From the IMG/VR virus record IMGVR_UViG_3300031566_000130, positions 1-41,358 of that record: DNA of 41,358 nt; one strand, 5' to 3'. The stretch is from a virus. Below are positions 1 to 41,358 of this stretch, piece after piece. Both the position numbers and the translations under genes were made by a program. The number at the start of each line of letters is the position of its first letter. The first letter of the stretch is position 1. The notes below the pieces were generated by a model. That model made no database searches, had not been told where the DNA came from, and saw nothing but the letters and a program-made list of their open reading frames with translations.

Positions 1-129
1 ATAAATTTTTATTTCTTTATTAAATTTCATGCTGCTAAGTTTTAAAGGGGCGTGAACCCCTTTTATTATAAACAACCAAAAACAGACAATACACGCTTGT
101 AAGTTTCTGATATTTCATTAATATTTGTA
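1..129. repeat. Left copy of the terminal direct repeat
   Basis: Positions 1-126 are identical to 41230-41355. Position 127 differs (G here, A at 41356) and the next two bases agree again. The repeat covers the 5' end of the exonuclease gene and the hairpin at 44-63, so this is normal coding and leader DNA read twice, not a specialised terminus. A length near 127 fits an assembler k-mer overlap of a circular or permuted genome. I infer that the window is one complete phage genome. Confidence 0.95.
44..63. terminator. GC-rich hairpin upstream of the exonuclease (possible terminator)
   Basis: AAAGGGG and CCCCTTT form a perfect 7-bp stem around a 6-nt loop (CGTGAA), flanked by A/T runs on both sides, so it could stop transcription in either direction. 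On the minus strand it lies between the small upstream ORFs and the exonuclease ATG. It may separate the two transcripts or act as a leader structure. A second copy is at 41273-41292 because of the terminal repeat. Confidence 0.5.
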
Positions 130-197
130 TGGTTAATGCCACACCACTCTAAAACCCAAAACGAAAAACAAAACAAACCATTTGATTTCAATTTCAT
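66..197 (-). CDS. Small hypothetical protein, 43 aa
   Basis: An ATG-initiated 43-residue ORF ending GCL, with a hydrophobic, aromatic N-terminal half (GLFCFSFWVLEWCG) and a polar, probably helical C-terminal half (TNINEISETYKRVL). It overlaps the 3' end of the 74-aa ORF at 133-357 in another frame, so only one of the two, or a frameshifted fusion, is likely to be real. The helical tail looks more protein-like than the end of the 74-aa frame. No family is recognised. Confidence 0.3.
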   Translation of the reverse strand: MKLKSNGLFCFSFWVLEWCGINHTNINEISETYKRVLSVFGCL

Positions 198-357
198 GTT
201 TTTGCGAAATTGGATATCTTGATTTCCTTAAACTTAATGACGTAATGTGAAATGTTACACTTCTTGTAATCTCAGAGCCTGTGTATGGACTATTTTTTTT
301 ATTGTTTTTTGAGTAAAATGTATTTACTGCAAAAGGTTCGTATTTTAAAATTTTCAT
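133..357 (-). CDS. Hypothetical protein, 74 aa
   Basis: ATG-initiated ORF. The N-terminal 50 residues are polar (MKILKYEPFAVNTFYSKNNK...) and the C-terminus is hydrophobic (FVLFFVLGFRVVW). It lies downstream of an attC-like hairpin at 384-480, and its 3' end overlaps the 43-aa ORF. I recognise no domain. It could be a genuine small early gene or the front part of a frame-broken gene whose rest is the 43-aa frame. Confidence 0.35.
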   Translation of the reverse strand: MKILKYEPFAVNTFYSKNNKKNSPYTGSEITRSVTFHITSLSLRKSRYPISQKHEIEIKWFVLFFVLGFRVVWH

Positions 358-383
358 TTTTTTTAATATTATAAATAAACAAC

Positions 384-481
384 CATAACGGGTTGCATTG
401 GGTTGTAATCTATTGTTTTTTTCGCTTTTAGCAGTTCAAAGCATCAAAACTTCGAGCCTACACACAAAGCGCTATCGTTAT
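384..481 (-). repeat. attC-like imperfect hairpin after the DUF4494 gene
   Basis: Read on the minus strand, this starts at the DUF4494 stop codon with TAACG and ends with CGTTATGG. Inside, two arms of about 20 nt (423-441 and 450-471) are imperfect complements, sharing CGCTTT...TTC(A/G)AAG with unpaired bases in one arm. An imperfect hairpin with outer AAC/GTT ends placed just after a gene is the layout of integron attC sites. The exact RYYYAAC/GTTRRRY core is not matched, so this is resemblance only. Confidence 0.35.
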
Positions 482-888
482 TAATCAATATAAGAATTTA
501 TACTTGTTTTTACAATTTTATTTACTTCAAAATCTGCGATTGAATCGTTTAGTTTTTCGTTTAATATGTTCAAAGCTTCTGTTATTTCGTTCGCTTGAAC
601 TAAAACAGTTTCGTTGTTTTTGTTTATTTTGCCTTTTTCGTCCATTTCTGAAAAACAGACTTTTATTTCAAAGAAAAATTCTTTGTTCTCTGAAAATATA
701 ATTTCTGAAACATTGAACTTTCTAATCGGTTGTACTGTGAATTCAGTTTCCTGCATTGCTTCATAAGTTTTCGCTTCTGCTTCGGTAAAACTTACAGCGT
801 TAATTAGAAAAACATTTGTTGCTGTTGTTTGTTTTTCTGTTATTGCATCAATTGATGCAAACTTTACTTTACTTAAAAATATATTCAT
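481..888 (-). CDS. DUF4494 family protein
   Basis: About 135 aa from the ATG at 888; an upstream in-frame GTG at 924 would add 12 residues. The pattern matches my memory of the Bacteroidetes-phage family DUF4494: 'INAVSFTEAEAKTYEAM' early, 'EIIFSENKEFFFEIKV' in the middle, and 'LVQANEITEALNILNEKL...IADFEVNKIVKT' at the end. The molecular role is unknown. Its place next to the RecT-like gene in the early block is typical for the family. Family assignment is from sequence pattern only. Confidence 0.7.
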   Translation of the reverse strand: MNIFLSKVKFASIDAITEKQTTATNVFLINAVSFTEAEAKTYEAMQETEFTVQPIRKFNVSEIIFSENKEFFFEIKVCFSEMDEKGKINKNNETVLVQANEITEALNILNEKLNDSIADFEVNKIVKTSINSYID

Positions 889-916
889 GTTGCTTTGTTT
901 TATTGTTGTTAATATT

Positions 917-1213
917 TTAAACACTTACAGGAAATATTTCTGGAGCGACTAACATCCAAAAATACTTAACGGTGTGATTGTGTTCTGCTGTTTCATACCA
1001 ACCGTCAAAGTCTTCATTTAGGAGTATTTCTAGGGAATTTTTTTCTTTGTTATATCTAAAACAAATTACAGTGTTTCGTTTATTATAATCATTTGTAATC
1101 GTTACGTCGCAACATTCGGTGTCAGAATTCCATTCATACGAGTACTTCATCGAATAGTCGCTACATTCAGAATCTAAATATTCGTTTAATAGTTCCACAA
1201 ATTTATCATTCAT
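917..1213 (-). CDS. Hypothetical acidic protein, 98 aa
   Basis: The ORF is open further upstream from a TTG at 1273, but the ATG at 1213 lies 5 nt after the RecT stop and gives the tightest operon spacing. The product begins MNDKFVELLNEYLDSE and is acidic, with a CC pair (TECCDVTITND) in a predicted beta region and a C-terminal aromatic segment (VKYFWMLVAPEIFPV). It sits between the RecT and DUF4494 genes, so a role in early DNA metabolism is possible. No family is recognised. Confidence 0.6.
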   Translation of the reverse strand: MNDKFVELLNEYLDSECSDYSMKYSYEWNSDTECCDVTITNDYNKRNTVICFRYNKEKNSLEILLNEDFDGWYETAEHNHTVKYFWMLVAPEIFPVSV

Positions 1214-1217
1214 ACTC

Positions 1218-2024
1218 TTAGTTTTCAAAGTTTTTGCTTTCTTCGTTAATAAGTCGTTCAGTTTCTTCTTCAATAATTGAGTTTAATTTGTCTTCAAGTT
1301 CTGTAGAAACTGTATAGTATTCTTTAACTTTCTCAATGTCGGCATCGCCTTTTTTTATTTTATCAACTATTTTAATATACGTCTCCGAGCCTTCAACAAG
1401 TTCAGTCAATTTTTTTTCAATTGGTTTTTGTTGCTCTGTTACTGCAATATCCTTGTAACTGCTCTCGACTGTCTCCTCTCGTGTGTACGGCAAGTTGCTT
1501 AATTCTTTGCTAAAACATAGTCTAAAGCCTTGACCGATTGCAACCTTTTTCAATTGACTTTCAGGTTTCAGCCAAAAAGCGGTCACTTTCCCATCTTTTG
1601 TTTTTTGCACATACTCAGAAAACTTAACTGAATGAGTAAACGGAAAGTCATAATCACTCCTGTAGATTGTAATAGTTGCCTGTAAGTCTTTTATTGTGTT
1701 TAAATTTCCTTGAACGTCGGTCTTTACTGTCTCACAAACTGATGTTTCTACGTGCCACCCTCTCACTAGTCCAGTGTCTTCGGCACGTCTTATGTAAGTC
1801 TCATATCCTGTGATTATAGCAAATTGGCGATATTGTCCACTTCCGTAAGCTGAAATGTGGGCTTCCCTCTGGAAAGGGTTCAACTTAGCCATTTTACAAA
1901 CCTCAATGAATCGAATTTTTTCTTTTTCTTCAAGATTGCCGTACCCGTATAGGTCTAAATAATTCGCTAATTGTTCATTACTCAAAACAATTTCGCTCCC
2001 TTGTGTTTTTACTTCTTCACTCAT
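1218..2024 (-). CDS. recT: RecT/Bet-family single-strand annealing protein
   Basis: A 268-aa annealing recombinase from the ATG at 2024 (MSEEVKTQ). The in-frame TTG at 2051 is a poor start. The core 'FIEVCKMAKLNPFQREAHISAY' followed by 'FAIITGYETYIRRAEDTG' is the hallmark of the RecT/Bet (lambda beta) superfamily. The family coats resected 3' single strands and anneals complementary DNA. The middle ('FWLKPESQLKKVAIGQGFRLCF') is also typical. The C-terminal third is highly charged and probably flexible. It is co-directional with an SMC-like ATPase upstream and the YqaJ exonuclease downstream, forming the usual exonuclease plus annealase pair. Its leader holds a long inverted repeat at 2040-2099. 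Confidence 0.88.
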   Translation of the reverse strand: MSEEVKTQGSEIVLSNEQLANYLDLYGYGNLEEKEKIRFIEVCKMAKLNPFQREAHISAYGSGQYRQFAIITGYETYIRRAEDTGLVRGWHVETSVCETVKTDVQGNLNTIKDLQATITIYRSDYDFPFTHSVKFSEYVQKTKDGKVTAFWLKPESQLKKVAIGQGFRLCFSKELSNLPYTREETVESSYKDIAVTEQQKPIEKKLTELVEGSETYIKIVDKIKKGDADIEKVKEYYTVSTELEDKLNSIIEEETERLINEESKNFEN

Positions 2025-2039
2025 AATATTTATTTTTTG

Positions 2040-2099
2040 AAGGCGGCACAAGTTACCGCTAACAGGTTTATTATTAATATTAATAAACAGTACCGCCTT
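2040..2099 (-). promoter_or_regulatory. Structured leader between the SMC-like ATPase and RecT genes
   Basis: AAGGCGG (2040-2046) and CCGCCTT (2093-2099) can pair to close a large loop. The loop contains a second AT-rich inverted repeat (about 2066-2088, GTTTATT...AATAAAC) and the sequence GTTAGCGG on the minus strand. No long U tract follows, so it is not a classical terminator. It may be an RNA leader structure controlling recT or another member of the gene-boundary hairpins seen elsewhere in this genome. Confidence 0.5.
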
Positions 2100-2162
2100 G
2101 TTGTTTTTATTTCAAATTTAACTAATTTTTATTAAACTAAAAAGCTTTTTTGTAGTTTAGAA

Positions 2163-3659
2163 TTAATCTAAACTATGGATTTTTACCTGTAATTCTAGTT
2201 CGTTTTTATTCGTGGCTGGGCTTTCAGTAAATAACTGGATTCCTAATTTTTCGGCTTCGTTGACTACTTCCAACCTGTTTAAATAATCTAAATACGAAAC
2301 ATCAAAATGAACTACTTTGAATAAATCTAAATTGTAAACTGCCAACTTAAATGCTGCAATAAAGATGGCGGAACTTGCTAGTGTTTCGTTTGTGATTGGA
2401 AAACCATTAAATAATATATCATTTTTATTTAGCAAATCGATTTCAAATTCTTTAGGAAGTTTCGCATTTTGAACTACCTTTTTAATTTCGTTCAAAGCAT
2501 TTTCTACTAAATTTTCATGTTCCCGAACAATTTCTTGCTGTTGCTGTATTTTTATAAAATGTTGTTCGTATGCTAATACTTCACTTAAATAGTCGTTATA
2601 CTTTTGATTGAGCCTATAAACTTCTTCTATTTTGGTTTGTTTTTCTTCATTCAAAACATTTAGTTTATTTTCAAGTTCTGAAAGCTCTGATTCTAAAACA
2701 GTTAAAAAATCATTACTTGGGATTGGATTCGGCAAGTCTAAGCTTTCTCTTTTCGGCAAATCTTTTTCTGTGCCTTTTTCAAGGCTGTTAATGTATTCGT
2801 GTGCACTAACGAAATGATAGTACTTTTCAAGTTCCGAAAAAGCTAATAAATCAGAAACTTGTTTATTTAAGTTAGTAATTTCTTTTATTTTATCATTTTT
2901 ATTTTTCTCTGCTTTGTTTTCCTCAATGGTTTTTTCAACTAAATTATCAAAAGATAAATCATAGTTTTCTTGTTCTAAGTCGTTTTTTCTTTTGTTCTCT
3001 AAGTACTTTTGATTTAAATTCGTTTTTTCGTTCTTAATTTCTTCTTTTTTTGACTCAATTAAATTTTTAGTATCATCAATACTTTTATTAATTGAACTTA
3101 ATATTTCGGTTTGATTAGGTTCAGGAACAAGGGACGGCGTTTTTATTTTTTGCACTTCAAGCACTTTAAGTGCTTTTTTTTGTACAGCTCTCAAATCAAA
3201 AACTTTTCTATACTCTCTTTGAAGCTCTGATAAATCTACATTTATTAAGGCACTAATCATTTTCAACCGTATCATTGACTGAGTTGTGACCAAGAACTTG
3301 TTTATGTCAAAGCTGTTCTTAAAATACCTTGAAATAACCGCTTTAAGTGCCTCCCTATTCTGAATAATGCCATCGGCTGAGTAGTAGCTTATTTTTTCTT
3401 TGCCTGAATGATTAAACTCCCAAACAAATCTAGCTCCGTCCGTTAATTCCATAGTATAGTACCCTTCTTCGGCATCTATATTTGTTATAATTGACGGCTT
3501 TAATCCAATAAGTCTATCAGTTAGTACTTTAATAAAAGTACTTTTCCCTTGACCATTTTGCGCTGTTATGTGTGCGCTTTCTCCGCCAAAGTAGGCAGTA
3601 AACTCTTTTATTGCTTTGCAGTTCTTTGCTGTAATCTTTTCTATTTTAACTTCTTGCAT
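2163..3659 (-). CDS. SMC/SbcC (Rad50)-like ATPase
   Basis: 498 aa with ABC-ATPase halves at both ends and a long coiled coil between. The N-terminus has 'ITAKNCKAIKEF', then the Walker A 'AQNGQGKSTF' (about residues 33-42). Residues 160-400 are rich in E, K, L, N and Q with heptad character. The C-terminal lobe carries 'FPITNETLASSAIFIAAF', which could stand in for the signature motif, and 'VVHFDVSYLDYLN' at the Walker B position, where the usual DE is degenerate. The family holds DNA ends for nuclease processing. Beside recT it probably assists recombination or replication. No separate SbcD nuclease is seen. Confidence 0.75.
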   Translation of the reverse strand: MQEVKIEKITAKNCKAIKEFTAYFGGESAHITAQNGQGKSTFIKVLTDRLIGLKPSIITNIDAEEGYYTMELTDGARFVWEFNHSGKEKISYYSADGIIQNREALKAVISRYFKNSFDINKFLVTTQSMIRLKMISALINVDLSELQREYRKVFDLRAVQKKALKVLEVQKIKTPSLVPEPNQTEILSSINKSIDDTKNLIESKKEEIKNEKTNLNQKYLENKRKNDLEQENYDLSFDNLVEKTIEENKAEKNKNDKIKEITNLNKQVSDLLAFSELEKYYHFVSAHEYINSLEKGTEKDLPKRESLDLPNPIPSNDFLTVLESELSELENKLNVLNEEKQTKIEEVYRLNQKYNDYLSEVLAYEQHFIKIQQQQEIVREHENLVENALNEIKKVVQNAKLPKEFEIDLLNKNDILFNGFPITNETLASSAIFIAAFKLAVYNLDLFKVVHFDVSYLDYLNRLEVVNEAEKLGIQLFTESPATNKNELELQVKIHSLD

Positions 3660-3678
3660 TTCTTTTTATTTTTTATTT

Positions 3679-3876
3679 TTATTTCATTCTTTTAATTGTT
3701 TCTGATAGATCTGCGATTATTTCATCGCATTTCATAACAAATTTGGGGTCTTTGTATCTCCCTTTTTGCTTTTTTCTTCTTCTTTCCCGAATTTCTTTCA
3801 ATTTGGTTAATATCTTCTCTTTGTCTCGAATAGACTCAGGTGTTTGCGTCCAATTACTTATTTGCAATGTCTCCAT
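3679..3876 (-). CDS. Small basic protein, 65 aa
   Basis: Starts METLQISNWTQTPESIRDKE and is highly charged, with an arginine/lysine cluster (IRERRRKKQKGRYKDP) and a final amphipathic helix (CDEIIADLSETIKRMK). The 5' end overlaps the preceding 50-aa gene by 23 nt, and the SMC-like gene begins 20 nt after its stop, so it is clearly inside the early operon. The charge suggests nucleic-acid or protein binding. No family is recognised. Confidence 0.6.
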   Translation of the reverse strand: METLQISNWTQTPESIRDKEKILTKLKEIRERRRKKQKGRYKDPKFVMKCDEIIADLSETIKRMK

Positions 3877-4006
3877 TTCTTAATTCTTTAATTCTTAGGT
3901 TAACTATTTCCCTTTCTTCTTCTGTTAAGCTCTTTAGTTTTAACAGTTTCTCGCATTGCGTTATTTTCAATGCAATTGCTTCACTATAATATATTGAAGT
4001 TTTCAT
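3854..4006 (-). CDS. Small hypothetical protein, 50 aa
   Basis: An ATG-initiated 50-aa ORF (MKTSIYYSEAIALKITQCEK...) predicted to be almost entirely helical. It overlaps the end of the 189-aa gene upstream by 23 nt and the start of the 65-aa gene downstream by 23 nt, the compact overlap pattern of translationally coupled phage genes. The helices (IALKITQCEKLLKLKSL and EEEREIVNLRIKELRN) could form a coiled-coil hairpin. Function unknown. Confidence 0.6.
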   Translation of the reverse strand: MKTSIYYSEAIALKITQCEKLLKLKSLTEEEREIVNLRIKELRNGDIANK

Positions 4007-4553
4007 GATAATCTTGTTTTAAAATAGTTCCTTGTGCTGTTGTGATTGCAGTTTGATACTGCATAATCTTTACAAAATTGAAATAATAAACACCTTTGTA
4101 TTCAACAAATTGTTTTTCATCGTCAAAGTGCGGATACGTTTGGTTTAGTTCAATATATTTCTCAACTGCTAAATTAATTATTATTTGCGGAGCACTTTTT
4201 TCTTTAGTAAGCTCGCTTAATTCTTCTTTTATATGTCTAACTAGTCTAACTCTAAAGAGAAACTCAATGAACCCACTGTATTTTTGCAACTCTGAGAGAG
4301 AAAAAAGCGTTTTTTCTCCTAAAATTTCATTTATTAAGTTATGCTTTCTGAGTGCAATCTTTTCTGCAACCTTTTCTAATAACTCTAATTGTTCGGAACT
4401 AAACCCAACACTATTGTTATTAGATAACTTAATTGATAACAAGGTAGTTGAAATTCCTTTTCCGTCAATTTCTTTTGAAATGTCGGAAATTTCTTTATTA
4501 GTCGTTAGCTCTGTTAGAGCTTTTACCCAGTTGGGCGTTTTTTTGTTTTTCAT
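3984..4553 (-). CDS. Hypothetical early protein, 189 aa
   Basis: Starts MKNKKTPNWVKALTELTTNK. Two helical regions (about residues 50-75 and 95-120) are followed by 'SAPQIIINLAVEKYIELNQTYPHFDDEKQFVEYKGVYYF'. The start is 12 nt after the chimeric portal-fragment gene, and the 3' end overlaps the 50-aa ORF. The position ahead of the SMC-like/RecT block suggests an early role. No family is recognised. Confidence 0.6.
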   Translation of the reverse strand: MKNKKTPNWVKALTELTTNKEISDISKEIDGKGISTTLLSIKLSNNNSVGFSSEQLELLEKVAEKIALRKHNLINEILGEKTLFSLSELQKYSGFIEFLFRVRLVRHIKEELSELTKEKSAPQIIINLAVEKYIELNQTYPHFDDEKQFVEYKGVYYFNFVKIMQYQTAITTAQGTILKQDYHENFNIL

Positions 4554-4564
4554 AATGTTTTTTA

Positions 4565-5032
4565 TTAGATGTTGTATTTTTGTATACTCGCTTGCGCTTC
4601 TGATTTTTGTAAAGTGAATAGTTTATCAATATTTTGTAATTCAAAGGATTCAAAAATATTGTTTGGAATCGGCTCACTTGGTAGAAAAGGAATCACAAAA
4701 GTCCGTCCAGCGTCTTCGCTACCGTGCAAATTTCTTAATTTTAGTTTAAGTTCGTCAAGTTCTTCTTTACTCGAAACATTATCAGGCAGTTTTAAAACGC
4801 CACTGGCTGAGAACCTATTAGGGAAATCCTCAGGGATTTCTACCTCGTACGCATAATCCGAGGTTGAGTATATTGCATAGTAATCTTTTGGGTATATATA
4901 TTCCTCTTCTTTTTTATCTAACTCCATTCTGGCAATGAAAGTTCCCTCCCCTTCATCAAGAGGTAAAAAACTTGATTGGGCTTCTTTTTCCTTAAAAATA
5001 TTTTGATTTGATATTTTAATGATTCTTTTCAT
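4565..5032 (-). CDS. Chimeric protein: unknown N-terminus fused to a portal fragment
   Basis: 155 aa. Residues 1-71 (MKRIIKISNQNIFKEKEAQ ... EIPEDFP) are unrelated to the portal. Residues 72-155 reproduce an internal portal segment, from 'NRFSASGVLKLPDNVSS' to 'KYNI', where two in-frame stop codons follow. At the junction, FP-NRF here matches IQ-NRF in the portal. Relative to the portal the copy has E instead of Q at one position and lacks one Arg codon (3-nt deletion). The likely history is that an accessory early gene was truncated when a portal segment recombined into it. The product may be inert, or could interfere with portal assembly; that second idea is speculation. Confidence 0.6.
   Translation of the reverse strand: MKRIIKISNQNIFKEKEAQSSFLPLDEGEGTFIARMELDKKEEEYIYPKDYYAIYSTSDYAYEVEIPEDFPNRFSASGVLKLPDNVSSKEELDELKLKLRNLHGSEDAGRTFVIPFLPSEPIPNNIFESFELQNIDKLFTLQKSEAQASIQKYNI
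4570..4816. repeat. Mosaic duplication of a portal segment (copy in the early region)
   Basis: About 245 bases matching 6655-6902 in the portal gene, in the same orientation. The left part (about 165 bases) has one substitution plus a 3-base deletion. The right part, from about 4755, has about eleven mostly synonymous differences in 60 bases. The abrupt change in divergence means the copy is a mosaic, with part of it probably derived from a related phage's portal allele or one parent since converted by recombination. Confidence 0.9.
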
Positions 5033-5070
5033 AATGTTTGTTTTAATGTTGTTTGTTTTTTAAAAAATGC

Positions 5071-5259
5071 CTACTCTTTTATCCAAACTTTACTGTCTCC
5101 ACGTTTTCCGTCGTGGACGTGTTTTGCAGGAAGATATTTAAGATTCTCTGCGTAAGAGAATGCTTCTTGATTACTTCTAACTTTACAAGACCATTTTTCA
5201 CCGTTTAATTTTTCAATTTTTACGGTTTTTTTTCTTACATTTATTTTTTTAAAATTCAT
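5071..5259 (-). CDS. Small basic protein, 62 aa
   Basis: Starts MNFKKINVRKKTVKIEKLNG. Lysine-rich and beta-strand-like at first, then 'SNQEAFSYAENLKYLPAKHVHDGKRGDSKVWIKE'. It is the first gene after the early-type promoter at 5314-5344 and so probably the earliest product of the recombination operon. Small, basic, first-expressed phage proteins are often host-takeover or regulatory factors. That is inference from position, and no family is recognised. Confidence 0.6.
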   Translation of the reverse strand: MNFKKINVRKKTVKIEKLNGEKWSCKVRSNQEAFSYAENLKYLPAKHVHDGKRGDSKVWIKE

Positions 5260-5313
5260 AATCTTATTTTTTTAAATGTTTGTTTCTTAATTATTATCTC
5301 ATTTCTTATAGTA

Positions 5314-5344
5314 CAAATATACAAAATATAAACGAGACTGCAAA
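5314..5344 (-). promoter_or_regulatory. Early-type promoter A (minus strand), one of three near-identical copies
   Basis: On the minus strand: TTTG (5344-5341), 19 nt, then TATATTTG (5321-5314), an exact match to the Bacteroidetes sigma pattern. The promoter is part of a conserved block of about 80 nt (5305-5395) shared with 20781-20873, including the downstream ACTATAAGAAATGAG-type leader and the upstream motif TTTAGAATCATTTCAAATAAG. It reads into the 62-aa gene and the recombination operon, and it lies directly downstream of the terminator that ends the virion operon. Confidence 0.85.
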
Positions 5345-5410
5345 ATGTTTATTCAATCATCTTTATCTTTTATTTAAATAAATGCTTATTTGAAATGATT
5401 CTAAATAAAA

Positions 5411-5440
5411 AAAGCTTGTTAGAATTAACTAACAAGCTTT
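5411..5440 (-). terminator. Rho-independent terminator of the virion operon
   Basis: A 12-bp perfect stem (AAAGCTTGTTAG / CTAACAAGCTTT) with a 6-nt loop. On the minus strand it is followed by a run of seven T. It lies 35 nt after the stop of the connector gene at 5475 and just ahead of promoter A, so it insulates late from early transcription. Confidence 0.9.
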
Positions 5441-5474
5441 GAGTCAAGGAAAAAAATAAAAAGTAAGTATGAAA

Positions 5475-6203
5475 TTAAAATGCAAAAAAATTAAAGTCCT
5501 GTGTATTTTGTTTTGCTTGCCCTTGAAACAATTCATAAATTGAGCTGTTAAGTTCAAGATAATCAATAATATGATTGCGTTCTTTTATTGCGTTTTCTAA
5601 ATAATTAGACCGTGCTTCATTTAATTGGCGGTTGCTTGCATTTGAGAAATTAGAACCAATAATATTAATATTTCCTACGTCTGATTGTTTTAAACTGCCA
5701 TCAATCAGATAACTAGCTAAAAAATGCCAAATTAAAAGCGGTCTTAACCCTTTAAAATAAATTGGTTTATTGTTTTCTGACGAAATGCAGCCGTTTAATA
5801 ATTTTGTGTATTTATTTTCAGATGAGTATTCAATTGTTGTTAAAGCGGTCGGTAAATCGTAGCCCGACACCTTTATTATAGTGTCTGTTCCGTCAAACGC
5901 AGCACTATCTACAACTACATATATATTGTCATTGATTTTCAAAGAAAACCCGACCCAATCGCCTAAATCTATGTTTGTAGCTGTCAGTTGTTTTGTCGAA
6001 TCTCGAACGAAAGTTTCACTACTTAATATAAAGCCGTTCTCTAAGAAATTGTAAAAATCAAAAGTCAATGTTTGCCCTAGAATTTGATTCAGATTATTTT
6101 CTTGAACTTCTCGAACGTGCCCGTTGAAATTCTCTTCATTAACCTGTTTCCCTAACTGTCTGTAATTATTGCGAACATCGTCAATGCTAATTAATATCCT
6201 CAT
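5475..6203 (-). CDS. DUF6712-like head-tail connector protein
   Basis: 242 aa, start ATG overlapping the portal gene 3' end by 17 nt. It begins MRILISIDDVRNNYRQLGKQ and resembles my memory of the DUF6712 family in Bacteroidetes phages. In those proteins an N-terminal segment is followed by 'VREVQENNLNQILGQTLTFDFYNFL', the 'yI..Aq...l..iLG..ly' pattern of connector/adaptor proteins. The central part contains a beta-rich domain ('GDWVGFSLKINDNIYVVVD'). Being last in the late operon and directly after the portal, it probably joins the portal to the tail. The adaptor role is inferred from position and weak similarity. Confidence 0.55.
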   Translation of the reverse strand: MRILISIDDVRNNYRQLGKQVNEENFNGHVREVQENNLNQILGQTLTFDFYNFLENGFILSSETFVRDSTKQLTATNIDLGDWVGFSLKINDNIYVVVDSAAFDGTDTIIKVSGYDLPTALTTIEYSSENKYTKLLNGCISSENNKPIYFKGLRPLLIWHFLASYLIDGSLKQSDVGNINIIGSNFSNASNRQLNEARSNYLENAIKERNHIIDYLELNSSIYELFQGQAKQNTQDFNFFAF

Positions 6204-7710
6204 CGCTTACTTTTTTATCATTTTCGTTAAATTCCTTTAAAGGTTTTCCTAGTATTTTAACCGCTTGCGTTTCATCGTAACCGTATATATCAATAAGAAG
6301 TTCGATCCCTGCATTATATTGAGTTGTTCCGAGGGCTACTGATTGTTGTATCTGTAGTACGCCCTGAACGCCTCCAACTGTGCCTTTCAGTCTTGCTTGT
6401 GATTCAAGTCTTATCTGTTCTGATTCTGTGTTTCCTTCTGCTTCATCTGACGAAACTAAATAAGTTAAAGGCTCGATTATGATCGGAAATTTAAACTGAT
6501 TTTTAAAAATTGAATTTGAAAGTAGAATATTTATGTCAACCTCTAATTCTTTGCGTGTCGGTTCCGTCATGGCGTTGAAGAAGTCAAACATTTCTTGAAC
6601 TCTTTGAGTTGCAAAATTACCTTCGCTGTCCTTTCCTATTAATGCATTTGGAATGTTGTATTTTTGTCTTATACTCGCTTGCGCTTCTGATTTTTGTAAA
6701 GTGAATAGTTTATCAATATTTTGTAATTCAAAGGATTCAAAAATATTATTTGGAATCGGCTCACTTGGTAGAAAAGGAATCACAAAAGTCCGTCCAGCGT
6801 CTTCGCTACCGTGCAAATTTCTTAATTTTAGTTTAAGTTGATCTAGCTCCTCCTTGCTCGAAACATTGTCAGGCAGTTTTAAAACGCCACTTGCTGAAAA
6901 TCTATTTTGAATGTTTGATAATGAATATAAATTTGCTTCACTCTCATATTGTGCAGAATCTAAAACAACATCGTAGTTCGCTCGCTGGTAAACCGAATTT
7001 TCGTTATTTTTATAATATATTTGACCTGAATAGTTTTCAATTCCGCCAGATAGTTCTATTTGGTCCCGAACAACTACAGGATCATTATTATATTCGTAAC
7101 ATTGCAACGCTGTTAATGTTGTGCCGTTTTCTTTTTTCTCTTTCCATTTCTGAAAGTTTTCTATTGAAAAAGCGACTCCATAACCTAAATTAATCTCATT
7201 TTCAAGATGAAAGAAATTCGTAATTATTAATTGCTTATATTTGTCTCCTTTGACTTTGATTTTTTTGCGGACAAATTCGTAAGGTATTGGAGTGAACTCT
7301 ACGGCTTCCCCAAGTAAATTATAATTCACATGAACAGCAATATTTATATTTGATTTCTCTTTTGCTAGAAATGTTAAAAAATCATAAGCTGTTAAACCAT
7401 CTGTATTAAGTATTGGACTTTTGCTATTAATAACGTCCAAAGGCGTTGCACCCTCGAACCCTAAACCTTTAATAAACTTCGTATGTGTTTGAATAGCAGT
7501 TTCTAAAGTAGGCGAACGCTTCGCAATTTCTTGTACTTTTGTCGGATAATTGTTATCTACCCCATATAGGTAAATTCCTTGCCAGCTTGACTTATAAACT
7601 GGTAAGCGTTGGACGGCATAAGTATAATCAATACTGTTAATTACGGCTTTTTTTTGTCGTGCATCGTTTGGAATTTCGTTCAAACTGCCTTTTAAATTAT
7701 CGCTACTCAT
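6187..7710 (-). CDS. Portal protein
   Basis: 507 aa from the ATG at 7710; the in-frame codon at 7719 is a TTG. Supporting features are 'YAVQRLPVYKSSWQGIYLYGVDNNYPTKVQEIAKRSPTL' at the N-terminus, 'FIKGLGFEG', a mixed alpha/beta core, the helical stretch 'DKLFTLQKSEAQASIRQKYNIPNALIG', and 'RVQEMFDFFNAMTEPTRKELEVDINILL'. This arrangement is typical of phage portals of Bacteroidetes siphoviruses. It forms the dodecameric DNA gate of the capsid. The capsid genes are upstream and the connector is downstream. It lies about 26 kb from the terminase, which is unusual. Part of the gene is duplicated at 4570-4816. Confidence 0.8.
   Translation of the reverse strand: MSSDNLKGSLNEIPNDARQKKAVINSIDYTYAVQRLPVYKSSWQGIYLYGVDNNYPTKVQEIAKRSPTLETAIQTHTKFIKGLGFEGATPLDVINSKSPILNTDGLTAYDFLTFLAKEKSNINIAVHVNYNLLGEAVEFTPIPYEFVRKKIKVKGDKYKQLIITNFFHLENEINLGYGVAFSIENFQKWKEKKENGTTLTALQCYEYNNDPVVVRDQIELSGGIENYSGQIYYKNNENSVYQRANYDVVLDSAQYESEANLYSLSNIQNRFSASGVLKLPDNVSSKEELDQLKLKLRNLHGSEDAGRTFVIPFLPSEPIPNNIFESFELQNIDKLFTLQKSEAQASIRQKYNIPNALIGKDSEGNFATQRVQEMFDFFNAMTEPTRKELEVDINILLSNSIFKNQFKFPIIIEPLTYLVSSDEAEGNTESEQIRLESQARLKGTVGGVQGVLQIQQSVALGTTQYNAGIELLIDIYGYDETQAVKILGKPLKEFNENDKKVSDEDIN
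6655..6902. repeat. Portal-internal segment duplicated at 4570-4816
   Basis: This stretch encodes the portal residues from 'NRFSASGV' to 'RQKYNI' and is intact and in frame with the portal on both sides. It is therefore the ancestral location, and the early-region copy is the displaced one. Confidence 0.9.
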
Positions 7711-7732
7711 TTTATTCAATATTAAAATAAAA

Positions 7733-7762
7733 ACCTATATACTTTAATATACAGGTTTTTTA
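7733..7762 (-). terminator. Hairpin upstream of the portal gene (weak terminator or attenuator)
   Basis: On the minus strand, AAAACCTGTATA and TATATAGGTTTT form a stem with one G-U pair around a short loop, followed by an AT-rich tract. It sits between the 63-aa gene and the portal ATG and may reduce read-through, lowering portal relative to capsid expression. That role is inference. Confidence 0.55.
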
Positions 7763-7778
7763 TTTGGTTTTTAAGAAA

Positions 7779-7970
7779 TTACTTTTTTTTCTTCGGTGTT
7801 TTTTTGTCAATTATCGGTTCGTCCTCAATCAAAGTGCAATGATTATTTAAAATAGCATCTGACAAATGGTTTGCCTCTTCGTCGCTTAATTCTTGCCCTT
7901 GAACCATTTTAACAACTCGACTCAATGAAGAAATAAAATAATTCCTTGTAATATTAGATATGTATTTCAT
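7779..7970 (-). CDS. Small head-region protein, 63 aa
   Basis: Starts MKYISNITRNYFISSLSRVVKMVQGQ. A helical middle 'ELSDEEANHLSDAILNNH' leads to a lysine-rich tail (DKKTPKKKK). It lies 19 nt after the 193-aa virion protein and ahead of the portal, so it is late and may be a minor structural or assembly protein. No family is recognised. Confidence 0.6.
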   Translation of the reverse strand: MKYISNITRNYFISSLSRVVKMVQGQELSDEEANHLSDAILNNHCTLIEDEPIIDKKTPKKKK

Positions 7971-7988
7971 ATTCTATAAGTTTAAAAA

Positions 7989-8570
7989 TTAAACGCCTAC
8001 AGTATCTAATCCTAATATCAAAGCTTCTGTTGTTGCTGCATCAGTGTCAAATACAGTGCAAGGCATTTTTGTTTCCTTAGCTCCATTATTTGCCGTCTTC
8101 AACTCAATTGGAATATTGTTCCCTTGGACTGGGTCTTGTGGGTTGAAGTTGTTAGCCATTAATTTCATTCCTTGGTCAGAACCGTACACAGATGCCCAAC
8201 CCGAATTTTGTAATACAACGGCAACAACTTTTCCAACACGCAAGGCATCGACATTATTACGATCTTCTTGATCGTTCGCAATGATTGACAGAGCTACGCC
8301 ATGATCGTACATATCAATGTTCCCTTCTTGTTCAATCAAAGGATTGGATAAAACAATGCCTGACTCGTCCCAAACTTCAAATTTCCAAGCTTTAACGCCA
8401 ACTGGGTTTGTAATTGCCGTAATTCGTCCAGCTGCATCTTTAACAACGTTCCCGCCGTTTTCCATCGTGCGCCAATCGCTGTACATATATAATTGAACGT
8501 ATGGTTTAATTCCGCCTGCCTTAACATTAGCGCAATTTGCTATTGTTCCTTTTGTCAATATACAAGCCAT
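7989..8570 (-). CDS. Virion structural protein (head or tail tube candidate), 193 aa
   Basis: The ATG at 8570 (MACILTKGTIANCANVKAGG) is preferred over the TTG at 8603 because it follows the previous stop by 1 nt. The sequence is beta-rich with little charge: 'YVQLYMYSDW', 'VKAWKFEVWDESGIVLSN', 'GKVVAVVLQNSGWASVYGSDQG', 'FDTDAATTEALILGLDTVGV'. A hydrophobic beta protein between the decoration-like protein and the portal could be a tail-tube or capsid-associated subunit. I cannot choose between these from sequence. Confidence 0.65.
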   Translation of the reverse strand: MACILTKGTIANCANVKAGGIKPYVQLYMYSDWRTMENGGNVVKDAAGRITAITNPVGVKAWKFEVWDESGIVLSNPLIEQEGNIDMYDHGVALSIIANDQEDRNNVDALRVGKVVAVVLQNSGWASVYGSDQGMKLMANNFNPQDPVQGNNIPIELKTANNGAKETKMPCTVFDTDAATTEALILGLDTVGV

Positions 8571-8571
8571 A

Positions 8572-8925
8572 TTATTTAGATTTTCGTGAGTAAGAGGCTG
8601 CAATGGTCGTGCTTTGAGTTCCTGAGCCTGTTAAGGTTACTCTGTAATAATCAAATGACAATGTGGTCCCTGCCGTTACTAGTGCGCTTACTCCGTCCGC
8701 AAGCGCTACTGGTGAATCAATGTTTACAAAAACAGAATTATCCAACGACCCTTGCAATTGTGCAGATATTGACAAAGTTCCTGTTACTTCTGTTGGAGTA
8801 ATTACGAAAGAAACAACTCCTTCAAACTCAGGTTCTACGTATCCGATTAAATCGTTTGGGTTTAATATTACAATACCTGCATCTGTTACGGTTGCTTCGG
8901 TAAATGGTTTATGTATTCTACTCAT
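8572..8925 (-). CDS. Small beta-rich virion protein (capsid decoration candidate), 117 aa
   Basis: Begins MSRIHKPFTEATVTDAGIVI. The middle is threonine/serine/valine-rich, 'VVSFVITPTEVTGTLSISAQ', 'DYYRVTLTGSGTQSTTIAAS', which looks like an immunoglobulin-like or jelly-roll strand pattern. It starts 11 nt after the capsid stop, the usual place for head decoration or fibre subunits. Assignment rests on composition and position only. Confidence 0.6.
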   Translation of the reverse strand: MSRIHKPFTEATVTDAGIVILNPNDLIGYVEPEFEGVVSFVITPTEVTGTLSISAQLQGSLDNSVFVNIDSPVALADGVSALVTAGTTLSFDYYRVTLTGSGTQSTTIAASYSRKSK

Positions 8926-8936
8926 AATTTTAAATT

Positions 8937-9896
8937 TTAAGCTGGTTTATAAAAAACAATATGTCCGCCATACCTATATTGTGCGTCTAACATCATATCA
9001 AAACGAACACCGTGTTTTTTTGACCCGTTCGCAATTGGAAAAACGTCAATAGCTCCCATTTCTTGATCGATGTTAAACCACATCGATAACACATTATTAT
9101 CAACCGTATTAGCTGCTATAATGTGATGTTCAGGAATGCCAATAAAGTGTTTAATCTTATGATTAAGAAACATATTTTTCAGTCCTGTGTCTAGTGCTCC
9201 AACGAATGCTTTTTGTACGTCATTTTCAGCTAAATTAAGCTTTCTCCAGTCTGGAGTACTTAAATTTATAGAGAAATTTGGATCGTCTAATTTTTCAGGC
9301 GGAATCAGTTTGTAAACATCTCTTAACCTATCGTAAATATTTGATTCTAAAATATTTCCTTGTGGATCTGCAGGTATAACATTACTGTCTGAATCAGCTT
9401 TCAATTTTTTTATAACACCGTCAATAAATCTCATTGGATTTGTTGGGTCTGAACTCTTCAGCGCTGTATCTCCTTGCCAAAATAATTTACTTAATTGTAA
9501 GTTTAGCCTATTCTTAACAAGCCTTAATATATCCATCTGGAACTTAGGCAATATTTTAATTTTGGTTAGTGGCCCGATAGACTTGTATTTGTCCCAAACA
9601 GGGATAAAGTCATCAGGTTTTAACAACAATGTAACCATTGCTTTTTCTGGGTTAAGTTCTCTCTTACCAACCGTAAATTGCGCCGAACCTCCACCAGTCC
9701 AATCTGGAGCGTCTTCGGTGTAATCCGTCATCGGATTTTCATCAGCTTCCCAATAATCTAGCTCTGTTTTTGTCGAAACACCAATTTTTAAAGATGCTCC
9801 GCCTTTTTCAATAACATCTAGCTCGATGCCTAACGCTTCATAGATAAATAAATCTAATTCACCGTTATAGTTTGTATTATTATATGTAACACTCAT
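8937..9896 (-). CDS. Major capsid protein
   Basis: 319 aa, beginning MSVTYNNTNYNGELDLFIYE. It starts 4 nt after the stop of the ClpP-like protease/scaffold gene, the standard protease then capsid order. Residues 55-85 (YTEDAPDWTGGGSAQFTVGKREL) look like the edge of an N-arm. The middle 'MDILRLVKNRLNLQLSKLFWQGDT' and the C-terminal 'GVRFDMMLDAQYRYGGHIVFYKPA' fit a capsid shell protein. No canonical HK97 motif can be verified by eye, so the identification depends mainly on gene order, length and composition. Confidence 0.75.
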   Translation of the reverse strand: MSVTYNNTNYNGELDLFIYEALGIELDVIEKGGASLKIGVSTKTELDYWEADENPMTDYTEDAPDWTGGGSAQFTVGKRELNPEKAMVTLLLKPDDFIPVWDKYKSIGPLTKIKILPKFQMDILRLVKNRLNLQLSKLFWQGDTALKSSDPTNPMRFIDGVIKKLKADSDSNVIPADPQGNILESNIYDRLRDVYKLIPPEKLDDPNFSINLSTPDWRKLNLAENDVQKAFVGALDTGLKNMFLNHKIKHFIGIPEHHIIAANTVDNNVLSMWFNIDQEMGAIDVFPIANGSKKHGVRFDMMLDAQYRYGGHIVFYKPA

Positions 9897-9900
9897 AGTA

Positions 9901-10926
9901 TTAGTTTTTTAGTTTTTTGCGATTTTCTTCAAGTCTTCTGTTTAATTCAGCTTGTAGCTCGTAATTATTCATTGACTTTGTTTGTTTTTGAACATCTTCC
10001 TGTCTAAACTCAGCCGTCGGCAATTCGGGTTCTGACTTCATTAACTTAGCTTCGTTTAACGCAGCCTCTAATTTCTTGAATCGCTCGTCAAGTTTTGTAT
10101 AGTTTTCTTCATACGCTTCAAGCTTTGTTTTTAATTCTTTTGTTTCGTCCTGAATTGCTATGTTAGCTTCAAGAATAGCAGTTTGAAAGGCTTCGAGTTT
10201 TTCAGCGTTTTTTGTATCAGCTTCAATTTTTTGGTTGTTTTCTGCTTCAATATCAACTTCAAACTCCGCTACACCTTTAAATCTCTCAGCTGCTGTTAGT
10301 TCTCTTTTAATTGTTCTTTTCATATTAATAGAATTTAAATTATTAATTCCTGTATTGTGATAAGCTGCAAGAACATTGCTGTATTGCGCTTCTAGTTGCT
10401 TTGTTGTTTCTAAATTGATTATTTTTTGAACAATGCCTAATTTTTTTGCTTGCTTTGCCGTAATAGTTAAATTAAGACGTTTCTCAGGGTCAAAAATTTC
10501 ATCGTATGAAGTTCCTGTTATTTTAATAAAAAGCTCTTCATTTACCTTATTTTCAAGCTTTTGCCTTAATTCTTTGTTTTTCTTATTTAACCAGTCTTGT
10601 TGGCTTTCGTCAAAAACCCATGTGTCAGCTCTATGTATTGTAATGTTCGCAGTTTCAACCGCTTCGACGTTATCCATAAAAAGCAACATATTGAACGCCA
10701 TGCTTGAAGCATCTCCAGTTATGATTGCATTATTCTTTGTGTCTGGATACATTTGTTTTCGCTTCGCTAGAGCTGTCAGCATTGCATAACCGTCGAACAC
10801 ACTTCCACCGCCTGAGTTTATCCAAGTTTCAGAATCTTCATTTTCAGGCAGTTGTATTAATTCCTCTGTAAATTCCTTTGCCCTGTATTCGTCAATCCTG
10901 CCATATAAAAAAATTGGTTTCTTCAT
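9901..10926 (-). CDS. ClpP-like head maturation protease fused to a scaffold domain
   Basis: 341 aa. Residues 1-170 are a ClpP/S49-type protease: 'WINSGGGSVFDGYAML' (oxyanion strand), 'ITGDASSMAFNMLLF' with the nucleophile probably Ser75, and 'ANITIHRADTW' with His98. 'TITAKQAKKLGIVQKI' matches the ClpP helix after the third catalytic residue, but the aligned position reads Asn (about N152) instead of Asp. Residues 210-341 are charged coiled coil (KLEAFQTAILEANIAIQDET and onwards), as expected for a scaffold cleaved after procapsid assembly. The capsid gene follows immediately. It is transcribed away from the plus-strand island. Confidence 0.85.
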   Translation of the reverse strand: MKKPIFLYGRIDEYRAKEFTEELIQLPENEDSETWINSGGGSVFDGYAMLTALAKRKQMYPDTKNNAIITGDASSMAFNMLLFMDNVEAVETANITIHRADTWVFDESQQDWLNKKNKELRQKLENKVNEELFIKITGTSYDEIFDPEKRLNLTITAKQAKKLGIVQKIINLETTKQLEAQYSNVLAAYHNTGINNLNSINMKRTIKRELTAAERFKGVAEFEVDIEAENNQKIEADTKNAEKLEAFQTAILEANIAIQDETKELKTKLEAYEENYTKLDERFKKLEAALNEAKLMKSEPELPTAEFRQEDVQKQTKSMNNYELQAELNRRLEENRKKLKN

Positions 10927-11050
10927 ATTTTGCTTACTTTATAATCGCAAATATACAAAAGTTTATTTAAACTGGTTCTAAATAAGCAGAATAAATGCAA
11001 TTTTATTTTTAAATTTAATTTATATTTTGTAGATTTGAATATTAATTTAA
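10927..11050. promoter_or_regulatory. Divergent promoter region between capsid operon and plus-strand island
   Basis: On the minus strand TATATTTG (10955-10948) lies 22 nt ahead of the protease ATG. On the plus strand TAGATTTG (11030-11037) lies 14 nt ahead of the ATG at 11051. Neither has a clear TTG box at the right distance. The interval also contains GGTTCTAAATAAGC, related to the TTCTAAA motif next to the other promoters, which suggests a shared regulator binding site. Confidence 0.6.
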
Positions 11051-11506
11051 ATGATAATTATTAGAATGAAAGGATATATTTACGCAGATACAAGACTTTG
11101 GGAGGTTTTCAATGATAAAAATGAAAGTATTGGTATTTTCATGTATGGTGATTTGATTGAAACATTTCGTGGGAAAGTTTTAAAAGACATCTACGAAGAT
11201 TTAAAAAAGAAAAACTATACCACAAAAATCATAGGCGATGTAATGCCTTACGAAATTGATAGTGAAAATCCTATAATCCAAAAAAAGAAACTTGAATTCA
11301 GGAAAAGAGAAGGTAGAAAAGAAAGAAAAATGGCTTTGAAAAAAGGGTATAAATTAGACAGCACAATAAAATTCGGTAAGCATTCAGGCACTAATATAAA
11401 AGACTTAATAGACAACCAAAAAAGCTATTGGAGTTGGCTTTTAAAAAATAACGTTTTATTGTTACACCCTGAAACAAAGGCGTATTCAGATACAGTACGT
11501 CGTTAG
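11051..11506 (+). CDS. Protein with an ExoX C-terminal-like motif, 151 aa
   Basis: First gene of the plus-strand island; an internal ATG at 11066 is an alternative start. The N-terminal part (residues 6-70) is unrecognised. Residues 77-100 are very basic (KKKLEFRKREGRKERKMALK). The C-terminal 'STIKFGKHSGTNIKDLIDNQ' plus 'SYWSWLLKNN' fits the small 'fGKykG..i.dl...yl.WL' domain found at the end of exodeoxyribonuclease X-like proteins and DUF3820 proteins. No exonuclease catalytic domain is present, so this may be a DNA-binding accessory protein. Confidence 0.65.
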   Translation: MIIIRMKGYIYADTRLWEVFNDKNESIGIFMYGDLIETFRGKVLKDIYEDLKKKNYTTKIIGDVMPYEIDSENPIIQKKKLEFRKREGRKERKMALKKGYKLDSTIKFGKHSGTNIKDLIDNQKSYWSWLLKNNVLLLHPETKAYSDTVRR

Positions 11507-11529
11507 TGGGTAATATAGTATTTAGCCAG

Positions 11530-11553
11530 TTTGAATATTAATTTAAATAATAA
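11530..11553 (+). repeat. Leader repeated before the first two plus-strand island genes
   Basis: TTTGAATATTAATTTAAAT followed by an A/T-rich run occurs here and at 11034-11056, directly upstream of the 82-aa and 151-aa genes. The shared leader suggests that a promoter/leader unit was duplicated along with gene acquisition, or that both genes are expressed independently under the same control. Confidence 0.6.
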
Positions 11554-11557
11554 CATT

Positions 11558-11806
11558 ATGGAAAAGAACAATCCGTTACTTACAAATATGAAAAATAAAG
11601 TGGAATCCTTACAAAGAGCTATTAATATGCTTTTAAATATGTGTAATGGTGGAACTGTTGAATTAAATTTCCCTTGTCATCAAGAATTTACAATAAAAGA
11701 AGAGAATAGAGAAAAATCATTAAATGAAACATTGCCAAAATTAATGAAAGAGCAAGAAAATTTAATCAGCAGGATTAGAAGGCAAGAACCTGATTATTAT
11801 TTTTAG
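11558..11806 (+). CDS. Hypothetical protein, 82 aa
   Basis: The ATG at 11558 is preferred over an upstream TTG at 11531, which lies within the repeated leader. The product (MEKNNPLLTNMKNKVESLQRAI...) is helical at both ends, with a middle 'MCNGGTVELNFPCHQEF' containing two cysteines. It is followed by a degenerate copy of the dispersed 3' element at 11823-11868. No family is recognised. Confidence 0.6.
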   Translation: MEKNNPLLTNMKNKVESLQRAINMLLNMCNGGTVELNFPCHQEFTIKEENREKSLNETLPKLMKEQENLISRIRRQEPDYYF

Positions 11807-11822
11807 TTTTTATTGTGCATAA

Positions 11823-11868
11823 CGAATACACTTACATTCAATATATAACTTTTTCAGTTGCGAATTAA
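11823..11868 (+). repeat. Degenerate copy of the dispersed post-gene element
   Basis: Begins GTGCATAACG 10 nt after the stop of the 82-aa gene and ends with TATATAACTTTTTCAGTTG, in the same order as the five better copies but with a diverged centre. Orientation relative to the preceding gene is the same as in the other copies. Confidence 0.5.
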
Positions 11869-11882
11869 ATAAAAATAACATT

Positions 11883-12032
11883 ATGGGAAAGCCAGAAGAA
11901 ATAAAAGAAAATAATCTAGAATACGCCCAAGAACAAATTGATAAGGCGTGTATTGAGAAAAATAAGGCAAAAGCCTTGTTGGCTGCTCGCTTGTGGGTAA
12001 GAATAAAGTATGAAGAATTTTTAAAAAAATAG
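11883..12032 (+). CDS. Small hypothetical protein, 49 aa
   Basis: ATG-initiated ORF beginning MGKPEEIKENNLEYAQEQID and ending IKYEEFLKK, predicted as one long charged helix. It ends 4 nt before the YopX-like gene and shares the leader sequence AAATAACATTATGG with the gene before it, supporting expression. Function unknown. Confidence 0.5.
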   Translation: MGKPEEIKENNLEYAQEQIDKACIEKNKAKALLAARLWVRIKYEEFLKK

Positions 12033-12036
12033 GATT

Positions 12037-12432
12037 ATGGGTGAGTTTAATAATAACAAAAGAATCTTTAAGTTTAAGCGTGTGTTTTTTAAAGATATGG
12101 AATGCACTGAGTTCTCGCATGCGAGGGATTGGGGTGTTGGCATTGGTGATTCTGAATTTACATCACCGTCAACGAATAATTTTGCCCCGTATTATAAAGA
12201 TTTTCAGTATTTTGAAATACGCGGGGTTCTATATTGTGAGGGCGACATTATCAATGTTGATAAATCGCACCCTGACGATGAAGATAGTTTTAAAGAAATT
12301 ATATTTGAAATAGGAATGTATCGGGCGAAAAGTAAAAAATATGACTTTTCATTCAACATAAATGATACATTATTACATCTTTCTCATAAAGTCGTCGGCA
12401 AGATCTACGAAAATAGTGACTTATTAAAATAA
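12037..12432 (+). CDS. YopX-like protein
   Basis: 131 aa beginning MGEFNNNKRIFKFKRVFFKD. The C-terminal 'LSHKVVGKIYENSDLLK' matches the conserved end of the YopX family (G.IyENpeLL). 'YFEIRGVLYCEGDIINVD' matches the central 'i.g.lYeGDIV' strand with an inserted residue. YopX proteins are widespread in phages and prophages of Firmicutes and Bacteroidetes, and their biochemical role is not established. Here it is one of five small plus-strand accessory genes. Confidence 0.7.
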   Translation: MGEFNNNKRIFKFKRVFFKDMECTEFSHARDWGVGIGDSEFTSPSTNNFAPYYKDFQYFEIRGVLYCEGDIINVDKSHPDDEDSFKEIIFEIGMYRAKSKKYDFSFNINDTLLHLSHKVVGKIYENSDLLK

Positions 12433-12450
12433 TTTAAAAATATATAAACT

Positions 12451-12693
12451 ATGAATGCAAAAAAAATGTTATCAGACAGCGGCTTAGACGATTTAGTTTT
12501 AAACAAAAAAAATATTACTGAAAATACCCCTGAAAGTTTTTGGAAAAGGTTTTATGCATCTGACATGATGGAGGCATATTTTAAATCAAAAACTTGTGAA
12601 ACCTGCAAGTACCTAAATAACGAAAATAATTACTGCCCAATTATCGAGCAATTTAACGATGTTGAATTTGGCTGCATTAATCATTGCTCTTAA
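12451..12693 (+). CDS. Small cysteine-rich protein, 80 aa
   Basis: Begins MNAKKMLSDSGLDDLVLNKK. The C-terminal half has six cysteines, 'CETCKYLNNENNYCPI' then 'FGCINHCS', which could coordinate a metal such as zinc or an iron-sulfur cluster. It is the last gene of the plus-strand island and ends directly before a bidirectional terminator. The first half is polar and helical. No family is recognised. Confidence 0.6.
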   Translation: MNAKKMLSDSGLDDLVLNKKNITENTPESFWKRFYASDMMEAYFKSKTCETCKYLNNENNYCPIIEQFNDVEFGCINHCS

Positions 12694-12694
12694 C

Positions 12695-12738
12695 GTAATA
12701 AAAAGGCGTGCAATAAACTACACGCCTTTTTTTATTAC
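12695..12738. terminator. Bidirectional terminator between the plus island and the tape measure
   Basis: GTAATAAAAAGGCGTG (12695-12710) and CACGCC-T7-ATTAC (12721-12738) pair around a 10-nt loop, with A and T runs on opposite sides. It serves both convergent units. The minus-strand side overlaps the very end of the tape-measure gene, whose stop codon is inside the hairpin. Confidence 0.9.
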
Positions 12739-15700
12739 AAATCAGCCCGTACCTCTGCAATTTTTTGACGTTCTTGCATTCTCGTAATATCTTCAACCTT
12801 AACACTAATATTCATATTTTCCAGAATAGTTTTTAAATCAGTCATTGAAATAGAATTATCTTGTTGAATAACTGAATTATTAGTATTTGCACTTGGATTC
12901 AAAATATTATCCGTTCCAGTCGCAAATTTTCTGTTTTGTTTTGGTGCTTGAATATTAAGCATAGAAGTTTTATAATCAGCTACTTTATTGATTGGAATCA
13001 CTGGCATTGCTTCACCTTTTTCAACTCGTCCAAAAACTTGACTATTTCCGCTCTTATCATATCCTACTACTGTAACATCGTTTCCGCTTGCGTGTGAACC
13101 TCCTATCTTCACAATATCGTCAGTTCCTTTGCCAAATTCAGGCATTTTTTTAGAAGCTACGATTCCAGCCTGAACCGCTCCAATTCCTAAAGCAATAGCA
13201 GAAAATGGCAATCCTCCAGTTACAACACTTGTAGCAACCGCCTTCGCCACCGCTTGAGCTGTTTGTATTGCAATCTGAACTAATGCATTAGCCTTATCCG
13301 CTTTAAATGCTTTTTCTTTTAATGCTTTTTCTTTCTTTGCGTATTCAGTCCGTATCTTTCCCTGTGCTGCTTCATTACCTTCATTTGCCTTTAAACTTTC
13401 TTCTTGCCATTTAGATAAATTTTCAAAGTCCTTTTGTCTAAGTGCTGAAATTCTGCCATATACTGCGCTTGCAGCTAAACCAGTCGCTCCAAATGCATCT
13501 TCTGCTGAAATTTCCTGTTTCTTGAATAAATCAGAAATATTAGTAGCTAAATCTGTGAATATCCTATTTTCTTCGCCTGCAAATTTTGCCGTCAGCTCTC
13601 CAATTTGCGTTAAATTCTCATTAACACGCTCAATTGTTTTAGCGTTCGCCTCTACTTGTTTTTCTTCATTAATAAGCCTATACTCTTCTTCTATTTCAAG
13701 TATTTTTAATTCAGTTTCATTTTTTAAAGCTGTCCTTTCTTCTGATAATAATGTTTCATTTGCTAAAGCGAGTTCAAGCTTTTCATTTTCAAACTGAATT
13801 AACTTATCTTTAATTTCCTCTGCAATCCTTAACCTTTCCGCTTCATTTTCTTTTGTTTTCTCTAATCTTTTTTGTTCGTTTTCTAATAAAAAAACTTCTT
13901 TGCTTTTGTCAAGTTCCTTAATTTTTTCGTTAGCCTTTTCAGTTCTACTTAATTGTTCATCGCTCAATTCTTTATCTAGTTTATTAAAATCTAAATTCCA
14001 TTGCATACGCTCCAACACAATTTCCCTTAGTCGGTTGTTTGCAATCTCGCTCAATCCTAGATTCTTCATTTTATTAGAAACAGTGGCGGCATCTGATGAA
14101 TTAATTAAGTCATTTATTTGTTCAGCCGTAACCCCGTATTGTTCATATGTTTTTGAAATTTCGTTTATATTTTCCTGAGTAGCAATTTTTAAAGCGTTTA
14201 AATTTGCTTTTCTTTTTTCAATGCTTAATTTGTCATTAGTTACATTTTCTTCGCCTACTGTTTTCATTTTATCGCCTATGTCGATGAGTTGATCAAGTCT
14301 AAGCTCAAATATATCTCGTTCTATTAGTCTTTGCTCTCTTAGATTATTCATTTGAATTAATGTATTCCGTGATTGAGTTTCCGTCAAAGCAACCTCCGCT
14401 TCTGCTTGTTGGTTCATTAACTCGGTTACATTCTCGCCAAAACTACGTCGCAAAGCTAATTCCTGATTAATAATATTGAGCCTGTTTTTTGCTAATTGTT
14501 CATCTTTTGCCGCTAATTCAACCGCAATTTTTGAAGCTTCTAAAGCTGCCTTTTTTTGTTCTAATGGATCTAAAGTGTCATCACCTGCGATTTGAGAAAG
14601 TTTTTCAAATTCAGCGTTTAAGACTGCAATATCCTTTGTTAAATTTCTGTTTGAATTTTGCACTGCTTTTTGTGAATCTACTAATTTAATCATTGCATCA
14701 GCATATTTAGCTGCCTGAATTGCTGTGTTTTCTATTTCAGTTGCTAATTCTTTTTGTTGGTCGGCGCTTAACCCTGTCTGCCATGAAATAAAAGCACGTC
14801 CAACTTTTTCGGCACTTTCTGCAAGCCCGTCCCAATCGGCAGTAACTAGATTTTTAACCGACTCCGCAAGTCCTTGAACTAATAACCAAGCGCCTTCTAA
14901 CCTGTTTATGAATGAATTAAGAATTAAGTCGCCCAATTCTTTAAGTGCTGTTTGTGGATCTACAAATAACTTTTCAAGCCATTGCGCCAATATTTCAGCT
15001 ACTTTAATAACTGCACCCATAGCACCCTCTAATGCTGCCGACCCTTTTAATAGCAATTTGCTTCCAGTTGCTGACTTTTGAAATGCTTTAAAAAGTAAAG
15101 CTAAAGCCGCCGCTACTGATGCAATCATTAAAACGAATGGACTAGCTAACAATGCTTTAAAGCTTTGCCCTAACATTTTAACCCCTGTTGCTGCGTTGCT
15201 GGTAGCCCCTGGAATCAGTTCCATGCCGTCAAGGGCTTTATTTATTGATTTTTCGTAGTTTCCTATATTTTTTGTATTGTCATTAAAAGCCTGTTTTTGA
15301 TTATTTATTTCTTCGTTCACGCCTGCTAATTTTTCTTTTAATTCGTTGTAAGCGTCCGAACCTATTTTAGTGTTTGAAATTTCTTTATTTAGCAAAGTTG
15401 CTTGAGTTTCTAGTTTTTTCAGCGTGTTAACCTCGCTTTTAATAAGCTTAATATTTGCACTCCTTTCGCTTTTTTGCTTACTAATTTCAATTGAGTTTTT
15501 AGCAATCTCAACATTGTTTGCATGAATCTTTTTGTTTAATTCAGTTGTTTGCTTAGTCATATTCTCAGCAGTAATTAATCCGTCTTGGTACTGCTTGTTG
15601 ACTTCCTGAATGCTTTTTTCGTGTTTTTTGTTTTCATTTCTTGCCTCCTTAACTCTGTTACTCATTGAGTCAATGGAATTTGTTAATAATTCCACTTTTT

Positions 15701-15764
15701 CGGCTGCTTTTTTTATCTCGTCGTCTTCGACCGTAATCTCTATTATAATCTGTTCGTCTGCCAT
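12735..15764 (-). CDS. Tail tape measure protein
   Basis: About 1009 aa from MADEQIIIEI (ATG at 15764); an earlier in-frame ATG at 15809 would add 15 atypical residues. Residues 15-190 are coiled coil. A hydrophobic segment follows ('ALLASPFVLMIASVAAALALLF'), and then hundreds of residues of charged helix. Near the C-terminus there is a second hydrophobic helix region ('ALVQIAIQTAQAVAKAVATS' and 'GGLPFSAIALGIGAVQAGIV'). Length, coiled coils and these hydrophobic helices are the signature of siphovirus tape measures, which set tail length and help DNA entry. By the usual 1.5 angstrom per residue relation it suggests a tail of about 150 nm. Confidence 0.88.
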   Translation of the reverse strand: MADEQIIIEITVEDDEIKKAAEKVELLTNSIDSMSNRVKEARNENKKHEKSIQEVNKQYQDGLITAENMTKQTTELNKKIHANNVEIAKNSIEISKQKSERSANIKLIKSEVNTLKKLETQATLLNKEISNTKIGSDAYNELKEKLAGVNEEINNQKQAFNDNTKNIGNYEKSINKALDGMELIPGATSNAATGVKMLGQSFKALLASPFVLMIASVAAALALLFKAFQKSATGSKLLLKGSAALEGAMGAVIKVAEILAQWLEKLFVDPQTALKELGDLILNSFINRLEGAWLLVQGLAESVKNLVTADWDGLAESAEKVGRAFISWQTGLSADQQKELATEIENTAIQAAKYADAMIKLVDSQKAVQNSNRNLTKDIAVLNAEFEKLSQIAGDDTLDPLEQKKAALEASKIAVELAAKDEQLAKNRLNIINQELALRRSFGENVTELMNQQAEAEVALTETQSRNTLIQMNNLREQRLIERDIFELRLDQLIDIGDKMKTVGEENVTNDKLSIEKRKANLNALKIATQENINEISKTYEQYGVTAEQINDLINSSDAATVSNKMKNLGLSEIANNRLREIVLERMQWNLDFNKLDKELSDEQLSRTEKANEKIKELDKSKEVFLLENEQKRLEKTKENEAERLRIAEEIKDKLIQFENEKLELALANETLLSEERTALKNETELKILEIEEEYRLINEEKQVEANAKTIERVNENLTQIGELTAKFAGEENRIFTDLATNISDLFKKQEISAEDAFGATGLAASAVYGRISALRQKDFENLSKWQEESLKANEGNEAAQGKIRTEYAKKEKALKEKAFKADKANALVQIAIQTAQAVAKAVATSVVTGGLPFSAIALGIGAVQAGIVASKKMPEFGKGTDDIVKIGGSHASGNDVTVVGYDKSGNSQVFGRVEKGEAMPVIPINKVADYKTSMLNIQAPKQNRKFATGTDNILNPSANTNNSVIQQDNSISMTDLKTILENMNISVKVEDITRMQERQKIAEVRADL

Positions 15765-15878
15765 AGTCTTTTTTTTTACAAATATAGTGTTTTTTAGAAT
15801 ATTAAGCATTTAGCTTATTTAGATTAATTATAAATAAACTATCTTTTGAATAATTAATAAAAATGATTGAATAAACAT

Positions 15879-15909
15879 TTTGCAGTCTCGTTTATATTTT
15901 GTATATTTG
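15879..15909 (+). promoter_or_regulatory. Early-type promoter C (plus strand copy)
   Basis: TTTG (15879-15882), 19 nt, TATATTTG (15902-15909). The block 15864-15930 is almost identical to the minus-strand promoters A and B, but here it drives a single plus-strand gene inside the virion region. It is the clearest evidence that promoter plus gene moved together as a unit. Confidence 0.85.
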
Positions 15910-15952
15910 TCCTATAAGAAATGAGAAAATAAACAACATTTAAAAAAACATT

Positions 15953-16441
15953 ATGAAAACATCAAAAGAAAACTATAAAAATTATATAGCTGGTATAATG
16001 TTCCCAGCTACGACTAGGAGCCAAAAAGACCAATTGGTTCTTTTTAAAAAAGAGTTGTTGAAAGCTTACGATGAGACTGAAGTTATCGCTCAGTTTGGCG
16101 ATGACTTCGATGGCTCCGAGGTTCTGGAAGTAACAGAAACTTTATATCAGGATATATTAGCGCATCCTACAAAAATTGAGGGTTTATTTTTCTTTCCATA
16201 CGAAATAAAACGTATGAAAGCAAAATATGAGACCCGTCGTTATAGTGAGCCAAAGTTTTATTATGAATGGATATCAAGGGGTATTCCTAATTTTCTCTTA
16301 AACGGGATAAAAAAGGATACCGTAGTGAGGATAAAAAAGGAGTATTACTCCGATAACCCAGAAATTTGTGACTGTTTCGAGATAGAAATTCTAAATGAAG
16401 AAGAGTTAAAAAATGCTGCTTTCAAATATTCAGGACTATGA
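15953..16441 (+). CDS. Hypothetical accessory protein, 162 aa
   Basis: Begins MKTSKENYKNYIAGIMFPAT. It contains a polar helical region 'QLVLFKKELLKAYDETEVIA', an acidic stretch 'FGDDFDGSEVLEVTETLYQD' and a basic aromatic region 'KAKYETRRYSEPKFYYEWIS'. It stands alone on the plus strand between two minus-strand virion genes, has its own early-type promoter, and is followed by the dispersed 3' element and a terminator. The unit is organised like a moron or accessory cassette. Function unknown. Confidence 0.65.
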   Translation: MKTSKENYKNYIAGIMFPATTRSQKDQLVLFKKELLKAYDETEVIAQFGDDFDGSEVLEVTETLYQDILAHPTKIEGLFFFPYEIKRMKAKYETRRYSEPKFYYEWISRGIPNFLLNGIKKDTVVRIKKEYYSDNPEICDCFEIEILNEEELKNAAFKYSGL

Positions 16442-16459
16442 GAGTGTTTAATTTGTGTA

Positions 16460-16489
16460 TAACATATATGTTTGTGTTTTGTATATAAC
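16460..16489 (+). repeat. Dispersed post-gene element, plus-strand copy
   Basis: A 30-bp sequence containing the 12-bp palindrome AACATATATGTT, 18 nt after the stop of the 162-aa gene. It is identical on the opposite strand to 18868-18897, 19341-19370 and 36704-36733, and similar to 32434-32463. The flank continues CTTTTTTCGTTGTACATGG, shared with the copy at 18850-18867. Confidence 0.9.
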
Positions 16490-16507
16490 TTTTTTCGTTG
16501 TACATGG

Positions 16508-16535
16508 ATAAAAAAAAGGGATTTACTCCCTTTTT
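16508..16535. terminator. Bidirectional terminator between the 162-aa gene and the small membrane genes
   Basis: AAAAAAAGGGA and TCCCTTTTTTT form an 11-bp stem with a 5-nt loop (TTTAC) and give U runs on both strands. The stop codon of the 53-aa minus-strand gene lies in the loop, so the coding region ends within the hairpin. Confidence 0.85.
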
Positions 16536-16684
16536 TTCTTTTTTAGCTCTTTTTGTTTTTTCTTAAACCGTCTTTTCGCAACTAATTCGCCAAGCGGCTT
16601 TTTAAAGAAAAAGAAAAATATATAAATGACAGCCGCAGGGAACAAGCTGTATAATATTAACGAAATAATTTCCATGATTTTCAT
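16523..16684 (-). CDS. Small membrane protein, 53 aa (lysis or tail-region candidate)
   Basis: Begins MKIMEIISLILYSLFPAAVI and continues YIFFFFF, a single transmembrane helix. It ends with a strongly basic tail (RRFKKKQKELKKKKRE). One membrane span plus a lysine-rich cytoplasmic tail resembles small holin-like proteins. The neighbouring 107-aa gene also has one membrane span plus a coiled coil, so together they are the best candidates for a lysis pair. No endolysin is recognisable nearby, so this remains a guess. Confidence 0.55.
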   Translation of the reverse strand: MKIMEIISLILYSLFPAAVIYIFFFFFKKPLGELVAKRRFKKKQKELKKKKRE

Positions 16685-16695
16685 AACTTACTTTT

Positions 16696-17019
16696 TTAAT
16701 TTTTATTGCTTTTTCTTTCGTCATACATCAAATTTACTAAACTTTCAGTTTTTGACGTGCTTAATCTTATATCGTTTATTTTTTGACTTATATTATATTT
16801 AAAGTCTGTTTGTTGCTGCTGTAGTAATTTAATGTCTTGTTTAATCGCTTTTAATTCTTCGTTGTTTTTCTCAACGTGTTCATTTAGCTTTTTATCTACA
16901 TTTTTAGAGTGTATAAACACCTCTCTAATTCCAAATTTTAAAGTTGCGATTGATGTTGCAATCGCAAAAATGAATGTTAAAAAATCTTTAAAATTAACCG
17001 AGCCTATAAATTCATTCAT
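16696..17019 (-). CDS. Membrane-anchored coiled-coil protein, 107 aa (holin-associated candidate)
   Basis: Begins MNEFIGSVNFKDFLTFIFAI. Residues 10-32 are hydrophobic enough for one membrane helix. Residues 38-100 are charged heptads ('DKKLNEHVEKNNEELKAIKQ', 'DIKLLQQQQTDFKYNISQKI'). This layout resembles XhlA-type holin-associated proteins. The start overlaps the end of the 567-aa baseplate-like gene by 4 nt, indicating coupling. Family identity is not certain. Confidence 0.5.
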   Translation of the reverse strand: MNEFIGSVNFKDFLTFIFAIATSIATLKFGIREVFIHSKNVDKKLNEHVEKNNEELKAIKQDIKLLQQQQTDFKYNISQKINDIRLSTSKTESLVNLMYDERKSNKN

Positions 17020-18719
17020 AATCTTAACATTATTAATTCACATTGTGTATTGTGTATATAGTTATTTATTTTCAAAATATAAAACGTTGCTTTCAAACTT
17101 TTTATATAAATTGTTCGAGTAAAATCAAAATTAAAAAAGTCGGAATTGTTTAATACTGCATTTACTTTATAAACTTCGCCTTTATTAATCGCCTGAATAA
17201 CATTTTTATAAAATTCAGCTAAAACATTATTTCCGTTTAGTTTTTTAAATCTTGCGATTGAGTAAGCAGCAACATTTTCATAATACGATAAAACACAATT
17301 AAAAGTGTTAATTCGTTCAGTATCGTTGTATATTGCAAAGTCTGAAATTGAATCAGTATTAATTAAAACTTCATTGCAAGCTGAAAAAACAGATTTATAA
17401 ACCTCTATTGATTTCTTTAGCGTTTCATTTTCAATATTAAAAACACCACGCCCAACGCTTGAACCGTCTTTATTGTTATATGCAAAATAATTACTTTGCC
17501 CAAAATTTGAAATATTTACTTTTTCTTCCGAGTTTTCAATAAACTTATGGGACCAGTCCAAAGCTGACAATTTGGAAATTTCGCCAAGTGAATTTATATA
17601 AATTTTCTTTCGTAAAGAGTCGGTTTTAAAAAGCCCTCCGATGGAATTTAAACAATTTTTGAATAATTCCTTTTGTGAAATGTTAGGAATATTATCATAG
17701 GTTTTAATTAAAAAATCTGTAAAGTTTGCAGCCGAAATATTTCCAAAATCAATTTCATTTATTAGCGTATAAATTCTGAAATCTTCTAAAACTAACGAGC
17801 CTGAACCAATAAAATTAAAATCTAAATCATAAGTTAAATCAGCTGTTTCAAAATCATTTGAAGTTAAATCGTAATAATTGCGCCCTTTATTTATTACAAA
17901 ATTTTGTGTTTCTGAATTAGCTCCGCCCGAACTAGTTCCCACTATTTGCAAAATTTGTTCGCTATCTGATGTTATGAAGCCTCTAAATCTTATTTTTGTT
18001 TTATAGTTTGTTCGTAAAGTGTACGAGGTTAGCACAGAATCAGTATAAATGAAGCTATATGAATCTAAGTTAATTAAACTTAATCCAATATTATTTACAG
18101 TTTCATTAAAAACTTTATCATAAGAAGTAAAGTAAAAAAACTCATGATTTGCTGAAATTATTAACTTGTTTAATAAATCAGATTTTAATGAAGTTTCAAA
18201 AGTCCATTTTTTCACATCAAATATTTTTTCTAAAAGTCTTTGGCAGGAAAATGAAGGACGTGAAAAAGCTAAATTATTACTAAGTATGTTTTTTGAAAGC
18301 GTTTTTTCTTCGTGATTGTTTATTGCGGACCACAGCCAAACACTTGAATTTAATGTTTTTTTGTTATTGTACTCGGTTAGGTTCAATACAAAATCCTGAG
18401 AATCTAAATCTAATTTATTTAAATTTTCATTCATTGCATCAAACAGCGCAATAGATGAATCTAGTAATAATATTTCGCTTTCCGTTTTTGCTTGGCTTGT
18501 TAAAATGGCAATCCCTTTAAATACAATAGAATTATTTTCTTTATATTTAAAACTATATAAAGTATTAAACTTCATAAACTTAACCTTCGGAATCGTTAAA
18601 GCTCTGGAAAAGTCAATTTTTTTGCTTTGCCAGTCATCAATAGAAAAAAAATCTTTATTCAAGACTATTCTATTTGCTCCAAGTTCAATGTTTATATTAT
18701 TTATTTCCAATTGTGCCAT
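17016..18719 (-). CDS. Large baseplate or tail-tip protein, 567 aa
   Basis: Begins MAQLEINNINIELGANRIVL. It has an N-terminal beta domain with 'DFSRALTIPKVKFMKFNTLY', as in tail hub proteins that start with a compact beta fold. A long beta-rich middle ('ILQIVGTSSGGANSETQNFV') is followed by a C-terminal region with repeated strands ending 'FYILKINNYIHNTQCELIML'. Size and neighbours (tape measure, small membrane proteins) fit a distal tail or baseplate hub protein of Bacteroidetes siphoviruses. No enzymatic motif was seen. Confidence 0.65.
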   Translation of the reverse strand: MAQLEINNINIELGANRIVLNKDFFSIDDWQSKKIDFSRALTIPKVKFMKFNTLYSFKYKENNSIVFKGIAILTSQAKTESEILLLDSSIALFDAMNENLNKLDLDSQDFVLNLTEYNNKKTLNSSVWLWSAINNHEEKTLSKNILSNNLAFSRPSFSCQRLLEKIFDVKKWTFETSLKSDLLNKLIISANHEFFYFTSYDKVFNETVNNIGLSLINLDSYSFIYTDSVLTSYTLRTNYKTKIRFRGFITSDSEQILQIVGTSSGGANSETQNFVINKGRNYYDLTSNDFETADLTYDLDFNFIGSGSLVLEDFRIYTLINEIDFGNISAANFTDFLIKTYDNIPNISQKELFKNCLNSIGGLFKTDSLRKKIYINSLGEISKLSALDWSHKFIENSEEKVNISNFGQSNYFAYNNKDGSSVGRGVFNIENETLKKSIEVYKSVFSACNEVLINTDSISDFAIYNDTERINTFNCVLSYYENVAAYSIARFKKLNGNNVLAEFYKNVIQAINKGEVYKVNAVLNNSDFFNFDFTRTIYIKSLKATFYILKINNYIHNTQCELIMLRL

Positions 18720-18804
18720 CGTTGCAAATTTAAGGAATATTTTTATAACTTATTGCAATTTAGCACAAAAAAAATGCTCCAATAATGACATGGAACATTT
18801 TAAA

Positions 18805-18897
18805 CAATCAATAAAATAATTATGAATATTGCAAATATAATTATTTTATCCATGTACAACTAAAAAAGTTATATACAAAACACAAACATATATGTTA
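18805..18897 (-). repeat. Two-block direct repeat, copy 1 (contains the post-gene element)
   Basis: The 45-nt block 18805-18849 is identical to 19278-19322. The 36-nt block 18862-18897 is identical to 19335-19370. The 12 nt between the blocks differ but the spacing is kept. Block 1 contains TATATTTG on the minus strand (18839-18832), preceded by a TTG 17 nt away, a possible promoter for the baseplate gene. Block 2 contains the 30-bp post-gene element (18868-18897), 8 nt after the stop of the 95-aa gene. Confidence 0.9.
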
Positions 18898-19231
18898 GCC
18901 GTAATTAATACGACCATAAAAACTTTACATCAATTTGCTTTCTTAAAATTTCAATTTCTGCATTTATTAGTTCAGATTTCCATTTTCCATTAAATAGAAA
19001 TTTCCCGATAAACGATTTGTAAAATTTTAATTTTTGTTTTAACTCAAAAATATGTTCAATCATTTCGATTATATTTGCTTCGTAAGCATCAAATTCCATA
19101 TTTGGAATTCCTATACTATTCATATTAAAATCTTTTACAGGAACTGTTTTCGTTACTTTTTTGCCTGTCTTAAATTTATTAAAATGTTTCATTTGATAAT
19201 TATTTAATGATTAATAAAATACGGCTAACAT
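18892..19231. repeat. 340-bp unit bounded by 12-bp perfect inverted repeats around the 95-aa gene
   Basis: ATGTTAGCCGTA (18892-18903) and TACGGCTAACAT (19220-19231) are exact inverted copies enclosing the 95-aa gene and almost nothing else. The left arm overlaps the last bases of the post-gene element. The arrangement suggests a discrete mobile or exchangeable unit without its own recombinase. Confidence 0.7.
18905..19192 (-). CDS. Hypothetical cassette-like protein, 95 aa
   Basis: Begins MKHFNKFKTGKKVTKTVPVK. A basic N-terminus is followed by helices 'EFDAYEANIIEMIEHIFELK' and 'KSELINAEIEILRKQIDVKF'. Helix content and charge suggest a small coiled-coil protein. The gene lies inside the 12-bp inverted repeats and between the two copies of the two-block direct repeat. 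Function unknown. Confidence 0.6.
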   Translation of the reverse strand: MKHFNKFKTGKKVTKTVPVKDFNMNSIGIPNMEFDAYEANIIEMIEHIFELKQKLKFYKSFIGKFLFNGKWKSELINAEIEILRKQIDVKFLWSY

Positions 19232-19277
19232 GCGGTTTAGCGTTCATTGCTTTTTTTCTGAAATTTAAACATTTACA

Positions 19278-19370
19278 CAATCAATAAAATAATTATGAAT
19301 ATTGCAAATATAATTATTTTATTTGTTTTGAACGAAAAAAGTTATATACAAAACACAAACATATATGTTA
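19278..19370 (-). repeat. Two-block direct repeat, copy 2 (contains the post-gene element)
   Basis: Second copy of the repeat at 18805-18897. Block 1 includes TATATTTG on the minus strand (19312-19305), a candidate promoter for the 95-aa gene. The 30-bp element is 19341-19370. The adjoining GTTATGTG (19367-19374) pairs with CACATAAC (19393-19400), giving a hairpin just after the DUF2829 gene. Confidence 0.9.
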
Positions 19371-19411
19371 TGTGCAACGAAAATAGACGCTACACATAAC
19401 GAAATCAATAA

Positions 19412-19888
19412 CTATTCTACAATTTGCCAATCTTCTGCAAATGTATCTGAGGAGCTTGCAACCCAACTATCAATAGTGTTGTCAGCTTTTACGATAATCA
19501 TTTGATTTTGATAATGAATTGATTTATCTCTATCAAAAAGAATGTCTTTTGCTTTTTGAGGCAATGAACTCATTTTAGGTATGATATTACAATAAATTTC
19601 AGCAGGAACTTGCTTACAAACAAACATACCCTTACCATTCCAACCTTTACGAGCAATACACTTGCCTTGTCTCATCGCTTCAATTGCTAATCCGAAAGTT
19701 AGCCCATCTGTAACTCTATAAGCCTTTTCAAAAACAGATTTTGGAGACCAAGACGTGTAGCCATCCTCATATACTACTTTATAGCCTTCTTCCATCATTT
19801 CAGCACTCATCTGTTTTGTTTCTTCTGCATTCCACCCTTTAATCGCTGGCTTTGCACTTACGATTTTAACACCTAAATAATTTTTCAT
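19412..19888 (-). CDS. DUF2829 (Tad2-like) protein with N-terminal extension; putative anti-Thoeris sponge
   Basis: 158 aa. Residues 63-158 carry the DUF2829 pattern: 'LTFGLAIEAMRQGKCIARKG' then 'WNGKGMFV', and a C-terminal 'NTIDSWVASSSDTFAEDW'. DUF2829 includes Tad2, a phage protein known to bind the glycocyclic ADP-ribose signal of Thoeris defence and so block it. Residues 1-58 ('KNYLGVKIVSAKPAIKGW', 'YEDGYTSWSPKSVFEKAYR') form an extension common in larger phage DUF2829 proteins. The gene is bounded by GTTATGTGCA/TGCACATAAC inverted repeats, in keeping with an exchangeable anti-defence cassette. Anti-Thoeris activity is inferred from family membership only. Confidence 0.8.
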   Translation of the reverse strand: MKNYLGVKIVSAKPAIKGWNAEETKQMSAEMMEEGYKVVYEDGYTSWSPKSVFEKAYRVTDGLTFGLAIEAMRQGKCIARKGWNGKGMFVCKQVPAEIYCNIIPKMSSLPQKAKDILFDRDKSIHYQNQMIIVKADNTIDSWVASSSDTFAEDWQIVE

Positions 19889-20135
19889 GTAAATAATATA
19901 AAATAATTTGCCTACTCTATTAAGTTCGATTTTCGGCTACCTCGAAAAGAAAACAAATAAAAATGCACATAACATTTTATTGGACGGCATTAGTGCGATT
20001 TAAAGAATCGAACTTTAATCAACCATTAACCGCTTAAAACTGCATTATTTTAACTAACTTACCCAGCCCCTCCAATTTTTTGAAAAAACGCCCCCGTTTA
20101 TAATTTATTTTTCGGGGCTGGGTTTTTTTTGTTTT
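19889..20135. other. Intergenic stretch with inverted ends and a long hairpin, no gene seen
   Basis: It contains TGCACATAAC (19964-19973), the partner of GTTATGTGCA at 19367-19376, and a small inverted repeat CGATT...AATCG (about 19998-20014). It also holds the GC-rich pair CCCAGCCCC/GGGGCTGGG (about 20067-20123). I find no ORF with a credible start. Confidence 0.6.
20066..20132. terminator. Large-loop hairpin ACCCAGCCCC / GGGGCTGGGT
   Basis: A 10-bp perfect GC-rich stem enclosing about 45 nt, followed on the plus strand by TTTTTTTT. The loop contains a second small hairpin (TTTTTTGAAAAAA). On the minus strand it follows the interrupted 66-codon gene. It could be a terminator working on the plus strand or a folded RNA at the end of the small-gene operon. 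Confidence 0.5.
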
Positions 20136-20336
20136 TTATCTTTTACAAAGTTTCTTTAGCTTATTTAAGTCCTTTTTTTTGGGCTTTTCTGTGCCGTTTG
20201 TGGCATCGATAAGCAGCATCTCGTCAATGATCGTACTCCATTATTTCCCAGTTTTTGGGCTGGTATATACTACGTTGTAGTGTCCGTGACCTGAACTCTT
20301 GAAACTAAAATCTGATAAATTTATTGTATTTTTCAT
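20136..20336 (-). pseudogene. Small conserved gene interrupted by an in-frame ochre stop
   Basis: Translates as MKNTINLSDFSFKSSGHGHY ... VYTSPKTGK, then TAA (20243-20241), then continues in the same frame as WSTIIDEMLLIDATNGTEKP ... KKLCKR to a natural stop at 20138-20136. The two halves read as one protein of about 66 residues: 'YTSPKTGK-x-WSTIIDEM' joins smoothly and AAA to TAA is a single base change. TAA ends most genes in this genome, so stop reassignment is not likely. It is either a real nonsense mutation or a sequence error. Confidence 0.75.
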
Positions 20337-20344
20337 AATGTTTT

Positions 20345-20491
20345 TTATTTTTTGATGGATATTTCACCATCAATGCTAACACCATTCTCTAAAGCCCAAA
20401 CTTTAACGGCTTTTTTATTTCTTGCAACTAGCTCGGTGTGTACTAGTTGAGGATTATTTGATGTATTACTCCAGAATGTGTATATCTTCAT
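20345..20491 (-). CDS. Small hypothetical protein, 48 aa
   Basis: ATG-initiated ORF, MKIYTFWSNTSNNPQLVHTE then LVARNKKAVKVWALENGVSI and a short tail ending in IKK. It looks like a compact alpha/beta domain. It lies between the 67-aa gene and the interrupted gene, in one operon run by promoter B. No family is recognised. Confidence 0.6.
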   Translation of the reverse strand: MKIYTFWSNTSNNPQLVHTELVARNKKAVKVWALENGVSIDGEISIKK

Positions 20492-20540
20492 AATATTTTG
20501 ATTTGTAGCCTACTCGCTTTTGCTTTCGGCTTTGTTTTTT

Positions 20541-20744
20541 TTACTCAATTATAAAATCTGGGTTAGAAACCTCTAAGCCTTTTGCTGCCAACTCAGAAAC
20601 TACTATTGCAGAAATAGCTTCTTCGTCTTCATTTTCCCAGTTTTCAGTTCCAACTTCAATCTGATATTTTTCTTTCTCAATAAAGAAGATAATGCTTGTT
20701 CTGTTTCCGTGGTAGCTTGCGTTTAAAATTTTTACTGTTTTCAT
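20541..20744 (-). CDS. Small hypothetical protein, 67 aa
   Basis: Begins MKTVKILNASYHGNRTSIIF. A beta-rich front, then 'ENEDEEAISAIVVSELAAKG' and 'LEVSNPDFIIE'. It is the first gene after early-type promoter B, so it is probably expressed early although it sits between two late blocks. No family is recognised. Confidence 0.65.
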   Translation of the reverse strand: MKTVKILNASYHGNRTSIIFFIEKEKYQIEVGTENWENEDEEAISAIVVSELAAKGLEVSNPDFIIE

Positions 20745-20789
20745 AATGTTTATTTTTTTAATGTGTTTATTTTCTCATTTCTTATAGGA

Positions 20790-20820
20790 CAAATATACAA
20801 AATATAAACGAGACTGCAAA
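20790..20820 (-). promoter_or_regulatory. Early-type promoter B (minus strand)
   Basis: On the minus strand: TTTG (20820-20817), 19 nt, TATATTTG (20797-20790). The block 20781-20873 is almost identical to promoter A, including CCTATAAGAAATGAG downstream and TTTAGAATCATTTC upstream. It drives the 67-aa, 48-aa and interrupted 66-codon genes. The terminator at 20888-20913 separates it from the tail operon. Confidence 0.85.
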
Positions 20821-20887
20821 ATGTTTATTTAATCATTTTTATCTTTTGTTTAAGTAAATGCTTATTTGAAATGATTCTAAATAAAAA

Positions 20888-20913
20888 AGCGCAATAAAAT
20901 TAATTATTGCGCT
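20888..20913 (-). terminator. Rho-independent terminator after the tail operon
   Basis: AGCGCAATAA and TTATTGCGCT form a 10-bp perfect stem around AATTAA. On the minus strand it is followed by TTTTTT. It lies 39 nt after the stop of the 141-aa gene and precedes promoter B. Confidence 0.88.
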
Positions 20914-20951
20914 GAAAACAAACAAGTTGAGTAATAATAAATAAAAACGGA

Positions 20952-21377
20952 TTATGAAAGAATTTTTGAGTTTTTTAATTGTATCTCTAGTTCAAAATTA
21001 TATCGTGCTTTTGATTTGTTTTTTGTGTACGAACTTGTAATAATTGTAACATTTTCATACGTATTGTCTTTATAATATCGTCTAACTATCTTAGCATTAA
21101 CGATGTCAGATAATACATTAAATTGATTTTCGTTTAAATCTTCGGCTACTACTACAACACTGTTTTCTGACGATTCTACAAGCTTAGTAATACGCTCACT
21201 GTCTTTATTTAATATAGTGCCGTTTACTTTTTTACGTTCTGTGAAATCCTCAAAAAGCCAGTTATATATCCCACCATCAGAGCCTTGCCATCTCAAAAAA
21301 AATTCATATTGTTCATTATCTGAATTATAAAAGCTGTCTGGTCTTATTATTTTACAAAACTTACTATCTATTAACAT
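20952..21377 (-). CDS. Hypothetical protein, 141 aa
   Basis: Begins MLIDSKFCKIIRPDSFYNSD. It contains 'YEFFLRWQGSDGGIYNWLFE' and ends 'SKARYNFELEIQLKNSKILS', which resembles the tail-fibre and virion beta proteins of Bacteroidetes phages. The start overlaps the RusA-like gene by 7 nt and it is the last gene before a strong terminator. Structural or DNA-related role cannot be decided. Confidence 0.6.
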   Translation of the reverse strand: MLIDSKFCKIIRPDSFYNSDNEQYEFFLRWQGSDGGIYNWLFEDFTERKKVNGTILNKDSERITKLVESSENSVVVVAEDLNENQFNVLSDIVNAKIVRRYYKDNTYENVTIITSSYTKNKSKARYNFELEIQLKNSKILS

Positions 21378-21742
21378 ACTTCTTTCATTTTAACGATACA
21401 GTAATTATAATTAGTATCTGATTGTTCAATGTAATTATGAATATTCCTTATATTCTTGCGTCCATCGGTTGCCAACGCTCCAGATTTTACAAGACCGTCT
21501 AAAATAAATTTAATTGCAAAATACACATTATCAGCGTCATGCTTTTTATTATTGCGATACCAAAAAACATCTACATCGTGTAAACAATCTTTAAGTTTAA
21601 TTCCTTGAGCCTTAATTAAGAATGCAACTTTACTTGTTAATTCTTTTTTCTTCGCAGCAGAAATATACTTACTCGAACGCTCTATCTTAATATATTCGTT
21701 CAATGTAATTAATTCTGTATCGATTGTGAATGGCGTTATCAT
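21371..21742 (-). CDS. rusA: RusA-family Holliday junction resolvase
   Basis: 123 aa. The N-terminus 'TLNEYIKIERSSKYISAAKK' is the DNA-binding strand-helix of RusA-type proteins. 'KKHDADNVYFAIKFILDGLV' holds the acidic 'D.DN' motif, and 'GALATDGRKNI' holds the next conserved Asp. RusA dimers cut four-way junctions, typically to resolve recombination or replication intermediates before packaging. It is located inside the tail operon, overlapping its neighbours by 1 and 7 nt, far from the other recombination genes. Confidence 0.75.
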   Translation of the reverse strand: MITPFTIDTELITLNEYIKIERSSKYISAAKKKELTSKVAFLIKAQGIKLKDCLHDVDVFWYRNNKKHDADNVYFAIKFILDGLVKSGALATDGRKNIRNIHNYIEQSDTNYNYCIVKMKEVC

Positions 21743-22515
21743 TATGCTAAGAATTCTTTAGGAATGAACGCATTGATAACAAAGCTGTTATTATATACTC
21801 CTGAACAGTAAAAATTACCGTCTGGATATACTGTACAATAAGCCCAACCCAGTGTTGGATTATAAGAAACTGGAACGTCTATTGCTTTTGTCGGGCGATA
21901 GCCTGAAGGTAGTATAAAAACCTGTATTGAACTAGCTGTTAGTCCTGAAAATGTACCAACAAGCCTTAAATTACCAAACTGGTCCTTAAAGTAATTCAGC
22001 CCGTCCCCTGATATTGAATTATTAATTACCCAGCCATTTAAAGGCGTTGGATTTTGCAGACTATTGCTAATGTATTGTAATGCTGTATCAATATCATTAT
22101 TAATATTAACACTGCATACACTTACAATATTATTCTTACATTCAATCCTATATATAATAAGTCCTGAACTTGCATTAATAAATGATTTTCGCAGACTTGT
22201 ATCTGTTGCCGACGTAAATGAAATTGTTTTCCCTGCTAATTTCGTAATCGCAACATATTTATTAATATCTCCATTCTCCAAGTTAGAAAAACTAACTGTT
22301 AAATTGTCGGGTGCTGTAATTGTGGCTAAGTCCTTATTGTTAAAATCTACTGTAACAGCTCCGCCCGAAACTGTTTCGGACGCAATTACATCTTTTCGGA
22401 AAACACCTGAATCTATTAACTCATCGTTTAAAACTGCTCGGTGTATTGCAGTCGTAACAGTTGGCTGTATCTGTGTATTTACAGCGTTTATTAATTCAGT
22501 TCTGTTTTTTGCCAT
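21742..22515 (-). CDS. Tail fibre/receptor-binding-like protein, 257 aa
   Basis: Begins MAKNRTELINAVNTQIQPTV, a helical head-binding region. It continues with a beta-strand domain ('AVTVDFNNKDLATITAPDNL'). The C-terminal part has 'DQFGNLRLVGTFSGLTASSI' and 'FILPSGYRPTKAIDVPVSYN', the pattern of many phage tail-fibre tips ('LP.gyrP'). It probably takes part in host recognition. It ends in a 1-nt overlap with the RusA-like gene. Confidence 0.7.
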   Translation of the reverse strand: MAKNRTELINAVNTQIQPTVTTAIHRAVLNDELIDSGVFRKDVIASETVSGGAVTVDFNNKDLATITAPDNLTVSFSNLENGDINKYVAITKLAGKTISFTSATDTSLRKSFINASSGLIIYRIECKNNIVSVCSVNINNDIDTALQYISNSLQNPTPLNGWVINNSISGDGLNYFKDQFGNLRLVGTFSGLTASSIQVFILPSGYRPTKAIDVPVSYNPTLGWAYCTVYPDGNFYCSGVYNNSFVINAFIPKEFLA

Positions 22516-22528
22516 CGTTTATTTTTTT

Positions 22529-23482
22529 TTAAATTGCGTATTCTGAACTATATTCAGTACTATCATAATCACTTAACTCGATTACATTTAAATTAAACTT
22601 GATATATCTAGTATTATCGTTTAATTCGGTTGTTTTGTCGTTAAAATTTGCTTGTAGCTGTCCAAAATCTAACGACCTGAATCGACTTAAAAAATTATCG
22701 GTTGTAATATTATTCTTATTGATATCTGTTTCATTAAAACTTACATCAAGCCTTAATCCTTCATTATTTTCAAGTGAATGAAAAACGCTAAATGAAAAAG
22801 GATAACCAAGCCAAATTATCGGTTCTTCCAGTTTATTGTTTATCTTTTCAATGTCGTTTAACTCCGCGTTGTATAAAATATAAATTGGGTCTTCATCAAT
22901 CAATATAAAATTTTCTGTTTGATTCTCTCTCCAAACCTCTCTATACATTACTTTAAACCGATTGACTGAATTATTAACTAATCCTGACGTTTCAAGTATA
23001 TCAGATCCTAAGTAATCAACTGGACTATTAACATTTATTATAACTTCTCCGCTTGCAGTTCCATCGTCTGGAATGGTTTCAGAAAATTGTTTAATTGCAT
23101 TATTATCTACACTAACAAGTTTTGTCTCAACGAAGTAATCTTGTTTATAATTAATGTATCCAATTGCTGAATTCTCTATAAAATCGCCATCGACTAGAAT
23201 CTCAGTATCTGGCGATGAATAGTTTATTGAAATGATTTTAAAAGAGTTATCATAAGTGTAAGTAGTTCCAGTTGCGTATAAATAAAGCCATTCACCAACG
23301 AATAAATCGCCTGTGTAATCACCTGAAAGTGTAATTAATATCTTATTATCAGCTCCACTCCCAACGCTAAACACGTTTAAATCTTCTCGTTTAAATTCTA
23401 TATTTACATCGTCAAACCCTGCAAACATATTGTTTATTTTGCCCGAATTTGTCGTTACTGGATAACTAACTAAATTTATCAT
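22529..23482 (-). CDS. Tail-associated structural protein, 317 aa
   Basis: Begins MINLVSYPVTTNSGKINNMF, a start typical of modular Bacteroidetes-phage tail proteins. Beta-rich throughout, with 'DYTGDLFVGEWLYLYATGTT' and 'IYILYNAELNDIEKINNKLE'. It sits between a 121-aa small protein and the receptor-binding-like protein. Probably a baseplate or fibre-anchoring component. No catalytic motif. Confidence 0.6.
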   Translation of the reverse strand: MINLVSYPVTTNSGKINNMFAGFDDVNIEFKREDLNVFSVGSGADNKILITLSGDYTGDLFVGEWLYLYATGTTYTYDNSFKIISINYSSPDTEILVDGDFIENSAIGYINYKQDYFVETKLVSVDNNAIKQFSETIPDDGTASGEVIINVNSPVDYLGSDILETSGLVNNSVNRFKVMYREVWRENQTENFILIDEDPIYILYNAELNDIEKINNKLEEPIIWLGYPFSFSVFHSLENNEGLRLDVSFNETDINKNNITTDNFLSRFRSLDFGQLQANFNDKTTELNDNTRYIKFNLNVIELSDYDSTEYSSEYAI

Positions 23483-23496
23483 AACTCTTTATTTTC

Positions 23497-23862
23497 TTAT
23501 GCGATATTTACAAAAATATCAACTGTGCAAATATACGAATTAGCTACATTAGTTAGTAATTCTTCACTAATTATTTGGTTTGTACGATAATCCTTTAAAA
23601 CTGCGTGTACTGTTATAACGCTAGTTACGCTAGGAAAATCAGCATTTAATCTAGCTGTAACGGCTGTGGTTACTTCTGCAACTAAAGCCGTAAATGTCGT
23701 TAATTTACTTGCCGCCTCAACTGTGCTCTTCACTATCGAAATACTGATATTCTCATAATTCGGCTGTGTGCTAACTACTTCCGTGACAGTCGGCAGCGTG
23801 TAGCCTGTTGGAATTTTTGAAGCATTAACCGAAACTATTGTACCATTATTAACTATTGCCAT
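23497..23862 (-). CDS. Small structural protein, 121 aa
   Basis: Begins MAIVNNGTIVSVNASKIPTG. Rich in T, V, A and S: 'TVEAASKLTTFTALVAEVTT', 'SVITVHAVLKDYRTNQIISE'. This composition fits a beta-sandwich subunit of the tail or fibre. It starts 6 nt after the 406-aa gene and ends 14 nt before the 317-aa gene. Confidence 0.6.
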   Translation of the reverse strand: MAIVNNGTIVSVNASKIPTGYTLPTVTEVVSTQPNYENISISIVKSTVEAASKLTTFTALVAEVTTAVTARLNADFPSVTSVITVHAVLKDYRTNQIISEELLTNVANSYICTVDIFVNIA

Positions 23863-23868
23863 AATTTT

Positions 23869-25089
23869 TTATTTTGAAATTTTTAACCTAAATCTAAATG
23901 CATCTAATGTACTTAAATTGTCGTTTATTCTAATTATAATTGAATCACCTTTAAATAACGTTATAGGAGTGCCCATATCTGACGTAATTGTCCATCTTCC
24001 AATGTATGCACCTGCTTTGTAGTTGCTCTGAAAGTCAAACATAGTCATTGAAATATCCATGTTCGTCCTCCATGTTTCAATAACTGTTTCAACTCCATTT
24101 TTAATGACAGCGACTTGAACGCCATTAATTAAAGCTGATAAGGCTCCAAATTGCGTGGGTTGAAAATCTTGGATTCCATCTTGTAGGTCTATAAACGAAC
24201 GCTGCCATGTTTCAACTTCGTTTAAAGCTGTATAGCTGAAAACTACAGGTGTAACGCTTCCGTTTACGTTCATATCCTGACTTCCTGTGTTTAATAGATA
24301 AGGAGAGTTGTAGGCAGTTGCGAACTTAGTCGCAGATTTATTAATTGAGATAACAGGCTGAATCTTTGGAATAAACAAATTAGTTAAACTAATTGGATAG
24401 GTTGTATGGAATTCAATTCTTAGAGCGTTTAAATCTGAATTTTGAATGTTAAATTTTTGAGATGTTTTTTCTGTCGAATCTCCTGATCCATCAAACAAAA
24501 CCGTTTCACTCATTCCTGACAGCAATCCAATAATTTTTACATTAGAAAAATTACCGCCCTCACTTGAACCGAGCCCGATAAAAAACGCTTGAACAGTTCG
24601 TTTAAAATGCACTAATACAGTCTTAGGGTTCAATTCTTCGTCTGCGTTTACTATTTCAGTGTGTAGGTTATCGAATAAGCTAAGTATATTTCCGCTAAAA
24701 CCAACAATACTAGAACGTTCTATATCTATATCGGCAAAATGGACGCTGTCACTATCTACTTGCAAAGGATTTTGAACATCAATAGTGTTGTTGTAAGTGT
24801 CTGCTATTCTGTTTATTGATGCTTTTAAAGGAGAGCTATTACCTGAATCTATTAAGCTAGTTATATAAGTAATAAACTCAGCATTAGAAACAAATGCAGT
24901 ATCATTTTCATCTAAGATATTGTCGTAGGTTCCTAGATTTATAGAGGTATTTTCTATTCCATCTCTTAAATAAAAAATTGAGCCTGAAACCCTAAAATCT
25001 AAGCTGTTTGAAGCAATTGCCTGAATGTCATTCGTTACTGTATCTAGTATAATAACGACACCGCCTTGTTTGTATATTTTTTTAGCCAT
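23869..25089 (-). CDS. Tail or fibre structural protein, 406 aa
   Basis: Begins MAKKIYKQGGVVIILDTVTN. Consists largely of beta-rich segments such as 'GNILSLFDNLHTEIVNADEE', 'YIGRWTITSDMGTPITLFKG' and 'SIIIRINDNLSTLDAFRFRL'. No enzymatic motif is evident. Its place in the tail operon and its overlap of 1 nt with the gene before it suggest a baseplate or fibre component. Confidence 0.6.
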   Translation of the reverse strand: MAKKIYKQGGVVIILDTVTNDIQAIASNSLDFRVSGSIFYLRDGIENTSINLGTYDNILDENDTAFVSNAEFITYITSLIDSGNSSPLKASINRIADTYNNTIDVQNPLQVDSDSVHFADIDIERSSIVGFSGNILSLFDNLHTEIVNADEELNPKTVLVHFKRTVQAFFIGLGSSEGGNFSNVKIIGLLSGMSETVLFDGSGDSTEKTSQKFNIQNSDLNALRIEFHTTYPISLTNLFIPKIQPVISINKSATKFATAYNSPYLLNTGSQDMNVNGSVTPVVFSYTALNEVETWQRSFIDLQDGIQDFQPTQFGALSALINGVQVAVIKNGVETVIETWRTNMDISMTMFDFQSNYKAGAYIGRWTITSDMGTPITLFKGDSIIIRINDNLSTLDAFRFRLKISK

Positions 25090-25577
25090 TATAGTTTTAA
25101 TTTTTGTTTGTATAGTTTTTTATACTTATCTAGTTTTTGCATCACTTCAAACTTAGCCGCTTTTGCTATTTTTTCATTTAAGACTTTTTTTAATAATTCA
25201 ACCTTTTCAGATAGTTCAATCCCTTCTTTATTGTTTATAAAAATCTCAGTCCCAACTTTTGCTATTTTCGACTGAACTGCAAAAGCTATCTGAGTAGCTT
25301 CATCTGTATCCACTCCGAATTTAACCCTTGCCCACTCAATAAGCGGTTTAATTGGGGGGGGCTTTGATTGTGGTAAATGTCCACGTCCTGTATCCAAAAA
25401 TTCGAGATAAAAAATACCAATACTTTGAATTTTATAAAAAGTTTGCGATTCTTCAACGTTAATACGTAAAGACCTTGAAGCCTCACCAGTCGCATTTATT
25501 TTTTTTGAATTAAGCGAGATTATTATAGACTCGTGAAAGGCTTCAATTTCTTGTACTATCGTTTGTTCTATATTCAT
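25089..25577 (-). CDS. Tail-completion or neck protein candidate, 162 aa
   Basis: Begins MNIEQTIVQEIEAFHESIII. The central 'IGIFYLEFLDTGRGHLPQSK' and 'PPIKPLIEWARVKFGVDTDE' resemble HK97 gp10-type neck proteins, which share a strand with 'G' and 'PP...I..W...K.g'. The C-terminus is a lysine-rich coiled coil ('KVELLKKVLNEKIAKAAKFE'). It would sit at the head-tail junction if this is right. Similarity is weak. Confidence 0.5.
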   Translation of the reverse strand: MNIEQTIVQEIEAFHESIIISLNSKKINATGEASRSLRINVEESQTFYKIQSIGIFYLEFLDTGRGHLPQSKPPPIKPLIEWARVKFGVDTDEATQIAFAVQSKIAKVGTEIFINNKEGIELSEKVELLKKVLNEKIAKAAKFEVMQKLDKYKKLYKQKLKL

Positions 25578-25580
25578 TCT

Positions 25581-25844
25581 TTAGTTTCTTGAACTGCTTT
25601 TATTATGAACTTCGTTGTAATGATTGTAATATGCATTTTCATCTTGAAATTTCTTTCCGCAAACTTTACATAAAATTTCTTCTACTTCTTGTATTTCTGT
25701 TTCTTTATCCTTCGCATTTGCCACTTTATCAGTAAGTTCAGCAATGGTTTTCATTGCTGCAAGCGGAACATTTTGCAATATTGCCGTATTTAATATTTTT
25801 ACTAAATTTTTGTGTTCCTGTTCTGTTAAAATAATTTCTTTCAT
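25581..25844 (-). CDS. Small protein with a C2H2-type zinc finger, 87 aa
   Basis: Begins MKEIILTEQEHKNLVKILNT. Residues about 60-80 read 'CKVCGKKFQDENAYYNHYNE' followed by VH: Cys-x2-Cys-x12-His-x4-His with the Phe at the classical position. The N-terminal 50 residues are helical. C2H2 fingers are uncommon in phages, where zinc ribbons are more usual, and the only well-known bacterial relatives are Ros-like proteins with different spacing. The gene sits between putative tail genes. A DNA-, RNA- or protein-binding role is inferred. Confidence 0.75.
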   Translation of the reverse strand: MKEIILTEQEHKNLVKILNTAILQNVPLAAMKTIAELTDKVANAKDKETEIQEVEEILCKVCGKKFQDENAYYNHYNEVHNKSSSRN

Positions 25845-25874
25845 ATCTTTTACTTTTTTTTACAAATATACAAA

Positions 25875-26423
25875 TTAATTTATTCGCTGTATTGAAATAC
25901 TTAAACTAATTAATAAATTTTCAATCAGCTTATTTACTTGGTCTTCGTCAATGTATTCAAAATATATCCATACGCCTATGTGATTCTCAACGACTGGAAG
26001 TAAATTGCTTAATACAGTGTTAACAAGTTCGCTTTGACCATTCAACAGCAATTCAGTTACTTTAGAATGTTTTATAAAAAGTCTAGTCTTTCGTGTGTTT
26101 GAATCAATTGCATTGCCATTTCGGTCGATAGTGTGCCAAGCTTCGTTTATTACTGATAAGTTTTCATAATCTTCTTGAATTGCAGTTGTATCTACAATGT
26201 TAGGAATAAGATTAATTACAGGAATTTCAATAATCTTTTTAATTATTTCCCGACCGCCATTATTTGCAGCTTCTTCATTTTTCTTGACTAAATATTCAAC
26301 TTGTGCATAAGTATTGTTAGCTACAATTGTAGCTTTTGAAAACGTTAGAACCGTATCAGTTAGGTTTTCTATTCCGTTATCGGTCAAATACTCAACTGTG
26401 TTTTTGTCTTTTAATTGTGCCAT
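25875..26423 (-). CDS. Virion-region protein, 182 aa
   Basis: Begins MAQLKDKNTVEYLTDNGIEN. A mixed alpha/beta sequence with 'RLFIKHSKVTELLLNGQSEL' and a C-terminal 'IYFEYIDEDQVNKLIENLLI'. It follows the 195-aa putative structural gene by 11 nt, suggesting a tail assembly or structural role. No family is recognised. Confidence 0.55.
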   Translation of the reverse strand: MAQLKDKNTVEYLTDNGIENLTDTVLTFSKATIVANNTYAQVEYLVKKNEEAANNGGREIIKKIIEIPVINLIPNIVDTTAIQEDYENLSVINEAWHTIDRNGNAIDSNTRKTRLFIKHSKVTELLLNGQSELVNTVLSNLLPVVENHIGVWIYFEYIDEDQVNKLIENLLISLSISIQRIN

Positions 26424-26434
26424 AATTTTTTTAA

Positions 26435-27022
26435 TTAGTATGTGAAATCAAGAGTTATTGGTAGAGATTCATTCAAGGAATTAATTAAATATGTGTTGGA
26501 AGGAAACTGCACATCTAAGTAGTCGTACTGCTTATCTCTTAGACAGATACCTATAACAGAGCCTTTGTTTGCATTAATATAAGCTATCCCCGAAGCATTA
26601 AATATTAATTTATTTGTTTCTACTCCTTGATTGTTATTGTCTGAAAGAAGTGTTGTAAAATTGTCGTAATCCGCAAGTGTAGGGGTAGATGTTATTGTAC
26701 TAGCAAGAGCAACTATATCTCTATCGCCTGAGTTTTTAGTGTAATTCAATTCGCAAGTCGTAATATCTTGGATAACACCTGTTAAGTCAAATAAAAATAA
26801 TGCTCGTTGTAACTCAAAAGAAGTGCCTGCAAAATTAGATGTAATTGTCGTTGCAGGTCTAGGAATATCTGCGTCTGTTGCGTCTGTTGCGTTTCTTGCT
26901 TCACTCCATGTGACAGCATTCCGATACACTAATGTTTTATATTCGGAAAAATCAACAGACAAAACAGATTCGCTCGGTGTTGGTTTTTCCCCTCCAATTT
27001 TTTTATTTAGTTTTCCGTACAT
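26435..27022 (-). CDS. Beta-rich structural protein with a possible DNRLRE-like fold, 195 aa
   Basis: Begins MYGKLNKKIGGEKPTPSESV. The stretch 'SNFAGTSFELQRALFLFDLT' and the following 'GVIQDITTCELNYTKNSGDR' resemble the DNRLRE/carbohydrate-binding pattern 'r.llrFdl..', seen in tail and cell-surface proteins. It lies directly after the tail fibre gene, so glycan binding is plausible. Similarity is by eye only. Confidence 0.5.
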   Translation of the reverse strand: MYGKLNKKIGGEKPTPSESVLSVDFSEYKTLVYRNAVTWSEARNATDATDADIPRPATTITSNFAGTSFELQRALFLFDLTGVIQDITTCELNYTKNSGDRDIVALASTITSTPTLADYDNFTTLLSDNNNQGVETNKLIFNASGIAYINANKGSVIGICLRDKQYDYLDVQFPSNTYLINSLNESLPITLDFTY

Positions 27023-27025
27023 ATC

Positions 27026-28318
27026 TTAAAAATTATCAACTGATACCCAAATATTAGTACTGTCTTCACTATGAAAAACTACTTTCGTTCTCTGCGATAA
27101 AGTAGTGCTAACGGCAACCGTAATCGTATCAGTTCCCGAACCAGTTTTACAACCCGAACCGCCGAATACTTTGCCTGCGTAAGTTATTGTAAGCGTTCGC
27201 GCTTCTGTTCCGCTCTGAGTGAAATATAAAGCAAATGATTGGTCTGTTTTTGTTAAGCCTGTTAAAGAAAAGCTAATCGCTGATGCTGATGCTGTAATTG
27301 AATAGTCAGTTTTTGCAACAAAATTCAAAGTATCACCACTTTCAACGCCTAATTTAGAATTCTTTTCTAATGCTGCAACTTGGTCGGATTTTCCATATAA
27401 AACACCTGATGCCTTAATATTTCCTGATACGTCTAGCTTTTCGGCTGGAGAATCAGTACCAATACCTACTTTCCCAGTATCTTTGATAATAAAAAAAGGG
27501 TTATTAAGAGAAGTGTTATACACTCCAAACGAAATATTGCCAGATATTCCGTTATCATTATAATCAGACCTTATGTAAATACCGCCTTGCGATTCTATTA
27601 GAAGATCATCTAGTGCTCCTCCACCTTCTCCAATACCATCTACAGACCTAATCTTGTTGGGGAAACTTCCTGCTGTAGTTCTAATACCTATCTCTCCTGC
27701 TATATCAAGTTTACTCGTTGGTAAAGAAACACCGACCCCAACATTACCACTTGCATAATTAATGCCACCTGTTACCGCTGTCCAGAAATTATTGATCGTT
27801 GGTTTATTTTCTAAGTTATTATAATTTAAATAATAAGAACCGTGTTCACCATCTAATAAATCTGCATCTAATCCTGAACCTACACCATCTACTGATTTAA
27901 CTTTAGTAAGTACATCGTTAGCCGTATAACTAGCTGATGGTAAATATACAGTAATATCTACACTCCCGTCAGCTTTTAAAAATTGGTTAGCTGTGCCACC
28001 TGTTTTAATTATAGATGTAGCTTTAAGATTGAAATTACCTAAATCTACATTAGAATTTGCGTCAGAATACGGAACATAGTTTGCTGGAATAGTATTTAAA
28101 AATGTTAATTCTGCATTTGATAAATGATAATATTCGCCTGCAACTCCGCCCTGTTTGCCTCCAAAGGTGTTGTGATTAAGCGAACTTATAAATGCATTTA
28201 AATCTAGCTTCACAGCGTCTGTATTTCCGTTTTTGTCAAGTGCAATAAAGTAACCGCTTGACGATTCTGTCAGTGTTGCTAGGTCGTATATCCGTTTGAT
28301 TGCTATTTCGTCTGCCAT
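27026..28318 (-). CDS. Tail fibre protein
   Basis: 430 aa. The N-terminus 'IKRIYDLATLTESSSGYFIA' looks like a virion-anchoring domain. The middle holds trimeric-fibre motifs, 'GVGSGLDADLLDGEHGSYYL', plus two repeats of 'G(N/K)VGVG...S(P)..KLD(I/V)(A/S)G', as in 'GNVGVGVSLPTSKLDIAGEI' and 'GKVGIGTDSPAEKLDVSGNI'. These repeats are common in phage fibre shafts. The C-terminus is a beta domain ending 'EDSTNIWVSVDNF'. It probably contacts the host surface. Confidence 0.8.
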   Translation of the reverse strand: MADEIAIKRIYDLATLTESSSGYFIALDKNGNTDAVKLDLNAFISSLNHNTFGGKQGGVAGEYYHLSNAELTFLNTIPANYVPYSDANSNVDLGNFNLKATSIIKTGGTANQFLKADGSVDITVYLPSASYTANDVLTKVKSVDGVGSGLDADLLDGEHGSYYLNYNNLENKPTINNFWTAVTGGINYASGNVGVGVSLPTSKLDIAGEIGIRTTAGSFPNKIRSVDGIGEGGGALDDLLIESQGGIYIRSDYNDNGISGNISFGVYNTSLNNPFFIIKDTGKVGIGTDSPAEKLDVSGNIKASGVLYGKSDQVAALEKNSKLGVESGDTLNFVAKTDYSITASASAISFSLTGLTKTDQSFALYFTQSGTEARTLTITYAGKVFGGSGCKTGSGTDTITVAVSTTLSQRTKVVFHSEDSTNIWVSVDNF

Positions 28319-28321
28319 ATT

Positions 28322-28867
28322 TTATGTATTAAAATTTTCCACTAAAACATTTCCTGAACCAACGCCAAACAGCCCAACGCTTCCAAAACTTAAATAATTA
28401 TTCGTTTGTAGCAAAGTGTTATTTTTGTCCAGATAATTATTAAATGTTGGTTCTCTATACTTTAATTCAATTTGCCAGTTCCTTGAATTAACTTCTTTAA
28501 TCGAATTATTTGAAATAAAAACAGGCGTAGGAAAAACTAGTGAACGGTTATCAATAGTAATTAATTCTAATATGTATCCGTTTCTATTTTTCCGAATTGC
28601 ATCTAAAATGCTAGGTGTATCGTTGTTTATTCCGTAAATAAAAAAGCTAAAAGTATCCATGTACGATGGCTTATAGTTCTCAGAATAAGATATTTCTCGC
28701 TGCCATTTCGGTTGGTTTTTGGCTTCAACCACTACCGAACCTTTAGCGTGCACGATAAAATCCACGACATCTTCAATTGTAATATCTGGTCTGTTGTATC
28801 TAACAAACTTATTAACATATAGTGCTATCCTGTATATTCCTGCTATTTCAGCGCAATTATCATTCAT
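28322..28867 (-). CDS. Tail structural protein, 181 aa
   Basis: Begins MNDNCAEIAGIYRIALYVNK. Beta-rich with 'DTFSFFIYGINNDTPSILDA' and 'NSRNWQIELKYREPTFNNYL'. The C-terminus is polar/glycine-rich (LFGVGSGNVLVENFNT). It overlaps the 154-aa gene by 8 nt and precedes the fibre. Probably a fibre-anchor or tail-tip component. The role is from context only. Confidence 0.55.
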   Translation of the reverse strand: MNDNCAEIAGIYRIALYVNKFVRYNRPDITIEDVVDFIVHAKGSVVVEAKNQPKWQREISYSENYKPSYMDTFSFFIYGINNDTPSILDAIRKNRNGYILELITIDNRSLVFPTPVFISNNSIKEVNSRNWQIELKYREPTFNNYLDKNNTLLQTNNYLSFGSVGLFGVGSGNVLVENFNT

Positions 28868-29324
28868 AACTACAAATTAAATTATCAATTAAAGGCAAAT
28901 TAAAGGTAGCATTAATGCCTGACATAGTAGAGTTGTTTTCTCTATATACAGGCTTTGAACTCCATTTCTTAGCTGCATTGTTGGGTAAGTAAACATCTGG
29001 TCGCATGATTATGTGCCAAAAAACAGTATTCATTAAATCAGTCATTTGCTTAATGAGATTCAAAGAATGTTCTTCTGAATTTTCTGAATAATCTGGACTG
29101 TCCCATTCGTCGATAGTTAAAAATTTAATGCGATACTGGGTCGTATTAATTAACTCAGCACCATGTGTAAACTCTACATTAGAACTAAATTCAGGGTGTA
29201 TAATTATGTGCACCCCGTTCCAATTCAATGATTCCGATTCAGTTCTTCCTTCATTTAAGACGTGAATTGTTGCACTAGATTTTACTTTTATTAATGCATC
29301 TTTAATTAAATTGTATATTGTCAT
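28860..29324 (-). CDS. Tail-region protein, 154 aa (tail-terminator-like size)
   Basis: Begins MTIYNLIKDALIKVKSSATI. Contains 'NGVHIIIHPEFSSNVEFTHG', 'TTQYRIKFLTIDEWDSPDYS' and 'EHSLNLIKQMTDLMNTVFWH', consistent with the size and fold style of tail terminator or connector subunits. It overlaps both neighbours (4 and 8 nt), so it is translated in a coupled way. Identity uncertain. Confidence 0.5.
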   Translation of the reverse strand: MTIYNLIKDALIKVKSSATIHVLNEGRTESESLNWNGVHIIIHPEFSSNVEFTHGAELINTTQYRIKFLTIDEWDSPDYSENSEEHSLNLIKQMTDLMNTVFWHIIMRPDVYLPNNAAKKWSSKPVYRENNSTMSGINATFNLPLIDNLICSYE

Positions 29325-29818
29325 TTTTTATCAAAATTCAATACAGTTGCATAAGCATTTGCATTATTAATAACTTTTTTTATAAACTTCAATTCATCTA
29401 AGCTAAATTTAATTTTATTCAAATCGGCTTCAACGTCCAGAATTGCTTCTAACTCAGCATTATTGTACGAAGCCCTAATCTCTCCAAGTTCTTTTATTCG
29501 CTTATCTGTTCGTTCCTCTTCTTCAATTTCATCTAAAACAGATTGAATAAAATCAAAAATAGATGTAGAGTCCTCGTGATAGCCTCCAAACTCTACAATT
29601 AGTCTCCCAACTCCAAGTCTTAAATTGCAAGTGTGATACTTAGAATGTTGGGGGTTAGGATGTTGGTAATGTGTATCATCAACTATATCTACATTAAACT
29701 TTTCTCTAATAAGGTCTACGGCTTCAAAAATACAAGTGTGAGCCCCATCGTTAAATAAAATGGGCTTATTAAAAGCAAGCCTACTAAATAATATCCTTCT
29801 TTTTCCTTCAATTGTCAT
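29321..29818 (-). CDS. Hypothetical protein, 165 aa
   Basis: Begins MTIEGKRRILFSRLAFNKPI. It includes 'HYQHPNPQHSKYHTCNLRLG', a histidine-rich stretch, followed by acidic helices ('FIQSVLDEIEEEERTDKRIK', 'LEAILDVEADLNKIKFSLDE'). The histidines could bind metal. It lies between the 105-aa gene and the 154-aa gene. No family is recognised. Confidence 0.5.
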   Translation of the reverse strand: MTIEGKRRILFSRLAFNKPILFNDGAHTCIFEAVDLIREKFNVDIVDDTHYQHPNPQHSKYHTCNLRLGVGRLIVEFGGYHEDSTSIFDFIQSVLDEIEEEERTDKRIKELGEIRASYNNAELEAILDVEADLNKIKFSLDELKFIKKVINNANAYATVLNFDKK

Positions 29819-29822
29819 GTTG

Positions 29823-30140
29823 CTACTTTTTATCTGATGTTAATTTTTTCAATTTTCTCAAAACCCCTAAAACTGTATGATTATATGAAAGTGGAAACAT
29901 TTCTACTATCTTAAACTCTAATTCTCCGTTGTCATTGAAACCTACCTTTATTAAGCGATCAAACAAGTAAAAATTTGTTTGCTTAATAGGACTTGATAAA
30001 TTTAATATAATTGGTCTTGTGTCATACTTTTTTTCAAGTTTTTCGATAAAAATACGAAGTTCTTTTATGTCAAAAAAATAAATTAAATCATCTTTTTTAA
30101 AAAACTCCATTGCTATTTTTTTCTTTTCTTCTTTTTTCAT
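29823..30140 (-). CDS. Hypothetical protein, 105 aa
   Basis: Begins MKKEEKKKIAMEFFKKDDLI. Lysine-rich and helical at both ends, with a short beta core 'RPIILNLSSPIKQTNFYLFD'. It immediately follows the frameshift pair and may be a tail chaperone partner or structural protein. No family is recognised. Confidence 0.5.
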   Translation of the reverse strand: MKKEEKKKIAMEFFKKDDLIYFFDIKELRIFIEKLEKKYDTRPIILNLSSPIKQTNFYLFDRLIKVGFNDNGELEFKIVEMFPLSYNHTVLGVLRKLKKLTSDKK

Positions 30141-30144
30141 ATTG

Positions 30145-30432
30145 CTACTTTTTATTTATTAAATACTCGTTAAATTTAGCTTGAACATCAGCATTTATGA
30201 TATTCATTGCTTGCGACAAATATACGTACTTATCATTAACATTCAAAGCTTCATCTATATTATTAGCGAAACCCTTTTCAATAATGTACTCAATGTCTGC
30301 CATTACTGAAAAGGGTTCTAATCTGTTTGCTGTTATTTCCTTTATTTTTGAATTATATTTTTTATCCACGCCAGTACTCGCATTATTAAGGACTTTCGCT
30401 CGTTCTTCGAGGTTTTCAAGTAATTGCTTAAA
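30145..30432 (-). CDS. Extended frame of the chaperone-like gene (probable -1 frameshift product)
   Basis: From the slippery run, the -1 frame gives 'FKQLLENLEERAKVLNNAST' then 'GVDKKYNSKIKEITANRLEP' and ends at 30145, adding about 95 residues to the first 163 of the upstream frame (about 258 aa). Without a frameshift this frame starts only from a GTG at 30369 and leaves a helical, in-frame stretch of about 21 codons untranslated. Its helical, charged composition continues unbroken across the slip site, supporting translation as a fusion. Confidence 0.6.
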   Translation of the reverse strand, partial: FKQLLENLEERAKVLNNASTGVDKKYNSKIKEITANRLEPFSVMADIEYIIEKGFANNIDEALNVNDKYVYLSQAMNIINADVQAKFNEYLINKK

Positions 30433-30920
30433 AAAAAAGCAGCAAAGGAAAGGATTTTGATGTAATTTTCTTCTAATAATTGCTCGTATCGCTCTGCGAC
30501 TTCCTTGTAATCAAACGACGGAGTAAGTAATATAGCAAGTAGATAAATAGCTAATTCCTCTCTGCTCTCAGTTTGGGCTGCTTTTGCTTCAAAAAGAATC
30601 CTTACTCCTACTTTTTCAACATCAAAATCTTTTCTAGTTGAAACAAATAAGTCTCCTTTGATTAATATTTGAGCACTTTGATTGATTAGGAAATAATCAA
30701 ACTGTTTGAGCTGTTGAACATAGTTATTGATTCGTTGTATTGTTATAAAACTTATACTTGAATTTGCAACTTCTGAATAGCTCAATCCGGACACGACACT
30801 AATATACTTCAATATAAAAAATTCGTTCTCATTTGCCTTTAAGCATTCCAAATATTGCCGACATGTTAAATTGTCGGCTGTTGGAATCTCTATGCTGTTT
30901 TTATTTATTTTTAGTCTCAT
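30342..30920 (-). CDS. Tail assembly chaperone-like protein, upstream frame (192 aa)
   Basis: Begins MRLKINKNSIEIPTADNLTC. Helical, with 'RQYLECLKANENEFFILKYI' and 'AQTESREELAIYLLAILLTP'. Codons 160-164 read GCT GCT TTT TTT TTA: nine consecutive T on the minus strand (30438-30430). Slipping back one base there joins this frame to 30145. Upstream-frame/extended-frame pairs are the hallmark of siphovirus tail chaperones (lambda G/GT). The family itself is not recognised by sequence, so the chaperone call rests on the frameshift and location. Confidence 0.6.
   Translation of the reverse strand: MRLKINKNSIEIPTADNLTCRQYLECLKANENEFFILKYISVVSGLSYSEVANSSISFITIQRINNYVQQLKQFDYFLINQSAQILIKGDLFVSTRKDFDVEKVGVRILFEAKAAQTESREELAIYLLAILLTPSFDYKEVAERYEQLLEENYIKILSFAAFFLSNYLKTSKNERKSLIMRVLAWIKNIIQK
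30429..30440 (-). promoter_or_regulatory. Slippery sequence for programmed -1 frameshift (minus strand)
   Basis: The minus strand reads GC, then nine T, then A; read in the upstream frame as (GC)T-TTT-TTT-TTA. Both P- and A-site tRNAs can re-pair after a one-base slip. It lies in the last fifth of the upstream gene. Transcriptional slippage on the same run would give the same fusion. Confidence 0.65.
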
Positions 30921-31110
30921 TTACTTGTTTTATTTTTTTTGTTATTTCATTTAACAAAATAGTTAAATTGTCTCTAGCTTCTTTTTCTGTTTCTCCATAA
31001 GCCTCGAATTGAGAGATAAAAAAACCCATTCCAGTAGATGCTTCAATTTCTATTTTCGCTTCAAAGGATTGGAATTTCCCTTTGCCGTCATTTATTATTT
31101 CTATCTTCAT
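30901..31110 (-). CDS. Small protein, 69 aa, beta-strand plus helix
   Basis: Begins MKIEIINDGKGKFQSFEAKI. Strands 'FEAKIEIEAS' and 'GMGFFISQFEAYGETEKEAR', then a basic helix 'NEITKKIKQVNETKNK'. The strand-strand-helix pattern with '..yGeT.eEA..nl' is like small HicB-type folds, but no toxin partner is seen. It overlaps the chaperone-like gene by 20 nt. Confidence 0.55.
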   Translation of the reverse strand: MKIEIINDGKGKFQSFEAKIEIEASTGMGFFISQFEAYGETEKEARDNLTILLNEITKKIKQVNETKNK

Positions 31111-31170
31111 TTACTTTACTTTATATTTTTTCAAAAACTTTTTCATAGCAATTTTATTGATAATTTCCAA

Positions 31171-31311
31171 TTAATGTAAATTCTCATTACCACATTTTTT
31201 ACATTTTTCATTTATAAGATTTGTTTCCGCATCATAATAAATATCTTCTTTAATCCCACCACATTTGCATTTTCTATCTACTAATCGTAAAATCCATTTT
31301 ATAAGTTTCAT
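31171..31311 (-). CDS. Small zinc-ribbon protein, 46 aa (61 aa from the upstream ATG)
   Basis: From the ATG at 31311: MKLIKWILRLVDRKCKCGGI, then 'AETNLINEKCKKCGNENLH', so two Cys pairs, C-x-C-G and C-x2-C-G, form a zinc ribbon after a hydrophobic, basic helix. An alternative start at 31356 overlaps the preceding gene by 26 nt. Metal binding is inferred. Confidence 0.6.
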   Translation of the reverse strand: MKLIKWILRLVDRKCKCGGIKEDIYYDAETNLINEKCKKCGNENLH

Positions 31312-31330
31312 GATAACATATTTTATGTTT

Positions 31331-31528
31331 TTAAAAATTATTTTCGATAAACTCATACTTTTCTTTTAATGCATTAATCAATTCAGGAACTTCATAAGTC
31401 ATTAAATTAAAGAACTCATGTTGTAATGCATGATAATACAAGTGACCATGGTTGTAATTGTTTATAAAGTCGTAAACTTCTAATCTTGACTTGCATTTAT
31501 CTAGCTCTTTAAAAAATTTATCTTTCAT
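31331..31528 (-). CDS. Hypothetical protein, 65 aa
   Basis: Begins MKDKFFKELDKCKSRLEVYD. Helical and aromatic, with 'NYNHGHLYYHALQHEFFNLM', a histidine-rich middle, then 'YEVPELINALKEKYEFIENN'. One of a run of small accessory genes after the terminase. Function unknown. Confidence 0.55.
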   Translation of the reverse strand: MKDKFFKELDKCKSRLEVYDFINNYNHGHLYYHALQHEFFNLMTYEVPELINALKEKYEFIENNF

Positions 31529-31545
31529 AATACTTATTTTCTTTA

Positions 31546-31899
31546 TTAATGTTTACCTCTATCGTAATTTTCGGGAACTAAATAATTGCATCCGCTACAA
31601 TAATGATTTCCTTTTGCTTCCCAATAAGTGCCTCCGAGATTACTATCAAATAATTCACCGCAATTATTACATCTTTCAATATTTGATGGTAATATTCTTA
31701 AATGTTCCTGTAAATACCATATAACGGTGTAAGCTTTTTTTTCTGTCAATTTAGGGGTGTCATGTTTAGATGTTTGAATTCCATCTACATTTTTACCTTG
31801 TAGGAATTGATAAAACTCTTTTATCCAGTCTTCTGTATTCCATTCTTTTCTATTTTCGTCTGATAAATGATTTTCATCTTTAAAATTTATTTTATCCAT
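31546..31899 (-). CDS. Zinc-ribbon-containing protein, 117 aa
   Basis: Begins MDKINFKDENHLSDENRKEW. The helical N-terminal part is followed by 'IERCNNCGELFDSNLGGTYW' and 'GNHYCSGCNYLV', two C-x2-C pairs about 23 residues apart, as in treble-clef or zinc-ribbon proteins. Probably a nucleic-acid- or protein-binding accessory protein. No named family. Confidence 0.6.
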   Translation of the reverse strand: MDKINFKDENHLSDENRKEWNTEDWIKEFYQFLQGKNVDGIQTSKHDTPKLTEKKAYTVIWYLQEHLRILPSNIERCNNCGELFDSNLGGTYWEAKGNHYCSGCNYLVPENYDRGKH

Positions 31900-31938
31900 G
31901 ATTTTGATTTAAAATTCATCTTTCATAATACTTATTTT

Positions 31939-32139
31939 TTACAAATTTACATTAAGCACACAAGCATGAATGCCTGCACCTGAGTCTGTATCTGGTGATA
32001 TTTTTGTATTAATAATCTCCATTTTAGCTGTTAAATTACTCAAGTCTGAACTAACAATAACTACTTGAATATTTTTATTTTCAAATTTATTAAGCTCTGT
32101 GATTAATTCTCCTACTGTATAAATCCTTTTATTTTCCAT
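31939..32139 (-). CDS. Hypothetical protein, 66 aa
   Basis: Begins MENKRIYTVGELITELNKFE. The pattern 'NKNIQVVIVSSDLSNLTAKM' and 'DTDSGAGIHACVLNVNL' looks like a compact alpha/beta fold, as in small 'yTV.eLi..L.k' phage proteins. It starts 6 nt after the zinc-ribbon gene at 32146. Confidence 0.55.
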   Translation of the reverse strand: MENKRIYTVGELITELNKFENKNIQVVIVSSDLSNLTAKMEIINTKISPDTDSGAGIHACVLNVNL

Positions 32140-32145
32140 ATTACT

Positions 32146-32355
32146 TTATTTTTTATATTTTTTACAAAGTCTTCCGTCTTGTTTTTCATATCTTTTCTCA
32201 ATAACTATACTAAGAGAAAGACTTATAATAGATTCAATACCGCACTCTACGCACTTAGTTTTAATACAACTTTCGTTTGCATTTATTACTAGTGTATGTT
32301 CTTTACCTCCACAAAATCCGCAATACAATTCATTCATTCCTTGTTTATTTCCCAT
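32146..32355 (-). CDS. Small zinc-ribbon protein, 69 aa
   Basis: Begins MGNKQGMNELYCGFCGGKEH. C-x2-C-G-G near the start and 'TKCVECGIESIISLSLSIVI' give a four-cysteine zinc ribbon, with a lysine-rich tail (GRLCKKYKK). It is driven by the promoter at 32372-32402. Single zinc ribbons of this type are common in phages, but their targets are unknown. Confidence 0.65.
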   Translation of the reverse strand: MGNKQGMNELYCGFCGGKEHTLVINANESCIKTKCVECGIESIISLSLSIVIEKRYEKQDGRLCKKYKK

Positions 32356-32371
32356 AACGTTTATTTTTATA

Positions 32372-32402
32372 CAAATTTACGTAAATAACTATTTAGAAAC
32401 AA
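32372..32402 (-). promoter_or_regulatory. Promoter before the zinc-ribbon gene (class 2)
   Basis: On the minus strand: TTG (32402-32400), 20 nt, TAAATTTG (32379-32372). Just downstream of TTG is TTTCTAAA, and just upstream is AATTATA/TA, like the promoters at 33447-33477 and 37799-37829. Confidence 0.75.
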
Positions 32403-32433
32403 TATAAATTATTTCGTTGTTTAAATGGGAAAA

Positions 32434-32463
32434 GTTATATGCAAAATGTAAACATATATGTTA
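32434..32463 (-). repeat. Dispersed post-gene element, diverged copy
   Basis: Three or four substitutions from the consensus of the other copies, but the palindrome AACATATATGTT is intact. It lies about 14 nt after the stop of the 191-aa gene. The neighbouring GTTATGTG (32460-32467) has an inverted partner at 33093-33100. Confidence 0.85.
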
Positions 32464-32476
32464 TGTGCAACATAAA

Positions 32477-33052
32477 TCAGCACGATTCTTTACACAACCC
32501 ATTACATCCGTGTTGGCATAGTTCGCCTGTCTTGTAACAAATATCAATACCTAAATTATCTTTAATCCATGCTTTTGAATCATTGTGTAAATCGGATTCG
32601 TCATGCATTACGTATTTGCAGAAATCCCTTAAATTATTTGCCGATCTTAAATTTGATTGCTTTTCGGTCAACATCAAAACCTTATCCTGCACCTCTTCAG
32701 TACGCTGTTCGTTAACAAGCTTATCGAAAGCCTCATCCAAACATTCTTCAAATCCTGCACCGCCGTTGTAGTACCGCAATTCATATTCAATAGCATCTCC
32801 TTTGGCCTCTGCTTTTATAATCTCTTCATCTGGTTCATGCCCTGAATTTTCTAATTGATAAAGAGTTTTTGTTTTTAAATGAAAGAAAAATTCTTTGTAA
32901 AACTCTTGAGACAAACACTCTAAAGCACTATCGTAATAGTCATCTACTTCCTTGCTTCTGCTTGAAAGTATTTCTTTTGCTTTTTCTTCGCTTTCTGTCA
33001 GGCCAATACATATTTTTTCTGCCGTTCCTTTGTAATGTACTATTTCGCTCAT
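32477..33052 (-). CDS. Hypothetical cassette-like protein, 191 aa, Cys-rich C-terminus
   Basis: Begins MSEIVHYKGTAEKICIGLTE. Acidic and helical for 150 residues ('SALECLSQEFYKEFFFHLKT', 'FEECLDEAFDKLVNEQRTEE'). It ends with 'GELCQHGCNGLCKESC', a dense cysteine cluster that may bind zinc or an iron-sulfur cluster. The gene is bounded by GTTATGTG (32460-32467) and CACATAAC (33093-33100) in inverted orientation and followed by the dispersed element. Family unknown. Confidence 0.6.
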   Translation of the reverse strand: MSEIVHYKGTAEKICIGLTESEEKAKEILSSRSKEVDDYYDSALECLSQEFYKEFFFHLKTKTLYQLENSGHEPDEEIIKAEAKGDAIEYELRYYNGGAGFEECLDEAFDKLVNEQRTEEVQDKVLMLTEKQSNLRSANNLRDFCKYVMHDESDLHNDSKAWIKDNLGIDICYKTGELCQHGCNGLCKESC

Positions 33053-33092
33053 GATATAATTTGATTAAAGAATTAATAAAATAAAAAAAATA

Positions 33093-33157
33093 CACATAAC
33101 AGCGGTTTTGTAAACATTCCGCTGCGCTCCACGTTTCAAACCCGTGGTCGTTATGCA
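33093..33157 (-). repeat. Three-way-junction-like hairpin (attC-like) after the 85-aa gene
   Basis: It abuts the stop codon of the 85-aa gene. Outer pair CATAAC (33095-33100) / GTTATG (33150-33155), with two inner hairpins: AGCGG (33101-33105) / CCGCT (33119-33123), and CCACG (33129-33133) / CGTGG (33143-33147). The 65-nt length, the AAC/GTT ends and the location after a gene resemble integron attC sites. The exact attC consensus is not met. Confidence 0.6.
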
Positions 33158-33415
33158 CTATAAAATGATATTGGATACAAACGACCAAGAAAGTAACAAA
33201 TCAACACCTTTGCCGATAACTCTAATATCTGTAAAATGTCCAATTTCAGGCACTATTAAAACTTCTACATTGTCGTAAAGTCTATCATAAAAGAATTTTA
33301 CAGCATTTTTTAATTCTTGCTCTGATAAACTTCTTTCGCTTTTACAAGTTATTGTAAATAAAGTATTTTGATTGCTTTTTAAAACTACTTTTACTACATT
33401 TTTTTCATATTCCAT
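33158..33415 (-). CDS. Hypothetical protein, 85 aa
   Basis: Begins MEYEKNVVKVVLKSNQNTLF. Beta-rich start, a helix 'SEQELKNAVKFFYDRLYDNV', and a hydrophobic tail (GVDLLLSWSFVSNIIL). It has its own class-2 promoter (33447-33477) and is followed by the attC-like hairpin. Probably an accessory gene. No family is recognised. Confidence 0.55.
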   Translation of the reverse strand: MEYEKNVVKVVLKSNQNTLFTITCKSERSLSEQELKNAVKFFYDRLYDNVEVLIVPEIGHFTDIRVIGKGVDLLLSWSFVSNIIL

Positions 33416-33446
33416 TTTCTGATATTTTATAAATTAATTTATATTA

Positions 33447-33477
33447 CAAATATACTTCTTAAATTCTTTAGAATCAA
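33447..33477 (-). promoter_or_regulatory. Promoter before the 85-aa gene (class 2)
   Basis: On the minus strand: TTG (33477-33475), 20 nt, TATATTTG (33454-33447). The box is embedded in ATTTATATTGATTCTAAA, shared exactly with the promoter at 37799-37829. It lies just after the large terminase stop codon. Confidence 0.8.
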
Positions 33478-33483
33478 TATAAA

Positions 33484-34953
33484 TTACTTATAATCATAAT
33501 TCTTGCGATAATAAGAAATTGCGTAGCGGTCGCAATCTGAAATGTCTTTAAATTTATCGGCAACTTGATTGTTGCTGTAATCGCCTGTTTGCTTTAATAT
33601 TTCCCATGAATGATTTTCTCTCTCAATTCGTTCAGGGGCTGCATTCTCATCAATATAATGATTGTATAGCTTCAAAGTGTCATATCCTGTATTAACTGTA
33701 TTAGAACCGCCCTCTTTTGATTTTGCAGGAATAACCCAAAGACCAACATTTTTCAATGTTGTAATTTTGTCCGTCCTTGCATTATCTGCCAAAATCATAA
33801 CTCTATTACAATGAATTTTCATATAGTCGATTAAATCTTGGTCGCTTATGTAGCCTTTATAGATATGCAGTTTATGATAAACATTTCGAGTTGTTTTGTT
33901 TATGAAGTATTCCTTTAAAACAGTCTTACTTCCACCGTCGCACTCATCGCCAGCATTTCCACCAGCACCGCCAAAATCCAACGCCCAAATTTTGTAAAAT
34001 TCAATATTAGGCAATTCACTATAATAAGAATAATATATTTTGTTTTCTCGTTCCTTTAATTCTTCAAACGATTGCGTATATTTCCAAACAAGTCCCTCTG
34101 ACGGATTGCCCCACAGACCTAAACTGTATATATTATAATTGTTTAAATTAGTGTGTTTTAAACGTTCTATCCTATCAATGTATCTGTGGTCTATGTATCC
34201 GAATTGCGCTCCAGCTGGGTGTCCTGAGATAAAAAAATTATCTCTATACGTAGTACTGATATATGCAACCGTACCGCACTTCGATCGCTTAGAAAATGAA
34301 TATTTGCTTAGCTTAGAATATTCTTCAACTTTTTTATTCTTAGATTTTATAAAATTCGGCAAATCAATAAACTCATAAGTATCTAAGAATTTAGTTTTAA
34401 TCCAGTGATGGACTGATATCGGATTAAATGAACATATAAATTTCTTCCCTGTTAAATCTTCGCCTTTATCCTTTCCCCGAAGTGCCATCGGTACCTCTTC
34501 AAAGAATTCTAAAGTACTTCTATCTACTTCATCGTAATATATGTAATTTACCCCCTCAGACCCTTTTAATCTGTCCATGTTGTTGTTGTCCGAGCCGTCG
34601 ACATTTATATATGCATCTTTATGAAACAAGTAAACTGGCGGATTTTTCGGCAGCCTACTAGGTAACTCAAGTTCAGGAAATATTTTTACAAACGGCTTTG
34701 CAAAATTAACAAATTGTTTAGCAATTGTTTTTGTAACGTCCTTGCCAACCTCTCTGAATGCGTGAGTCGTTTTACCTTCATTAATTAACTTTAAGTCTAA
34801 ACATTGAGTAACAGCTACAGATTTACCCGACCCCCGCCCACCTTTCAGTACAATGTAAAACACTTTCGGATCTCGCATTGCCGCCTCAAGGTGGAAAAAT
34901 AAAGGATTGAATAATTCCAGAGGAACTTTTACATTATTCGTTGAAGTCGCCAT
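33484..34953 (-). CDS. terL: Terminase large subunit
   Basis: 489 aa. Walker A 'GGRGSGKS' at residues 38-45 after the adenine-binding strand. Walker B 'YIYYDEVDR' at 137-145 with the catalytic Glu. A coupling motif follows (KFICSFNPI). The C-terminal nuclease domain has 'IWALDFGGAGG' (D326), 'RVMILADNARTD' (D390) and 'DISDCDRYAISYY' (D473/D475), the three acidic positions of RNase-H-type nucleases. It is a PBSX-type (Terminase_3) ATPase/nuclease motor. It overlaps the small subunit gene by 20 nt. Packaging by headful is inferred. Confidence 0.93.
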   Translation of the reverse strand: MATSTNNVKVPLELFNPLFFHLEAAMRDPKVFYIVLKGGRGSGKSVAVTQCLDLKLINEGKTTHAFREVGKDVTKTIAKQFVNFAKPFVKIFPELELPSRLPKNPPVYLFHKDAYINVDGSDNNNMDRLKGSEGVNYIYYDEVDRSTLEFFEEVPMALRGKDKGEDLTGKKFICSFNPISVHHWIKTKFLDTYEFIDLPNFIKSKNKKVEEYSKLSKYSFSKRSKCGTVAYISTTYRDNFFISGHPAGAQFGYIDHRYIDRIERLKHTNLNNYNIYSLGLWGNPSEGLVWKYTQSFEELKERENKIYYSYYSELPNIEFYKIWALDFGGAGGNAGDECDGGSKTVLKEYFINKTTRNVYHKLHIYKGYISDQDLIDYMKIHCNRVMILADNARTDKITTLKNVGLWVIPAKSKEGGSNTVNTGYDTLKLYNHYIDENAAPERIERENHSWEILKQTGDYSNNQVADKFKDISDCDRYAISYYRKNYDYK

Positions 34954-35299
34954 AATCTAGTTTTACCTCGTTTTTCGTTTCAACTTTTCCAGATAAATCT
35001 AAATAACTTTGAGAAAGTTTTTTTCTTTCGTCTTCTGTTCCGATTAGCTTGTATAAAGCTATCAAACTGCCTCCTCTGTCTTCTTCTAGTTTCTTTCTTA
35101 GTTCTACTTTCTTGTTTATCCTGTTTGCTTCTAAAAGCTCTTTTAAGGCGTCATATTCGTTGGAACCTATTGGAAAATTATCATAAAAATAATTCTTAGA
35201 CACTGGTATAAAGGCGATAATGTCTTCAATAAAATACAAATTATTTTTCTTAATCGCTTCAATTGCTTGTTTATAAATAAGTTCTCTATCGTATGCCAT
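34934..35299 (-). CDS. terS: Terminase small subunit
   Basis: 121 aa immediately before and overlapping terL. The N-terminal helix-turn-helix-like region 'AIEAIKKNNLYFIEDIIAFI' and 'VSKNYFYDNFPIGSNEYDAL' resembles DNA-recognition domains of small terminases. The middle is a coiled coil ('LLEANRINKKVELRKKLEED'), and 'ALYKLIGTEDERKKL' plus a short acidic tail follow. It binds packaging sites on the concatemer and regulates the large subunit. Confidence 0.85.
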   Translation of the reverse strand: MAYDRELIYKQAIEAIKKNNLYFIEDIIAFIPVSKNYFYDNFPIGSNEYDALKELLEANRINKKVELRKKLEEDRGGSLIALYKLIGTEDERKKLSQSYLDLSGKVETKNEVKLDYGDFNE

Positions 35300-35300
35300 A

Positions 35301-35492
35301 TTAAAACCCTCCTTTTTGTTTGATTTTTTTTAAATCTTTTGAAATCATTTCAGTTTTCTTTGTATCATTACAAACTAAATGATAGCTTGTTTTATCTATT
35401 CCGATTAACTTGACCATATAAACGGAAAATTCTTTATTTGCACAAAGTAATAGAAATTTGCTATTGCCTTTGTAAAATTCGGTGTTGCTCAT
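35301..35492 (-). CDS. Small protein, 63 aa
   Basis: Begins MSNTEFYKGNSKFLLLCANK. A beta-rich core with 'FSVYMVKLIGIDKTSYHLVC' and a lysine-rich end (DLKKIKQKGGF). It is 1 nt from the small terminase gene and 11 nt from the methylase. Coupled expression is likely. No family is recognised. Confidence 0.55.
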   Translation of the reverse strand: MSNTEFYKGNSKFLLLCANKEFSVYMVKLIGIDKTSYHLVCNDTKKTEMISKDLKKIKQKGGF

Positions 35493-35503
35493 AAATTATT
35501 TAT

Positions 35504-36205
35504 TTATTTAAAATTAAGTGAATCAAATAAACTTGGGCTTGAAATATCATTTTGTTTGTAAATATCCATTGCCACTTCAAAAATAGTTTTCCCGGCTTCA
35601 TAATCAACTAAATTTCGAGCTATTTTATTAAGTCTTTGCTTTCCTTTATATTTAGTGAAATCGTAATCGTGAAATGTAGATAACTTCTTTATTTCATCAC
35701 TAGCGCTACCTATAATTCCTTTGCCTTCTTTTCTTTCGTTTATATTTGTAGGCAAATTAAAATTAGTCCAATATAAATGGCGACCTCTTTTCTTAGCCGT
35801 GATTAATGGCTCGTAATAAGGTATTACGTTTTCAACAACATATTTACCTTTAAAATAATTTTCAAGAAAAATAATTTCTTCGTATAATTGCATATCCGGA
35901 AACACTGGTTTAGTTGCTTTTTCTCCATTTTTACAACCCCAGAATCTCGCTCGGCTGTGTGTTGGACATGGTGGACTTGTCCATATAAAATCATATCTAT
36001 TATAATTGTCTTGTAAATATTGGTGAGCATCGGCAATAATTACAGTATCCTTAGGAAAACGCTCTTTATACAATTCTGCTAAAAATGGATCTAATTCTAC
36101 GGCTGTAACATTTATTTTAATACCTGATGACTCCGCCACCTGGTCCCATTTGTACCTATTACCTCCTAAGCAAGCGTATAGATTTAATATATTGTATTCT
36201 TTCAT
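35504..36205 (-). CDS. DNA (cytosine-5) methyltransferase
   Basis: 233 aa. Motif I 'ILNLYACLGGNRY' (6-18), motif II 'AVELDP' (35-40), motif IV 'WTSPPCPTHSR' (75-85) with catalytic Cys80, and motif VI 'VVENV' (123-127). 'KRGRHLYWTNF' matches the region ahead of motif VIII. The protein is shorter than most and has almost no separate target-recognition domain. It would methylate cytosine C5 and probably protects phage DNA from restriction. No cognate restriction enzyme is present. Its start codon overlaps the end of the frame-broken gene before it. Confidence 0.88.
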   Translation of the reverse strand: MKEYNILNLYACLGGNRYKWDQVAESSGIKINVTAVELDPFLAELYKERFPKDTVIIADAHQYLQDNYNRYDFIWTSPPCPTHSRARFWGCKNGEKATKPVFPDMQLYEEIIFLENYFKGKYVVENVIPYYEPLITAKKRGRHLYWTNFNLPTNINERKEGKGIIGSASDEIKKLSTFHDYDFTKYKGKQRLNKIARNLVDYEAGKTIFEVAMDIYKQNDISSPSLFDSLNFK

Positions 36206-36434
36206 AACGATTTATATAAATTAATTATTGTATTTTGTTTTGGTTTTCCTGCATCGCAAAAATCAATTATTGCATTGATGTTCAATTTTGCAGGCGCAAA
36301 CATTTTAGGCAATGAAATATTATAATGTTTAGCCATCTCTTTTAATTTTGTACCGCTTTAGGTTTTAAATGTTCTTCGTTATCAATTAAGATACTTAGAG
36401 TTAAATAAACTATTTCAATCTGTAATTCTTTCAT
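36202..36434 (-). pseudogene. Frame-broken small gene (about 77 codons)
   Basis: Reads MKELQIEIVYLTLSILIDNE up to 'HLKPK', then the frame is lost at a short A run (about 36355-36360). If one A is restored it continues 'SGTKLKEMAKHYNISLPKMF', 'APAKLNINAIIDFCDAGKPK' and ends 'NLYKSL' overlapping the methylase ATG. The joined protein looks natural and its 77-codon length is a multiple of three once one base is added. The run is not a plausible slippery site. A real deletion or a homopolymer sequencing error would both explain it. Confidence 0.65.
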
Positions 36435-36445
36435 TTTTATTTTTG

Positions 36446-36664
36446 TTAATCATTATTCACTACAACACCAATAAACCACTTAAATGTAAGCATTTCATGC
36501 CTTGCAAGGAACTCAAGTTCATCTTTATCATAAAAATATAACTTAGCTTTTTGTGTTCTTTCCGTTCGTAATATGAGTTTATACATTATGTTACCTAGCA
36601 AGATATTAATATTATACCCCTTGCCGAACATTCCTTTTTCTTTGCCTATTCCAAAATATTTCAT
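36446..36664 (-). CDS. Hypothetical protein, 72 aa
   Basis: Begins MKYFGIGKEKGMFGKGYNIN. It has a beta-rich hydrophobic middle ('ILLGNIMYKLILRTERTQKA') and a hydrophobic C-terminal region ('MLTFKWFIGVVVNND') that may enter the membrane. The gene follows the dispersed element at 36704-36733. No family is recognised. Confidence 0.5.
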   Translation of the reverse strand: MKYFGIGKEKGMFGKGYNINILLGNIMYKLILRTERTQKAKLYFYDKDELEFLARHEMLTFKWFIGVVVNND

Positions 36665-36682
36665 AATTAAAAGTTTAAATTA

Positions 36683-36700
36683 TTTCGTTATGTAACGAAA
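36683..36700 (-). repeat. Perfect 8-bp inverted repeat TTTCGTTA-TG-TAACGAAA
   Basis: An 18-nt palindromic structure with a 2-nt centre, directly next to the post-gene element, between the 264-aa gene and the 72-aa gene. The other copies keep only one arm (TTTCGTT...). It could be an operator or the outer end of the element. Confidence 0.7.
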
Positions 36701-36703
36701 AAA

Positions 36704-36733
36704 GTTATATACAAAACACAAACATATATGTTA
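36704..36733 (-). repeat. Dispersed post-gene element, copy after the 264-aa gene
   Basis: Identical over 30 bases to the copies at 18868, 19341 and (reverse strand) 16460. It lies about 18 nt after the stop codon of the 264-aa gene and in the same orientation relative to it. Confidence 0.9.
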
Positions 36734-36750
36734 TGCACAACACAATTAAA

Positions 36751-37545
36751 CTACTTCTGTTGCATTAATTCGAGTTGAGTTTGTTTAAGTGCTATTTCGT
36801 TTTTTAGTTTTTCAACTTCATTTTCATTCTCTGTTTGCAATAACTCTGTTTTCCTTTTAAGTAAATCGTCATTTAGATAAATATCCTGTATTCTTTTCAA
36901 ATCCCAGTCAGTTAGCTTGGCTTTTGAAGCCTTATTTTTAATAACTTCGGTAATCTCATCATCCGTTTTATCAACTAAAACACCAACCTCTTTGTCAATA
37001 CTCATACCGTAATCAGAACTATTTTCGTAAAGTCTTGACGTACTTATTGAAATATCTTCATCAGTTATCGAAAATCCAAAATTAATCTTAAATCCGTACT
37101 GGCCAGAACGCCAACCTTCCTTTTTTTTCAAATCAACAGGATTATAGTTTTCTACAACAGTTAACCGATTCGCAGTCATTAAAGCTTCTTTGTTTATTAT
37201 CAGCTTTTTCAAGTCAGTTTCTGTTTTTTTAAGCGTTCTTATTTGCGCTGAAATTTGCGCATTTTCTAAACTTAATTTTCTATGTTTTTGCTCAGTTTCT
37301 TGAAGTATGTTTTTTGCTGCCAATATCTTAACATCAAACAAATGCTCGGGAGGCTTTGTAAATAATTCAGAAACTATTTTTTCTTCGCCTGTATCTTCGT
37401 ACATCTCGCCCTCATAAGCATCATATTCAAATACTGGTGCAATTAAATATTTATTGTCGGTTATCTTTTCAATTAATTGAGCTTTTTGCCCATCTTTCAA
37501 ATATACTGTATTGTCCATTGTTCTGTATTTTAATGATTTTCCCAT
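36751..37545 (-). CDS. Coiled-coil protein, 264 aa
   Basis: Begins MGKSLKYRTMDNTVYLKDGQ. An N-terminal beta domain ('KAQLIEKITDNKYLIAPVFE'), a coiled coil (about 85-125, 'ENAQISAQIRTLKKTETDLK'), a middle beta region 'SGQYGFKINFGFSITDEDIS', and a second coiled coil at the end ('NEVEKLKNEIALKQTQLELM'). It may bridge or oligomerise. It is followed by the dispersed element, so it could be a cassette-borne gene. No family is recognised. Confidence 0.6.
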   Translation of the reverse strand: MGKSLKYRTMDNTVYLKDGQKAQLIEKITDNKYLIAPVFEYDAYEGEMYEDTGEEKIVSELFTKPPEHLFDVKILAAKNILQETEQKHRKLSLENAQISAQIRTLKKTETDLKKLIINKEALMTANRLTVVENYNPVDLKKKEGWRSGQYGFKINFGFSITDEDISISTSRLYENSSDYGMSIDKEVGVLVDKTDDEITEVIKNKASKAKLTDWDLKRIQDIYLNDDLLKRKTELLQTENENEVEKLKNEIALKQTQLELMQQK

Positions 37546-37578
37546 TTTTTTAATATACTTTAAGTTGTTGCGTTATAG

Positions 37579-37776
37579 CTAAACTATTTCTTTCATTTTT
37601 TTTACGTCTCTCAACGTGATTGCCGTTCTTAATTTAACCGCCTCCCAGTATTCAATTAATAGTTCTTTTGCTTCAGCAAAACTATCGGCTTGTTGATAGT
37701 ACTTATATGTATCTATCTTAAACCTTGAATTTAACGGCATTATAGATGCTTCATCAAAATCAATTGCATATTTCAT
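37579..37776 (-). CDS. Hypothetical protein, 65 aa
   Basis: Begins MKYAIDFDEASIMPLNSRFK. Short, with a helical second half ('ADSFAEAKELLIEYWEAVKL' and 'RTAITLRDVKKMKEIV'). It has its own class-2 promoter (37799-37829) and stands alone between the Dam-type methylase and the coiled-coil gene. Function unknown. Confidence 0.6.
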   Translation of the reverse strand: MKYAIDFDEASIMPLNSRFKIDTYKYYQQADSFAEAKELLIEYWEAVKLRTAITLRDVKKMKEIV

Positions 37777-37798
37777 ATTTTTTTAAATTTTTATATTA

Positions 37799-37829
37799 CA
37801 AATATACTCGCTCTATCGTTTAGAATCAA
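37799..37829 (-). promoter_or_regulatory. Promoter before the 65-aa gene (class 2)
   Basis: On the minus strand: TTG (37829-37827), 20 nt, TATATTTG (37806-37799), embedded in ATTTATATTGATTCTAAA as at 33447-33477. It lies immediately after the end of the Dam-type methylase. Confidence 0.8.
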
Positions 37830-37842
37830 TATAAATAGAGTG

Positions 37843-38610
37843 TTAGAACAATTTTAATTGTCTATCTTCGTAGTTCGTTATTAATATTTCAGTCCGTCTA
37901 TTTTTCAAATTAATCCGCTCTCCGATTATAATGACGTTCAGGTTTCTTTTTTTTGCTTCTTGGATAACAAACTCATTATCAAACTCAGAAACTGCAAACT
38001 TGCAACCTGTGTTTATGTTTGCATTTAACAAGTCAGTAAAATATATTTTATTCCAATTTTGATTCTCATAGTTTGAGCCTGTGCCTAAGTAGGGAGGGTC
38101 GTTGTATATAAATGTTGTACTAACGTCTTCCCTATGTCTGAATGATATACTTTTTATGAATTTAACACAATCCGTATTATTGAATTGAACATCTTGTAGT
38201 AGTTCAAATGATTTATCAATCTTTTGAAAAAAAATTTTTTTTAAATTACTTCTTTTATAGCTTAAAGTATCCATTCTCCCTAAGTAAGTAAAATTACTTA
38301 AAAACAAAAATCGTAAAGCTTTTTTTACTGGCTCTGTTTCTTTGTTTTTCTTCCAGTAATTTAATAAATCTGAATGAATTGGCATCAAATAAACCGCTTC
38401 TTCAAGTTCTTTTTTTTGGTTCATTACTACTTGAAATAAATTGTAAACATCTGAATCCAAATCATTTACTATATTATATTTTGCAAGCGGTTTATTAAAA
38501 AACATTCCACCAGCTCCGAAAAAAGGTTCTATATACGCAATGTGCGCAGGGAAATATTCTTGTATTTTCATAGCTATTTTACTTTTGTTTCCCAATCTGC
38601 TTAGTATCAT
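37843..38610 (-). CDS. dam: Dam-type DNA N6-adenine methyltransferase (D12 class)
   Basis: 255 aa. 'LSRLGNKSKIAMKIQEYFP' is the N-terminal K-containing motif X. 'IEPFFGAGGMFF' (27-38) is the SAM-binding motif I. 'FIYNDPPYLGTGSNY' (167-181) holds the catalytic DPPY (171-174). 'NVIIIGERINLKNRRTEILI' matches the end of MethyltransfD12 (PF02086) proteins. It would methylate adenine in a short site such as GATC, although the target is not predictable here. Protection against restriction is likely. It lies between the helicase loader and small unknown genes. Confidence 0.9.
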   Translation of the reverse strand: MILSRLGNKSKIAMKIQEYFPAHIAYIEPFFGAGGMFFNKPLAKYNIVNDLDSDVYNLFQVVMNQKKELEEAVYLMPIHSDLLNYWKKNKETEPVKKALRFLFLSNFTYLGRMDTLSYKRSNLKKIFFQKIDKSFELLQDVQFNNTDCVKFIKSISFRHREDVSTTFIYNDPPYLGTGSNYENQNWNKIYFTDLLNANINTGCKFAVSEFDNEFVIQEAKKRNLNVIIIGERINLKNRRTEILITNYEDRQLKLF

Positions 38611-38634
38611 TTTTTATTTTCTCCTACTTGTTTT

Positions 38635-39450
38635 TTAAACGTTTCTGTTTTCTCCTTTAAAATGAATTATGTTGTATTGATGTTGAAAACGGTTATATAA
38701 ATCGTCTGGAAGTAATTCTTTTAATTGCGTTGGAGTTAAAAGGCTTGTTATAATTGTATTTGCTTGACCAAATAACCAAATAGAATATCTATCATATAAA
38801 AATCGGATAAGAATATCTTTAATGTCATTACCGAAAAATTTTGTAAGTCCGTTGAATTTCAAATCGTCTAAAAAAATATTAAGCGGAGTTCCTTCAAATT
38901 TTTTTTCTTCGATGTTATATGTATATTTATTTATATTATTTTCGAGTTCGTAGGATGTTGCCATCATGTTTTGCTCAACTTTTTTAAAAAATCTTTTTTT
39001 TGCATTATGCCTTTTATAAAAAATATCGGTCATTATTTCACAAAGTGCATTTACTGTAGAACTCTTTCCTGAACCTTTAACGCCACACACAAATAAATCT
39101 TTATTTATATTTTGCGTTTCATTCGTTTTGTTATCGTTAAAAAATTCATTGTCATGAAAAAACCAACCCAGCATTAATCTCATTTCTTTTTTGTTTTGCT
39201 CAAATCGCCATTGTTTACCATTCGGTTCATTGGCATTTAACACCATTTTAAGAGTACTAGCGGCACTTTTAAAGTTATCCTCGTCTGTTATATCAAATAT
39301 CTTATAAGAATGCCTTAAATAGGCTTTATTTAGATATTTCTTTAAATTATTCGATAAGTCTTTATTATCGATATTTTCTTCTATTTTTTCGTTTTTTTTA
39401 TCTTTGTTTGCTACTGCATTTAATAAATTCTTACCATTCAAGTCTTTCAT
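38635..39450 (-). CDS. DnaC-like helicase loader / AAA+ ATPase
   Basis: 271 aa. The P-loop 'VCGVKGSGKSSTVNAL' (Walker A, residues 123-131) is followed by Walker B 'NIFLDDLKFN' (191-200). 'FGQANTIITSLLTPTQLKEL' with 'LPDDLYNRFQHQYNIIHFKG' is the sensor and arginine-finger region of DnaC/IstB-type ATPases. The N-terminal 100 residues are charged helix. With the initiator-like protein next to it, it probably loads the host replicative helicase on phage DNA. Its 5' end overlaps the initiator gene by 20 nt. Confidence 0.8.
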   Translation of the reverse strand: MKDLNGKNLLNAVANKDKKNEKIEENIDNKDLSNNLKKYLNKAYLRHSYKIFDITDEDNFKSAASTLKMVLNANEPNGKQWRFEQNKKEMRLMLGWFFHDNEFFNDNKTNETQNINKDLFVCGVKGSGKSSTVNALCEIMTDIFYKRHNAKKRFFKKVEQNMMATSYELENNINKYTYNIEEKKFEGTPLNIFLDDLKFNGLTKFFGNDIKDILIRFLYDRYSIWLFGQANTIITSLLTPTQLKELLPDDLYNRFQHQYNIIHFKGENRNV

Positions 39451-40135
39451 AGTCTTTTTCTGTATTTATGATTGGTTTGATAACTTCTTCTTGTTTCTTA
39501 TTTTGATTATAGCTATTACTTTCCCAAAATGCCAATCTTTTTTTTAAATCGAATGTTTTTTGTTTCTCAAAGTGCATTTTTTCGGAATTATCATTTGCCT
39601 GAGTCCAGTAATTGCAGAAGTTCAAAATATTCTTTTCAGTCCAAAATTTTGAATCTTTTAATTCACTTACTAATTTTTTTACTTTTTCATTAAAATCATT
39701 TTCACGCTCAATTTTATTTTTCTCTTTACTTTCCTTTACTTTACTTTCCTTTACTTTAGGCGTGTTACGTACGTGTTCGTAACACGTTACATTATTTGTA
39801 TCTATTTGTTTTTCACGCCATTCTGAAATTCTTTTTCTGTTTTTTTCTTTTTTTATTTGGTACTTTTCACTAAAGTTTAGCAGATTCTCATTGAAAACAC
39901 AACCATTTCTTAATGAAAGTACATTGATTTCATACATAAAATGCAGTTGTTTTTCGAGTTTTTTTCTTATGTTTAGTTGCGTTTTTAGTACACTTTCTAA
40001 TACTGGTTTTTCTTGTGCTGCCAGTTTTTCAAGTATTGTGTAAAATAAGCCTAAGCCTTCAAATCCGTACTTCATGTATATCATTGTAATCTTTTCATCA
40101 TTGAAAGCATTTGAATCGTGTAGAAAGTACTTCAT
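39431..40135 (-). CDS. DUF4373-type replication initiator-like protein
   Basis: 234 aa. The start 'MKYFLHDSNAFNDEKITMIY' and 'MKYGFEGLGLFYTILEKLAA' match the DUF4373 (Lin1244/Lin1753) N-terminal domain of phage replication proteins, a winged-helix origin-binding type. The middle is basic, 'KKEKNRKRISEWREKQ' and 'PKVKESKVKESKEKNK'. The C-terminal domain (residues 160-210) is helical, as in DnaD-like tails. It precedes the helicase loader, as initiator/loader pairs do in other phages. An origin may lie within its gene, but I see no clear iteron array. Confidence 0.8.
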   Translation of the reverse strand: MKYFLHDSNAFNDEKITMIYMKYGFEGLGLFYTILEKLAAQEKPVLESVLKTQLNIRKKLEKQLHFMYEINVLSLRNGCVFNENLLNFSEKYQIKKEKNRKRISEWREKQIDTNNVTCYEHVRNTPKVKESKVKESKEKNKIERENDFNEKVKKLVSELKDSKFWTEKNILNFCNYWTQANDNSEKMHFEKQKTFDLKKRLAFWESNSYNQNKKQEEVIKPIINTEKDYERLEW

Positions 40136-40145
40136 AGCTTTATTA

Positions 40146-40316
40146 TTACATTTTATTACACTGGCTTACAAAATTGTTTGGATTATTTAATCGCTTACAG
40201 GCATTTAATATAATTTCTTCAATAAATTCTTTTGTTGTTTTATTACTCAAGAATGCAGCTAATTTTATTTTATTAAACTGTTCATCTGGAATGTCTATTG
40301 TTTTTCTTTTTTTCAT
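40146..40316 (-). CDS. Small ribbon-helix-helix-like protein, 56 aa
   Basis: ATG-initiated ORF MKKRKTIDIPDEQFNKIKLA then AFLSNKTTKEFIEEIILNAC. A short strand (RKTIDIP) followed by two helices with basic residues fits the RHH/CopG fold of small DNA-binding regulators. It precedes the initiator gene by 11 nt and is the best regulator candidate in the genome. Operator sites were not identified. Confidence 0.65.
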   Translation of the reverse strand: MKKRKTIDIPDEQFNKIKLAAFLSNKTTKEFIEEIILNACKRLNNPNNFVSQCNKM

Positions 40317-40351
40317 AGTTATAATATTATTATATTACGCTTTTATTTAAA

Positions 40352-40374
40352 AAAGGGGACTTTCGCCCCCTACA
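40352..40374 (-). terminator. Terminator between exonuclease-side genes and the RHH-like gene
   Basis: On the minus strand GGGG and CCCC enclose GCGAAAGT with extra G/C next to the stem, followed by TTTTTT. It lies between the 50-aa membrane protein gene and the RHH-like gene and would end the recombination transcript that includes the exonuclease. Confidence 0.8.
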
Positions 40375-40409
40375 GTCCTAGCAACATGAGCCGCTAAGGT
40401 AGTCATGTT

Positions 40410-40562
40410 TTAAACATTTACAAAATTAATTATTGCATCTATTAACATTCTCGGACTGTTACTAATGCAAATATCATGTATTAATACGGTGAAAAATAAA
40501 AGTGTATATACAACAAGCACGGACGCAATCCAGTTAATTATAAACATTGCTATTTTTTTCAT
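40410..40562 (-). CDS. Small membrane protein, 50 aa
   Basis: ATG-initiated ORF MKKIAMFIINWIASVLVVYT then LLFFTVLIHDICISNSPRML. One long hydrophobic helix (residues 6-28) with a short polar tail. The start overlaps the end of the exonuclease gene by 29 nt. A host-membrane function, such as exclusion of other phages or a small inhibitor, is possible but not supported by sequence. Confidence 0.6.
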   Translation of the reverse strand: MKKIAMFIINWIASVLVVYTLLFFTVLIHDICISNSPRMLIDAIINFVNV

Positions 40563-41259
40563 ATCCTCTTATTATTTGTTTTTTCAGGAATTCCAGTTTC
40601 AAATTAGCTTCATTTAAGCGTTCAGAAATTAAGTTTTGAGCGTCAAAATCGGGATAAATAACTACGTCAATAATACGTAAGTCGATGCCTTTTTCTTCGT
40701 TTAAAAACTTCTTATGAAACGAAATAAAACGAGCTTCTGACAATTCGGAAATAAGTAAACCCATTTGTATTTGATAAAAATATTTAGGTTCTAGTACCTT
40801 TAACAAAGCGCCTTTGTCTTTGACATTTGGGTTTAGTAATTGTGCAAATTTTGAGTGGCTTTTTTGAGTAAAAGGACATTTTATTTCTATTAAAAAATTG
40901 TTCTCAAAAGGGTGGAATACTACACCATCAAGCGAAACGCCGCAATTTGGATACTTTTCATTCGTAATGAATCCATATTCATAGATAGGTAGCCCGATCA
41001 TATTTTCATAAATACCACGTGCGATTGGTTCGGTGTCGGTCCCGTGTTGCATTGCTTTGCTTGAAATTTCATCTAGTTCACCAGTGCAATACTCTCCAAA
41101 TTTCTCAATTATAAGACTTTCGCCTGTTTTCCCTGGTCCTTTAGCTCCGCAAAGGTCGGAAACGTTTGAAGCTGAAAAAACACCTGCTTTTATTTTTTTC
41201 CATTCGTCCGACCCTTGAATTAGGTTCTCATAAATTTTTATTTCTTTATTAAATTTCAT
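40534..41259 (-). CDS. YqaJ/lambda-type exonuclease (PD-(D/E)XK)
   Basis: 241 aa from the ATG at 41259 (MKFNKEIKIYEN); an extended TTG start at 41304 would run through the leader hairpin. Motifs, numbered on the longer form: 'QGSDEWKKIKAGVFSASNV' (30-48), 'MQHGTDTEPIARGIYE' (85-100, E92), 'SLDGVVF' (124-130, D126) and 'LIEIKCP' (138-144, E140/K142), then 'YQIQMGLLI'. This order is diagnostic for the YqaJ/lambda Exo family, which resects 5' strands to give 3' tails for RecT. The gene is read from the early transcript that crosses the circular junction. Confidence 0.9.
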   Translation of the reverse strand: MKFNKEIKIYENLIQGSDEWKKIKAGVFSASNVSDLCGAKGPGKTGESLIIEKFGEYCTGELDEISSKAMQHGTDTEPIARGIYENMIGLPIYEYGFITNEKYPNCGVSLDGVVFHPFENNFLIEIKCPFTQKSHSKFAQLLNPNVKDKGALLKVLEPKYFYQIQMGLLISELSEARFISFHKKFLNEEKGIDLRIIDVVIYPDFDAQNLISERLNEANLKLEFLKKQIIRGYEKNSNVYN

Positions 41260-41358
41260 GCTGCTAAGTTTTAAAGGGGCGTGAACCCCTTTTATTATAA
41301 ACAACCAAAAACAGACAATACACGCTTGTAAGTTTCTGATATTTCATTAATATTTATA
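41230..41358. repeat. Right copy of the terminal direct repeat
   Basis: Second copy of the sequence at 1-129, with 126 identical bases then one mismatch two bases before the window ends. It contains the exonuclease start codon (41257-41259 on the minus strand) and the leader hairpin. Joining the two copies makes the minus-strand early genes run without a break from the DUF4494 gene into the exonuclease. Confidence 0.95.

Follow-up and report, generated by a model that had tools for sequence, protein, structure and literature searches.

In bacteria, integrons are known to store antibiotic-resistance genes and, as recognised recently, phage-defence genes. The ends of their cassettes vary among units and match within one: once recombination has taken place at G^TT, the cassette starts with TTRRRY and ends with the complementary R'' box. 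Sedentary chromosomal integrons store defence genes (Darracq et al., 2025, as cited in PMC13064858). Cassettes are also found in phages, and IntI1 can recombine attC2 of Polaribacter phage P12002L with attI1 (Qi et al., 2023; PMC9892861). In P12002L the pair GTTAGGCAC/GTGCCTAAC encloses an annotated methyltransferase (29248-29973), which is the same anatomy as that of the units described below.

The sequence analyzed here (the window) is one virus record of 41,358 bases in which a gene of the anti-defence family Tad2 is enclosed by inverted ends. The best reading is that this gene is probably carried in an integron-type cassette in a phage of Bacteroidota, with the integrase supplied in trans.

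Genomic Setting and Cargo Protein

The two ends of the window share a 129-nt repeat with 99% identity, as in a circular contig. With its genes for a terminase, a portal, a maturation protease and a tape measure, the window represents a tailed phage, which also encodes a RecE-type exonuclease. Its host most likely belongs to the Bacteroidota, because the 12 portal matches in the phage collection were Cellulophaga, Bacteroides and Tenacibaculum phages and one record named 'Bacteriophage', and because an RNA leader of Bacteroidota type is present. A 267-nt direct repeat with 90% identity (4553-4819 and 6640-6906) covers part of the portal gene and part of a nearby 155-aa ORF. Two intergenic repeats, one of 122 nt with 95% identity (5291-5412 and 20767-20888) and one of 47 nt in three copies (at 32363, 33438, and 37790), resemble shared promoter regions, and one of these two marks the junction in a related contig (L266) without the 85-aa and 191-aa unit.

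The 158-aa gene at 19412-19888 on the minus strand had been described as a Tad2-like DUF2829 gene in an earlier note, and its identity as Tad2 was upheld by Pfam, PDB and fold matches and by conserved residues. The protein matched Pfam PF11195 with an E-value of 5.9e-20 and 72 bits (cut-off 25), and the sequence of the solved structure SptTad2 (8wjd) with an E-value of 1e-20. In a Foldseek comparison with an AF2 model of pLDDT 89, all 24 PDB matches at E ≤ 0.001 were Tad2/AcrIIA7 structures; the best was SptTad2-cGG (8wjd; E 3.8e-11, 39% identity), and HgmTad2 and ModTad2 with hisADPR were also matched. The Tad2 domain comprises residues 61-158, while residues 1-60 form an extra N-terminal part beyond the PDB matches. 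The kept residues F65, G66, A68, R80, G82, W83, N84, G85, K86, M88, W142, S145, D148, D153, and W154, with the R-K-G-W-N-G-K-G loop among them, are all 15 invariant across 23 homologues, and a long insertion aligns with SptTad2 and HgmTad2. The protein is predicted to be a signal sponge that binds Thoeris signals of the cyclic-ADPR type. Because of the long insertion it may perhaps also bind cyclic dinucleotides of CBASS, so that a dual anti-Thoeris and anti-CBASS action is a prediction.

Inverted Ends of the Tad2 Unit and Its Neighbours

The 10-bp inverted pair described around the Tad2 gene is exact (GTTATGTGCA at 19367-19376 and TGCACATAAC at 19964-19973) and extends to a perfect pair of 12 bp (ATGTTATGTGCA at 19365-19376 and TGCACATAACAT at 19964-19975). 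In the sense of the gene, on the minus strand, the pair search places an R'-type box, G^TTATGTGCA, at the cassette start (19964-19973) and an R''-type box, TGCACATAAC, as its exact partner at the cassette end (19367-19376). Taken alone, however, a 10-bp pair does not exceed chance expectation in a genome so rich in A and T: 238 inverted pairs of 10 bp spaced 200-1300 bp were seen, while shuffled sequences gave 200 ± 21, and the window has 2 GTTA-anchored 10-bp pairs with 0.77 expected. By this shuffle test the pair is not significant on its own.

These counts would suit an explanation by chance or transcription signals only, in which the ends have arisen by coincidence because the DNA is AT-rich, or belong to a terminator, and no mobility is involved. 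A second, 8-bp partner of the Tad2 end box, nearby at 19391-19400 within the 3' flank of the gene, also fits this explanation and could form a local hairpin 3' of the stop codon. The Tad2 pair is nevertheless meaningful, because it is anchored to a repeat (family D2) that follows five stop codons, the fifth copy being on the other strand. In gene sense the repeat reads xxxxxxTAAC-ATATATGTTT...ATATAAC, and the bases preceding TAAC vary among the five copies. For two of the five, the reverse complement of all ten bases is present upstream of the gene concerned; the numbers of exact matches expected there, anchored to the repeat, are 0.0013 for Tad2 and 0.0006 for a 95-aa gene. A third copy matches over 8 bp (9/10) and two have no partner, leaving three of the five without an exact 10-bp partner. 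With such expectations for two adjacent units, and with the gene replaced at the same slot in the related contig L265, chance or transcription signals only are highly unlikely as an explanation.

The second perfect unit, which had escaped the earlier note, is the adjacent 95-aa ORF (18905-19192, minus strand) with its own pair GTTAGCCGTA/TACGGCTAAC. The anchored pair test places its R'-type box, GTTAGCCGTA in gene sense, at 19220-19229 and its R''-type box, TACGGCTAAC, at 18894-18903, both on the minus strand. A 112-nt element 3' of this cassette (18786-18897, minus strand) is 88% identical to 19259-19370 and has homologous sequence in L265. A third, cassette-like unit is formed by a 191-aa ORF (32477-33052, minus strand), which is absent from L266. 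The 8-bp pair noted around it earlier was found again and can be read as 9/10 (GTTATGTGCA at 32460-32469 and TACACATAAC at 33091-33100); its R'' box and repeat were located by repeat and pair search at 32434-32469 on the minus strand. Neither the 95-aa nor the 191-aa protein gave an informative family match, and only one relative of the latter was found.

Between the 191-aa ORF and an 85-aa ORF (33158-33415, minus strand), which is likewise absent from L266, lies a short attC-like site (33091-33160, minus strand) with a match to the attC model R1 (see below) and a two-hairpin fold (z -2.3). The 85-aa ORF runs into this site and ends inside it, and gave weak matches to CARF models (PADLOC, E 1e-4). 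CARF is the cyclic-oligoadenylate-binding domain of type III CRISPR signalling. The two repeat copies without a partner are found after a 264-aa ORF (36704-36739, minus strand), where the R'' box TGTGCATAAC has no matching R' within 1300 bp, and after a 162-aa ORF at 15953-16441 (16454-16489, plus strand), where the R'' box TGTGTATAAC has no matching R' and L265 carries another gene. Two DNA methyltransferase-like ORFs (35504-36205 and 37843-38610, minus strand) are situated near the 36.7-kb repeat.

Ends that differ among units and match only within their own unit, a feature absent from the earlier note, point to integron attC logic. A G^TTRRRY-like start with a complementary end is present in the Tad2 and 95-aa units at 10/10 positions (12/12 with flanks) and in the 191-aa unit at 9/10, the boxes GTTATGT and GTTAGCC being a loose fit to GTTRRRY. 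Short perfect inverted ends around single genes could also be those of a transposon or of another element with inverted repeats, mobilised by an unidentified enzyme, but the ends of neighbouring units differ, no flanking target duplication was seen and neither a transposase nor a tyrosine recombinase was found in the cassette units of the window, which makes such an element extremely improbable.

The attC anatomy in the window consists of predicted folds, at 33091-33160 and at the excised Tad2 circle, whereas R1 matches are not significant. The candidate attC that separates the Tad2 cassette from the 95-aa one (19220-19376, minus strand) is predicted to fold with R''/R' and L''/L' pairing in its excised-circle form only, with -23.0 kcal/mol (z -2.4) compared to -17.6 kcal/mol (z -1.1) for the linear form. 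As expected for a cassette, no TTTG-TAnnTTTG promoter was present within 250 bp upstream of Tad2. The 5' untranslated region of the gene contains a DUF805b RNA leader (Rfam RF02914; 19909-19946, minus strand; 42.3 bits, E 3.3e-11, above the gathering score). This element was matched in 107 of 296 Bacteroidota genomes, and at the loci examined an ATG often follows it after 20-30 nt. The leader is therefore a general one in Bacteroidota and its being part of cellular cassettes is unsupported; a cassette pair surrounded it at none of 30 loci, in only part of which the motif was located by the script.

A Cassette Array in a Second Tad2 Phage

A second Tad2 cassette was identified in G001 (IMGVR_UViG_3300049855_000239, 72.7 kb), in which Tad2 is 46% identical to that of the window over the best segment. 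By its predicted endolysin, RecE-type exonuclease, DnaB and replication initiator genes, G001 is a phage. Profile searches with PF00589 gave no tyrosine recombinase match in G001 or in the window genome, and thus no complete integron in either. At least 14 cassettes whose ends match were identified in G001; almost all of them follow one another directly, with Tad2 as the last of the run, and 15 own GTTA 10-mer pairs were counted in 20 kb with 0.42 expected. The phage arrays in PMC9892861 are smaller. One of the at least 14 cassettes carries a cytosine DNA methylase domain (PF00145; L144, G001 bases 1-20000).

Paired attC stems are present in G001. Eleven inter-cassette sites fold alike, and the stems covary, with 36 double-change cells, where shuffling gave 11.5 and sliding no more than 14. 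At attC sites set by a covariance model, and not by the pairs, ends of the same cassette matched at 4.93 of 6 variable bases, while the ends of a linear attC matched at 2.53.

The covariance model R1, trained on the G001 sites, gave no significant attC in the window, where the best match (33091-33159; 14.1 bits, E 0.19) is at the expected place. Among 296 Bacteroidota genomes, 19 gave R1 matches. On one Bacteroidota chromosome, G190, about 25 attC-like R1 matches are found on one strand within 75 kb (L260-L263; G190:C1:3225532-3297622), in an array that starts beside a 406-aa tyrosine recombinase (L253:1132-2352) scoring 211 bits against integrase_gron (cut-off 265). This array is likely a large chromosomal integron.

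Gene Turnover in Related Phages

Downstream of the slot, the contig L265 (IMGVR_UViG_3300031578_000532) can be aligned to the window over 2.4 kb, with 83% identity. At the position of the Tad2 and 95-aa genes it carries one 117-aa ORF between the matching ends TTATGTGC (301) and GCACATAA (724). A homologue of the window's repeat comes next, and at the 16.4-kb repeat L265 has a different gene than the window. The contig L266, from the same sample as L265 and with a terminase 94% identical, is without the 85-aa and 191-aa ORFs. Gene turnover thus takes place at these slots. Together with the second phage that has a Tad2 cassette, the swap in a relative strengthens the idea of a cassette-like unit put forward in the earlier note.

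Downstream of the R'' box the L265 sequence is homologous to the window backbone, and because this sequence is common to both, the exchange in L265 could be due to homologous recombination. The units might accordingly be homology cassettes, in which the repeats after stop codons act as recombination anchors, genes are swapped by homologous recombination and the matched ends are integron relics or coincidence. The repeats carry promoter- and terminator-like parts and the phage has its RecE-like exonuclease; the 112-nt repeat follows both the Tad2 and the 95-aa unit, and the L266 junction is within a repeated TAATTTATATTG.TTCTAAA element. The repeat is also confined to this phage lineage in the collections scanned: exact and degenerate scans of viral and genome collections gave only the related contig L265, and the repeat body was found in none of 395 Bacteroidota genomes, so that no donor integron was identified. 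Homologous recombination at the repeats, however, leaves unexplained why the ends of two units match only their own starts, and why the same end rule is seen in G001 and P12002L. Taken as the whole explanation it is considered unlikely.

The presence of repeats around the homologous gene in relatives was confirmed in part. A convincing pair of its own surrounds Tad2 in the window and in G001, but not at the other Tad2 loci checked; an AT-rich GTTTATTTCT pair in the Tad2 locus L007 was left out of this count. A cassette as typical of Tad2 was thus rejected, and it is a property of the window phage and G001, not of the Tad2 family.

Discussion

In the integron-type reading, a circle made up of the Tad2 gene and an attC-like site would have been inserted at a G^TT junction, and this insertion would have produced the complementary, cassette-specific ends TTATGTGCA at the start and TGCACATAAC at the end. 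Because the phage is without a tyrosine recombinase, the integrase would act in trans, its source being an integron-bearing Bacteroidota host or a co-resident element. The shared repeats have probably also served in later exchange by homologous recombination. We infer that the cassettes are moved by the integrase and that Tad2 is expressed and binds its ligand.

A broader picture is possible, but more tentative: a Bacteroidota phage lineage that takes in and exchanges integron-type cassettes at several loci, where repeats act as fixed landing sites, with a recombinase borrowed from the host, may hold a rotating store of counter-defence genes including Tad2, and G001-like phages may hold arrays of more than 12 cassettes. 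That a closely related phage carries another gene where the window has Tad2 suggests that phages collect counter-defence genes via a bacterial gene-capture system. If this is true, both sides of the phage-host conflict would draw on one such system. We hypothesize that the cassette neighbours of Tad2 are candidate anti-defence genes. In practice, matched ends of this kind could be used to pick out small phage genes of unknown function that merit testing for counter-defence.

Phage-borne integron cassettes are already known, but no earlier report of signal-sponge cargo, and no literature joining Tad2 and integron cassettes, was found in the open-licence literature. Within the Tad2 family (SPO1 Tad2, SptTad2, HgmTad2/AcrIIA7, and ModTad2), the window protein is alike in fold and invariant residues and shares the long insertion with SptTad2 and HgmTad2, but it adds ∼60 N-terminal residues to the solved structures and is carried in a cassette. 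In sedentary chromosomal integrons, as cited in PMC13064858, cassettes are likewise vehicles in the phage-host conflict, whereas the window cassette is phage-borne, with a cargo whose predicted role is to counter defence. The CALIN of P12002L, attC clusters without an integrase, resembles the window in that single genes with own-matched G^TT ends are found in a Bacteroidota phage with no phage integrase, and in that the cargo, in P12002L DNA methyltransferases, is plausibly directed against host defence. In contrast to P12002L, the attC bodies of the window are AT-rich, lineage-specific and poorly detected by the covariance model, their attC status being predicted, and the cargo is a Tad2 signal sponge.
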